A DNA stretch of 60,570 bases from Zarea fungicola (taxonomy: Eukaryota > Ascomycota > Sordariomycetes > Hypocreales > Cordycipitaceae), in contig FWCC01000076.1 of the NCBI GenBank assembly GCA_900169235.1, positions 1 to 60,570 of the forward strand, given 5' to 3'. How positions within the stretch are numbered: the stretch's first letter is position 1; the number at the start of each line of letters is the position of its first letter. The position numbers and the translations under genes were made by a program. Of the stretch, positions 1-60,570 are shown piece by piece. Below the pieces are notes generated by a model that searched no databases, was not told the DNA's origin, and saw only the letters and a program-made list of their open reading frames with translations.

Positions 1-521
1 TTTTTTGTCACCCACATGCTTGACTAGAAATGAAAGCCTCCGCTGCCGAAAAAGAGTGAGCTAGGGATCGACTGAACCTAGAGGAAAGGCTTGGGAGAGC
101 TGAGAGAAAACAAGATGGCCGCGAAAGTGGTTTATGAAAGAGCGGGTGGTTGACTGTAGTAAGGACTGGCTGCGGTAGGACCGCCTGGGTCAACCGTACA
201 AGGAAAGAGCGAAAGGGAAAAGCAGAATTCAATGCTGGAGCAGGGCAGTTTAATAAATACAGATGGGCGCCCGCCTTTCCTTCTGCCTGTCCTATGGATG
301 GATGGATCGACAGTTGAGTCACTCGATTGGGGAGGATATGCCACAAAATCTGCATGGCTGTTTTAGAGCCACACCACTCCAGCGAACCAATCAACTGACA
401 CAAAGCCTCCAAGATGAAAAGCAAAAACAGATAAGCCACCTGAGCAGCGAGGTATATAGAGGACTGACTACCAGACCGAAGTTAAACATTACATAGTATT
501 CAAAGGCGACAGCCAGCAAGC
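1..521. other. intergenic, no supported gene
   Basis: No convincing gene is seen here. A minus-strand open frame at 8-439 starts with a hydrophobic stretch, but its first codon is GTG, it is rich in Ser/Leu, and no family is recognisable, so it is not called. Confidence 0.5.
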
Positions 522-1213
522 ATGTCTACGCCGATTTTTTGCTGTTCGTCAATCAGGCCCTACCGCCCCCAATATCTCTCTCACGAGAATAAGTTTACCT
601 CCTTTGTTGCTTGGGCGAGCTTCCCGACAAAATCTTGTATCGCTGGCGTCACTGATTTACGAAGTATCTCTGTGCCGTTTGCCATGCAGCTAGTTCGGCA
701 GGTAAACTTTGGTCCGCTTGAATCGAAGCGCTATTTTGTCCCGCATGAAGGCACCGAGAATGTTTTTGATGAGTTAGGCGAAGACGACTTGGTCCAAGCC
801 AACTTTCAGAAGGTCAATACGTATGTCTTTGTGGGCCAATTCTTCTTTCCTATAGCTAATGATCGTCTACTAGGTACAAGAACTACAAGTGCCAAGTACA
901 CAATAAGTTCTTTGAGCTTAATGTGTATCAGAAGGACACGATCAATGAGCACCACTGGCGAGCGAACCTGGCAAGACCAGCGCGAGAGATTGATCTACAA
1001 CCGCGGGTCTTGCTCGACCAAGCACAACCTTCTGTGACTTCTAGAGTTGGTCCTTCCACCTCTAGGGAGACTAAGACCGTGACCGTACAAGAAGTGCACG
1101 AAGAAGCCACAGGAAGCAGATGGTCAAGCTTCGATAGTAAAGACTATGAACCGATGAAAGACTTTACGGCATGTGATAAGGAGTGTGGCTATTGCGGAGA
1201 GTGCGATTACTAG
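522..1213 (+). CDS. hypothetical protein with Cys-rich C-terminus, two exons
   Basis: The product is not recognised. Exon 1 is 522-820 and exon 2 is 874-1213; the 53-nt intron (GTATGT...CTACTAG, with a GCTAAT branch) restores one frame of 212 codons. An internal ATG at 684 would give a 158-residue protein and may be the real start, because residues 1-54 from the upstream ATG have no obvious character. The C-terminus is striking: four Cys packed in the last 14 residues (ACDKECGYCGECDY). Before it lies a Ser/Thr/Glu-rich linker. No signal peptide is evident. The intron supports a real gene, but no function can be given and the start is uncertain. Confidence 0.45.
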
Positions 1214-1933
1214 GTTTCAAGGCTATGCACAAACCATTTTGGTCTTCCTGGTTCATCAGTGGAATTGTGATAACCCGGCGTTGCGACCGGAACCTTATGG
1301 CTAGCCGAAATATAACACAGTTTAAGGAACATGAGCTCTCTGGTAGACAGACATGAATAATTTACCTTGTCACTAACCTGTGAGAGCGTTTGTCTACCTA
1401 CCTTCTGCTTCCGCGTTTTAAACATGACTAGAAGTGTACAGCCGTGAACCCGGTAGAGATGAGGGGCTTAGTTTAATGCGCTGCTGTTGTAGTCCTCCTC
1501 GTGGGCGTGTTGTTCCTGCAGCCCTACTTTACGCTTCGTGCTTCTCTGTTCCTGTCGTACGCACCCATAACCACATGCACACGTGTCCTTTTCCAGTTGC
1601 CCATTCGATACCAGTACGCATGGGCGAACACGAGCCTGTGCGCGGTTGATGGGCAGTTGTAACACTGCAATGTCGTCAAGGCACCTGTATTCGGTTGCCT
1701 GTCGAAGGGTGCCGCAGTAGTTACACGGTGCAGGCAACATAGTGAGCTGCTCTCCAACATCGCCCTCAGGAGGTTCCACAGCCACCAGTATCTAGCAGTA
1801 GCTGTACCGTACAAATAAAAGACTTCCAGATGATATAGTTAGAGTAATACAGTAGAACACAGGTATTATGTAATAAATTAAGACAAGTAACTAATACTAA
1901 TACAAGCTTGAGCAATTGAGGACCTAGGGAGTC
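1214..1933. other. intergenic, nothing recognised
   Basis: Short overlapping open frames on both strands without family character; no gene is called. Confidence 0.5.
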
Positions 1934-2244
1934 TGTTGTGACCGCCGAGTCAGGTCAAGCAGCTCTTCCTGAGAGGCTTGACTCCTGCCACAGCAGACCT
2001 CTGTCAAGGCCGTGACCGACAGCGACCTGCCGTGGATACGAGGCCATCACAGCAGCTGAGGAGGACAGAGAGATTTTCCTGTTTGTTGTTTGCTTTTGCC
2101 TGCTTCCGGATTTCCGTATATACAGGAGGATTTCCTCCTCCAGCCGTAGCTAGATTTTGAATATAACGCAGTTACACTAAGCATACATACTGGAGACGTC
2201 TCTCTCAGTACCGTGCTTAGTAACTACTTGTAATCGTACCAACA
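1934..2244 (+). mobile_element. solo LTR (copia-like), copy 1
   Basis: A 311-bp segment beginning TGTTGTGACC and ending GTACCAACA, so its ends form the TGTTG...CAACA inverted repeat typical of Ty1/copia LTRs. It is clearly related along its length to 15509-15787: shared blocks include the GAGTCAGGTCAAGCAGC stretch, the GAGGNCATCAC block, a CTAGATTTTGAAT block and the TAGTAACT...CGTACCAACA end. The flanking 5-mers (GAGTC and GTAAT) do not match, so the target duplication is lost, or the element is older or rearranged. No internal retrotransposon sequence lies beside it. Confidence 0.75.
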
Positions 2245-3509
2245 GTAATACTAAGAACTCAACGCAGGGTAGCAGTGTGAAATTACAGTCTACAATACAG
2301 TATGCGAAGTATATCATAAGGCCAGTGGAATAACACAAAAAGCCTCCAGTATTCTGTATAACTCTCCCAAAGTCTATAATGTTGAAACATAGAGTCGGCT
2401 CTGCCGGAAAGGGCTTCATACTGCGCCAACGTCTGCAATGGGGCGGCCAAAAAGGGTTCCATAACTTGACAAAATGGATCGCGACCCCCTATACTTAGCC
2501 GTTCGTTGGCGTTTTCAGCCAATATCATGGTCAATGCTCACAAATGATATTACAGGAAAAACTCAGAGGATCTCTGTTCTTGATTCTTCAATTTTATCTC
2601 TTTCTTCGAAAATATCTTGACAGATTGAATGCAGATTTGAAACTCTAATAGCATAGGGTCCATCTAAACGGTTCTTGTTGCTATGGCTAAGATACCCCCA
2701 TTCTTTGCTAACATATTATTTTTTTATACGCCCTACATACATGTTAGAATCCTGCGCCTGAATTAATGCTGTCGTAGCCTTCCAGGCCGCCTCATTATCT
2801 CCCTTCTGTAACATATACCTTGCTGGTTAACTGGTAAGCTTATCTCCATTCCTTTATCCAGCTGGATATAGGCAATTGTGCATTTGAAATTTAGAATTTG
2901 ACCCGGCAACCCGCAATTGTGGAGTGTAGGCAGAGATTTCGACCGATTTACGTATCATCCCGCGGACTATTTTAACCTCGTACTACGGGGTACTTTAAAC
3001 GTGGCCAATTCGACAAGCCACGAGTCATGTAGCGCGAATCACGCATAGCCGTTTAATAATCAATGGCCGGGTACTTAGCAGCAGTAATAGCCGGTAAGGA
3101 AACTAAGCCGCGTAGAAGCGGGCTGTGAAAACGAGTTGAAGCCTGTGTTATGTAGTAACTGGTGTCGTTCCTGTTGTTACTGCTGACTTGCGCGTGCTTT
3201 CGATGTGAAAATGAGAGGTCTCCCTTTTAACTAAACTTGAATATTTGGCTGACCGCGCTGCTGAGCTGCCAGGCAAAGGTAGTTTGCTCCTCATTTGTTT
3301 AAGGGAGCTCCCAAACGTCAGGGCATACATGTAGTCTAGTTAATCAACCGTCTGTATTCCAGCTAATAACTGCTCCTTGTGATGAGCTCATGTTCTAATC
3401 TGGCTTAATTTGGGTGTATGCTCTGTTAATTGCTATATGCTTCCCTTGATCACTATCCGGTCAAAGCCTCAATTTGCTGCCTTGGCCTGGCGGAGATGCA
3501 CCCGAACCA
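2245..3509. other. intergenic, nothing recognised
   Basis: About 1.26 kb with only short shadow frames. It is AT-rich in places and no gene or repeat is recognised. Confidence 0.5.
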
Positions 3510-3869
3510 TTACTTGTAGAAGCACCTGAACGATTGAAATCGGCTTGCCTGACCAAAGCATCTTCCGTTGTTAGTAACAAAGGGTCCTTCACTTCCAGAC
3601 TCGCAGTTACGATTAAAGTAAAATGTGCAGTCGCACAATTCTGCCGCCCCTGTACACTGAACCAGAGCCAGCGAGGTACCGTAGTTGTAGTTGTAGCAGT
3701 TCGTATGCTTTTTGTCGAGATGCTTGGTAGCCCATGTAACATCAATCTGGTGAAGGAAATGATCGCAGTTCGGGCCATCAAAGTAGTTGATCTGCATCTG
3801 TTTGCTGGCCAGCTGTTCGGCGTTCACAACTGTCCACAGCGCGAGAAAAGGCAAGTTTGAGAACTTCAT
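3510..3869 (-). CDS. small secreted cysteine-rich protein (119 aa)
   Basis: A single-exon gene for a 119-residue protein with a typical signal peptide (residues 1-17, MKFSNLPFLALWTVVNA) and eight cysteines in the mature part, including a CDC pair near the middle. Eight Cys in about 100 residues suggests four disulfides in a compact extracellular fold, as in many fungal effector-like or antimicrobial-like proteins. No known family motif is recognised. It stands alone, with more than 2 kb of apparently empty DNA on each side, which fits the effector-rich accessory character of this half of the window. The secreted assignment is well supported; any role in host or microbe interaction is inference. 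Confidence 0.7.
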   Translation of the reverse strand: MKFSNLPFLALWTVVNAEQLASKQMQINYFDGPNCDHFLHQIDVTWATKHLDKKHTNCYNYNYGTSLALVQCTGAAELCDCTFYFNRNCESGSEGPFVTNNGRCFGQASRFQSFRCFYK

Positions 3870-5997
3870 TGTGAGAGGTAGGGCTGGAGGCCCTGTGAGC
3901 GTTGTAGTACATGTCTGAAAACCCTTTTACTTACTCTGAGAGTTCAATGTTTGAAATGGAAATGCCAAGGATTTTACAGCTCTGGTGAATGGTGTTCGAG
4001 GGTGGTATTTCTAATGAGGAGAAGTACGGCTGGGTGAGGGTAATATAGTCACTGGAAAGTCTTAACTTCACCTAATACATGCATTTGAGCTCATATCGCA
4101 CTTATCTAACGCGTCGGCTATTGAGACAAGGGCAAAAACTGGACAATTCTTTTACGAAGAGCCTAGACTTGATCTATGGATACCTAGGTGGATGTGTTGT
4201 CACCACGTGCTCCAGTAAGCTTACAATTAACCTTTAGAAGTAAACCTGAGAGACGTCCTTCATGTAAAAGGTCAATCGCTCTCACATTGTATAGTACTAT
4301 CAATTTTTCGGGGTCATACGGAGTCCGGAGTTGTTGCTGGTAGGTCGAAGATAATGGGCCCATTACTTATCTGTAAAGGTGTTGCCACGTCATCTTGTAT
4401 TACATTGAACCACCTATTAACACTGTAATCTTGAGTTTTGACTCGGACTTTTCGTATTCACTCAATTTCGCTGTAGCACCTTTACAGTTTCAGGACACCC
4501 TGGTCGATGATGCATCGTGCTAGTAAGAGTGCTCGAACTGAGTCAGAAGCGGCCAAAATAGGCAGAGCTGTAAAGCTCTTTTTGGCAGATTCTAGCCGAG
4601 TCGTTGCATTCTAATTCGTCCAGAAAGTCTGTCTGCCCGAATAACTCAAGATCAAGGTCCAGGTCACTAACCAGTCTGCCCGGGCTGGGGCTTAGCGTGG
4701 TTGCACCGCTTTACACGGTTGAGATTCGGCGCGGTGGCGTTGATCATTCTCTCGGTAGGTACCGCACATTATGCGCAGTGATGGGTCAAGCTAAGTGGTT
4801 GTCAATGATGGCGGGACTCCATTACAGCCAGCAATTCTCTAGAAATGTTGCGCAAGGCGTGATTATCCACTCTTCAAGGGGGTCGGCTTTGGCGGAGCCC
4901 GCGCTTTCGCAAGGAAACCACATAGTAACTTAACCTTGATGCCCAGGGCACCATTAAGGGCTCCCTCCATAGCTCCTTTTTCTATCCAATCGACTCACTC
5001 AATTCCATGTGTAATTCCTGTTCTGCGTGACAAGAAATCTCCAATTGTAGGTGGACATAATGGTTCAAGCGCCGGGAAACTGTATACAGCTTACGAGGCT
5101 GTTTATGGGTCTGGCTGACCATGACGAGGATTGAGAATAAAAGAGCCACAAATGATTTTCCCATTGCCTTCGCAAATATAGCGATAAGCGAATATCAACA
5201 GGCAGGAACGCAGATGAGGCAAAATGCATAGGAAAGCTGCGCCTGACTCACATACAATGTTCATACAAAGTCCGAGACGCAGAATACCACTGCAAGAACT
5301 TGGCGTATAATGACTCAGCAATGCAATGGATACACCGGTTCTACTTGGGAGACACGTGCCTTCGGAAGAAGAGACGATTGGCGGATAACTTCGTAGTAAT
5401 CTTTCTTTTTCTGGTGTCATTATGAGGCCTTTTGGAGGCTAGTTATGCCTCGAAGTTGAGCGGCGTGGTTGGTTAACGCCAACTCATTTCCGGCGCACGC
5501 GGTTCATAGGTAATTGTTTAATAATTGTTGCTTGGCCGGCGGTGGAAACAACTGTTACATGCAAGCTAAAAGTAAACTCCAAATTCCAGTTAAATTCTAA
5601 TGCCCATGTAAGATTTTAGTACCAGACCCTGTCGCTCATCAGTATAACGGCACCGAACAGCACTGTGTCATCCTGGAGGTATGTGATAAGGCTATTTTTT
5701 CGGATTATACCGAAGACTAGGGTGGGAATCACGACATTACCCGTCGGCTGATGTTAGGACCCGCACCGAACACCCGGTCTACATCTTCTGAACTGTGTAC
5801 AAGTAGGGCCAATTGTTCCCGCTTAAATGTGCGTAAATCTTCAACAGTAGTTACTTACAAAACGTTGAGAAGAAAGAATTATCCATCTTGGCACCTGCCT
5901 TCCCCTCAGACCGCCGATAGAAGTAAGGGGTTCAAACTTCGATATATATCCACCATCGTCGAGAACTGACCATCTCCGAGAAAACACAAAGTTAATC
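3870..5997. other. intergenic, nothing recognised
   Basis: More than 2 kb without a supportable gene. A plus-strand frame at 4604-4933 (109 codons) has no signal peptide, introns or family motif and is not called. Confidence 0.5.
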
Positions 5998-6627
5998 ATG
6001 CTTTGGTACAAGACAATTACGGTATTCAGCGCCATTATCGGCAGTGTACAGGGTGCACCATCAGTTGAGCGCGATAGTGAAGTCGTGACTCTGGAAGACC
6101 GTGCCCGAGTCACGAATGCAGGAACTATTGTTGCTATAGTTGGAGGCATCGCGGCCTCCGTTGCACTGGGTCATGCTTTTGAAGGACATGGAGACCTTAT
6201 TGCAGGAGCATGGGCGGCTGCTATTGTCGACCAGCTTCACCCAGTCGGTGTTGTTGCAACAGACGCTCTGTGGGTACCAGATAATGGCCAAAACGGTCTT
6301 GTTTGCTGGACGGTAGATGCCGTCTTCTCCTTTGCCGGCCCTAATGCTGCTGCAAACGCCGCCAGTTTTGCCAATGCCGCGAGGAACCTTTTGCATAAAC
6401 GCGGCCTGGCCGCCAACTCTTATCATGTCTATCGCTCCGGTATCGAATTTCCAGCCAATCATACCGTCTTTGGATCCTCTCTCGAAGATGACGCCAGCGT
6501 GGAGGCTAGGAATATTGGCTGGTGCAGCAATCCTGGGTTTGATTTCACGCACAACCAAGACAATGCGGCTCTTTGCCTGCCTCAGATTGTCAGCTTTCCT
6601 CCCAACAACAAGAGAAAGTGTCAGTAG
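5998..6627 (+). CDS. putative secreted protein (209 aa)
   Basis: A single-exon gene. Residues 1-19 form a signal peptide ending in VQGA, followed by a short charged stretch and an Ala/Gly-rich hydrophobic segment (about residues 42-62, TIVAIVGGIAASVAL) that could be a second membrane or amphipathic helix. Four Cys lie in the mature protein, three of them in the last 50 residues. An NHT sequon is present. No family is recognised; the glycine-rich hydrophobic helix after a signal peptide is unusual for a small effector and could indicate a membrane-active or lipid-binding protein, but that is inference. The ATG at 5998 is preceded by AATC and has no better upstream alternative. Confidence 0.65.
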   Translation: MLWYKTITVFSAIIGSVQGAPSVERDSEVVTLEDRARVTNAGTIVAIVGGIAASVALGHAFEGHGDLIAGAWAAAIVDQLHPVGVVATDALWVPDNGQNGLVCWTVDAVFSFAGPNAAANAASFANAARNLLHKRGLAANSYHVYRSGIEFPANHTVFGSSLEDDASVEARNIGWCSNPGFDFTHNQDNAALCLPQIVSFPPNNKRKCQ

Positions 6628-7708
6628 AGTTCTATTGCGCGGAAGATACCTCTGGTAACAGAATTCTTGCACACAAGACAGTCGCAGGTCTAATCGGTGT
6701 TGTACTGAGCTCTATCCTAGGGGAGCTGAGGTGCAGAGCCAGCGAGAAGTAATTACCAGACATGGTACGGCCTCAAAGCTCCCTCTGAGCGGATTCATTG
6801 TCTTGAAAGATTCAGACCACCCCCCAGCCAGTCCATGGTACTAGGACCAGCCCGATTTTACATTCTTAAGCCCTCTTGAAGTATTTAATTTCTACCTAGA
6901 AAACAACAAATTTGCTGCTTACCATGAGGTCCATCAAAACTGATTTGTCACCAAACGTGCAACATCCCGTCATGAAATCTCATATCTGCCGCCAAGCTTA
7001 TCAAGTCGGCAAGAACGGGCTGAGCCAGGTTAAGGACAAAGTTTTGGCGTTTATGGAAGCTAACAACTGTGGTTAACATCTGCGTGGCAGCCACTACATA
7101 CCATTCCCTTTCTCCACAAGTTGCACCTGGGTCCGAGTGGATTGCTATTACAGAAAAGACCCTAGGATTCACTTATGAGAACTCTTGCTATCCACTTGCG
7201 TACTGATACACGGCGCCAAGTCGACTGGTTGGCGCTTCAGCATGTATACTCTGACGTGCTTTATACAGCTTGTGCTTACGCTGCTTTAAGCGGAAGAATA
7301 TTTCGCTGAATTTTCGAACCATCTGTTCTACATACGCCTGGCAATTCTAGTCCTGACGCTTGGCTCGCCCAACGCAGCCCTCTGACTGGTCAGAACAACT
7401 CTACACAAGAGGTATGTACATCATTGCTCGGCCAAGCCGTAGCAAGTGTCGCGTACAGAAAGCGGGTACCACACAAGGAATTGTACAATTTAGGCCTTCT
7501 ATATGTGGTGGCAACAAGGCTGCTGGCTAGTTAATTAAAGGCGCCGAGGATGAGGCGGCCAGCCAGCCAGTCAATTGAAGCTATCCCCAGCCGTTTAGGA
7601 TTAATAAATATAAATTATTTCTAAATCGCATTTATAGAACTTAAGAAAGTAATAGATATTAAATCAATATTTTAGTCGTATAGTTAGAACTTCGTAAGAA
7701 GTTGATTC
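6628..7708. other. intergenic, holds repeat copy A
   Basis: There is no gene. It contains one copy of a diverged direct repeat (7191-7320). The last 120 bases before the gasdermin gene's 3' end are strongly AT-rich. Confidence 0.5.
7191..7320 (+). repeat. diverged direct repeat, copy A
   Basis: It aligns without gaps to 16651-16780 at roughly 68% identity by eye over 130 bases, with anchors such as CACTTGCG, TCGACT..TTGGCGCTT, CATG.ATA.TCT.AC.TGCT and TGCTTAC. Many differences are C/T or G/A transitions. The two copies lie on either side of the gasdermin-protease-C2H2 block in the same orientation. Confidence 0.6.
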
Positions 7709-8494
7709 TTAATCTAACGCAAAAAATTCCTCTAAATCTTCAGGAAATCCACCATTTACCTCATCGCCCCAATCATACACCAGCTCCTCATCCTCATCAT
7801 CCAGCTGCCCGAATGCGGCGCCCTTCACGTAGCTGCCATGGGAGACATCTTCATTTCCCATCTTGACCCGAATTTTAGTCAAACGATACGCGAAAATATA
7901 GTCGGTCGAGCCGCTGAATCCTGTCATCATGATTTGATTCCTGCCGAGGCTCGTTTCGGGGCCGACCTCGACTGGCCCACCAAACGACGTCGCATCTGCC
8001 TTGAGCTCGATGGACGTCTCACTCGAGGTGCTCAGCTGAGTTTTAGCCTTTGGATTTCGCGCGATTTTGATGCCCGTGATGAGATAGATTGGCTTCCGAT
8101 GGTTCGTCACTGTCAGGTATGCCTGCACACCTGGATGCAGCACGGCCTGGCCGATGTAAACGTCGTCAGGCACGAAGTATCGCGTTTCGAGCTGTCCAAA
8201 TTCCAAGCTCTCAATGTTTGACTGCATCTGACTGAAACTCATCCCACCGCCCACCACTTGCATACACTTGGCCCATATTCCAATCTTGCCATTCTTGGTC
8301 TGATCGTAGACGGTGTGCCAGCCTATTTTCTGGCCCTCATACACCTTCGCGGGCACTTTGACATCCATCCTCGCCACCGGACTCTCTGGGTTCTTGGGAT
8401 CTTTGATCAGACGGCCGAGTACCACGAGGTTGCTGTCTGCAGGTATGTCCCAGTTTGGAGCAGGGATGTAGGTAGCGGTCTTGTTGAGCGACAT
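7709..8494 (-). CDS. fungal gasdermin-like pore-forming protein (HET-Q1/RCD-1 type)
   Basis: A 261-residue single-exon protein. Its length, N-terminal motif (APNWDIPADSNLVVLGRLIKDPKNPE) and lack of signal peptide or transmembrane helix match the fungal gasdermin family typified by HET-Q1 of Podospora and RCD-1 of Neurospora. Those proteins cause incompatibility cell death by permeabilising the plasma membrane. About residues 1-228 would form the pore-forming domain. The last ~33 residues are very acidic and end FFALD; in HET-Q1 a short C-terminal segment is removed by the subtilisin-like protease HET-Q2 to free the toxic form. A protease gene of the same class lies directly upstream on the same strand (557 bp away), the arrangement reported for many fungal gasdermin genes. 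Family assignment is by motif recall, not a search. Confidence 0.8.
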   Translation of the reverse strand: MSLNKTATYIPAPNWDIPADSNLVVLGRLIKDPKNPESPVARMDVKVPAKVYEGQKIGWHTVYDQTKNGKIGIWAKCMQVVGGGMSFSQMQSNIESLEFGQLETRYFVPDDVYIGQAVLHPGVQAYLTVTNHRKPIYLITGIKIARNPKAKTQLSTSSETSIELKADATSFGGPVEVGPETSLGRNQIMMTGFSGSTDYIFAYRLTKIRVKMGNEDVSHGSYVKGAAFGQLDDEDEELVYDWGDEVNGGFPEDLEEFFALD

Positions 8495-9051
8495 GCTTTC
8501 CTTTCCGCGGCCGAGTTACAGGCTTCTAAATACGTATTAATCGGGTATTTTTTCTCGCTGTATGAGTGTTGAAATATGTAGGCTCTCTGGCATGTATGTT
8601 GGATGGAAAACTGTACCCCGCAAGGCAGCGACATGGCTGACATCTCATGACACGAATCCTGCGCCGCAGTCGCTACATATGCACTCCAGCCTGACCTGCG
8701 GCAGAAGAGGGTGCCTCAAATTGGCCGAATGCTGCGTCTTTCTTACTTAGCAACTGCGCACATACCATGCAACATATGCAGGGGTGGCTTCAGGTGATTA
8801 CAGCTAATACCACCACCCGGAATCATGACAATGATGTATGAAAATGTCAGCAGACAGCAGTAACGTCTTTATTCTACAAAGCTTCCATTGTGGTGGATTA
8901 ATTATCGGTTCTATTTTATTGCTTGCACCAGAGAAGAAAATTTAATAGAATTTAATGACACAACGTCGCCCAGTGGACTTTTACCCACTCAGTACAGTGT
9001 ACATTATGCCTCCGAATCGTCTACTTGTGCGTTTTAAATCCCCAAATCACA
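8495..9051. promoter_or_regulatory. spacer between protease and gasdermin genes
   Basis: 557 bp separate the stop of the protease gene from the start of the gasdermin gene. It must hold the gasdermin promoter and the protease 3' UTR. No specific site was recognised. Confidence 0.4.
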
Positions 9052-11997
9052 CTATGGCTTGTACAACAGGGTAGCAGTGACCTGTTCCAATATACCATTA
9101 TTTTCCACGTCATCCTCTTTCAGAAAATCCCATGGCAGCAAGCTCATGCCCCCGGTTTCGTTGGCTTTCTGCATGTGTCTCTGCAACACCTTTAACATGC
9201 CGCTCATTTTGTTCAGCTCCTGGGGCACCTTGCTATACTCTATCAAATCGGGTTTCTCATAGGCCCTGACTGCGACGCGCACGAAACTGAGCAAAATGGC
9301 AGCGAGGCCGGCAGCAGTCGGTGCAGCGTAAGATGTCCCGGAGATGTGTGTTGCTGTCCGCACCAGGTTGCCGGCTGGAGCCATGATCTCGACGCCCTCG
9401 CCAAACGCGTGCAGAATGGCAGACGACTCGTTTTTGGGTGGATTAAAGGAAGAGAAAACGCCGAGACCGTCTGTTGAGCTGACGCCAAACACAAATAACT
9501 CTGTGGCTGGCCACGCCATCTCTCTGTTCGCGCCGTCATTGCTCGTTGCGGCGAAAAATAGTGGCGGTGTGGAAGTCTTGAGGGCAGATTCAATGGCGGA
9601 GCCGACGATCTCAATTCGCCTCTCAAAGCCGAAGCTCATGACAATCATGTCGACCCCCCAGGTCTCCGTTGCATACTTGATTGCCTAGTTTGTCCGCTGA
9701 TCAGTACCCTTCGTCCGTGTGATATCCTCGCAATATTGAGTTGACTCCTACCTCTGCTACGTTTTTTTGTACTTCTATGGCCCATCTACTGGTACCGAAG
9801 TCTTTTCTGCTTTTGCAGACTCTTGCGACGTAAAGTCTACTCCTTGGACACACGCTTAAGATAATCTGTCCCACATATGTACCGTGTCCGTCAGTATCAA
9901 TGTCCCATTCCGTAGCGTCGTGCTCTGGGCTGCAGAATGATCTACATTCTTTGCTAGCTAGGCGGTCCTCGTTCTTATACGCATTTTGGAGGGTTTCGCA
10001 GAGCTGGAAACCAGTATCAAGAACAGCAACCTTGACAGTGCCCAGGTCTTGCTCTCTGGACAATAACGACTGAATACGGGGGGCGTCAAAAATCTTTTGC
10101 GTTTGCCTTAGATAATTCTTCCACAGATTCCCATACTTTCTCTTCTCGGAATCCATCTCCGTATCATCTGGGCTATCCGTTTCGACGACGCCCAGAGATG
10201 GTATCTCACTGTCAAGCCGATGCAGCGGGACTTCATAAATTTGTGACAGAGAGTCTCCCAGAGGATAAATAACTCTTTCAAAAATATACCTGCGAGTGGC
10301 GGTGACTTGAGATCCAATTCCTACGCCTTCAAGACGGCCGTCTCGCAGCTGAACCGGACTCAGGCAAGCTAGAACTGCTCGGAAACAGCCTTCTGGTATT
10401 GCACTAGCGCATGACCTATCCCTATAGCCTTTATTATTGTCGTATTTCCATTTATCATAAGCTACCCAGGCAGTGGCGCATCTATCCATGCCGGGAGTAA
10501 ATGGTACATGGGTTGTACCACGCAGCGTTTCGAGCAACATAATACCCAGATTGAGAATGGCGGGAACCGGATGCACCTTGTCATTCCATCTTACCAGCTG
10601 ATTCCCTTCAGACTTGAAAAAGGAAACGTTCAGATACGGCTTCGTAATATCGAATTGCCCAGCCCGCACCTGGAAACAGATGTTGGTGTCTAACATGATT
10701 GCCTGCAAGCTGGGTTCATTCGCACCGCAAATGTGGAAGAAAAATGTGGCGAGGATAAAAGATAGAATAGTACGTTCTCTCATATCGGTTCTTGATATGC
10801 GTGATGTGTGTTCGGTTCCAAATGCTTGGAGGAGGTAGTCTAGAGATTTAAACTCTAAATCGGGTATCTGTAGAAAGGTTGGCGCCCCCCGTTCATATCG
10901 AAGATTGCGTAGCTTTTCGTCAAATATGGTAATATTCGGGATAATTCTTGCTCCCACGTCGTCGATGATGCGGCAGAGATCGTTTTCAATTTCGCCTTTC
11001 GTTGTTTGTTCACGTCTAATAGTGCCAGTTAGTGTTGTTTCGCATCTGGCTTTTCTATTATTCCCTCTTCGTTTTTTCAAACTAGATGACCAACAAAAGC
11101 AGCCAAAAATGCACAGAGAGACACGTACTGGGTTTGGACAGTTACGTCCATGTGCTTCCAGAATAAAGCGCCAGTACTGGTAGGGAAAAGCACCTGAAAA
11201 AGAGCCAGATTCCGCCCCAGTTCGCGCCGGGATAAAGATTTCAACTCAAATCGCTGATATCTTGTAAGGTTGAGCTTTATGGGTCGGTTCAAAAGGACGT
11301 GATTGTTGCATTGACATTTCCAGCTCCTTTCCAGTGCCTTGAAGAGCATTGTGGAGAATATGCGTAAATCTTTAGCAGGATAGTCAGTGAAACGTAGAGG
11401 ACATGTTGACATTGACTGAGTATCCGGCCGTAAGCCGACTATTCTGTTGACGGCATCCTCCAAAGCAACAAGTATATTTGTACACTTCTCAGGTTTCGAA
11501 GAGTGGAGGCGAATAATCAGGCTGAGGCTCGCAAGCTCAGCCTCGGGAAACAGTGAGCCGTCGGACGGCAGAATACGGTGCAAAGCTCTTAGTTTCGGAT
11601 AAGCACGATTCATTTGCTCGTCGAAGCCAAGCTGTCGACGGATGGCACGGTCAGAGTCGTTCTTGAGCGCAAATGAGTTCTCGAGATCGTTCAGTACTCT
11701 GGAGAGATTTTTTGTGGCAAGCCGATGTTCAACGCTGGAGCTTGGGTCAAAATCATAGCCACTCAGCGCCTCCAGAAGAGAAAGAGCCCTAATATGGAAA
11801 TGTAAATAGAAATCTCGGATGAATTTTACTTCTTCATCCCATCGTTCCTCGGATGGGCGGCAGGGGTCGTCAAATGCTAATTTGGCGATAGCAGCAAACG
11901 TCGGCAAGACATCCTTCAAGACTCCAAAGAGATAGTATGCCTCCTCGGCCTCTGGTGAACTCGACAGCCAGTCTATAATCTTGATAACAGGCCGCAT
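9052..11997 (-). CDS. subtilisin-like (S8) protease with DUF7580-like N-terminal half (HET-Q2 type)
   Basis: Three exons: 11129-11997, 9752-11081 and 9052-9684. The introns are 47 nt (11082-11128) and 67 nt (9685-9751), and splicing gives 943 residues. A TGA in frame upstream fixes the ATG at 11997. There is no signal peptide, so it should act in the cytoplasm. Residues about 205-535 look like DUF7580, with a WKCQCNNH signature and the LNLGIMLLETL helix. Residues about 640-880 are a peptidase S8 domain with complete catalytic set: D645 (VAVLDTG), H689 (DGHGT), N782 (ATSNDG) and S851 (SGTSYAAP). It sits upstream of the gasdermin gene and divergently 173 bp from the C2H2 gene. Known biology: such proteases activate partner gasdermins by C-terminal cleavage. 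Here DUF7580 takes the place of an NLR-type sensor; its ligand is unknown. Confidence 0.85.
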
Positions 11998-12170
11998 TTC
12001 GTCTCGAACATATTGAGCAAGGAGGGCTTTGCGTCAGCCCGATCCTCAACTTGCCAGCCTTATTAATGCTTTTGTGGATCGCTTTCTGCACATCTTAGAC
12101 GTGCGGGGTTAACAGTGGGACAAATGATCCGGATCGGCTCGTCCCGCAGCTGCTGATCATCATCATCGAC
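11998..12170. promoter_or_regulatory. 173-bp divergent promoter region
   Basis: Only 173 bp lie between the start codon of the protease gene (minus, 11997) and the first ATG of the C2H2 gene (plus, 12171). The two transcripts must share this stretch for promoter elements, which suggests co-regulation. No known operator was recognised. Confidence 0.55.
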
Positions 12171-15100
12171 ATGAGAGAACAGACTAGTCAGGATATGTCT
12201 GAACAACCAGGAGAGCTTCCAGTTACGACAGATGAGCTGCTCGTTGAGATTCACACGCTGGCTGGCAGATGTAGGGATCTGCTGCACGAGCTTTGCGATG
12301 AGGTTGGGAAGACTACAGAGTCGGTGGGAGAAGCAAGAAAGCAGCTGATAAGCGTCAATATCTGGGCCAAATCAATAGGTGTATTTGAAAAGGGGCAGAA
12401 CTCACTCGTTTCCAAGTTTAAAGGCTATGTTGAGATGAGCATACAGACCAAGCAGCTGCTGCTCAGTCTCAAATCAAGCCTCGGTAGGTTGTCGTTAATC
12501 GCCATCTTTCGCGGCGCGCACAGGCAGTGAGGTTCTAATTTTGAGTTAAAAAAAATAGAAAACCAAGCCCATTATAACGAAAGAGAAACACACCAAGGCA
12601 ACGGCAGCGATGGCGACAGTGGCAGCGACAGCGAAAGATCTTCCGATCGATCTTCAACCATATACAGGCTCGCCGACGAACCAAAAAGTCTGGACAGATT
12701 ACTTGCTCCTGGGCTGTGGGCAGAAATCCACAGCACAATCACGAGCTTACGGCAGCTTGGAATCATAATGAACCGGGGAAGTGCACGACATCGGCAGGAT
12801 CGTGTTGCTAGATTCATCAGCTTGGAGGCAAATAAAGATCTCTACAAAATGTGGAAGGAGTTCGCTGAAGACAGAGCACGCCACAGTTTCCCCCAAGCTC
12901 CTACTGTCGTTGTTGAAAGAATAGGGGAATCTATTGCTTACAGAAGGAGCAGATTCCAATATCTTAAGCGTCATAAGATGAAGAAGAAACTTCCCGAAAG
13001 CTCCAGACAAAGAGCCTCAATATCGCCAACCAGTGGCATGCAAGCTGCGACAGAAGCGGATGTTGCGCCTGTGAAGATATTGCAGCAGATAACTGCAGCT
13101 CACCTGCAGCAAGTCATGGATAGATCAGTTTTTAATGAGGGAACAGTCTTGTCTAAAACAGTGACGACACGATATGAAGCTCCGGAGCGTGCGGAGTCAG
13201 GTATATCCACGACAATGGTGGCCGGTCGTTTGCCAGCAATTCCAAAGTTTACCGGTGATGGGACATCATTTGAGTGTCCATTTTGTTGCATGATTTGTCC
13301 GGTAGAAGAAGTTGGTACAGAATCGCACTGGATGAGCCACCTGATTCGCGATCTTGAACCCTATTTCTGCATTTTCCCGTCGTGTTCCAGCCCATTTAAC
13401 AACGGCGAATCATACACTTCTTGGGCGGCTCACATTAGGGAAGATCATATGGCGCCAAAGTGGTGCTGTTGGTATTGCCAAACTGCAGATGCTCCTGCCA
13501 AACAGTTCTTCTCAGAAGGTGCCCTCGACGACCACCTGAAGACAAATCATGACGAAACCAACGATGGCATTCGATCTAGCATTGTCAAACATAGCAAGCT
13601 GGCTGGCAAGTCAGCTCTTGACGACTGCCCTTTCTGCGGTTGCTATCCGGAGGAAATTGAACAAAAGTTTCTGGGCCGTGACAATGATAAGGCTGCAGAC
13701 GCACTCGCTCAGCATATACGCGATCATTTTTACTCCATTGCTTTGCTAATGTTGCCTATGAACTATGACACAAAAAGCCAAAAGGAGAGCAATAGTTTAA
13801 AGTCGGAGGCGGATAGGGGCGACGAACTGTATAGGGATACGAACGGGTTTGACGTTTTGATAGGGCGGCAGACTGCTGAAAGTCTTCAATGTGGTAGATC
13901 CGAATGTGACTGCAAGCGCCCCGCCTCGTTCTTTTCCGGTGATTGGTCACGCTTCTCGGAAACAGTTGCGCTGGAACGGGAGAATGCCATTTGTGACAAT
14001 TTTGACGCTCCATATTTTAAGGCAATGCCCAAGGATGGTGAATGGAGTTGCTGTCTTCCGCCGTCCACCCATCCAGCTATCGAAGAGGACATGACGCTGA
14101 GAAGTTACTTTGGTACTGAGGTATTCGACGAAGCAAAACGTCAGCTTGACCCGAACCCGACATATAGCGAAGAGCGCAGCGAATTTTTTTCTAATGCGGA
14201 AAACGTTCGTCAGAAAGTGGAAACAACTGCAAGTACTGTGAGTTCTTTGCCCGATGGGCAAGCTCTCGTGGGGCTGAATATCGGAAGAGCACATGGTGTC
14301 GTTGAGGGTGACTGCTTTGCGCTATATCGAGCGGATACGGCTTTCACGCACATTGTGGATTTTAATTCCTCTCTGGCTACTGTCAAAGTAATTTCTGTCG
14401 ACGAATTTGTTTCCATGAGCGTTCTCGGTCGGAGTACTGATAAAGTTCAAAGTGGCTGCAAGGCTATTAAGCTGCGTGATATCTTCCGTCTTTTTGTACT
14501 ATCGCCTCGGTCAGCAATTCTCATCACAGATGGCTCTGAGATCCCCAAACCAATGATGCAAGAGCTTCAGGACAATATTGAGGCAAAAGGAAAGCTTGTT
14601 TACTTCTCAGAGTCTGATAGCTCATTCTTTAGAATCAATCTCGGATCATCTGGTGATTTTGAAGTCTCTTTCACCTACGAGGATCAGAAAGCAACGCTTA
14701 CGGCAGAGTCAATGAATACTTTACTCTCGTATTTGTCACACTTGGCAATTTACTACAACTTGCTCGATCTGGGTAACTATGGAACTTTGTCTGGCATATC
14801 TGCTAGTTTTTTTGGTTCTGAGCCAAGAGTACCCGGCCCAAGCGAGCTCGCAAAAAGCGATCGTCTAGACGTACCCGATCACGGTGTGGTATCGATCGAA
14901 ATTCGGAACTCGACGGACACGGATATTTATTTTGTGGTACTGGATCTAGAGCAGTTATGGAGTGTGCATACACTTGTCCCCAAGGAAGAGACTAGCGAGA
15001 TTCTACATGCTCATTCTAATCGGCTCATCAAAATTCGGGTGCTGATGCCGACTAAGAGCATGGGAACTGTCGAGCCAGAGGGCTTTGAGACATTTCTTGT

Positions 15101-15293
15101 TCTAGCCACCACTAGCAATCAGTACAACTTCCCGCAAGAGACATTGCCAATTCTTGAAAAGACGATGAGTTGGAAATCACCGCCCCTTCTAAAGCAAGCG
15201 CATGGGGAAGGTGGAATAGCTATGGCAGCAGAAAATTGGTATATACAAAGGTTGGATGTGCGTATAATCAACGAAAACGTAGTAGGGTCGTAG
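12171..15293 (+). CDS. acuF-like C2H2 zinc-finger protein with a caspase-protein-type C-terminal region
   Basis: Two exons, 12171-12483 and 12598-15293, joined by a 114-nt intron (GTAGGT...CCAAG, phase 1), give 1002 residues. Residues 1-105 hold the helical motif NIWAKSIGVFEKGQNSL typical of fungal proteins annotated 'oxidoreductase acuF-like C2H2', followed by an acidic Ser/Asp run. The ERIGESIAYRRSRFQYLKRH segment is also diagnostic. Residues about 331-481 carry Cys/His pairs of degenerate C2H2 fingers (CPFC, CCWYC, CPFC with spaced His). From about 661 to 985 the sequence changes character: NIGRAHGVVEGDCFALY and a late EIRNSTDTDIYFVVLDL segment resemble the region that follows the p20 domain in fungal caspase-like proteins (DUF4384-like). 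No caspase His/Cys dyad is visible. The fused architecture is the odd point. The tail assignment is by recall and less certain than the head. Confidence 0.75.
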
Positions 15294-15508
15294 TTGGGCT
15301 GGCTTTGTTTCCGGCTTACACTTAATGTTGAAAAGATCGAGCTACCGAATTGCTGTGATCGCACAGGGCATTCTGTCACGGAGGGCTACTTATTGAATTG
15401 TTAATGCTGTAGGATCGATAGCCGGGTATTTTACACAATCTATTATACCGAACTGACGGTTATACCAATGGAATCTGTCAATCAAAGGTCGGTGTTCTAT
15501 TGCGCCAG

Positions 15509-15787
15509 TGTTGTGACTACTGACTCAGGTCAAGCAGCGTATCCAGCAAGGCATGACTCCTACCGTGGGTACATGGTAAGATGAGGTCATCACGGCAGCT
15601 AAGGAGGGAAGAGAGAGTTTCTGTTTGTTGTTTGTTTTTCCTGTTTCTGGATTACTGTATATAGGATAGAGGTTCCTTCACTACCAGTAGCTAGATTTTG
15701 AATCTATTATCAAGTTACAACTTCCATACTAGCTGTGAGAGCCACATCATAGCCCGTGCATAGTAACTGCTTGTGCTCGTACCAACA
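15509..15787 (+). mobile_element. solo LTR (copia-like), copy 2, with 5-bp target duplication
   Basis: A 279-bp element beginning TGTTGTGAC and ending GTACCAACA, related to 1934-2244. It is flanked on both sides by the same 5-mer, GCCAG (15504-15508 and 15788-15792), a perfect target-site duplication. No retrotransposon interior remains, so this is a solo LTR left by LTR-LTR recombination. It lies 215 bp downstream of the C2H2 gene. Confidence 0.85.
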
Positions 15788-16264
15788 GCCAGGGAAGTGC
15801 TAGAAGTGACACTTGCGAAGCTTCAAGCGCGTTTGGGTTTCAACTTGAATCTTTCTGGAGTTTTGATTTAATGTCGTCTCGCTGTTCACGAATAGTGGGC
15901 GTCTAGCTGAGTATTTAGTATAAGACATTACGCAGAGCAGGAAGTCTCGTAGTAGTGATGACGCTGACTGGCTGGAAAGCGTATCTACGAGGTTGTGAGA
16001 GAGAATAGATTGCACCTCAAGGGATGACCTTTAGGACAGGCTTCTACATTCATACATGCGGCCTTGATTCAAAATTTCAGGCGTCGCCCAAGCTGACTCT
16101 CCTGCTGTGTCATTATCCACTCTCCTCTCAACAGCCAATACCTTCCTTTGGCTAGATGGTATACCGGAGTAGAAGTCGTTCCTTCTTTTCCCTATCTACT
16201 CATTCTTTGTAGAAAGAGACTCCTCTCCTTAGCTTAACAAGCGTTGATATTATCTTGGCCAACT

Positions 16265-16383
16265 CCACCCTCACCGGATAAACTTAATGACCCTCCGTTA
16301 ACACCCTCGTCCGGTCAAACCTGATCCACTCCGTCACAGCCTTCCACCTTCTTGTCCCTCGGCAACATTGTTCCTGCCTTTAT
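16265..16383 (-). pseudogene. decayed fragment of the cwf19 3' end
   Basis: This segment matches the last ~110 bases of the cwf19 gene and the DNA just beyond it (about 17708-17825) at roughly 75-80% by eye, including a shared CAACACCCTCGTCC block. Read on the minus strand it still spells the end of the protein (F-D-x-T-R-V-L-T-E-G then stop), but small deletions shift the frame within it. It is a truncated duplicate lying in the same orientation about 1.4 kb from the source. Confidence 0.65.
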
Positions 16384-16650
16384 GTATTGACTATTTACCA
16401 GGGGCACTACTTTGAGAGATCCACATCCTCAGATCTTGCTTGCTAGGTGAGTGCCTTCGCCACTTCAACAGGTGCTCCCACCGGCGCTTCCGTCCCTATT
16501 TCCTTCCATTCGCAGTACCTCTGTCTGACTTCAAGGGCTTGAACGCGCTACAGTTGGCATGTATCCACTGATGGTCTTAGCCTGAAAATTGATTTCCTGT
16601 GCACTGATGGTCGACCTAAGAAAATCTTACCAGAACTTGGTACTCACCCA

Positions 16651-16780
16651 TTCACTTGCGCAGTGGCCCACGCAGCTGAATCGACTAATTGGCGCTTTCA
16701 CATGCATATTCTCACTTGCTTCATGCACCCGATGCTTACAATGCTCCAAATGGAAGAGAACATCACTGAATCTTCTGAAC
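16651..16780 (+). repeat. diverged direct repeat, copy B
   Basis: Partner of 7191-7320: ungapped 130-base alignment, about 68% identity by eye, with differences dominated by transitions. It lies downstream of the gasdermin-protease-C2H2 block. Confidence 0.6.
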
Positions 16781-17722
16781 AGATATTCATCGTCAATGAC
16801 TGCATCGCAAATTGGGCCATAATGTAATCTAGAAAAACAATTTCGACAGTAGAACTCTTGAGCCACCACCGATCTGTGATATCCCAACGTTACATTTACA
16901 GCTCCAGATTAAGGGTTCGATCAGTGTGGAACATCCGACCAAACACTATACTGCGCCCAATTCTGATACGCACTGCAGACCACATGCCTAGAGCCAATAC
17001 TGCATCCGACAACAAAACTTTAAGCTTCATTCTTTTAAGAAGGGTAAAAAAATGGAAAATATGGTTCATTTTCTTTTAAGCACCGTTGTTGAACTTTAAG
17101 TGCTCTATACCGACCTGTAGAGCAGCACATTGGTTTTGCGTCTGCGGCAGCTCTCTTTCTGCAGGCACGCTACTGCAAAGGTTGAAGAGCGTGGCCCTGA
17201 CGCAGGTGCTACGCTCACATCTTTCTCAGATTCTGGGTGCAAGACCCGCAATGGAGGTCCGGACGGGCTCGGGACAACCTGCCGATACTGGGTGGCGGCC
17301 AGAACAGTTTCAGTCTAAACAACGTATTTCAGAATAGACGGGACTGTCTTAATTTGTCCGTTCACTGGCAAACCGGTGAGAAATGTAATGGACTCGCTAC
17401 TGTTGTATACAGAAACGTGGAAGCTTTCAAATGCTATCAGTACTTGGTTCATCAGGCTGGATGGGTAAAGTTGGTTTGCAACAATGACAACTTTTAGGCA
17501 ATGATGCCGCTACGACATTTTAGGGAGGCTAGGTAGTCCGGTATGAATTAGACTTCTATAGAGTAACCGATTCTAACAATTATACGTGTAAGCAAAGTGT
17601 CCTCGGAGAAATGAAATAAGCAGAGGGCTTAAAGATGGTTGATATTCCTACTCAAGCTGGCAAGTTACCGACTAATGTTTGTGTTGTTTTATCTTCACTA
17701 GCTCAATCCTCACCAAACAAAC

Positions 17723-19765
17723 TTATTGACCCTCTGTCAACACCCTCGTCCAGTCAAACTTCCTCCACTCCTTCCCAAAGCCCTCCACCCTCTTGTCGCC
17801 TCTCTGCCATCTCCCCTGCCTCTTGGCGACACCCATCTCTGCATCGACAATGCCCGCAATCACCTCGCGCGCAAAGACATCGCCCCTCGGCCACCGCCCC
17901 GCGTCCTCGACGATGTGGCCCAGTCCACCATCCAGCGTAAACCAGACGTGAAAGTACGGCATCTCCTTGGCCAGCAGTCGCCGAAAGGCACTTCGTCCCA
18001 TGCCGTCGCGCGCCTTGGCACCCGTGTCAATAATTTTCTTATGCTGCGACCACTCTTCGTCCGCAGACAGAAACGCCTCGCGAAAGTACGCGGGCGCCAT
18101 GGCCCCTTGGTCATAGGGAATGGGGACGGCGACCATGGCGGCGTGCAAATGGCGCTGCGGCGCGGCGGCGTTTTCGTAAAAGAGCACCTCCCTGCCCTGG
18201 GCGTGGTACAAGCGGGTGAGGCTCTTCATAAAGTTGCGCATCTCCTCCCACTCGTCGTCGTCGCACTCGAGCAGGTTCTTCCTGTGCGTGGTGGGGACAA
18301 TCACGGCGCCGCCGGGGCTGACTTCGGGCTCTGTCGCGAGCGTCAGGAACACGCGCGTGCCGAGGGCGAGGATCGGCGCGAGCGGCGGCTGCTGCGTGTC
18401 GTCGTGGTGGCAGAGCGGGCACGACTCGAGGATGCGGTTGACCTTTTGGAACTCGGAGACGGCCATGTTTTTGAGGTTCATCTCGCTCTTGTGCACGCGC
18501 TTGGCCAGCTTCTCGGCGTTGTCGTCCATGTATTCCAGGTCGTCGTCGAATTTGCCGTCCTTGGCAATGCGCTCGGCCAGACGCATCCCTTCGCCGCCGG
18601 CTTGGCCCTTGGTGCGGCGCTCTTCCCGGAGCATGTCATCAATGGTCATGTCTTCGTTGGCAACGACGGTGCCGCGCTCGCGGCCGCGCTTGTTGGTCAC
18701 GGCTGTGACTTCGTTGCGGATGGTGCCGGCGAGGAGGCGGCTGTCCTGCCCGCCGATGACGACGGATTGGGCGGCGGTGGAGGGGGCAGCGAGGTTGGCG
18801 GCGGCGAGGTTGTATTCTGCTTCGAGCTGTGCGGCATTGGGGGCACGACGAAGCTTGGCCTTCATCATCTGGGCGCGAAGGCGATTGAGCGCCGTCTGAT
18901 CGATGGGGCCGGCCGCTACGATAGCAGGGGCGGGTGCTGCTTGTGCGCTTGGGGATCGCGATTCAGGCATTGACTGCTTCTGTTGAGCCTTGCGCTCACT
19001 ATAAAACTCGCCCGTAGGTTTCTCCTTCATCGTATAGCCCTTTCCGTAACTCTTGGCTCGGTCAAGTTCTTGTTTCTCCTCGCGCGCGTCGTCGAAATCT
19101 TGTAGGCTGCCGAAGCGCTCAATGGCAATTTCCTCGACGGGACGGCCTGATTCTTCGGCGAGACTGTAGACACCGCGGAGTTTTGTCATGCGCCAGCCGG
19201 AGCCCGAGTCGCCGATTGTGTAGTTGATTTCGCGCTCCTTTGGCTCCGGGTCGGCCGCGTCGGTAGCTGTCTGGCCAAGACCACGGTTGATCTCGCGGGC
19301 GTGCATGACGCGCTCAGGTTCTTTCGGTGGAGTCTTTTCTTTTGGCGCTGCGCGGTGGACGTGCTCGATGTCTAGCGCAGAGGGAGCAGTCATCCATGAA
19401 TCCCGTACCGGGGCCTCTGCTTTCGTTTCTGTTTGCTGGCTGGAGGGCTTGTCAGCGTCGGAGCCTCGCCGCCGATGTCTGTCGCTGCGGTCGCCGTCGC
19501 CGTCGCGGTTGCGATCCCTATGGCTGTGTTTTGATCTCCGCTCGTCATCTCCGTCGCGTGACCGTCGTCGTCGCTTGTGTCTGTGGTCATCATCCTCGCG
19601 GTGCCCATGTCGATGTCGACGGCCGTGCTCGTCTCTCTGTTTGTCGTCGTCGCGATGGTGATGCCTATGTTTCTTGCGATCGTCGCGGCTGCGTTCTGCC
19701 TTGTCGCGTTCTGCCTTTTCAGCAGCGAGCTGCTTTTCGAAATCGTCGAGACCATCCATGGCCAT
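17723..19765 (-). CDS. Cwf19-like pre-mRNA splicing factor
   Basis: A 680-residue single-exon protein. The start is placed at 19765 (MAMDGLDDFEKQ) because 27 further codons upstream are open but lack family character. Residues about 10-150 are an Arg/His/Asp/Ser-rich low-complexity region like RS domains of splicing proteins. The middle carries the Cwf19 helices (EREINYTIGDSGSGWRM, then the YTMKEKP region). The C-terminal ~230 residues are the CwfJ_C_1/CwfJ_C_2 pair, with a CPLC-x-H zinc site and an HIT-like core (PQRHLHAAMVAVP). Cwf19 associates with the spliceosome and its relatives with intron-lariat turnover. It is the clearest housekeeping gene in the window and its coding region is more GC-rich than its surroundings. 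Confidence 0.92.
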   Translation of the reverse strand: MAMDGLDDFEKQLAAEKAERDKAERSRDDRKKHRHHHRDDDKQRDEHGRRHRHGHREDDDHRHKRRRRSRDGDDERRSKHSHRDRNRDGDGDRSDRHRRRGSDADKPSSQQTETKAEAPVRDSWMTAPSALDIEHVHRAAPKEKTPPKEPERVMHAREINRGLGQTATDAADPEPKEREINYTIGDSGSGWRMTKLRGVYSLAEESGRPVEEIAIERFGSLQDFDDAREEKQELDRAKSYGKGYTMKEKPTGEFYSERKAQQKQSMPESRSPSAQAAPAPAIVAAGPIDQTALNRLRAQMMKAKLRRAPNAAQLEAEYNLAAANLAAPSTAAQSVVIGGQDSRLLAGTIRNEVTAVTNKRGRERGTVVANEDMTIDDMLREERRTKGQAGGEGMRLAERIAKDGKFDDDLEYMDDNAEKLAKRVHKSEMNLKNMAVSEFQKVNRILESCPLCHHDDTQQPPLAPILALGTRVFLTLATEPEVSPGGAVIVPTTHRKNLLECDDDEWEEMRNFMKSLTRLYHAQGREVLFYENAAAPQRHLHAAMVAVPIPYDQGAMAPAYFREAFLSADEEWSQHKKIIDTGAKARDGMGRSAFRRLLAKEMPYFHVWFTLDGGLGHIVEDAGRWPRGDVFAREVIAGIVDAEMGVAKRQGRWQRGDKRVEGFGKEWRKFDWTRVLTEGQ

Positions 19766-20359
19766 GTTGGTACAAGCTGGCGATGTGTGTAGAAATCTGG
19801 TGATGAAATCCGGTGGCAGGCAGCTAAAAGTTTGCCCCACTGTCACGGTTGCTGCTTTGGGTCAGCTCTGGCCGTGTAAGCGGCGCAGAGAACAGTAACA
19901 AATATGCTCACCCGGCCACTGGAAACATAGTAGGATTAATTTCCTAGACTTCATTGTGTATATGGTGAATGATGGCACTATACTGATTTATAGGTGTTTA
20001 CGGTTCCGATGGTTGCTGTAATATCCATTGCAACAGATGACCACCGAATATGTCTTCATTGGCTGCGTACAATCTGTTACTCGTTTGATCACGGAAATTG
20101 CGCGGATATGAAAATGAAGCCATGATTGATAATAGCGCTCGTCTCGACCGCAAAAACACCACATCAATTGAGGCTCGATAGTTGGGGAACTTGAGGCCGG
20201 CCACTGCTCAGCAAGTCAGGCTCCCCCAAACCGGACCACGGTTTCTGTAATGATCGAATCCATCCTCTTTGCGCAGCCACCACGTTAGCTTGTGACCTAA
20301 CTCTCTCCCCAGAGCAGCTTGCTAAGTGTAACGATGGCTTAACGAGCAAATCACAGCTA
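19766..20359. other. cwf19 upstream region, holds repeat copy C
   Basis: The probable promoter of cwf19, then a diverged repeat (19994-20149) and the insertion site of the tandem LTRs. No gene. Confidence 0.5.
19994..20149 (+). repeat. diverged repeat, copy C
   Basis: It matches 20992-21172 at roughly 70-75% at the two ends (GTGTT.ACGGTT and ATGATT.AT.A...CTCGAC). Read on the minus strand both copies give a related peptide (S-V-V then C-x-N-x-x-Y), so they may be remains of one gene or transposon. Confidence 0.45.
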
Positions 20360-20573
20360 TGTAACGCATAGCGCTGCTGTGAGGCTTGATGACTAAGCCA
20401 CAGCCAGCCCTCGCATTACAAGAAAGGGCCACGATACGGGCTCGATAGAGGTACGAGGCTTTTTGGCCTCAAGCTTAGTTATTACTGCTACCAGCATAAC
20501 GATATTGTACGCTCAGATAATTGACCACTCTCTTGTTCCACTTTTGCCGGGCTTCTAAGTAAATATTGTTACA
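20360..20573 (+). mobile_element. LTR-like element, tandem copy 1
   Basis: 214 bp, beginning TGTAACGCATAG and ending ATTGTTACA, so the termini form the 6-bp inverted repeat TGTAAC/GTTACA within TG...CA ends. It is preceded by AGCTA (20355-20359) and followed by AGCT (20574-20577). Confidence 0.75.
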
Positions 20574-20577
20574 AGCT

Positions 20578-20791
20578 TGTAACGCATAGCGCTGCTGTGA
20601 GGCTTGATGACTAAGCCACAGCCAGCCCTCGCATTACAAGAAAGGGCCACGATACGGGTCCGATAGAGGTACGAGGCTTTTTGGCCTTAAGCTTAGTTAT
20701 TACTGCTACCAGCATAACGATATTGTACGCTCAGATAATTGATCGCTCTCTTGTTCCACTTTTGCCGGGCTTCTAAGTAAATATTGTTACA
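20578..20791 (+). mobile_element. LTR-like element, tandem copy 2
   Basis: 214 bp, about 98% identical to 20360-20573 (five differences seen, four of them at two doublets). It is followed directly by AGCTA (20792-20796), the same 5-mer that precedes copy 1. The repeat period is 218 bp. Confidence 0.75.
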
Positions 20792-20796
20792 AGCTA

Positions 20797-21462
20797 GGGT
20801 ATGCTCTAGGGTAGGCTAGGTTACGTTGTACGATATCTTGCGGAAGTATCGTTAAGAGTAGAACTCTCAATAAAATACTACTGCTTAGATTGGTCAATAT
20901 ACATATAAACTGTATGGGAAAATAGCGAGATGATTTTTTTAATCCTCTTGTGCCTCGAGTGAGTGATTTGCCGCGGTATGGCGGTTTATGTGTGTTGACG
21001 GTTCTGAGGGTTGCCGTACCATCTGTTGCGGCAGAGTACAACCGAGTACATCTCTTACTGGTTGTATCCCTTTTTCACTTGCTTGGAGACTCAAATAGTT
21101 GGACTTGGTGGTTGAAAAATAGCACTGAAAACTCATGTGAGGCTATGATTAATGATAACAGTCTTCTCGACTTAGCTCAGCCGTTCAGGCAACCAAGTCT
21201 GAGCTGAACAACTCTCGACTATCAGACCGCTACGGACACAACACTACTGTAATATACCTTGCCTTGCGTAATGGGAAATAAATGCCATATAACGCTCTGT
21301 CTGCTATTTATTACATTGGTCGATCGAGGTACGCATCCAAAAGAGTCACTGGCTTTATTTTGAGATGGCTTTCCAAGAAAATCTCGATGTAATGACTAAT
21401 GGTGCCGAGTAGAATCAGATTTCCTTGGCCTGTACACTATTTATGTATGGCTATATTGCCTC
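20797..21462. other. intergenic, holds repeat copy D
   Basis: Contains the repeat at 20992-21172; otherwise nothing recognised. Confidence 0.5.
20992..21172 (+). repeat. diverged repeat, copy D
   Basis: Partner of 19994-20149, about 1 kb away in the same orientation, with the tandem LTRs lying between the two. Confidence 0.45.
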
Positions 21463-21943
21463 TCAACTATTCCGGCTGCAGCTGCAGTGACCCTGAGCCT
21501 CACATATAACTTCCATGTTTGTCAGTGACGCAAGGGTACACTCTGGGAGATGAGTATTTCTGCCCTCGCATGTTAGTGCACCAAAGGCACTACAGCGGCA
21601 ACATTTCTCACACGCCTTAGTTGTGACATCGGTAGGAAAGTCACGAAAGTTTTTACAGTCGAGCACGTATCTTGGTCTCCGTCTAGAGGAGCAATCAGAT
21701 GCCATCTGGACTGGGGAGGGGAGTCCTCCGTACTGTTGATTTGGAATCAGTCACTATGTGTTTTGTAGAGAATTGTAAGTGCCGTACAAATATTGTTTGG
21801 GCGCTGGAGCGCTTGGATATATCGTTTCGTCGCTCATTCAATAGCCCGTCTTGCTGAGCAGGCACACTGGGCTCTGCTGACGGCACGGCTGCAGCAATCG
21901 TGAATATGCTGAGACAAGCAATTTTTAGCTCATTAAAGTACAT
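21463..21943 (-). CDS. secreted cysteine-rich protein with Kex2-type site, two exons
   Basis: Exon 1 is 21788-21943 and exon 2 is 21463-21705; the 82-nt intron (GTACGG...CCAG, phase 0) joins a signal-peptide exon to a Cys-rich exon, giving 132 residues. Residues 1-24 are a signal peptide (MYFNELKIACLSIFTIAAAV...). A pro-region follows with an RR and a KR dibasic pair (residues about 38-46), the latter a likely Kex2 cleavage site just before exon 2. Exon 2 holds eleven Cys in about 80 residues, including CCRC and CSC clusters. It is effector-like or peptide-toxin-like in build only; no family is recognised. The odd Cys number suggests one free Cys or a slightly different splice. Confidence 0.6.
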
Positions 21944-22638
21944 AATTGCAGAGCTATCGAGAATGGAGAATAGGGATAGGAGAAGAAATAAGTGCGGTCG
22001 CTGAGTGGCAAAGGGGGAGTTATATATACTTGGCTTTGCTTGCTCTAGTAGAGCGCGGTGGCAAGGATCAATAATCTCATCCCATTACCTACCTATAAAG
22101 GTGTTCTTTTTTCTTGCCAAGCCAATTTATTGGCTTGTGAATCCTTGCCGAGACAACACAATGCATCCGTTCTATCATTACAGGACCCAAAGCGTCCGTG
22201 AAAAGCTGGCAAGAGAAGTATGCTGACGTGAGAGGGAGTTTAAAACAGGGTATTCGTAACTAGTAAGGATATACACAGTGGACTACTACACGGTATTTCA
22301 AGCAATGGTAATATCAAGCATTGATAGCGAAGCTATCTAGCCCATTCTAGCAGCTTGCCACGAAATATAAGTTCAAGTCAGACCTCAATCTAGCAAGTCT
22401 TCTCACGTCATATTTTAGGCTTTAAACCATCAATCAGCATTAGTTTAGATTCTTGATTGGTCCACTAGTACTTTGGCAGTATAGGGCTAGACTGTGGGCG
22501 ATTTTGCAAAGGCAATTGCAAGCTGATATAAAATCTCTAAAGGAACCATACCAACGTAGAACTTCTCATCCTTACTCACCGGCTTTGTCGTTGTAACCAA
22601 CAACATCACTTTACCATCAAATTCACTCAATCAAAAGA
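21944..22638. other. divergent spacer between two secreted-protein genes
   Basis: 695 bp separate two divergently transcribed secreted-protein genes. No gene is seen; it must hold both promoters. Confidence 0.5.
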
Positions 22639-23211
22639 ATGCGCATCTCTCTATTTCTCTTCTTTATGCCATTATTGGCCCACGCCGATATCTCGCTGCC
22701 TGATAATGCCATTGAAGGGTTCGCGCTGCACCTGGTAGATGAGGCTGGTAACACTACCTATGTTCACCAGTCAGAGTTCGACAAGCATGGCATATCTACA
22801 GCGGTGGAGGACACCGACCCCACTGAGACCGAGTCTGTCTCAAGGCGAGCTCTCCCACCAGGAGATTCAATCACCTGCGAGGGGGAAAAACCATTCGACA
22901 TTGGGGATCTACATCACGGCTTGATCAAGTTGATGGAATACCTCAGCTGTGGCTACACAATCATCACGAACCCAAGCGCCAAGTACAAATATGTCGTGAT
23001 CAGCCACTACGAAGGCTCCTCAGTTATCTACATTTGTAACTATAGTGAAAAGTACCGGACAATTAAAGGGCCGCAATTAGTTGCCTTTTTAGGGCATGTG
23101 TTTGATTACTGCGGCCAGCGGAACATTGCAGGGTGGTACAAAGAGACGGTGTACAATATGGCCTGGGGGTATACAAACAGCAGGAACAGCTTCTGTGGAC
23201 CGGCTCAATAA
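22639..23211 (+). CDS. putative secreted protein (190 aa)
   Basis: A single-exon gene. Signal peptide residues 1-16 (MRISLFLFFMPLLAHA). A pro-like acidic region ends in a dibasic RR at about residues 69-70, then a folded-looking domain with five Cys (at ITC, SCG, ICN, YCG and FCG) and many Tyr/Trp follows. The end (YICNYS...AGWY...NSFCGP) is reminiscent of small secreted proteins annotated only as hypothetical in hypocrealean fungi. A polypyrimidine-rich leader and CAATC context precede the ATG. Host interaction would be inference. Confidence 0.7.
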   Translation: MRISLFLFFMPLLAHADISLPDNAIEGFALHLVDEAGNTTYVHQSEFDKHGISTAVEDTDPTETESVSRRALPPGDSITCEGEKPFDIGDLHHGLIKLMEYLSCGYTIITNPSAKYKYVVISHYEGSSVIYICNYSEKYRTIKGPQLVAFLGHVFDYCGQRNIAGWYKETVYNMAWGYTNSRNSFCGPAQ

Positions 23212-25571
23212 CTTATTAAATAGCCGAGCTGGTTTGCTAGAGGCAATTTAAAAGAATTAAGTGGACTGGCGCATGACGCAACTCATCACTCAGCATTGGT
23301 TGGCTCACAGAATATTCTGGCATTCCGTTGCACGGTGATTCTGCAGGTGTAACTTGATTCTCATTACTATCAAAGTGATGAAGCGCAATTCCTCTATGTA
23401 TACAGCAAAATAGTCGAAAAGAAGAAAATAGAGTAACTATCGTTGTCTTGATCAGTCACTCCAACAGACTGCTGTAAAGTATGACATTGGCATGTTGACG
23501 GGAAAATAAAACCAGCAACCATTTCAGTCCAAAGAAAAAGAAGCAAAAAAATTCACATTAAGGCTTTGCAATGCGTACATATATTAATATTTATACTGCC
23601 AAGTCTATAACGTTAGTGAATTCAGGCCCTGCCCTGTGCTTCCCTCCTTTGACCCTCGAGAGGCTGAGGATGCTGGGACTGCAAAACTCTGGATGGGCAT
23701 AGACTTTATGTGAAACAGCTTGTGTGTGACTTTCCTCTTCAGATATGACTGAGGCTGGCTATTCTCCTTTTCAACCATAAACTGTTCCTAGTCACTACAT
23801 TTCTGAATCGTTGCCATCTTGCATGCCCAGTCGGCTAGGGCCTGTTGAAAGTAGACTCAGTGGCAGTGTTGTGCTCAGTCAGGCATAGCCTTAACAACCA
23901 TACTAGTTATCCACTTCGACAGCAACTATGACGGAGCCAGTTCCGTCTTCTGGGTCTCTCCTTTCAGCTGCCAAATCCACTGTGTCTCATGTAAACCGTG
24001 TTTGCTCTTCCACTGACACAGTCAGGGGTCGGTGTGCCGTAGCGGGCCGGGGCAGGGTAAATGTTCACAATTTTGCTTGTAGATTACTAGCGCGAGGCTT
24101 TTTGATCATTTTGTACCGGTGAGCTAGGATTACTAGCTACCCACTCTCAAAGGCTGAAGATCGTGGCTTATAACTGGATCGGGTTTAGGCAAGGCTTAAT
24201 TCATCCAGGCAGGTAAATTTCACAACTTGTACCTGCCGCGACTGCAGTCAGCATGGAGAGCCTGGGGAGAACGCCAGCCGAACAGATACCACGAAGCAGG
24301 GAAGTTGAAGTAGATCAACCAAGAAAAAAGTCGAGCCAATGAGGGTATAGAAAGTCGGAAGCAAGTATTGTGATCGCTGTCGCGTCGGAAGCTATTATGT
24401 GTACAGCAAGATTCGTTCCCCGTCTAATAGTGTCCACAAAACTTTAAGACTGTATTTCGTCAAAAGTATTAGCTTTGTTTATGAAAAATGTAAGCTTAAA
24501 AAAGGTAGCAATGGATCATTGCGTCTGATGGGTGGACAATACAACTCATGCATGATAGTGTGGAATGGCTTACAGTTGTAAGGACAGGGTTACTAGGTAA
24601 CCACTCGACCACAGAGCCCTAAAAAAATCAAGCAATCACCAGCCTTGGCCGGATCTCCTTAGCATCCAAGATGTACCTTCTAGGTACCTGACAATAATCC
24701 TATTCAAGGAGTTAAAGTGGCTTCATGTAAACCAGGCCTGATTGCACACTCTCGTTGCCCATTGAAAGAAAGACAACGAAGCGCCATCACTCTGCTAATC
24801 CGGATATCGATAGAGATATTTGCGGCAACTGCAGTAGATATCCGCCCAATAATGTAAGCACCATAAGACTTCTATTTGATGGCCCGTGAATAATTTCGCA
24901 CATTGACCACGACATCAATCAGGGCTGCTCTACCAGCCGGTCTATTCTTCTCGCTTTATTGCACAAAATAGGATAGATTTACTCTTATCCGCATCCCTGT
25001 TATTCCTGTGCCAATGTTGGACAGCTAACTGAAGTGGCGCAGTTGATAGACTCTAATACGGGATGCATTACCTCGGCCAACATCCGTTGATCGCTCGCCA
25101 AGCCCTCATGCCCACATCTGCTTTGCCAGGTTCCCAGAGCGCCTCTTTACAGGTGAAAAAGTACAAATACTATTTGCTTCATTTCTTCTTTTGGCTGACC
25201 TCAGCCTGGGGTGCAAATGACCGCAATCTCTGACGACAGTGGCGGTGGCGGTGACCAGTTCCCAACCAAGAGAAGTGTTTTGTTGTGTTTGCCAGAGCTC
25301 ATCCACTCACTGTGAATAGGATAAAATTTTAGCTTGAAAACTTACTGAGACACATATTATGTTTCCAAAAATAGACACCCTTGAAAGTTTCCACCAATGT
25401 CTTGATTTCATAGTAGCCAAATCGCCCTGCGACCAAGAATAAATACATTGCACTATCCATGTCATGCCGATTCGCAACTTTACGCCCAATCAGAAACTAT
25501 CACAGTTAAACTATAGCCTGAATAATATTGTTTGAATTTGGTTGATACTTACATTTCCGAAACTTGTCCAG
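23212..25571. other. intergenic, nothing recognised
   Basis: 2.36 kb with no supportable gene. A tRNA A-box-like stretch near 25034 has no matching B-box or stem structure. Confidence 0.5.
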
Positions 25572-26657
25572 ATGAAGTTAAACGACATTCTTACAGCAAC
25601 GTGTCTCGTGCCCCTGGTTGCTTCGCAATTGCTGGGAGGAGACACATACCAAACCAAAAACACGACAATTGACGTGAGTATTGGAAATGGATATTTTTCC
25701 AAGACAATTCATATGAGATTCAACCGTTGACATCCTTTAACAGCTCAATAAAGTTACGCTTTCTAATGAAGCTGACTGTGGCAAGGCGACTGGGGATTTT
25801 GATAACCTATATAAGGTATTGTAGGCCCTACCTGCCGTCTATTATATGTTAAACTTGATTTTTCAAATCAGTATTAAACTGCTCACTAATCACACATACA
25901 ATCTTAGGATTTTAAACTCTACGGTGTAACTATCGTCAACACGACTCAGACTGCCAACTGTCGCTCGCCCGTTGGCTCGACCCCTCTTCGCGGATTATCT
26001 GGAGACAATATTATTTATGGCGATAACAACTTTGCATTATTTGCTTTCAACTCCGTACGTCCATCTCCAAACACTCTCTTCTCTGGTCCGACCGCCTTTG
26101 ATGTGTCCTTTGATGTCGATTCCCTCAAGTATGGCGACAACTCCGGCATCTCGCTTCAATTGGTGTGGAACTTTCGGACAGTATACGTGGCAGATGAAAC
26201 CATCACATTCAATGCCAAGAGCAACGGCCAGCCTCCTTACAGAGTGAATGTAAATAAAACGGCCATCACTGCGGATTCGATAAGCGTGGAGGCATACATT
26301 TTGGATAATGGATCGATTAGCTCGCCAAATCTCAAACTCGGCATCTTCAATATCGACTTTGGGGTATTCGTGAAAGACGTTGATGAAAATAAAACGACCA
26401 GCTCTACACCCAGTTCTCGTCAGACAGCTACCTCTACAGCCTCTTCATCCTCCAGGCGCACATCTGCCTCCAGCACCCGTCCCATTACGTCTACTTCAGC
26501 CACAAGTACTACAGCTACGTCAACCGGTGCCAAATCAACTGCTGCTACGTCCACTGAGGTGGTGCCTGCCTCCAGTACTACGGCAAATGCTGGAGTTCGT
26601 CAGGCACCCAGCTTCAATGGCCCATTTGTGCTCGCTGCATTGTACATATTTTGGTGA
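25572..26657 (+). CDS. Ser/Thr-rich, probably GPI-anchored surface protein
   Basis: Three exons, 25572-25673, 25744-25815 and 25908-26657 (introns 70 and 92 nt with GTGAGT and GTATTG donors), give 307 residues. Residues 1-18 are a signal peptide. The first ~225 mature residues look like a beta-rich extracellular domain with two Cys (EADC, TANC) and several N-glycosylation sequons (NTT, NKT). A Ser/Thr-rich stalk of about 60 residues follows, and the protein ends in a short hydrophobic tail (FVLAALYIFW) typical of a GPI-anchoring signal. This is the build of fungal cell-wall or plasma-membrane proteins. The N-terminal domain is not identified. Confidence 0.75.
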
Positions 26658-27043
26658 GGAGGAGGGAACGCAAGGGCGGCCGTCGGGCTCTCTATCCACA
26701 TTCTATGTCACATACATACTTCTCAGCTTAGATGGAGAAAATATACGTCAGGTGTCTCGACGCTCCTTCAGCTATGACTTGCTAGGATTCAAGTCCAACT
26801 GGAGCCTTTTAGGGACAACAAGCCTTTTGCCCTTGAGTGGGAATATAGGTGGCAGGGTCGCTATCAGTCCGTTCCCCACTGTCAATTTATGCAGCCAGAA
26901 GTAGTAAAGTCATAGTTGATTGTCTATCTAGTCAGGACCGAGAGCACAGCTATTGATGAGCAGTCGGCCGCCAAAAGTGGCAGCCTACGACATGTGACAA
27001 ATGTACCTTACCGAGATAATACTAGATAGATACATGTATTGCC
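26658..27043. other. convergent 3' spacer
   Basis: 386 bp between two convergent genes; nothing recognised. Confidence 0.5.
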
Positions 27044-27448
27044 TTAACAACCATAGTATAAATGGGCCGAAAGGGTGCTGGTACTGGTACCAATGTTCAA
27101 GTTTGTGCAGCCGCGTGACGTAAATGCCTTGACTCCAGCTGGCTGCTGATGTCCTTGGCATGGAATACCGTCGTAGATGGTTGCAGCAGGACTTTTGGGA
27201 TCGCTAAGAGTACCCTTCTGTAAAGCGACGGATCTGACACCCGGAGGCAGCAAGTAACAGAGACCTCCACAACCAAAATCGGTTTCTGTTTGAACGGGGT
27301 CACAGTTACAGTCCTTGCAAGTGTAAGCGTAAAAGTACCGGTGATATGTGTCTCTTGCGGCGACATCGGCGATTGTAGTATCGCTTGGTAGCCCCTGGCA
27401 CACAGCAATAGCCATGCCGAGAATTGGTAGTGTTTTGGTGAAGAACAT
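27044..27448 (-). CDS. small secreted cysteine-rich protein (134 aa)
   Basis: A single-exon gene. Signal peptide residues 1-19 (MFFTKTLPILGMAIAVCQG), then a short pro-like stretch and a domain of about 100 residues with eight Cys, including a CKDCNC cluster and a C-terminal Cys as last residue. Size, signal and Cys content are effector-like, comparable with the proteins at 3510 and 21463 but without obvious sequence relation to them. Family unknown. Confidence 0.7.
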   Translation of the reverse strand: MFFTKTLPILGMAIAVCQGLPSDTTIADVAARDTYHRYFYAYTCKDCNCDPVQTETDFGCGGLCYLLPPGVRSVALQKGTLSDPKSPAATIYDGIPCQGHQQPAGVKAFTSRGCTNLNIGTSTSTLSAHLYYGC

Positions 27449-28996
27449 ACTTTGGTTGAGTGTAGTACTATTCTTGTGTTGCGGTTAGCTGCTGATGGTA
27501 TTGGCGGCAAGTGATAAGGGTAATTTGGGGTTTATAGGTAAGGAGTCGTAGTACAATCCACTTACATGGATATGAAATAGTGGTTAGATGTAGTTGTCAT
27601 TAATAAAGTATTTTGCAACAATAAGGTACGTAGGGTGACTATTTATACCTTGTGAGGGCATCTTGACTTTTACCACGGTCAAGGTCAAAGCCGAGCGCGC
27701 CTTTGAACATAGAATCTAGTATACTAATGTTTATTATGTCAGAATTTAGTTCAAGGATAGAATTGATGGCTTCCAAGAGTGGCTTCCGAGAGTGGCTTCC
27801 GCATCCGTAAGTAAAGTATGGAGTAGAAACACTACACTAGCAAGACAAACGAGATAACTCAGCTTCCCGTGACGAGCATGAAGCATGCTATTGTCATCAT
27901 GACCATTCATAGACAAATTAAATACAATCTGGTCCATTTCTCAATGTGCCATGTGGATCGAAGAATATCAAGACCTTTTGGCCTGGATAGTGGAGCGCGT
28001 CGACTCATTTCCTCTTCAATCGGGTTGGACAGAGCTTCGAAACTGTAAAGTATTAAACTATACCCTGACTTCCACCTTACAATATGAAAACTATTAAGGA
28101 TAGACTCTCATATACTGCAAGACACTAGGATCTGTTTCTGCTTGCTTTTTCGGGGACTACTTGTAAGCCAACGTAGCGACAAATGGGCTTATTCTCCCCC
28201 AGTTAGCTGAGCCGTAGCTGCATTGGAGAAGCCAAGAAGAATCAGATTGGCGGCCAGGTTCGGATGAGACTGTAAAAAGATTATGTAATTGTGGTTAGTG
28301 TTCCTGATTCTACTAACCGGCTGCCATGTGGCCCCATTCCACCAGGTTTCGATTGCTGGAAATGGTCATTGCCCAGGATCCGTACCTGCAATTCCAATTG
28401 GTTACCAAGTTAGAGAAACGATGAAGCCACCCCCCACAGATGATGCAGTCGTGATGCGCAGGAATTATTTTTTTCTAGCGAACGCTGCCGGTAATTAGGA
28501 TTGAACGGTGGACATGTTTGATTGTAAGCCGGTAAATGACCAATACAAGGCGAATGCGGATATCTTATTGGGCTACTATCTTTGTGATTGTAGTAACGCA
28601 CGGAGATTTTAGACATTACGGCTCGTCCGGATCAAAGCCGCACAGACACCAAATAACTATACACAACTAACTTAGCGTCATCATTCTCCGTAACGTATGG
28701 GGGCGATACTCCTTGGTGGTCCAGGTACCATCGCCATCACCGAGTCTGTTACCATTCCCATCCATGTTCGCCTAATCAATTATACTGCCTTTCATTGTTC
28801 GACTCACTCTGCAGATCTTCATCACACTTAATTGTCGTCCGCAACATTCCGTTGCTGAACTTGGTATTGTGCCAGCTCTCTGGATAGGCCTGCGCTGACA
28901 TGAAACCCTACTACTATTCTAATTTGTAGCTAAATATAGAACGAATATACTGTGTTGGGGCGAACAAACGACCGCGTCCGAAGGCTTGAAAAAGGC
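27449..28996. other. intergenic, nothing recognised
   Basis: 1.5 kb with no supported gene. It includes a 13-bp period triplet (27768-27800). Confidence 0.5.
27768..27800 (+). repeat. short 13-bp tandem repeat, three units
   Basis: GGCTTCC occurs three times at 13-base spacing, separated by AAGAGT and GAGAGT. Confidence 0.6.
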
Positions 28997-29182
28997 NNNN
29001 NNNNNNNNNNNNNNNNNNNNNNNNNNNNNNNNNNNNNNNNNNNNNNNNNNNNNNNNNNNNNNNNNNNNNNNNNNNNNNNNNNNNNNNNNNNNNNNNNNNN
29101 NNNNNNNNNNNNNNNNNNNNNNNNNNNNNNNNNNNNNNNNNNNNNNNNNNNNNNNNNNNNNNNNNNNNNNNNNNNNNNNNNN
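28997..29182. other. assembly gap (186 N)
   Basis: A run of 186 undetermined bases. Open frames spanning it are artefacts. The true gap size may differ from the N count. Confidence 0.99.
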
Positions 29183-30432
29183 CGGGCCTGTCCTCCGATT
29201 CAATACTACAATTATAATTTACTCTATAAACCAAATATTAATATATCTCTTAGTTCAAGGGAGGAAAAACCTGTAACGATGCGCCAATTTGTATTTCAGC
29301 TAAGAATGACTGTTTTGGTTTAATCCATCAAATGTTGCAATCTCAGAATGTGCGGGGTTTGATAAAACGAATGTCGGGCACTGCCAAGTAACATGTACCG
29401 AGCAAGGTGGAAAGGTTATTTTTCTTAGAGGCTGCTAGTTAGAGTCATAAAGCCCTAGCTAGGTTTTGCCTATCCTCAGGATTTCCCTAGTTTTAATGCA
29501 AATGCAGAGGCTTTTCTAGGACGCTGTAACGGGCTGAGCCTGGATAAGGCTCAGTCTATACTCTCGCCATGACCTCAGTGTAGCAATGGCTTAACGTGTA
29601 AGTCAGAGTTAGTGTTACAAACGTATCATTGTGATATAAGGAGGCCTCAGATTTTCTTAGTCAAAGAAATTAATCTGAGTCCGGATGCACCAGGATATGA
29701 AAGGCTTTTGCATTTATTGGTTTCGGTTGCATATACGCTGGCGTCATGAGGCTACAAAAATGCTCCTAACCAATCCACTCCTTGCCAGCTGCTTCTCATC
29801 CCACTATTATTAAACCTTTACAAGCCTAAGTGAATACTGCGAATGCGTCTGTAGGCTATGTATTGCGCTTCAATGACATGACTGCCACAATAGTTCTCTA
29901 CCTGCTTACTCTTACATTGGCAGGCCATGTCCGTAGCTAGTACGCACACAGCTGGCCTCAGTGCTTACCTTTGCTCTGAAAATAGCCCTGTGGCCGTCAC
30001 AACTAGACCAAGTTGTATACCGCGCTCCTCCGTTACGGCGACGTTTGCCTCTCTTTTGCTTCCAAGACCTGCCAACGGTTACACAGCAGCTGCAAAGTGA
30101 CGAATTCATTGTCACACAATCAGAAAACTGACGAGTGGCACCCACCAAGACACTCAATACAAAAGGTCTGTGCTACTTTGGGCTCACAATATATTACTCA
30201 GGTATTGGATGTAGCCCACACGTCGTGAAAACATCCTTGGATATTCCAGATTAAGCAGCCTCATCCGTATGACTTATTTATTGGACGGCATTTTCTGTCA
30301 ATATTGAAACTAAGGCTACATGCACCAGGTTAGAGCTCTTCGTCAGTCTCAAGTTTCACCATCGTTGCTCTTCTTCCCTTCACTTTTGCGTAGTCCGAGC
30401 TTCCAGTCGTGGCTCGATCGCCACTGTCGGTG
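29183..30432. other. intergenic, nothing recognised
   Basis: No gene. It contains a perfect 7-bp stem with a 7-base loop (29534-29554), and a segment near 29575-29610 that resembles the LTR insertion site at 20326-20358. Confidence 0.5.
29534..29554. repeat. perfect short hairpin
   Basis: CTGAGCC, a 7-base loop, then GGCTCAG. No gene is adjacent, so a terminator role is not supported. Confidence 0.4.
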
Positions 30433-31155
30433 ATGAATTCACAACAGCGCCCGCTGCAGAATAGCGGCTCTGCCATCTACTCACCGTTCCTACTGCGATA
30501 TATATACAACCTGTGGGTCCTCTGGATCTCCAACAGCTACTTCTGGCGCTGCCCTACCAAGTCAGTGCTGCTTCCGTTCTTCCGTTCATCCATGGGGCCA
30601 AGACACCTTGATCTTGGCGTCGGAACAGGGTACTACCCGACAGCCAGCATCAAAGATGGTGCGCAGTGCACCGAACTTACGCTCCTGGACCTGAACCCCA
30701 ACTCCCTTCAAGCTGCAGAGCGTCGAGTTCTGGCGGCCGCAGGGCACGACAAAGTGCGGGTTAGGACAGTGCAGGCTTCAGCGACAGTGACACTTCCCTT
30801 TGGCTCTGGCGAGAAGTTTGACTCTTTCAGCATGTTCTATCTCCTGCACTGTCTCCCTGGGCCACCTGAAGACAAAACAAGGGTGTTTGACGTCGTTCGG
30901 GCTCATGTTGCGGCGGACGGTGTTGTCGTAGGCGCCACCATTTTGGGCGAGGATGTGTCAATCAACTGGTTCGCCCGGAGGCTGATGAAAACCTACAACG
31001 GCGACGCAAAAATATTTGATAATTGGAAAGATAGTCAGAATATCTTCCATGATGGTCTGCGTCGAAATTTTGAGGATGTGGACTCGTGGGTCATTGGACA
31101 AGTTATGCTGTTTCGGGCACGAAAGCCTCGCCAGGTCCGCTTGAGCTCATGTTAA
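30433..31155 (+). CDS. class I SAM-dependent methyltransferase
   Basis: 240 residues. The ATG at 30433 (MNSQQRP) is chosen because the frame upstream has only a GTG. Residues about 58-69 carry motif I (HLDLGVGTGYYP), the SAM-binding glycine loop; LTLLDLNPNSL a little later is the acidic post-motif that contacts the SAM ribose. The N-terminus (YSPFLLRYIYNLWVL...RCP) matches a family of fungal small-molecule methyltransferases, many of unknown substrate. No polyketide synthase or other metabolite gene is adjacent, so no pathway is assigned. It is convergent with the permease gene 269 bp downstream. Confidence 0.75.
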   Translation: MNSQQRPLQNSGSAIYSPFLLRYIYNLWVLWISNSYFWRCPTKSVLLPFFRSSMGPRHLDLGVGTGYYPTASIKDGAQCTELTLLDLNPNSLQAAERRVLAAAGHDKVRVRTVQASATVTLPFGSGEKFDSFSMFYLLHCLPGPPEDKTRVFDVVRAHVAADGVVVGATILGEDVSINWFARRLMKTYNGDAKIFDNWKDSQNIFHDGLRRNFEDVDSWVIGQVMLFRARKPRQVRLSSC

Positions 31156-31424
31156 TGGAATCACTGGCGCAGACAAGGTGTGGCCTTTGGTGGCAATGAA
31201 GTATTATTTTTCGTAGTAATTCCTAATTCTTGATCCATGGCGGTCCTTTGTGCCAATCTTTCAGTTTTGATTCTTGTTGATCGCGACTCCCCTTCCCCAT
31301 TTTTTCAAGCTGCTAGGCACAAAAACAATCGCAGAAACCTGCTATTCACGCTGTCAAAGCTCGTCAAAGTAGATCATGTTCCATTATTTCATTACTGTAC
31401 TATTTTAAACGGAACGCAACATCA

Positions 31425-33174
31425 CTACTGTCCGTAGCAGCTGACCCGTCGATACTGGACCAGCTCACCACCGTCATCAAATACACGCTCCGTCTCTAAT
31501 CGATACCCTCGAAGGCGAGGTAGGATCTTGATCCATACCAGCCAGTACAGGCTGCCAAAAGAAATCACGGACAGACCTGTGACTGGGAACATGTAGTGTA
31601 GCTCCCAGTCGTCGGGAATATAATTCGGCGGCGGAATAAACGGCGCGACAAGCAAAAAGCAGTTGAGAAGCAAATAGACGACTGAAACAGGCAACAATGT
31701 ATGCCATCGTGACTTCCAGCGCTCCGATTTGCACCATTGCAAGTATACTAGTCCCGCTGTTACAAGTGCATGAATCCATGCGCGCGGGTATACCGACCTG
31801 AGATTCTTAGCTGCTGAAATTCAAGATTTAGAGACATGGACTTACAGCTCTATGATTAAATCGTATGATTGGCCTAGAGGTGGCGCGACCAGCACGATGA
31901 TGGAAATAAGCCAGTGAAGACACAGCTACGCTCATTAGCACAAGACTATGCCACCTAGAAGATACGTTTTGAAACATACCGATGCTGTTGGCGCGTTGCA
32001 GGGTTTGTTCGATGCCCAGAACCTGGGAAACGGTAGTATTGCTTCCTTTGCCAGCTCTTGGCTCAGTCGCGAGCACACAAAACTCGTCGCCAGCACGCTG
32101 CCCAGGCTACTAATGGCGACAAACACAGGCAGTGTCTTGACCGCGGCGGCCTCGCCAAACATGTTTTGGAAAAAGAGAGCGGCAACCAGCAGCTCAGACT
32201 TTACAATGTCCGCCTTTCGCACGGCTGCAAAGTAGGCGACGTTGGCCAGCATGTACAGCACCGTGACGGTGCCGACGGCCAGCGGCGCCGCAATGGCGAA
32301 CGTCCGCCGCGGGTTGCGCACCTCGCCGAGGACGTAGTTGGCGCTCTCCCACCCGCTATAGGTGTAGATGATGCTGAAGATGGCATTCGAGTAGGCCCAG
32401 AAGCTGCCGGAGCCGTAGCGCGCCATGTCGGCGCCGGAGAAGGAGTGCTCAAAGTTGTGCGGGTCGTCCGTGCCACGGTAACCCGCCAGCGCGGCGAAGC
32501 CCGAGAAGACAATGACGAGCATCACGACAACCTTGAAGACGCCCATCAGGTTCATCAGACGGATGCCCCATTTCGGGAGCAGGCTGTGTATGAGGACCGC
32601 CAGGGTGACGCAGGCGATGCCGATGCCCCGGGCGACCCAGCTCTCGCTCGCCACCCGCGAGCTGCGTGCGTTGACGATGAGCTGGCCAAACGCAATGGCC
32701 TCCCCGGAGGAGAATCCGAGGAGCGTCATTTGGGTGGCGAGGATGCAGGTTGTGAGGTACTTTGGCTTGCGGAAGATGCGCTCGAGGTAGTTCTTTTCGC
32801 CGCCCGATCGGGGGATGGCGAGGCCGAGTTCGAGATAGATGGACAGACCGAAAAACGCGAATATACCGCCGCAGAGCCATAATAGAAGGGAGATGCCGAC
32901 GGACCCCGTGGCGCTGAATACGACGGCGGGTGTGGCAAAGACTGTTTGCTGTCAGCGTTTATTTCAGCTGGTTTTGTCGACGACCGGGTGGTTGCTGCAT
33001 ACTTGCTGACCCCATCATTTTGTTGACTATTAAAAAGGATGTGCTCACGATACCGAGCTTCTGCTCGTCGCTGTATGTGTATGTCTGGGTGGTGATTCTC
33101 GCATCGTGCCGTCGTCGCCGCCCGTGCTCTACCGACTTGACGGACTGGTGGCTCCCGCTGCGGTCGGTACGCAT
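31425..33174 (-). CDS. amino-acid permease, APC superfamily (Mup1-like methionine permease)
   Basis: Four exons: 33003-33174, 31980-32941, 31846-31925 and 31425-31797. The introns are 61, 54 and 48 nt; the second contains a perfect GCTAAT branch site. Splicing gives 528 residues with about 12 transmembrane segments. Diagnostic stretches are the TM1 start DEQKLGIVSTSFLIVNKMMG, the YLELGLAIPRSGGEKNYLERI signature and YSGWESANYVLGEVRNPRRT. These fit LAT-family permeases of the yeast Mup1 type (methionine and related amino acids) at the plasma membrane; substrate here is inferred. The start at 33174 is preferred over an ATG at 33216 for context. The central exon is notably GC-rich compared with its flanks. 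Confidence 0.85.
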
Positions 33175-33787
33175 GTCGTGGTGTCGGAAAAGGATGGCAG
33201 AAACATAATTATGCATCAGGTGAGAGGACAGCGGCCTGGGCACCTTCTATATGTTTGTCAGAGGGCTCATTTGCACAGAGCAGCTTAGAGTTTTCTCGGC
33301 CGTGCAGCCAAGCGTCTTGGTGCCTCTGCTTGCTGCTTGGCCCTGCGTTGGCGCCGCGCTGGTTAAAAGGACGCAGGAATCAGGCAGAAGTAGCGGGAAA
33401 AGTGGCCAAGAAAAACTGCGAAAGCCGGCTAGCATTAAACCGTGCAAATGTGTGTTCCGTCACACTGGTCGCCAAGGTCTGGGCAGTGGTCAATGATTGG
33501 AAGTGTTGGTCTTGGCATGTTCCAGACTCAGTACCAATGTCAAACAACCGGCTTCACGCATTATGAAAAGTGATGATCTAAAGAAAGAGTTTCATGTTTT
33601 ATTCTATTATAATTTAGGGATATCACACGCTGTATCAAGAAAGGGGACTAAAAGCTCATCGCCAACGCCAAGCGCCATATCTATGCAGCCAATCTAACCA
33701 TCAAGGAATATTGCCAAGAAATTATTCCGCTCTCGGCGCGCGTGGTACCAAATTGGATCATCTGACAAAGGTACACTAGCCGCGCCA
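33175..33787. other. spacer upstream of the permease gene
   Basis: About 610 bp between the permease 5' end and the 3' end of the phosphodiesterase gene. No gene is supported. Confidence 0.5.
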
Positions 33788-35389
33788 CTAAAAAGAGGCA
33801 GCAGGCTCTTGCCTCGCTCGCTGAACATTGAGCTGAAATGTAGTAATGACGGGAAGGTGATCCGACGTCCAGTAGTTCTTCTCCGACTTTGGTTCCGCCG
33901 TGAGCTGTGGCCGACTACCATCCGTTAACCAGTTGGTAGATTGATTGGCCTTCATCGCGCCCGCATAGTACACAAAGTCGATTCGATCCTTGGGCTCCGC
34001 CTGGTTTCCGTAGTCTCCGTTGGTGAGATAGATGGGCGACCAGGTGTTGCCCGGGACGGCCACTGGGTCGGGATACAGCTCGCGAAAGGAGTCGCGCATG
34101 CCTGTCTCCGTCACGTACCACGACGACGGCCACCTTACGTTGCCGGCGCCGCAGTGCAGTGAGCTGGAGTTGCTGGTCCAGTCCAGGTGCGACGGCGCGT
34201 TAAAGTCGCCGGTCAGAATCACGGGCACCTTGTCGCTGTTGTCCACGTAGGGCTTGAGCGCAGCGCCGAGCTCCTTGGCCTGGGCAGTGCGACCCGAGTC
34301 CGCCTCCATCTGCATGACGGCTGCGTTGTCCTTTTTATCAAAGCAGAAGCCGTACGGGCCGTATTTCGTGTAGCCCAGATGCGCGTTCCAGACGACAACC
34401 TGCTGCTTGTCGCCGTCAATCGCGATGCGGACGGCCGCCGACTTGCTGGTCGAGTTGAGAACCTCCACGATGGGGTACCGCGAGATGATGGACGAGTCGG
34501 GGGTCTGGTACGCCCACCAGCCCAGGGCGTGTGCGAGGCGCATCGCGTGCACGCCAGAGGTCTCCTGCAGGCCAACAATGTCGGCGTTGGCCTTTGTGAT
34601 GAAACCAATCTGCTTTTCGTGGTAGTCATCCACGTTGGTTCCTCCGCACCACATGTTCATGCTCATTACCGTGAGTGAGTCAACGAGGGGAACATCAGGA
34701 GCCTTGACGACGATTTGCATCTCCAAAAAGTTGAACAGCTTGTTTGGCGTCACGACATACAACCCAATTTTTGAGATTCGGTCTGATTTGTTTGTTGGCG
34801 TGCCGTACAAAATGCCATCCGCAGTGATGCTCAGCCAACCGTCGCCGCGGCTGTACACCATGCGGTAATTGTTCATAGGATCGCCGGCCACACTGGCGAG
34901 CTGGGACACATCGGCGGTGTAATACTCGCCCTCGCGCGCCGGACGACCCCAGTTGTTGTACGTGAAAAATTTCACGTCCCCTGGAGGTGAAATACTAAAC
35001 TCTACGGGGTGTGCGAGGGTCTCGTAGCCGTCCTTTGCCATGAAGTAGGCCCTGTATGAACCTGGGCTCATGTATGTCGTGTTGATTTGCGCGATACCAT
35101 CACTCTTTGGCGCATACACCCAGTTGACAGGATCCATGACTTTGGTGCCATTCTGCGGGTAGCCACCAAATGCGTAGAAGATGCCAATCCAGTTTGTTTC
35201 ATCTGGAAACGTCGTGTTGTAGTGAAATCTGCCTTGCGTCTCGCCGGGCAGCCATTTGAGCTCTGGGAACGGGGGTAGCTCAGCAGCTTTCCATGTAGGC
35301 GGGACGTAGGTGTATACTGGGCCATCAGCCGCGAGGACGCTTCTTAGCAGAACGGCCATTACTGCGAGGAACCATGACAAGAACCGCAT
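33788..35389 (-). CDS. secreted endonuclease/exonuclease/phosphatase-fold protein
   Basis: 533 residues, started at the ATG 35389 (MRFLSW) because the codons before it have only a TTG. Residues 1-21 are a signal peptide. Residues about 25-230 form an N-terminal beta-rich region with no named family. From about 240 on there is an EEP domain: NMW (245), GLQET with the metal-binding Glu (273-277), NAHLGY (335), GDFNAP (394-399) and SDHLPV near the C-terminus. This is the active-site set shared by DNase I-like nucleases, sphingomyelinases and inositol phosphatases. With a signal peptide and glycosylation sequons it should act outside the cell on phosphodiesters; nucleic acid and sphingolipid are both possible. 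Confidence 0.85.
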   Translation of the reverse strand: MRFLSWFLAVMAVLLRSVLAADGPVYTYVPPTWKAAELPPFPELKWLPGETQGRFHYNTTFPDETNWIGIFYAFGGYPQNGTKVMDPVNWVYAPKSDGIAQINTTYMSPGSYRAYFMAKDGYETLAHPVEFSISPPGDVKFFTYNNWGRPAREGEYYTADVSQLASVAGDPMNNYRMVYSRGDGWLSITADGILYGTPTNKSDRISKIGLYVVTPNKLFNFLEMQIVVKAPDVPLVDSLTVMSMNMWCGGTNVDDYHEKQIGFITKANADIVGLQETSGVHAMRLAHALGWWAYQTPDSSIISRYPIVEVLNSTSKSAAVRIAIDGDKQQVVVWNAHLGYTKYGPYGFCFDKKDNAAVMQMEADSGRTAQAKELGAALKPYVDNSDKVPVILTGDFNAPSHLDWTSNSSSLHCGAGNVRWPSSWYVTETGMRDSFRELYPDPVAVPGNTWSPIYLTNGDYGNQAEPKDRIDFVYYAGAMKANQSTNWLTDGSRPQLTAEPKSEKNYWTSDHLPVITTFQLNVQRARQEPAASF

Positions 35390-36529
35390 CGTGGCGGATT
35401 TCAATGGCCGCGGGCCGCTGATGGAATCAAGAGCGGGTTAAGAAGCTCCTTGCAAGGAAGAGAAGAGGTCTGATGTCGGGGCAGTCGTACAACTCAAGCC
35501 GCAAGTCAGAAGTCGAGACGATTGTCTAGTATACGAGCAGCCATTTTGTGATTGAGCCCAGGCGCAACAGTGATTTATAGAAGTTTCATCTCAATTGACG
35601 ACCGACTGTGCATGGCTTTCAATAAAAATAATAAAAAATATTATCCTGCGCCTGGGTACTATGTTGAGTGTCCGCAATGGGCCACTGGCCCGCCGGAAAA
35701 AACCTTAGCATATTCAAGGCTTGATTGCGTGGCCCTGAGCCGCCGCCCTGGCGCTAGTGGCTTGACCCTGGAGAGCCTTTTCCATCCTGCCTGGTCTGTT
35801 GATGGAGACATGAGGCTTTCACGATGTTTATGAACCAGCTTATACCGAAGCGTAGCTGTGTTGCATGAATAGCCTGGTCGGCCAAAGCCCATGGCATATG
35901 GAGGAGCCTCGTATCAACAGTGGGGGGCTGTTATTTTTGGGAGTCGGCCAAAAGCCACCGGGGGATTTATTGCGGACGGGTGACGTGGACACGCGATAAC
36001 AGTCCTAAAGGAGCCAGCAGTTCATCAAGGAACTGTCATTTCAGGAAATACGCATCCGACGCCATTCAATTTGCTCCGCAACAATTGGGGCCTACCCGTC
36101 TATGTTCTGTGTGACCTTTTTGGTTTCCTTTGACTTTGCTTGTAAATCGACCAAATTTGCTATTATATCGCAGCCGCCTTCTCCATGCTTAAGCGCTTGT
36201 CCAAGAATGAAGTCGCATTCTTGGAATTGCTTCAAATACCGAGCAGGCTTCACTCTTTTTTTTTTTTTTTTGGTTTAGTGTTCAGCTGATTTTTGATTAC
36301 TATCATCACTGGCAAGTGGCTCATTCAAGATCTGGCCGCGTATGCTTCTCATCTGAAACAAAGTGGGACATGGCACTGCCTCGCCGTCGAGGCTTGACTC
36401 GAACGTTATAGCTCGGAGGAACAGCTTTGTATTTAGACTTGCTGGTTACCGTAAGTCTACGGAGTAGCGCAATTGCCTGTACTTATTCACGTCCCGCCCA
36501 TGGTGGACCAAGAGGCTTGCTGACGCTGT
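35390..36529. other. intergenic, nothing recognised
   Basis: Upstream region of the EEP gene. No further gene; includes a poly-T run (36256-36271). Confidence 0.5.
36256..36271 (+). repeat. poly-T run (16)
   Basis: Sixteen consecutive T. Length calls at such runs are unreliable. Confidence 0.8.
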
Positions 36530-37540
36530 TCAGCCAAACCCCGACACCTCCACCCAACAAACTCTCACCAAGCCTCCCTCCAAAAATTCCCATTTTTTAT
36601 ACACGATCCAGTCCAGGCCGTACTGTTTGTTGCATTTGCTGCCAGATTGTATTATTATTAACAAACTGCCCGGGCTTTCCATCAATGACGCCAACGGTGC
36701 ACCATGGACCGCCACTCGCTAAATCTCGTCCCATAATTTCTCCGTCATGAATTTGTAGGGAAACGTGCGGTAGTTGTAGTTTTCGATTTGCTGATTGCTG
36801 CCCTTGAACGTCATCAAGTTGACCTTGGTAATAAATTGTTGGCTCTAACGAGCACTTTTACCAGCATAGCGCCACGCTGGCAGTGCCTTCATTTTTGGAA
36901 AGTTGTATTCTTGAACCTCGAAGTAGTCTTCTGTGCTGCTCTCAATTGTTCTCAGGACGTGGCGCTGGTAACCGACACAAGCCGCTAATACGGAATTTGT
37001 CGCCTCAAGTATGACAAGATGTAGTAGCCTCAAGAATGCCGAGGATAAAGCATTGTATGTTGCAGGTCCATTGTCGTCCACCCGTGGCGTCATTGTCCAC
37101 TCTCCTACGAGACTCTTTATAAATGAGTCTCAGTGCTGTGCCGCTTGAATGCCGAAAAAAAATAATCTTTCTCTTGATGTTAATAAAAGAGATGCTTCGC
37201 ACATCTCAAGTGCCCGATGTTCTGAATGGCCTTACCTCCATCCGCCGGGAAGGCGTAAATGTGCGTCCATCCAGATACGTGAGAGGTATCAACTTGGTAT
37301 TTCAAGCTGCGAGTGCTTTGAAGGATAGCAGTAAATGGACCATTTTAGCCGTCCGTCTGTCCCGTCGCGTTCTTCCTGGACAACTTTTGATGTCAGGGCC
37401 ATAAGCTCGACATCAATATGTTCATCGCGATCCGTAGGCGAACGCGGGAATTGATCGTGCCCGCTATCGTGCCCGTTTTCTCATTTTTTCAGCTTCAAGT
37501 CATCGCGATGTACCGACATGGCATCGTACTGTTAAGACTG
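36530..37540 (-). pseudogene. decayed, unidentified protein-coding sequence
   Basis: On the minus strand several consecutive segments read like genuine protein (a charged stretch with FPRSPTDRDEHIDVELMALT near 37400, ALPAWRYAG near 36870, FKGSNQQIENYNYRTFPYKF near 36780 and PWCTVGVIDGKPGQFVNN near 36690), but they are interrupted by stops and lie in different frames. A plausible donor (GGWR then GTAAGG) suggests it once had introns. The family is not recognised. Confidence 0.35.
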
Positions 37541-38078
37541 TTTCAAATAAGCATAAGACAGAATATTATAGCGGATGGTGAAATTCATTGCCTGTAAAGC
37601 CACCCCGGATGCCGTGCATTTGTCCAAGATTCCGATTGCCTGCGACTTGCCTTTGTCCATTCTTGTCCGCTGCGGAACACACAATGCAATCTACCTACCT
37701 GAAAATGTTGTGATTTCACATAAAAGGTTTGCTGTTGCGAAATTTCCTGACTTATTGCGCTCCTTATTTTCATCTTTTTTTCCTCATGTCTGATTTTTTC
37801 CACGTCCTCCTGTGTCGTTGTTGCGGCGAGCGGGTCAAACTTTTTCAATCGGTACGGTGAACCTCCTCGCTGTCCAAGGATGCGCCCACCGCCGCTGATG
37901 ATGAATCTTTAGGACAGAATAAATCGATTTTTATTTTCTAGGGAAGATGTGTGCCTCGCTGGATTAATTTGTTATCGACCTAAATAAATGTGCCTCCTCT
38001 CCGTACAAACCGCAATCGGCACATCAGATTCCAGGCGACAGGAATTATGCTATATTGAAGCAGTATCAAAGCAATAAA
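37541..38078. other. intergenic, nothing recognised
   Basis: AT-rich spacer before the RidA gene's 3' end; no gene supported. Confidence 0.5.
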
Positions 38079-38536
38079 CTATGGAGCTATGCTTGCCGTC
38101 ATCTCAATTTCAACGTCCGTTCCAAAGGGAAGCTCATGGACAGCGACACAAGTTCGGCACTGTTTCCCAAGTCAGCTTACCAAGTTAGCATTGCAGAGTT
38201 TGGACTCTTTCGTACCGGTTTCGGGTCATTTGGGAAGAACTCGTCCCATGCCTCGTTCATTTTGGCAAAGTCGGCCATGGTTGTCAGAAAAATGTTGCAC
38301 TTCACAACACGGTCGAAGCTCGACCCGGCAGCCTCCAGGATATGGCGGAGATTTGTCAGTGCTTGCCGTGTGCGATCAGTGACCGAGCCCTCCACGAGCT
38401 TCATTGTCTTTGGGTCAAGTCCAATGTTGCCGCTGCAATATACCATGCCGTTGAAGGTGACGGCCTGTGAGAATTGGGGCAGTGGCGTGGGGGCATTTGC
38501 AGTGTAGACTGCCGTACGAGGAGCTTGAGAGGCCAT
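38079..38536 (-). CDS. RidA/YjgF/UK114 family protein (enamine/imine deaminase)
   Basis: Two exons, 38216-38536 and 38079-38159, joined by a 56-nt phase-0 intron (GTACGA...AACAG with a GCTAAC branch), give 133 residues, the normal size for the family. The start MASQAP is preferred over an ATG five codons upstream. Features are YCSGNIGLDP in the core sheet, the RQALTNLRHILEAAGSSFDRVVKC segment, and after the splice the conserved C-R-T-C-V-A-V then P-F-G-x-D-V-E-I-E with the active-site Arg. RidA proteins hydrolyse reactive enamines and imines released by PLP enzymes. Without the intron the conserved end would be lost, so the splice is well supported. It lies 1.6 kb from the amine-catabolism cluster and could serve it. 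Confidence 0.88.
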
Positions 38537-40159
38537 AATGACTGAGAGCAAGGCGGACTCGTCAAGCTAGAACAGGTGTGGATTGGTGAATAGATTCAAT
38601 GTGCGCCGTGTCTGGGTTGATGAGACAGTCTATATATACTCAGAAAGCTGTGCTGACAATGGCGGGGCACAGGTAACTCATCGAGGAATCCGGCCGCCAG
38701 GCTAAGCCAATTATAGTCAATATGCAGGCTCGACCAATACATTGCTTGAATCAGTGAACCCCGGAATTAATAATGGCATAAAGTTGGCCAACGTTGACGA
38801 TTTCTGACAGAAAGCGGGTACTGTAGCATATGTCCACATCTGACATTAGGGTTGAGGACTTTGATAAGAATGTGGTCAAGCTGCTCTGGTTCACAATTCA
38901 TGAGTCGTGTTTGTGGACTTGACCCAGCGGTTTGGCGGCTTTTCAATCATCAAAGCAAACTACAACGTAACTTCTATACAAAAGTTGATGAATTGGAAAA
39001 TGCAGACCCAAACACCCCAGTGTTTCCTTTACTGCGACTCTTAAATTCTTCAGATTCTTTAATTCTTCAGTTTTAGTCTTTTAATGTTAGGTCGCTAGGG
39101 AGAATCGACGGTCCCGGGTAGCCTCTTCGTCGAGGCAGGCATTGACGCAGTTGCTGCCCGAAAGGTTGCTCTAAGAGTGCAAAGGCATAGGCTAAATCCC
39201 ACGAGCTAAATCATGTCTCTCGATGTATGGCCAGCTTGCGATGAGGCATATATTATTCAAGATTTTGTTGTCATTTTGGGGCAACACGCGGGTTAGTTCC
39301 GACTCTTGGTGCAGGCTTGCGCCAGATGCTTCATCCAACGCCGACGCAAACCGTCGTCCTTGTGCTTATTTCCGCGCCGAGTCTTTGCTCCCTGCAGGCA
39401 AATAAATCTTCTGGACAGTACTCATCACAACAGCTCTGGCGTAAACTGCAGTTAATGAGATTTGGGGTGTGTCCAATGCGAGTTCTACATGATTGATGCA
39501 ATGCGATGATAGCAGGAGCATTTGGCTTGTCTCACAGAGGCCGTTGATGTAATCAAGCCACTTGACAGCTACCAGGCAATAGCATTGACCAAGCAAAAAC
39601 AATACCAGCTTGTAGCAGCAAAACTGCATCCATTCCATGTCTTCGGCTAATTATTTTACATCTCAAACGTTTTATTTTCTCTCGAATCCAGTTTAGCTAC
39701 CTTATCTACTTTTGTTATCTATTTGTAGTCCTTGTGCTTACAGTCTATCTGCTGTAGCTATCGCAGCCCTCGCATAACTATCCTACATCAGGATCATGTA
39801 GCCGTCTACCCCGCGCTGCAATCTTCGGCAGTGGAGCTGCAGCCAAGGCGAGCCAGGAGATCAGTGTCGCACGCTAGGACACTCTGGGAAAATATTGCCT
39901 GGAGGCTGGGAAGCGACTTTGGGGTAGTCCAACTTGATGAAAGGAATGCTAGAGTCCCTGGCTTCTAGATGGTGGCACAGGCGATAAGAAATTGAATTCC
40001 AATTGCAGACATGCCGTTCCAACGTCCGTTAGTCCAAGTATCAAAAGCAAGCTAGATTCTCCCCACGTCGGCAATAATGGGCTCTGCCAGGCTCATGCTT
40101 CTCCAGCTTCAAGTTCAAAAGTCTTCAACATTATTAAATAGAGATAAAATTCGTTGAAA
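38537..40159. other. intergenic, nothing recognised
   Basis: 1.6 kb between the RidA gene and the GABA-type permease. Scattered short frames only. Confidence 0.5.
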
Positions 40160-42079
40160 ATGGGCATCGAATCCCATAAAACAGAGTCCACAGACAGTGG
40201 AGATTTCAAAAAATGTGATAGTCACTTCGTGGGCCATGCCAGTGACGTCCAAGATCTGAACGCGCTTGGCTACAAGCCAGAACTAAGGCGCAACCGATCC
40301 ATGCTCACACTGTTATTCCAGTCTCTGGCAATTGCAGCGGCAAGTCTTTTGCGTCGCAGAATTATTCGGTGTTGGTGACTAACAGTACCAGATTCCGTTT
40401 GGGTTCGGCTCAACCCTTATGAATGCAGTCTACGGCGGCGGCAAGCACTCCATTTCAGAAGCTGCGCATGTCTAAATGCTGACATCTGAGACTCTAGGCC
40501 AATTGTCCATATTTGTTGGATGGATCATGGTATGCATTCTCGATCAATGCATCGCATTCTCGATAGCCGAACTTGCCTCCAAGTACCCCACCTCCGCCGG
40601 ACCGTACTACTGGTCATTTCAGATCGCAGGGCCACGTTATAGAACTATTCTTTCCTTTATAACTGGCTGGATTTGGCTTATTGGAAATTGGACTATTACC
40701 TTGTCGATAAACTTTGGGTTTGCCTCGCTTCTTGCGGCGGCGGTCAACATTTCATACCCGGAGCTCGAATGGCAACCATGGCAGCTCGTATTAATCTTTT
40801 ACGCAATGTGTCTTGTTACTTTTTTTATTGTGGCATTTGGAAACAGATTTCTCCCTGCGGTTGATACCTTTTGTGCCGCATTTACGGCCATTTCAATCGT
40901 TGTGACCTGCATCTATCTATCTGTCAAGGGTAATGCCGGGCGACATTCTCCTGCCTATACATTAGTGAGTAAAAAAATAGGTAAAATGATTGCCAGCTTT
41001 GAAATACTGACATGCGTCTCAAGGGCCACTACAATCCGACACTGTCTGGTTGGAACGGCTTCTCGTTTTTCATAGGAGCTCTGCCACCAGCCTTTACGTG
41101 AGAGAGGTTCCTTGTCTTTGAGAAAATTGCATTGGCTAACATATATGCCAGATTCTCTGCCATCGGCATGCTCACGTCCATGACTGAAGAGTGCGGCGAT
41201 GCGACCGTCAAAATGCCGCGGGCCGTCTCACTTGCTGTACCGGTGGGCTGTATTGCAGGACTATTTTTCGTATGTTTCATTAAGATAAATAGCAGATTCA
41301 CCCATACTAACATCTCGCCAAGATCATCCCAATCTGTGCAACATTGCCCGACTTGCAAGAAATACTCAGCGCACCGCTTGGGCAAGCCTTGCCGTATGTT
41401 TTCATCAGGGTTGTCGGCTCGCAAGCCGGTGCACTGACACTGATTGCCCTCGTTCTGGTCATCACACTCTTCTGCTCCATCTCAATTACAGTCGCCGCAT
41501 CCCGAGCCACCTGGGCTTTTGCTCGCGACAACGCAATCCCGCTTGCCAAGGTCTGGTCCAAGATTGACCATCGACACGGGACCCCAATCTGGGCTTTAGC
41601 GCTCACTACCGTCGTCGAGATGCTGCTCGGCCTCATCTATCTCGGCTCAAGCTCGGCATTCAATGCCTTTGTGTCTGTCGGTGTCATTGCGCTTGCCGTA
41701 TCGTACGGTATCCCGATTGCCCTGTCCATGGCCAGGAAGCGGGAGGGAGTCAACACAGCACCATGGCGCTTTGGTGATACATTTGGCTGGATTTTCAACA
41801 TTGTCGCACTATCATGGATCTTGTTTGAATTAGTCTTGTTTTCGATGCCGCCTGCCATCCCAGTCACATCGTCTACGATGAATTACGCCATTGTTGTGCT
41901 TTTTGGATTCATGACAATTAGTGCTATTTGGTACTTTGCTCACGCTAGGCATGGTAGGTAATGCCATCTTTGACGACTAGTGATTTTTACTGACAAAGGA
42001 AATAGTTTACCAAGGACCTCCAGCATCTGACGGTGTGAGCGCGCCGACGCAGCTCCAGACAGAAGTAGAGAAACTGTGA
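40160..42079 (+). CDS. GABA/amine permease, APC superfamily (UGA4-like)
   Basis: Seven exons: 40160-40339, 40392-40440, 40498-40964, 41024-41097, 41152-41269, 41323-41953 and 42006-42079, giving 530 residues with about 12 transmembrane helices. Every junction restores the expected family sequence: SLAIAA then IPFGFGS, YGGGQLSIFVGWI, HYNPTLSGWNGFSFFIGALPPAFTFSAIGMLTSM, and a VYQGP tail. The TSAGPYYWSF and GSQAGA motifs are typical of fungal GABA, choline or amino-acid permeases. The first two introns have GC rather than GT donors (GCAAGT, GCAAGC), the others are GT-AG. Substrate is inferred; as first gene of an amine-catabolism cluster it is a good candidate for the uptake step. Confidence 0.88.
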
Positions 42080-43112
42080 TTGTAGTATATAAATTTTTCG
42101 TCTCGAGTTTAGTGTGGAGTATTGGAATTGAGCAAAGACGGGCGGTTTTGTTGCTGATAAGAATTTAATACTCAGTGGCGGTATGCTGAGAGGTTGATAG
42201 AGACAGGATGGACAACTTGGGTCGGGACCTGTTATCGCGCCTATATGAGCTGCAAAACGAGTCCTAGAAACGCTGCTTATCAAGTGCCATGTACATAATT
42301 GCTAATCTTCAACCTGCAATTGGTTTCTCATTTGTGGCTGGTGGCCCTTCTGCCGGCGGGCTGCATTCAAGTTGATGCTCTGCATCATTCAATGACACCT
42401 TTGACTTCGTATTCTTGAGAACAGTACTACGCATGAATAAAGCCAAAAAAAAAACAATAAATATCGGAAAACAGTGTCCAAAATTCCCATGGCTTCGAAT
42501 CTAATTGATAAGGTGTTTGTCTTTCTCATATGCCCCCCGTGCTGCTATCACTTGCCAACGCTTTTGTTGATTAGGTCCACAGGCGGCCGGTGTCCAACAT
42601 GCTGGACTAACAACATTCCTTATCAAGCTTGCTTAAAGGTAGCCAGCCACTGAGCGCCACCATGAATACAGCGGGCCAGCACCGCTGACAGGGACAATCA
42701 AGGCGTTTTCAGATAACCAGACAAAAGTTATGATGAGATAACAGTACTTAGCATAAAGACCTCTTTCTTGCCAAGTAGTAGAAGGCGGGCATGAGTTGCC
42801 GTTGCACACAGGGAACCTGGTAGGGATCCGTGTGTGAATAAGTAGTAAAGGAGGGAGTTTTATCGCCACCCAAGGCGGCACTAGCAGGGCTTCTTAACAA
42901 GGTAATTAAAAATAACATTACTGTTTTTCTACTTATCATTACACACGTACTCCAAAGTCTCGATCAAGCTGTGTGGCAAGACCGCAGATGTCTCGGGATG
43001 GTGTGGTCAGGCGCCTCCTAGATTAGTGCCCTGTCGTGTGCGGGGTTGGCATGGGTGCAACTTCAACCGTACAATTATTCTTTCATGAGCCAGAATTAAT
43101 GATGCCCTGAAA
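42080..43112. other. spacer upstream of the Zn2Cys6 regulator
   Basis: About 1 kb between the permease 3' end and the regulator start; presumably holds the regulator promoter. No gene. Confidence 0.5.
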
Positions 43113-45220
43113 ATGGGCGAAACTACAACAATGCTTGGCAATGTGATGAATGAGAGCAGTCGCGAGACGCACCAAGCGACACTGACGGCCTCGGGCAAGC
43201 ATCGGTCCCGAAGCGGCTGCCTCACCTGTAAACAGAAACATGTACATCAAAGTGTCTTGCTGCGAGGAGAAATCGTTTGCTGACAAGCTCAAAGGTGAAA
43301 TGCGATGAAGCGAGACCGACCTGTCGAAAATGCGCCCAGAAAGGCCTTGTCTGTGGTGGGTATTCGCAAGGCTACACCTGGTCCTACAAGCACCAACCTG
43401 GCCGGCGCAAATCAACCACCTCGACGAGGAGGAGATTGTCGCAGTTATCTGAATATGATGGAACAACACTCGGCGGCCCAGAAGAACTTGTTGCCGATTC
43501 AGTCGCAGTCGAGACGAGTTTCTCGCCCCTACTGACTTTTGATGGTTTCGACACCAATTACACCATGGCCTCAAACGACTTTGAGACGGATATCCACTCC
43601 TCCATGGCGGATGCTTGGGTGTCGCCGCCGCTCTTTGTCAACGAAGATGTACTGTCATGCCTCACCCAATCGCCAGGTGGAGAGCAGAGAAATTTGGCGC
43701 CTGGCCTGCCCGAATTGCAGCTGGCGACCTTTAGACGTTATGCTGGATCATCGGACAAGGTCACGATTCCTCCACGACTTACCGGTGGGCCAGAGGCAAC
43801 AGAAGCTCTCATGGCCAACTGGTTTGAGCAAGTATGCCCGGCTTGGTCGGCGTTTGACTCGTGTCTGAACCCGAACCGAAAGATTGCCACCGAATTGATG
43901 CACCAGTCTGCATCCGTCTTCAACACTCTTCAAAGCATGTCGGCTTGCTTTCTGTCGGCAAGACTGCCGCAAATGACTGGACCGGCATTACGGTTGCTAA
44001 AAAAGGCTGCCGCATCTGTTACTGTTGAGGCCGACGCGGTACGAAAGAAAGATGTATTAGATACAGTCCCCACTGCGGTGCTCTTCTCGCTGTTCTGTCT
44101 GGGGACGTCGGTTTGCTGGCTCGATGCTCGACGGCTTGGTCTGCCGTTCCTCAGAGAAGCCAAAGATTTGTTACAGCGCTTGTCCTGGATACCATTCAAT
44201 GCTAGCGAAGATCAACTCGAGATGCTGGCATTTTTCAGGAAGAGCCTTGTGTACTGGGAGATGCTATTGTCCTTTGTCGATGACTACACTCCATCCACAG
44301 ATGGCAATGGCGCTGACACTAATTATGAGGCTTCATCAGTTCATGACATCAGATCTACCAACACAGATTTGTTCCTTCATCCTTGGACTGGGATTTCAAC
44401 TCAGACATCACGACTATTTACTCGGTCAATTACCCTTTGCCGATCATATCGACGCAGAATTTCGAAGCCAACTGGATCCGAAATCAGCGCTTCGGCAGCA
44501 ATCCGCGAGATAGAAGAGGCCAAACGGCTTGAGCAGCACTTGAATAGCCTGGAATTCACGTCTATTGTCCCGGTTAGCCAGACCGGTGATGAGAAGACGC
44601 CTTGGGTACACCTTGCGTATGTGGCAGAGGCATATCAACTGGCTTCATTGCTGCAACTGTACTTGACGTTTCCAGATCTGGTGGCGATGCGTCTGTCGCT
44701 TGAAACTGGCATCCAACCATCTGGTCCCATTACCTGCGATAAATGGACTATCCCACTTGCAATACGTCTCACTAAGCTGCTGGAGCAAATCCCCCCCGAG
44801 TCTGGGAGCCGTGTTGTCCAGCCGCTGCTGTATATCTGTGCAAGCAGTGGCCTCTGCTCCAACCTCGCGACAGACTCACCAGAGTCAGGATACACGGATG
44901 ATCTAGAAATTGATACCTCGGCTCCGGTTACAAGTGGTTCACTGGAGATCTTGGGCTATATCGACCAGATGGATACCGCTGCCGGCAAGCCAGATAGTGC
45001 GCCGGTACAGAAAATTGCTATTGAGCTTGCTAATGCTCGGAACATTATAATGCGACGGCTTGACATGTTGGAGTCTTCTCTACAACCGCGTCCAATCATG
45101 GTTGCGAAGGAGCTTGTGAAGGCTATTTGGGATCTCTATGATGATGAGAATCGTGGTTGTGCGACTGGGCACTGGTTGGATGTTATGGAGGCTCACAATT
45201 TGCGTTCATTATTTGGATGA
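43113..45220 (+). CDS. Zn2Cys6 transcription factor (Fungal_trans_2 type)
   Basis: Two exons, 43113-43241 and 43295-45220, split inside the zinc cluster by a 53-nt phase-0 intron; splicing gives 684 residues. The joined cluster is C-X2-C-X6-C-X6-C-X2-C-X6-C (GCLTCK...VKCDEARPTCRKC...VC) at residues about 36-62, followed by the basic linker HQPGRRKS. The middle region (ANWFEQVCPAWSAFDS, STELMH-like and SMSACFLSARLP stretches) fits the Fungal_trans_2 family that includes the UGA3 and ARCA regulators. An ATG further downstream in exon 2 would lack half the cluster, so the intron is needed. Placed between the permease and catabolic enzymes, it is a likely pathway-specific regulator of the cluster. 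Confidence 0.9.
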
Positions 45221-45368
45221 GGAGTTCTGTACGCTGTGTTTCTATTTCGGCTACGCATTTCCGCATGCCCATGTATCTACTGACCACCCCTTGTCTGTGT
45301 CCAAACTGGTCAACATAATAATGCCTGCTTCTTCTGTGTCTAAACCTGAGTGCCCATTACACCGCCAT

Positions 45369-45734
45369 TTAAAAGTCGTTCTTGTTGCGCTGACCAACGT
45401 AAAACGCCAGCCCATAGTCGGATGTCTCAAATGTAATGGTGGACCCTTTCGGGAAGAAGACCACATCACCGGGAGCAGCGGCTGTTGTTTGGCCAGTAGT
45501 ATCGGTAATTGTGAAGTTGCCCTCGAGAAAAATCTTCATCTCGTCGTACTTGTATGTATATTTCAATGGCTCGCCCTTTTTAAATCGGAACAAACCAGCC
45601 GAGATTGGCTTGTCTGAGGTTCCCTCGCTGGAGAAGAGATCACCGAGGTAGGCATTGTCGCCAGCGAGAAGTGGGATCTCGAACTTCGATGTGGCTTGTT
45701 TGTAGAACTGGAAGGCTGGTCCCTCGGCGGCCAT
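45369..45734 (-). CDS. EutQ-like cupin protein
   Basis: 121 residues, single exon, a one-domain cupin. The cupin motif 1 and 2 regions are KYTYKYDEMKIFLEGNFTI and APGDVVFFPKGSTITF, the latter with the usual PGD turn. This subgroup is annotated in fungi as ethanolamine-utilisation EutQ-like or DUF861 proteins. The typical metal-binding HxH is absent (YKYDE instead), so a metal-dependent reaction is doubtful. It ends 149 bp from the convergent regulator gene. A role in sensing or handling a small amine is inference from name and context. Confidence 0.75.
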   Translation of the reverse strand: MAAEGPAFQFYKQATSKFEIPLLAGDNAYLGDLFSSEGTSDKPISAGLFRFKKGEPLKYTYKYDEMKIFLEGNFTITDTTGQTTAAAPGDVVFFPKGSTITFETSDYGLAFYVGQRNKNDF

Positions 45735-46344
45735 GATTGCACGATTGACTTGAGAGATGAATCCAAATTGAAATTGATAAAGAAAATGGCTCTTGAAAAT
45801 GGAGCAAGTAATGATAAGATTAGTGAATTTTAACTAACGCGAGCATGCGTACTTCAAGTACTTTGAAGAGAATACTGCAGGTTGAGCTCCACCGAACCGT
45901 ACCAGGCGATGATTCCCGACAACAGGATTGCGCAATTTTCGGATAAACAGACACTGTTGCCGAGGAATCAGTTCATCCCGAATGAAAATCCATTACCTGA
46001 TTATCCTTGAATTGAGTCCCCAGGTCAGCTGCTCACAATCTGGTACGTTGCTTCGTGTAATTCCTATTTAGGCAATGCTTTCCTTAGCCGGGAGTGGCGG
46101 TCGCCTGAGAAAAATGATTGAGAATGAGCCGTACAAGTTAGCCGACAGTGTTTTGACTATTGTTACAGCCAGGTACCACGAAAACTACTCCACACAACTT
46201 GGACAGTGATAACTAGCCCATGGTATATCCGTAGGTGGAGGTGTGCCATCCCAAATGGTATGCAGAGTTCGACAAGTCCAAACCTAATGCTCGATTGCAG
46301 TTACAGCACCTCTCGTTTTTTAATCATTGTTTTCATGCAGTAAA
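45735..46344. promoter_or_regulatory. divergent promoter region, cupin / DUF3445 genes
   Basis: 610 bp between two divergent start codons. No motif was recognised beyond that layout. Confidence 0.4.
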
Positions 46345-47547
46345 ATGTTGCTAATTGAAACATTCTACTTTCATGGAATTCGGGGAGCGGCTGCTTGTGC
46401 GGTGTTTGCGTTTGTCTTTGCAGTGTATAAAGGTTTACGGAGCCCAAAGCAAGTGCACCAATTTGTTAAAGGCGGCGGCAAGGCAACGTGTGCAGAGAAG
46501 AGACAAAGAACAAACGACTTCAAGACTCCAACTCCTCCACCATATCCTGTGTGGTCCATTGAATCGACAAAACCTCTCCCGTATCGGGCTTTCAGATATG
46601 GGCCAAAGTACAATGTGACCATGGGACTTCGTTCCATCAACCCGATTGAATGGATCGAGCTGGACAACAATTTCCCCAGGTTCCATGCAGACAAAGCAGT
46701 GCGCCTCAGAGAGCGCAGCGACAAGTGCGTAAAGACTCATCCCGATGCCTTTCCCGCGGCAATTGAGCTGCTAGAGGAGCTTTCAAACTATTTGCCGGCA
46801 CGCTACCCTAGCCTCTACAAGCGAACAGCAACTGGAATTGACAACTTATGGTCGGGCGAGTCTTTCAACATCGAAGAGCGCCCGCTCCGTGAGGACCCAA
46901 TGGCCATTTGTGCGCGCCTCGTACAAGACGATTTGGCGCTCATGTTTGAGCAGCCCGATGGACAGTACCGACTGCTCGCCGGTGCCATTTTGTTGGCGGG
47001 ATTCTGGAGGCTCTCTGACAAATTCGGGATGACATTGTCAAGCATCCACACTTCGGGCGAAGTTCCCCATTTCCGCGAGAAACTCGAATCTGGCATGATG
47101 AAGTTTTTCCAACGGCTAAAATCCGAGACTTTCTACGCGCGGAATAACTACTTTATTCAAGTCGACGACTGCCTGCCGTGGAGTCCCAGCATTGGCAACG
47201 AAGACGACCCAGTTGTGAGCTGGGGAACAGCAGAGAAGAACAAAGTCATCAATCACCACTGGTTTCGCTCCGAGAGACAAACGCTCCGCAGGCTTCCCAA
47301 GACTGGTGCGATTTGTTTTACAATTAGAACGTATTTTCACACAGTGACCGACATCGTCAAGGAAGACTACGTTCCCGGGCGACTTGCCAGTGCGGTTCGC
47401 AGCTGGGACAATTGGGTTTCTCACTACAAGGGCAGGGAAATGTATGGGGACGTCCTGTTGGAATACCTGGACAAGAAGCATGAGGAACAGGTACAGAATG
47501 GCTTGGATCTCAGCAAAGAGGACGACGTTCGACAGTATCCGTGGTAA
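46345..47547 (+). CDS. DUF3445 protein, heme-dependent oxidative N-demethylase-like
   Basis: 400 residues, single exon; the ATG at 46345 is chosen because the longer frame begins with TTG. Residues about 10-31 form a hydrophobic segment (GAAACAVFAFVFAVYKGL) that probably anchors the protein to a membrane, with the rest in the cytoplasm or lumen. The body matches the DUF3445 (HODM-like) family: MGLRSINPIEWIELDNNFPRF near the start and QTLRRLPKTGAICFTIRTY near the end. A bacterial member is a heme enzyme of PAS-type fold that demethylates dimethylamine to methylamine and formaldehyde. Many fungal members are uncharacterised. Next to a copper amine oxidase it could supply primary amine to it. 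Confidence 0.8.
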   Translation: MLLIETFYFHGIRGAAACAVFAFVFAVYKGLRSPKQVHQFVKGGGKATCAEKRQRTNDFKTPTPPPYPVWSIESTKPLPYRAFRYGPKYNVTMGLRSINPIEWIELDNNFPRFHADKAVRLRERSDKCVKTHPDAFPAAIELLEELSNYLPARYPSLYKRTATGIDNLWSGESFNIEERPLREDPMAICARLVQDDLALMFEQPDGQYRLLAGAILLAGFWRLSDKFGMTLSSIHTSGEVPHFREKLESGMMKFFQRLKSETFYARNNYFIQVDDCLPWSPSIGNEDDPVVSWGTAEKNKVINHHWFRSERQTLRRLPKTGAICFTIRTYFHTVTDIVKEDYVPGRLASAVRSWDNWVSHYKGREMYGDVLLEYLDKKHEEQVQNGLDLSKEDDVRQYPW

Positions 47548-48226
47548 TAGCCAATTATTAGTTTGATACGATTATATAAATTTCGCCCGCATTTAGACTA
47601 TTATACTTCTCCAAGCCCTTGTGACTCTTCTCTAAGCCTGCTTACACTTGGCCTACTGTATTGCAGGAATCTCATAGCAGTCTGGCAAGTATAATATCTG
47701 CCTCTACATAAAAGCCAGGTCTTGCAACTAGCTTCGAATATGCCGCTACTGCCCTGGGCACCATGTCCCGCTGTCTTATTGCCGTATAGTCCTGGTAGAA
47801 GCCGTAAAGTCTCGACGCAAACTTCCCCCGGCTACACGCATCAACAGAGAGAGGGCACGCCACTTTCAGAAATTCAGCCATTAATGCTGGGAGATAAGGC
47901 CTCGTCCAGAGGTTGTCCCGTATTTGCTATGGCTCTTCAACCAAGTCAAGAATGCGGGGGAAGGACGCCACGCCACACAGCCTTCCGGCAAAAATTCCCC
48001 AAAACGGCAGCACTAGGCGTATCTCCAAGACAGCTATCGGCGGGGTGGGTGTGGCTCCGGGTGTGCGGGCTTGAGATAATTGTATAGCTTTCAAACTGTT
48101 CGGCTGGTAAATGAATCGGCCGAGACTGTGAAGCCTCAAAAGTGCATTGTTTCCTCAGCGTTGCGCAACATTTCCTCTTAGTATAGCCACTGGCGAAACA
48201 CTGCATCATCTCAGAACATCAGAATC
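47548..48226. other. spacer upstream of the amine oxidase gene
   Basis: 679 bp between two same-strand genes. It probably holds the amine oxidase promoter. A minus-strand frame at 47672-47881 is not supported by any motif. Confidence 0.5.
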
Positions 48227-50529
48227 ATGGTTTCCCACCACCCACTAGACCCGCTGTCCGCGGCAGAGATTCAGGTGGCCGTCGCAGTCGTGAGGGCCAC
48301 ACATCAGAATGTTTTCTTCAACATCGTCAACCTCCACGAGCCGCGCAAGGCCGAAATGACCAAGTGGCTGGAAAATAGGTCCTCCAGTGTTCGGCCCCGT
48401 CGTGTTGCAGATGTATGCGTTATTGCACCAGGCGGTAGAGTCGGTGATGGACTTGTTGATCTTGCCGATAAAAGGATTGTTCAATGGAACTGGGTTAGAG
48501 GGAAACAACCAATTGTAAGATCTGAAATGGACTTCCCGAAGACGCATAATTACTTACCTCAATGCAGATTACTCTGGAAGAGTTGCAGCTAGTTGAGCAT
48601 GTTGTTCGCACAGACCCAAAGGTTATTGAGCAATGCGAGATTAGCGGCATCCCCCGAGAGGAGATGCACAAGGTGTACTGCGATCCCTGGACAATTGGCT
48701 ACGATGATCGCTTCGGCAGCAATGTGCGTCTTCAGCAGGCACTGATGTACTTTCGTCCCAATTTGGACGACTGCCAGTATCAGTACCCGCTGGATTTCTG
48801 CCCCATATACGACGCCGACAAGCAACGCATTATTCACATTGATATCCCCCCTACGCGGCGGCCACTCAGGCGGGAGCCGCCCATCAACTACCACTCTGAT
48901 GCCATCAAGGCGCAAGGCGGCTTTCGCACAAACTTGAAGCCTCTTGAAATCTCGCAGCCAGAGGGCCCTTCGTTTTCTCTAAATGGCCGCGAGATTGAAT
49001 GGCAAAACTGGTCGTTTCACATCGGTTTCAATTATCGTGAGGGAATTGTCCTGAGTGATATCGGATATAATGACAAGGGCAATCGCCGCTCAATTTTCAA
49101 CAGGCTTTCCTTGGTGGAGATGGTTGTGCCGTAGTAAGTTCCGTCTGTGTTTAAATCTGAGGGGCTTTGGCGACTGACAAAACTTAGTGGCAACCCTGAG
49201 CACCCTCACCAAAGAAAACATGCCTTTGATCTAGGCGAATACGGCGCCGGCTACATGACCAACAGTCTCAAGCTTGGTTGCGACTGTAAAGGCTATATTC
49301 GCTACTTGGACGCTGAATTGCCCTCCCGCGATGGCAGTGTTCGGCATGTCAAGAACGCTATCTGCATTCACGAGGAAGACAACGGCATCCTGTTCAAGCA
49401 TACAGATTTCAGAGATGACTCCGTTATTGTCACACGAGCCCGGAAGCTCATCATCCAGCAAATCTTCACAGCCGCCAACTACGAATATGCCATTCAGGTA
49501 AGCCCAGGTGTCGTCGAATCTTTAGGATATATCGCTGACCATTCGTCTGCTATAGTGGATATTCCATGTAAGTTTCTCATATCAAATTCTTCATGGATGG
49601 TGATCAAGAGCTAACAATATCACAGCAAGATGGAACAATTCAGCTCGAAATTAAGCTTACCGGAATATTAAATACGTACTCGATTGCAGACGGTGAAGAC
49701 TCACATGGATGGGGAACCGAAGTTGCTCCTGGTATGTACGGTACCACACCGCCTCTGATCCTTCGCTAATGACGGTGCAGGTGTAAATGCACATAATCAC
49801 CAGCATTTATTCTGCTTGCGAATTGACTCCAATATCGATGGCCCCAACAACACCGTGTTTATGGTTGATGCGGTGGCCTCCGATGACCCCGTTGGCAGCT
49901 CCAACAACAAATATGGCAACGCATTCTACGCCAAAAAGACCAAACTTAGCACCACCGGGCAAGCCAAGACCGATTATAATCATGCTACATCCAGAACGTG
50001 GGATTTATGCAACACGAACAAACTTCACCCGTCTAGCAAAAAGCCAGCTAGCTACAAGCTTGTGAGCCGCGAAGTACCTGGACTGCTACCTAAGCCAGGT
50101 TCACTGGTATGGAAGAGAGCAGCATTTGCTCGGCATGCGGTTCATGTCACCAAGTGTCAGTGTTGACTCGATTTTTTCGGCTTGTATTCACTCCATCTGT
50201 GCTAACTAGTTGTAGACCGTGATGATCAACTCTGGCCTGCCGGTCGGCACGTTCCCCAGACATCAGGAGAGACTGATGCGGACGGCTTGGGTGAGTGGGT
50301 TGGCAACGGATCGGAATCCATTGAGAATGAAGATATTGTGCTGTGGCATACTTTTGGATTGACTCACTTTCCTGCACCGGAAGATTTTCCTATTATGCCC
50401 GCTGAGCCTATGACGGTTCTGCTGCGCCCACGAAACTTCTTCCAGAACAATCCCGCCATGGATGTTCCACCACAAAGATGCATCACTGCTAGCCAAGTCG
50501 CCGGCAAGGGCTCAGTGTCCCGGTTGTAA
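48227..50529 (+). CDS. copper amine oxidase, peroxisomal
   Basis: Seven exons: 48227-48514, 48568-49133, 49188-49497, 49556-49567, 49626-49731, 49781-50155 and 50216-50529, giving 656 residues, the usual length for this family. Exon 4 is only 12 nt (W-I-F-H) and is needed to bridge AIQ to QDGTIQLEI. Key residues are the catalytic base D299 (HAFDLGEYGAG), the topaquinone precursor Y383 in NYEY, and copper ligands H434 and H436 (NHQH) and H603 (LTHFPAPED). The C-terminus S-R-L is a peroxisomal targeting signal type 1. The enzyme oxidises primary amines to aldehyde, ammonia and hydrogen peroxide. It follows the DUF3445 gene on the same strand. Confidence 0.95.
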
Positions 50530-50778
50530 AGCGATGGGCAGCGAAATATTGAGCATTAGCTATGGTAGATATATATTTATTGAATTAAGAGTTTGACTCG
50601 ATCTGTTGTTTCAAGTAAAGAGCACTCATTACTAAAAAAAAATGTTGTAGAACTGTCAGGCCAAGCTACATGCCGAAGCGACTTGCCTTTGGTCAAAGTT
50701 ATGCTCATAGCAATGAGAACCTCCAGGGCACCAATTAAAAAAATCATAATAAAATAAGCCTGATTTCAAGAATCGAAT

Positions 50779-52197
50779 TCAAACCAACGCATCTGTGCTA
50801 TCCTGCGACTGCAGATGAGATGCCCTTTCGAAGCTGCTTGTAGCAACCGTTGGTGATTGTTGGTGTGTTGCAGTTTTTGCTGGTTTTGTCTGCCGACCGA
50901 TCGTGAAATCACCAAAATAGCTTTTAAAAGCGCTCCAAGACGTAAAGACATAAATAATAGCGTTCCAGAACCCTTGAAGTGGCAGTACAATAGCGCTCAT
51001 GTACTCCAGGGCAACATTGGTCGTGCCAGGATGCACAAAAGTGAATACCCTGTTTGCGCTCGATGGTATCCAAGTAATGAGGAGGACAGCAAAGAAAAGC
51101 ATGGCTGTCTTTGTATACGCCGAGGTGGCATTGTGATGGTCGGAGTAGCTTTTTTTGAGAGTATGAATAGGTCGCGGGCGCGGTGCAGCATGATGTGGCT
51201 GGGTTGCTGTGGCCATTTCTGTTGGTTTCGTGGCAACCTTTGGGGAAAATGGGATCACAAGGTCTTCTTTCAGAGGCTCAAGACCAGAAGAGATGAAAAC
51301 AGCGTAGCTTCCACTCTCGCGGCGACGTTGACCCGATAACCCGACAGCCCGCTGGTCAATACCCTCAGAAGTCACAGTAATCTCGACAGTTCTCGATGCG
51401 CTTGTCGGGCGATCGTATAGACTGTACCTGTTGGATATGTCGACTGTGTACAGTTGCTTGCGGTTTTTGTAAATGGTACAGCCGGTTCGAATATAGATGC
51501 CGAAAATAATGACGATCATGACCCTGTGAGTGTTTCTGTGTCAGCTCAGACTATTCACAATAGTTGGTGAGTTAAAGGGGCTGCTTGAATGTAAAGCGTA
51601 CCAGACAGGTCCGTAAAATGTTAAAATGCGCCAAATGTCCCACTCAGAACTTATCCAGCACCAAAGAACGGCGTTACCATAAACAAAACCGCGTCGCTCC
51701 GTGTTGACAAATATGTACGTCAAGGCTGGGATAAAAGGAATACCATAGCAAGCAAAAAGATATGGTACCTCCATCTTGCGTAGCCGTCTAGCATCAAACT
51801 TGTGATAGAAAGTAAGATGAACATTGATAGCCATGGCTAAAGCCCAGTATGCGTCAGCTACCATAAACCTTGCATCTTTTGTTAGCAGTGAAACTCAGCG
51901 TGTGACAAAAGAAGAAGAAAAAACCATTCAAAGTTACATTTGAATTAAAAATGCCTGAAGCTGGCAGGCCGCTGACCTAGGCGACATAACATAAACGTTT
52001 GTCATCAGCGTCCCTACGTTGGTCATTGCATTGCCAAACGATGCATAGAATACCATTCTATTAATAGGTTTGTGGAAGGTCTTCGAGAGACAAAACGTGC
52101 CGATGACGAGGACACATCCTAGTAGTGACAGACTGGACGATACCCGCTCGATGATGGCAATTTCATTCAACTGTTGCGGCGTGAGCCCTTTTGCCAT
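50779..52197 (-). CDS. cAMP-receptor-like G-protein-coupled receptor
   Basis: Three exons, 51938-52197, 51602-51868 and 50779-51523, with 69- and 78-nt introns, both phase 2, give 423 residues. Seven transmembrane segments can be placed: four or five in the first 230 residues and two near the end (AMLFFAVLLITWIPSS, ALEYMSAIVLPLQGFWNAIIYVF). The HKPINRMVFYASFGNAMTNVGT start, YWALAMAINVHLTF in TM3 and GNAVLWCWI motifs match the Dictyostelium cAR-like (class V) fungal receptors. A long cytoplasmic loop of about 120 residues between TM5 and TM6 is Ser/Thr/Arg-rich. Ligand is unknown. It is convergent with the amine oxidase gene at 249 bp. Confidence 0.85.
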
Positions 52198-54479
52198 GAT
52201 GATGCTGAGACCAGATCAAATAACAAGAGCAAGGGTGTGTTGGTCGCGGGACTAGTTTTGGCGACATTGAGATCCGACAGCCGAAGGGACTGAAACAGTA
52301 ACGGGGAGCCACCCTTGCCTTATATGGCTGCCGAATTCCTCTGTTGAAGACATTGACATGTTGGCGCGCGGAATAACCCTCAGCGGGAACCAATTTGACG
52401 TTGGGGATCAATCGCGACTGCCGAGTTATCTTTGCTTTAGTCTAGAGCCCAACATGGTAAACGGGAGGGGGGTGACAAGATTTCGGCGGTCCGTGAGTAG
52501 AACACGGTTTCTTATTGAAACTTTAACATGCTTTGTGGTGTGGATCGACAGCGAGAGCCAGACGATTCCTAAAGAAGAAAGGCAAGGCTTGCAATGGCTT
52601 GCAATAGCCCAAAACGACGACGGCGTATGATGGTACTTAAGATTAAACCTTTGAAGAAGAGAGACACCATGGCATTAGTCACGACATCTGAGACTAGTTG
52701 GAGCTATATTGGTTGAAACCGTTGCAATTTTAGGCCGATAGTGCATTTACTTACGCTCTGCATGTAGCGTCCAACTCTAACTACCGTTTGCGGGGACTAT
52801 TTTCGAGGACTAGGACACATCAAGAATTTCTTCGGTTAGCATACAATCACTGACTTTGCAGGCCGAGTAAACTTGAAAGGACCCTGGCCATTGTCAGTTT
52901 CCCAAGGAAGAGTAATAACAGGCATTCTCTAAAAGAATTTGCTGAAGAAATTTTTTAATCTAATTTGCAATAGCTACCTTTTAGCCGAGGAGATTTTTGC
53001 ACCGCAGGTGACGCTTGCTCTTTGCCTCAAATGGCGTTCCTTCTAATAAATCTAAATCGAAGTGGAAATTACACCAGGAGCGCGAGTCGGATTATTCCCA
53101 CATCCTTCTGTCTGCACCGTTGACCAAGGCTCACACTACAAGCAGTACTAAAACATGTTCATTTCCACAACTGAGATAAGACCTACTTTACCATAAGCCC
53201 TATAGAATACCTACCAAGGCAACCGGAAAATCCCTGCATTGGCAGCAGTACTACACCAGTTGAACAATGCTGCCCGGACCTCGGTCCACTTCGTAAGCGC
53301 AAGTGTGATTAAAGTTTTATTGTCTCAACAGCGCAGATTTTTAGTAAAAGCAGTCCCATGCGCATTTTGGGTTTGCGATTCAAGACATTCCCCAAAAGGA
53401 TCACGGCGTACTGGGTGGAGTTTGTCCACCGTCGCCGTGACAAGTAACTAGTCCATTCTATCGACCCAATATGGAAGAGCTATTGGTCGGTGGATGCCCG
53501 ACGCACACCCTGGGACTGGTTACGTACAGTTTAGGGGCCGAGTACCGGCAGCCGAGGCCAACTTACAGGACGCGATCGGCGCCCAAACAAGCTCAAGCCC
53601 GTTCGAGAAGCATTCAATTTAGACATTTATAGCGACGGAGGCGCCATCCATACATGATTCGGTTACACATACATTATTGTTGTCATTTCCGCGGAGGCCC
53701 CTGTTAAAGCATCAGCATGGTAGCGGGACACCCTGCTCTTTCCGAATCGACTTTCCTCATCCCTGGTCAGTCATAGTGTCCTCCGAAAAATATCGGCAGA
53801 GTAGCAGACGGCTACGTATTCTCAATGGCAGATTTATTTGACTCGGAAAGACCCGAAAGCTGCTTCGATGCTGCAAGAACCACTCCACTCGATGATGGCA
53901 AGTGGACTGCGGCGCGTGATGAGACAGCCAGCTCTGGCAAAGTTGTCGTGCGCCACCACGTGTACTTTTGCCGGCTATTTTGCTGGGAATAGATTACTCA
54001 ACTGCCTTGGCCCAACAATGAAGGGATTATTAACTACTTGAGTGCCTGTCGCAGTACGGTCTCTAGCCACGGTGACTTTACAGCCGCTGTATAAATGCAT
54101 CTCGTGAGCACAATAGCCATCGAGTTGTATTGTCTGGCTAGGTCGACCCTTTTCCGGCGTCCGTGTGCTCGGAAGAAAATCTTTCGCGCAAGTATCAATA
54201 AAGTTATTATTGATAACCATCAGCTAACTTTTTACTAGTTTCTTTTTTTGTTATCTCTGTAGTTACACAGTCGCCAAATCATTGACACAGCTATCCTCTT
54301 AAGCTCAGGAAACTCCAACCATAATCTGTGCCAATTACGTACTAATCCTCCATGGACACGGCATATCTACTCATAGCGCGCAGTCGGCTGTCGAAACAGT
54401 AGATTAGCCAATTCCGAAAAGTTCAATGGCACTTGGCCCTCCAAGGCAGCTGACTCCTCTTGGAATGCCAATGCTCAAA
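52198..54479. other. intergenic, nothing recognised
   Basis: 2.3 kb upstream of the receptor gene. Open frames at 53239 and 53838 have no family character or introns; no gene is called. Confidence 0.5.
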
Positions 54480-55940
54480 CAGATGGTGCGCTTAGGGAAC
54501 GCTTGCACAACCCATGACACTGCAAAAGAAGTAGTCGGCTGCAAATAGACTTGCCGCATACTGGTGGTAGCTCAATGATATGTAAACAAAGATGCGCCGC
54601 ATACCCATCGTTGGCCAAATGCCGCCGGGAGTGTGGGGAACTGACCGGTTCTCCAGCACAGGAAACCCTTACTTTCGAATACGAGGATAGACATAGAGGT
54701 AAATGTATACCGAGTATACTGCACCACCTCTGGTACAAAAATAAGAAGGCATCGAAATGCTAGGCCTACTTGGCCAAGATTCATGTTCTAGTATACAGGG
54801 CAGGCTCGTGGGAATACTTCTAAAGACCAGTCCATATCTAGCCACGTTGGACACCCGCCTCTAGAGCACCACAAACTTATACGAATAGTAGATTCCGTAT
54901 GGGATGGGCATAGAGTGGAACGAACATTATAACCGGATTCTTGGTGGAAATCTCGAGTGGCTTAATTATTGCCTCGGTAAACATGCTCGGTAAATTATTG
55001 ACACCCAGCTCTATTTTGCCTTTTGAGCTAAAGCTTTGCCAAACGCGTGGCGCAGTGGTTCAAAATAGTTGGACCATTCGTCTCGGGCAGGTACATGACC
55101 TTGGCGATAAGGACAGGTGCCAAAAACCAGATTGATCCATACAAAGAACCGCCCAGGCCTCTTTCGTTACTGAGAAGTTGCTCAGTGGTGGCCCCAACGC
55201 TGCTGGATGTAGTTAGACATTGAGATGACACATGAAAATCGGCTGGCACAGACACGGTAACTTACGACCGCAAAATATTGTCGACGCCTATGCGACCGTG
55301 GCAAAGGGAATTGACAGCGGCCCGTACATGTTGCTGAGAGTCGCGAGTCCAGATGCCAGGCAGGGAGCGCCGAATACTCCTTTAAAGAAATGCAAGGTGG
55401 CATTGGCCAAAGGCCGTTGTAATGGAGAGGACCACGAAAGACGCAGAGTTCCTTGACTCCGGCTGTAGAAGGGGTCTAGATGGCCGACGTGGTATACACT
55501 CCAAAGGTGCATAGACAAATGATGAAAAAAACTGTGCCACTTTGGTACTCAACCAAGTTCATGGATTTTCATCGTTCGATTCGGAGTACAAGTCAACAAT
55601 GAAGGCGCCTTCTTTACTGAGCTGGATAGACCGAAGGTCGTTGAGGACTGGGGCGCGCCATTCCTCATTTTCCTTGTCGCTCTCGTTGCAAATTTGATTA
55701 TTGATTCTAGTTAGCTAGTCCTAGACCTCACTTTGCGCTTCCTTTTTTTTTATGAGAAGCTGTTACTCCGACATGCGATTCGCGTTTGCCGCTCAAACTG
55801 ATCCATTTATTAAATGACGACGAAGTTGCCCAATTCCGCTTCGCAGATACCATGACGGGGTACTGCAGGTATCTATCTTGTGTCAGCCAGCGAATGATTT
55901 GCTCTGCGGAAACGTCCTGAATGATGTTAAGCATCGTGTG
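54480..55940 (-). pseudogene. shattered MFS drug:H+ antiporter (DHA1-type)
   Basis: On the minus strand the hallmarks of a TPO1/FLU1-like MFS transporter appear in the right order but in changing frames and with stops: an N-terminal EQIIRWLTQDRYLQYP stretch near 55880, a V-D-x-Y-S...D-E-N-P signature near 55580, a FGVYTTSAI stretch near 55500 that runs into a stop, GVFGAPCLASG near 55350, then SIWFLAPVL and YLPETNGPTIL near 55120, and IKPLEISTKNP near 54970. Two large regions between the signatures are missing. It cannot encode a working transporter. Confidence 0.7.
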
Positions 55941-56477
55941 GTGTTCCTGGCTGAGCGAAACCATCAGGGAGCTAGATGGACTCGACTAGACTACGGGAAG
56001 GCCATCTGGAATACGCATCACCTGCTTCGATCGAGCAAGGCAGCCTGAACAATCTCCTTCACTCTCAGCATCCGATCAAAGCAATGCAGGTCTACGTGGT
56101 ATTGATGCCACAATATTAAACTTTGGGCTAGTGGCGGCACTCGGTGGCACGGTGAGTCAGTGCAGAAAATGCGGCCGCGTAGAGGCCAAGGCGATACTGA
56201 TGCGGGGCCGAATGTGACAGGAGCTGCTGAGTCTTAGGGCTCTATGTGTTATAGGCCGATGATTGTGTATACCTCGGGTTTTCTTATGTCGGACGAAGGA
56301 CAGCGTTAACTCACTGTTGCCAAACCTGTACACGTTGATGCTAGACAAAGCGCATCCAGGTTCACAGCAGACCGATGCCCTCACAGAAGTAAATTAGGGT
56401 TGGAAGCTGTTTTAATATTCGTATTTTGAGGCCAAGGTATATTACAAATGGCATGCTGCTCCGGCCCGTCTGACAAC
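55941..56477. other. intergenic, nothing recognised
   Basis: About 540 bp between two degraded genes; nothing recognised. Confidence 0.5.
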
Positions 56478-57480
56478 CTAAAACATTCGTGTGTGGGCGT
56501 CCGGCGATTTGACACGCCTAAATATCTCGCTTTTCAACTTCTCCTCGGTCCATTGCTCAATTCCAAATAATTCATTACCCAGATTTTCCTGATCAAAATA
56601 CGCCAGGTGCATGCCATACGTGATGCGACCCGTGAAAGCCCCGTACGGCGAGAGGGTTTGCTCACCCTGCTCTGTGACCACTGTGTTGTCGTCCTGAATC
56701 TTGGTTGACTCGACATGAATAATCGGAAACTCTCGACTAGGATCTGCTTCCCTTGCAGTCGCAAGCATTTTATTTTGCGTCTGGGCTGTGCTCTGAATGA
56801 AGAATTCCTTGTTGGCTGTCTGATCAAGTTTCTGCAGGGACACCGCAATGGCGCGGCCAATATCGTCTGTATGCGTATATGTAATTGGCTTCTCGCCGCC
56901 ATCAAAGATGAAACTCGGTTTCCCATTCTCGTACAGTTTTAGCACATTGTCATTGTCCATCTGCCACTACCAAAAGAGCCCCGTGTGGAACGTCGTGTGG
57001 GTGAAGCAGCCCGTGGCGGCCTTTTCCCTAAAGTGCTGCGCCCCCAGATACATTGGTCGCATAAAGGTGTCATTCTCAAAGTTTGGATCATCCACTGGAA
57101 ACGCAAACAGTGATGGAATTACGTGCGGAATGCGGGCTGCTATGGCGGCCTCTAGGGTCGTTGCCTTCTCGGCCGCGAGTCGTCGATTCAGGAGAATAAT
57201 CAAGGCGTCGAAATTCTTTCCCAACAAGCTCGGTGTGAGTGCTTCCGTGGAAGAGTAATCTGCTTTAATGACTTCGAGGCCGGATGGAAGCTTCGCCGAA
57301 GACGGTTCTCGGGTTAGGACGGAAACCTCAAAATGTCTCTCGAGGAGGTGCTTCAAGACTGCTGGGCCCATTCGCCCAGTTGCCTAGAGTATAGATCTCA
57401 GTCAAAGCTTCGAGGCTTGAATATGGAATATGCGAGTTACTGACCCCTGCAACGACTACTTTCTTCACAATCTGATTCAT
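56478..57480 (-). pseudogene. NmrA-like NAD(P)-binding protein gene with an in-frame stop
   Basis: Exon 1 is 57445-57480 and exon 2 begins at 57383; the 61-nt intron splits the Rossmann motif VVVAG | ATGRMG. The first part runs to 56970 with the typical NmrA-like sequence (RHFEVSVLTREPSSAKL, ADYSS, LNRRLAAEKATTLEAAIAA, PSLFAFPVDDPNFEN). A TAG at 56967-56969 stops it at GLFW. The same frame then continues without change through WQMDNDNV to the normal C-terminal region ending at 56478 (YTHTDDIGRAIAVSL). Apart from that codon everything is in one frame, so it is either a very young pseudogene, a sequencing error, or a readthrough case. The family members are redox sensors or isoflavone-reductase-like enzymes. 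Confidence 0.75.
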
Positions 57481-57856
57481 GTCTTGTGCGTGTTGGACAT
57501 TGTAGAAGGGGAAGCCAATTCGTTGATTGGCAGCCTGTTTATAAATCAATTGGTAAATGCCCCATTACAAAGGCCAAGTTTATGGCATTGCATTAAATTA
57601 TGCAATTGGGTATGTCGTATGCATATTCTCATTCTCTCGGCCCGATGCCAGTCGCCTTGTTGACAGCAGTGGATCGGGTTCATGTTGATGCCATTAATCA
57701 CCGATGGGCTGGTTCCATAACTAACTGCACTTGCGGCCGCTAGCGCCCTTTCTAGGCACGACGAGAATGAGGCGGCGAAGGCTGCGGATCGTCTCATTCC
57801 TTTGCAGTCCCATAGCGCCGGCACGGCTTTTCCGAGCTGAATCGACTGCTCCTCAC
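57481..57856. other. spacer between regulator and NmrA-like gene
   Basis: 376 bp between the 3' end of the regulator and the start of the NmrA-like gene on the same strand; nothing recognised. Confidence 0.5.
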
Positions 57857-59592
57857 TCAGAGCAGGCCGCTGCTGCCGTATATTGAGTCCCGTGCAGCGT
57901 CTAGTGCTTTGAGATACTCGCCTGCCACAGCCCATCTCTGATTCAATTTGGTCAAGACTTCTCGCAGATAATGGTACGCCGAAATCGCTTCTGTGGATCC
58001 ATTTTCGTAGCCTTGCCACGCGTAGGTCCCAGCCGATTGGTAGATGCATTCAATAACCAGGGGGCTGAACGCCTTCATGTTTGCCAACATGACTGCACTG
58101 AGATGTTGGACCAGTTGTAGAATTTCTGCGGCGACAGATTTTAATCCGGCAATCGAGATTGCTTGCAGTTCGGCCTCCTCGGCTGTTTTCCCTCCGCGAA
58201 TGTTGGCAGAACATGCGAATGGGTCGTAGAGATTCATGAGCAGGGAGTAGCAAAGCGCCAGTGGCGTTGCGAATGTATCGGGGCCTTGCTGGACATCGGA
58301 CGGCAATAGCTGTGTGAGTGCGCTGCATGCTCGGCGTAGCGTTATGGCATCTGCGAAGCGGAATTGCTCGTCCTCGTCATCGTTTAATAAATGGATCAGC
58401 CTTCCGAGTAAATGAGCAGCTTGGCACGTTCGCTGATATGCGCCGGCACGTATTTGCGTGGGACTTTGGACGTAGAGAGGTTCGCTCGTTGCCATGTCGC
58501 CATCATCCCACATAGCATCGTCGGCCGGCAAAATGCTCATCGGTAACGGGTCCTTTGCTGCCAGCGGCCGGCCTCTTGAGCCCAGATTGACATAGCTACA
58601 TTGGGTAAAAATATTATCAGCTCAAATGTTTATGCAATGCTTTGTTGCAGCTTCGGAGCTTACCGATCAAGCAGAAGAGCCGCCCACCATACCCTCCTTC
58701 GCTCCTCAATCTCCGTCCAAGTACCCGACTTTCTAAGCATCTGTGGTGCTATGTTGTCATTGTTGATACCGAGAGCATGGCAAAGACGGACACATTCCCC
58801 CACGGTTAGGTACGCCGCAGGGTAGATTGCATGGCCGATTTCGTATACGGCAACCAGCAACGCCGACTGGACTGTTGCCACAGTCATGACGGCATCAGCG
58901 ACGATGGATGCGACGTGGGTTTTGACAGCTCTATACAGAGGAGTCTTGGCGCCTTGTGGGCCGCCATTGCTGCACTGGGTAACGAGTTTCATGCTCAACA
59001 GCAGCAAAGCAAAGTCTGGAGTCATTTTGAAGAAAGGGTGCTGCAGGGCCAGCTGCGTCCGCTTCTTTGAAACCATGGGCAGCCAGCAGTGGATATTAGC
59101 AAAGTATTGCTCCGCAACACTGGCAATGTCAGTCTCAGAGCCGAGAGCCGAGAGTACGTGTTTAGAAGCCGAGCAAACTGGTCTTGGTATTGATATTCGT
59201 GCTTCTCCAAAGATCTCAGCGTCGAGAAAGAACATGGGCGGGAAATGATTAGCCGGGCCGTCGGTGACGGAGGTGGCGGGAGAAAGATCCGCGACGCTCC
59301 ATTCTGCGGATCTACTGGTCTGGCTTGAGATGTCTGCTGTCCCCAAGTTTTGTTCCTGCAGTTTGGCTTCCAAATCAGTTATGCGCTGCTGCATCTGCGC
59401 AAACTCTTCTGGGCTTGGTGCGGTAATGGTGCTGCTGTAGTCGCAGAATCGGTCCTGGCGGGTGCAGATCGAGCATCCGGGGAGCGCCTTGTCGCATTTT
59501 CGCTTCTGGCGCCTGCACGACAAGCAAGCCTGAGGCGCACGAGCAGGATTGTTGCTGCCCGAGTCGGAACAAACGTCAACCATTTCCGCCAT
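57857..59592 (-). CDS. Zn2Cys6 transcription factor with MHR domain
   Basis: Two exons, 58664-59592 and 57857-58595, joined by a 68-nt phase-2 intron (GTAAGC...AATGTAG), give 555 residues. The zinc cluster is at residues about 23-51 (CLSCRRQKRKCDKALPGCSICTRQDRFC), followed by a short coiled coil (EFAQMQQRITDLEAKLQEQ) that should mediate dimer formation. The middle homology region follows, with VAVYEIGHAIYPAAYLTVGECVRLCHALGI and EERRRVWWAALLLDR as its signature. It looks intact. The NmrA-like gene lies 376 bp downstream on the same strand, a pairing sometimes found for a regulator and a redox-sensing partner. Confidence 0.88.
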
Positions 59593-60570
59593 TACTGAAG
59601 GGAAAACTGTGTATTTGCGTGGTGTCCAGGGTCCGCAGAGCAGCGCTCGAGTCCGTGCTCAGTGGCGTAAACCACCAACCGCTTGAATGAAGTACAGAGT
59701 AAACCTCTTACAAAAATAGTAGACAAGAAACTCCTTGTTCTATCCAAATCTGTTTCAAGCTTGTGACACAAGCTTGTGACATGGGGACTTTGCCGGGTGC
59801 TGCGCAAAGACTTTCAATGCATTCAATGTTCCAACAAGATGTCAAGAGAAAGTCTGGGCAGAGCATTCAGTTAACCTTGGGCCGGAGGTATGGAGATCCT
59901 TGGTCCTGGTGGGGCTGGAACCCTGTCATGGCTGGCCAGTCTTGGCTACTTTTATCATCAAATGGGAAGCAAAGTAGATGTAAGCAAGTAAAGAAGCAAC
60001 CCAGCTGGTCAGAGAATAGCCGGCTAATAGCTTATTAGGCCAAGCGACCAGCAAGTCATTCAAAACCCCAGCGTGGCCCAAAACAGAGAAAGTGACAGGC
60101 AAGGAGCTGAGGAGCTGATTCCGGATAAGGTGCTGTCTTGGTGTCTAGCGCAGTTTGTCAGTGTGCAGGTACTAGCTACGTTAGTACATGCACTGAGCAA
60201 CTAATTCCCGATCTAAATTAGCCCGGTGTTAACTCAAGATTGCCCTGCAAAAAAGCCAATGGCTTACATGGGTGAGAAAGGCAGTGCTAATACCTAATAC
60301 ACCCAAAGACGAGTCGGCTCAAACGTATAGTAGAAACAGGCGTGACTTGAATTAAAGATGCTGCAATCATGCGTAAAGGCTTTCTATCCGATATCTGTTT
60401 ATTGAATTTACCATTAATTCTATTCTAGGCATATTCGGATTGCTCCTGGTGACAATCGTCCACCTCCACGCGATTATATTCAGCTTCAGATGCCCTGTTC
60501 CCCTATAACCTTGCATTGCCATCGTTTGTAAATTCGACACGATTAGTGCAGCTACTTGTGCCACGCCCCC
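59593..60570. other. upstream region of regulator, nothing recognised
   Basis: About 980 bp to the window end. The regulator promoter should lie in its first part; no further gene is seen. Confidence 0.5.

Follow-up and report, generated by a model that had tools for sequence, protein, structure and literature searches.

A gasdermin, a DUF7580-subtilase and a C2H2 protein encoded together at seven loci of one Zarea fungicola genome: a candidate split pyroptosis-like module

Analysis of the window, a stretch of 60,570 nucleotides of Zarea fungicola contig FWCC01000076.1, revealed three neighbouring genes that encode a fungal gasdermin, a subtilisin-like protease carrying a DUF7580 domain and, on the opposite strand, a large C2H2 protein. 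The same three families lie together at all seven gasdermin loci found in this genome, the one genome from which the three-gene linkage is known, with an Asp/His/Ser triad in every protease (7/7) and receptor-type C-terminal regions on the C2H2 protein at two of the loci. This organization is probably that of a pyroptosis-like module split among three separate proteins, in which a C2H2 sensor would act on a pseudokinase-protease that would in turn cut the gasdermin tail. The elements of the window are the following:

7709–8494, minus strand: fungal gasdermin gene, single exon, 261 aa (phmmer, profile and Foldseek)
7712–7810, minus strand: short acidic C-terminal tail of the gasdermin, putatively autoinhibitory (net charge)
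7811–7825, minus strand: KGAAF motif, residues 224–228, where core and tail join, putative protease cleavage region
9052–11997, minus strand: DUF7580-subtilase gene, 922 aa, exons 11997–11129, 11015–9752 and 9684–9052
9286–10036, minus strand: subtilase (S8) catalytic domain, spanning intron 2 (Pfam PF00082; D623/H667/S829)
10241–11053, minus strand: DUF7580 (PF24476), kinase-like (Pfam E = 1.4e-13)
11998–12170, no strand: 173-bp spacer that separates the divergently transcribed protease and C2H2 genes (start positions)
12171–15293, plus strand: C2H2 sensor-like gene, about 1015 aa, one intron
12171–12483, plus strand: N-terminal segment alignable among the seven C2H2 proteins (alignment)
13338–13727, plus strand: three Cys/His zinc-finger-like units (invariant columns)
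14172–15290, plus strand: copy-specific C-terminal region of the C2H2 protein, with a weak FlgT_C-like piece at 14268–14351

A DUF7580-subtilase and a C2H2 relative were found within 10 kb of the gasdermin at each of the seven loci (the window, C54, C119, C144, C196, C258 and C451). Random placement would yield 0.000316 such loci, and among 200,000 simulated genomes 60 contained one gasdermin of this kind and none contained more than one, under a null model that assumes 30 S8 genes and no block duplication (argued against separately below). A search of the 43-Mb genome with a 200-aa zinc-finger query, which misses the C196 copy, returned six places at E ≤ 0.01, all six beside gasdermins. A further stretch, C363, was excluded from the locus count, as it responded to the C2H2 query (E = 1.6e-3) but no match to any of the three proteins was obtained in its 10 kb at E ≤ 0.01. 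The copies share 18–54% identity in gasdermin, protease core and fingers, the gasdermins falling as low as 18%, and their arrangement differs: the gasdermin is placed between the protease and C2H2 genes at C144 and C196, gasdermin and protease are co-directional in only two of the seven loci, and the C2H2 and protease genes are directly divergent in five of seven copies, with starts 173–389 bp apart, the start codons being guesses. The linkage has therefore outlived a long divergence. When viral contigs were scanned with the gasdermin alignment, 19 pattern matches were obtained, none of them a relative.

Sequence, profile and fold all identify the 261-aa protein as a fungal gasdermin, in line with the first-pass annotation. 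RCD-1-1 (8jyz_A) was matched by phmmer (E = 9.4e-5), and a profile built from six paralogues recovered both RCD-1-1 (E = 3.9e-18) and the HET-Q1 pore 9uv9 (E = 3.7e-9). With the predicted model (mean pLDDT 53.5, best blocks 70–84), the best Foldseek match was RCD-1 (E = 9.7e-9), as were all 12 rows at E ≤ 0.001, and rows 1–25 were gasdermins throughout. Whether compared by sequence, by profile or by fold, the window gasdermin comes closest to the Neurospora crassa pair RCD-1-1/RCD-1-2; RCD-1 is activated when two allelic gasdermins meet, without proteolysis (PMC12881547), whereas cleavage by the S8 protease is proposed here. The cut would lie near F228, after which 33 residues remain, compared with 40 residues after F238 in HET-Q1 (PMC10989679). 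KGA or RGA occupies the KGAAF site in five of the six intact gasdermin copies, and EAS is found in C196. An acidic tail of 32–55 aa is present in all six intact copies, the stretch after KGA having a net charge of −14 in the window and of −4 to −18 across these copies, whose cores are positively charged (+2 to +8); this tail may be the autoinhibitory part.

The protease gene contains two GT-AG introns (113 bp with a CTAAC branch point, and 67 bp) and its spliced frame is continuous over 922 aa. The DUF7580 N-terminal half that had been noticed on the subtilisin-like protease beside the gasdermin was borne out by Pfam (PF24476 together with S8): the Ser half of Peptidase_S8 was matched at E = 5.3e-8 and the Asp/His half at E = 0.03, under the cut-off, and the D623/H667/S829 triad is intact. 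An S8 match above the Pfam cut-off was obtained in at least one frame at each of the seven loci. Splice junctions of the copies were picked automatically and are approximate, those of C54 (second) and C144 (third) losing residues before the serine half. No NLR, ANK, TPR or WD40 domain was detected on the protease in the window frames or in the 6 + 10 frames of the other six copies, a scan that leaves some short exon frames outside.

The fold of DUF7580 was modeled on the one-exon C119 paralogue because the domain of the window protein is split by an intron. This model, which bears on C119 residues 287–549 (mean pLDDT 50.5), has a kinase-like fold, with no Foldseek match at E ≤ 0.001. The catalytic-loop aspartate of kinases belongs to the HRD motif. 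In the alignment, read by eye, this Asp is absent from 10/10 DUF7580 domains whose rows span the segment, and DUF7580 is therefore pseudokinase-like. Ten DUF7580 domains were found in the genome, seven of them joined to S8 beside gasdermins and three, in genes away from gasdermins (C112, C315 and C422), to a HeLo domain (3/3, the match being partial in C315); thus effectors of both kinds are found with one and the same kinase-like domain, and all ten are tied to death-type partners. The latter three recall the HeLo/HELL kinase or pseudokinase proteins (MLKL-like), a HELL-kinase architecture being already in print (PMC12881547), whereas the gasdermin-linked DUF7580 proteins end in a subtilase, and HeLo was not detected in those of their frames that were scanned.

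The C2H2 gene is transcribed divergently from the protease gene, the two starts lying 173 bp apart as had been observed at first pass. Its exon 1 (12171–12483) gave no Pfam family at E ≤ 1 and is followed by an intron from 12484, whose acceptor is probably 12558 (12531 and three others are possible). Alignment of the seven paralogues of this genome showed 14 columns invariant in 7/7, of which ten are Cys or His (H50, C60, C65, H81, H86, C93, H115, H120, C146 and H179, numbered from 13191), the invariance of H50 in C144 hinging on a splice junction. The finger region has a weak best match in the PDB (E = 0.11, Zif268 type), and zf-C2H2_4 was recognized in one paralogue at E = 4.1e-4, under the cut-off.

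The C-terminal regions differ from copy to copy. In C258 the C2H2 region and an NPHP3_N/NACHT domain (E = 6.5e-33) are found in a single uninterrupted frame of 893 aa, with ankyrins (5.1e-46) downstream of this frame across a strong intron (score 6.55), and in C144 ankyrins (2.2e-66) and C2H2 share a single 824-aa frame. In C451, TPR (2.1e-50) and DUF7779 lie in the next frame, behind a poor joining splice junction (score 1.43). The other four C2H2 proteins (window, C54, C119 and C196, the last one short) have no C-terminal family above the cut-off. Because the relatives share a frame with NACHT (C258) or ankyrins (C144), a role as sensor is favoured over that of inhibitor or adaptor, as judged from domain architecture. 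The window protein is not an NLR, neither NACHT nor NB-ARC plus repeats being present by Pfam; it may nevertheless work like one, since the C258 paralogue combines NPHP3_N with Ank.

The first-pass annotation had suggested a third component of a gasdermin system, with a caspase-protein-like tail. The former part stands, as the set of gasdermin, protease and third partner recurs in six further copies and points to a sensor; the latter is unconfirmed. For the 373-aa tail, Pfam gave nothing above the cut-off (best FlgT_C, E = 1.4e-3, 19.5 of 27 bits) and no PF00656 domain was seen in the C2H2 protein; PDB sequences gave nothing at E ≤ 10, NCBIfam a single chance-level row (E = 0.18) and the own genome no second place at E ≤ 1. 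Against the nine PF00656 caspase loci of the genome the best phmmer E was 0.61, these loci being taken with flanks of about 1.5 kb, so that a more distant tail could be missed. Within these short flanks the tail is unlike the caspase loci of this genome. Fungal and bacterial caspase proteins resemble each other in their tails, a likeness that is not used as evidence here.

The C2H2 protein might instead serve specifically as a brake, either repressing transcription or acting as a protein inhibitor, so that the protease-gasdermin pair is kept silent and loss of the C2H2 protein triggers death. Its zinc-finger-like units next to a 173-bp intergenic region, and the short divergent spacing in five of the seven copies, are what a repressor would suggest. 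However, the fingers resemble DNA-binding fingers only weakly, NACHT and ankyrins in frame with them make a receptor rather than a repressor architecture, and at C144 and C196 the gasdermin gene separates the two partners; we regard a brake as unlikely.

The known systems bear on a further alternative. HET-Q1 (278 aa) and HET-Q2, a 388-aa S8 serine protease (PMC10989679), are encoded by idiomorphs of a single locus (PMC10989679; PMC12881547), and the S8 protease cleaves the gasdermin (PMC12881547; PMC10989679). The window pair resembles them in gasdermin family (3.7e-9), gasdermin size (261 against 278 aa), short tail and S8 partner, and differs from them in its 922-aa protease with DUF7580, in the side-by-side genes and in the C2H2 gene seen at every copy found. 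An NLR core, which the first-pass annotation had attributed to HET-Q2, goes unmentioned where PMC10989679 describes it as a 388-aa S8 protease. The presence of DUF7580 on the protease, taken then as new, is confirmed, but the literature already mentions proteases that are fused with kinase-like domains (PMC12881547). For about 63% of fungal gasdermins an S8 protease is reported at a distance of no more than 10 kb, and fungal gasdermin clusters are presented as pairs of genes in which the protease itself carries the sensor, a 'contracted' pathway (PMC10197012). The Q2L clusters, including those with NLR-fused S8/CHAT proteases, share with the present loci a gasdermin less than 10 kb from an S8 gene and a known kinase-like fusion; their receptor is described as part of the protease, whereas here the NACHT and ankyrin regions are on the separate C2H2 protein. 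The main text of the reviews searched, one of them by the term 'zinc', makes no mention of C2H2 or zinc fingers.

In keeping with these reviews, in which the protease does the sensing and sometimes carries kinase-like domains (PMC10197012, PMC12881547), the DUF7580-subtilase could be both sensor and activator of a conventional two-gene unit, DUF7580 and the extra N-terminal region sensing alone, and the C2H2 gene a co-transferred, functionally independent receptor. If the receptor were independent, however, it should also occur away from gasdermins, whereas the finger query finds the family beside gasdermins only (6/6), and although the loci have diverged strongly and been rearranged, a C2H2 relative is present at 7/7 of those found, which makes this reading improbable.

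The linkage could stem in part from duplication of the whole block rather than from selection. The window and C54 have the same gene order and are the closest pair for all three proteins. In favour of the module, inter-copy distances agree among the proteins (r 0.80–0.90 in six comparisons, equalled by 2 to 10 of 720 permutations); this agreement stems largely from the window-C54 pair, as r falls to 0.23–0.64 when it is dropped (0.46–0.53 in the three main comparisons). The gasdermin frame of C451 is interrupted, and neither the gasdermin alignment nor the distance test included this copy; C119 was represented in alignment A1 by its second exon only. That the seven loci are mere relics of block duplication, whose genes stay together through common descent and no longer work jointly, as the C451 frame and the window-C54 pair might suggest, is very improbable in view of the complete protease triads and invariant Cys/His columns in 7/7 copies and of gasdermin identities down to 18% with differing gene orders, which point to long maintenance.

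In the split module that we favour, the C2H2 protein would be the sensor: the C-terminus that varies between copies (NACHT-ankyrin, ankyrin, perhaps NB/TPR, or unassigned) would perceive the trigger, and the common N-terminal and zinc-finger part would couple it to the protease. The DUF7580-subtilase would be a latent protease, its pseudokinase-like domain either restraining the protease or docking it to the sensor. Once switched on, it would cut the gasdermin near F228 and remove the acidic tail, and the freed core would form pores in the plasma membrane, leading to cell death. Putative elements of this scheme are how the C2H2 protein couples to the protease, where the gasdermin is cleaved, what acts as trigger and in which direction the signal runs, as is the biological role, which may be defence or allorecognition. 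Homotypic contact between the N-terminal parts of the two proteins was considered as the means of coupling; comparison of six protease with seven C2H2 N-terminal parts gave no homology (hhalign probability 0.1%), so that such contact is not visible and the result speaks against it.

Receptor, protease and pore-former are likewise separate proteins in bacterial gasdermin-protease gene clusters. In the mammalian inflammasome the NLR, the caspase and gasdermin D are separate proteins (PMC10197012), a division that the present loci match in topology only; here a subtilase takes the place of the caspase, a DUF7580 pseudokinase-like domain is present and a C2H2 module stands for CARD/PYD. By this analogy, the inflammasomes of animals would find a closer counterpart in the three-gene arrangement than in the two-gene systems hitherto described from fungi. 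There is perhaps an even chance that fungi have an inflammasome-like split pathway at large, with interchangeable sensors, one C2H2 coupling module and a dedicated pseudokinase-protease and gasdermin, in which a DUF7580 switch serves both gasdermin and HeLo (MLKL-like) branches.

Which stimuli switch on the death sensors of fungi is described as a major open question (PMC12881547). A separate, modular sensor would offer a handle on the trigger, as its C-termini could be exchanged or serve as baits, and the seven natural copies in this one genome would supply matched sets for tests of specificity. If the proposed module is correct, fungi would divide labour among receptor, protease and pore as animals do, and the uncharacterised DUF7580 would acquire a function, that of a pseudokinase relay in cell death.

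The module in the window comprises three genes:

7709-8494, minus strand, gasdermin gene (261 aa)
9052-11997, minus strand, DUF7580-S8 protease gene (922 aa; introns 11128-11016 and 9751-9685)
12171-15293, plus strand, C2H2 gene (about 1015 aa; intron from 12484, acceptor uncertain among five candidates)

The product of the first gene showed no family in a Pfam scan and matched RCD-1-1 of Neurospora (8jyz_A) in phmmer (E 9.4e-5). A profile built from six gasdermin paralogues, all of this genome, retrieved RCD-1-1 (3.9e-18), RCD-1-2 (1.3e-16) and, for HET-Q1, the pore structure 9uv9 (3.7e-9); bacterial gasdermins scored E 0.38 and 0.5. With a mean pLDDT of 53.5 the AlphaFold model is of modest confidence; the first 25 Foldseek rows obtained with it were gasdermins throughout, and the 12 rows at E <= 0.001 were all RCD-1 (best 9.7e-9). 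The first-pass annotation had read this 261-residue protein as a fungal gasdermin, an assignment borne out by the profile match to RCD-1 and HET-Q1 and by the predicted fold.

In the second protein, Pfam recognized DUF7580 (1.4e-13) and the serine half of Peptidase_S8 (5.3e-8), the Asp/His half falling under the cut-off (0.03); the catalytic triad is formed by D623, H667 and S829. At each of the seven gasdermin loci of the genome, one frame or more passed the Pfam cut-off for S8, and the three catalytic residues are all kept at 7/7. No receptor repeats were found by Pfam on the scanned protease frames of the window or in two scans covering 6 and 10 frames of the other copies. Ten places in the genome carry DUF7580, seven of them being the gasdermin loci. 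The other three (C112:114136-115776, minus strand; C315:226407-227672, plus strand; C422:124321-125892, plus strand; loci L030, L032 and L033) encode HeLo-DUF7580 proteins of MLKL-like architecture, the HeLo match being partial in C315, and all ten DUF7580 domains found lie on or beside death-type proteins.

The seven loci were collected from the fungus's own assembly (one genome, 43.1 Mb, 456 contigs); all genome counts are lower bounds, gasdermins too divergent for the queries may be missed, and S8 and C2H2 gene numbers were counted by frame, not annotation. The window gasdermin recovered itself and copies on contigs C54 (51% identical), C258, C144, C119 and C451 (E 0.19); the place on C196 appeared with the C144 gasdermin as query (E 0.022), and an open frame was also read there. 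The C451 gasdermin frame (35380-36420, minus strand) is broken once, reflecting a pseudogene, a sequencing error or an unrecognised intron, and this copy does not enter the gasdermin comparisons. With the window C2H2 protein as query, eight places were found at E <= 1. Seven are the gasdermin loci, its own among them (C196 at 0.08); the eighth is C363 (1.6e-3), where a 10-kb stretch gave no tblastn match to any of the three proteins. At E <= 0.01 a 200-aa finger fragment from C119 hit six places, all of them next to gasdermins, and missed C196. The genome holds 36 S8 matches, 11 of them within the seven loci. Were 7 gasdermins, 7 C2H2 genes and 30 S8 genes (an assumed number) scattered at random, 0.000316 gasdermins would be predicted with both partners within 10 kb; 60 of 200,000 simulated genomes contained one such gasdermin and none contained more. 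Duplication of whole blocks is a fairer null.

The loci are not recent block copies. Pairwise identity is 18-51% among six gasdermins and, among seven copies each, 24-54% for the protease core, 22-46% for the fingers and 15-42% for the C2H2 N-terminal part. At five of the seven loci the C2H2 gene directly adjoins the protease gene in divergent orientation, with guessed starts 173-389 bp apart; the order differs at C144 (protease start not located) and C196, and only in the window and C54 is the gasdermin co-directional with the protease. Distance matrices for the six copies whose gasdermin is intact, assessed over 720 permutations, agreed between gasdermin and protease (r 0.88; 7 permutations as high), gasdermin and finger (r 0.90; 4) and protease and finger (r 0.87; 3), and the three comparisons with the C2H2 N-terminal part gave r 0.80-0.90 (2 to 10 as high). 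Without the window-C54 pair r falls to 0.46-0.53 in the three main comparisons and 0.23-0.64 in the others; the distances therefore support joint descent for that pair and give no more than a hint of it for the remaining copies.

The third gene runs opposite to the protease gene, and the gene models agree with the earlier description of a large protein transcribed divergently from a start 173 bp away. It carries three Cys/His units, and an alignment of seven relatives contains 14 invariant columns, of which 10 are Cys or His (H50, C60, C65, H81, H86, C93, H115, H120, C146 and H179, counted from 13191; that of H50 hinges on a splice junction in C144). The N-terminal part, whose frames gave no Pfam family above the cut-off in any of the seven proteins, and the fingers are common to all, while the C-terminus differs. 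In C258 the fingers share one open frame with NPHP3_N/NACHT (6.5e-33), followed across a strong intron by ankyrins (5.1e-46); in C144 a single frame holds fingers and ankyrins (2.2e-66). In C451 the next frame encodes TPRs (2.1e-50) and DUF7779, a fusion that is uncertain because the junction to the C2H2 part is poor (1.43). The Pfam scan placed no family above the cut-off on the C-termini of C54, C119, C196 or the window, the last having a sub-threshold FlgT_C match alone. A constant part with exchangeable ends, receptor-type in places, is the pattern that would be expected of sensors. The C119 C2H2 protein (106233-108617, minus strand; no Pfam family in the 589 aa scanned) seems to enter a long low-complexity region, with a ubiquitin-like stretch discerned by eye near its end.

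In HET-Q1 an S8 protease cuts off about 40 C-terminal residues after F238, as described in excerpts of PMC10989679 and PMC12881547. All six intact gasdermins here have a basic core (+2 to +8) and end with an acidic segment 32-55 aa long (net charge -4 to -18), with KGA or RGA preceding the segment in five and EAS in one; in the window copy 33 residues would remain after F228. We propose that the C2H2 protein would sense a trigger and then release or assemble the DUF7580-protease through a putative contact, and that the protease would cut the gasdermin near F228. The protease and C2H2 N-terminal parts have no detectable homology.

Elsewhere in the window, open frames at 5869-6627 and 22597-23211 (both plus strand) resemble small secreted proteins by eye, with no Pfam family at E <= 0.01. 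A CwfJ-type protein (PF04676/PF04677) lies at 17723-19861 (minus strand), where the opposite strand also has an open frame of 423 aa; a haem-dependent oxidative N-demethylase alpha-like protein (PF11927, E 9e-89) lies at 46324-47547 (plus strand) and part of a copper amine oxidase (PF02728, PF01179) at 48550-49134 (plus strand).

Excerpts of one review (PMC10197012) describe gasdermin clusters as two-gene units with the protease as sensor; in some fungal pairs, according to this text, protease and receptor form one fusion, and in mammals an NLR controls a separate caspase. A 'three-gene cluster' elsewhere in the review literature, in the portions available, is an amyloid system. Neither C2H2 nor zinc finger occurs in the main text of PMC10197012, PMC12881547 or PMC10989679 (2024; term 'zinc'), or in the available portion of a 2022 NLR effector survey (PMC9815663). 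DUF7580 was not found in the literature searched for 2023-2026, nor gasdermin with zinc finger and Ascomycota for 2020-2026; gasdermin with C2H2, fungal and NLR (2022-2026) gave, as listed, only work on sepsis. Set beside the reviews' descriptions, the three genes in the window may be regarded as a variant of the known gasdermin-protease clusters.
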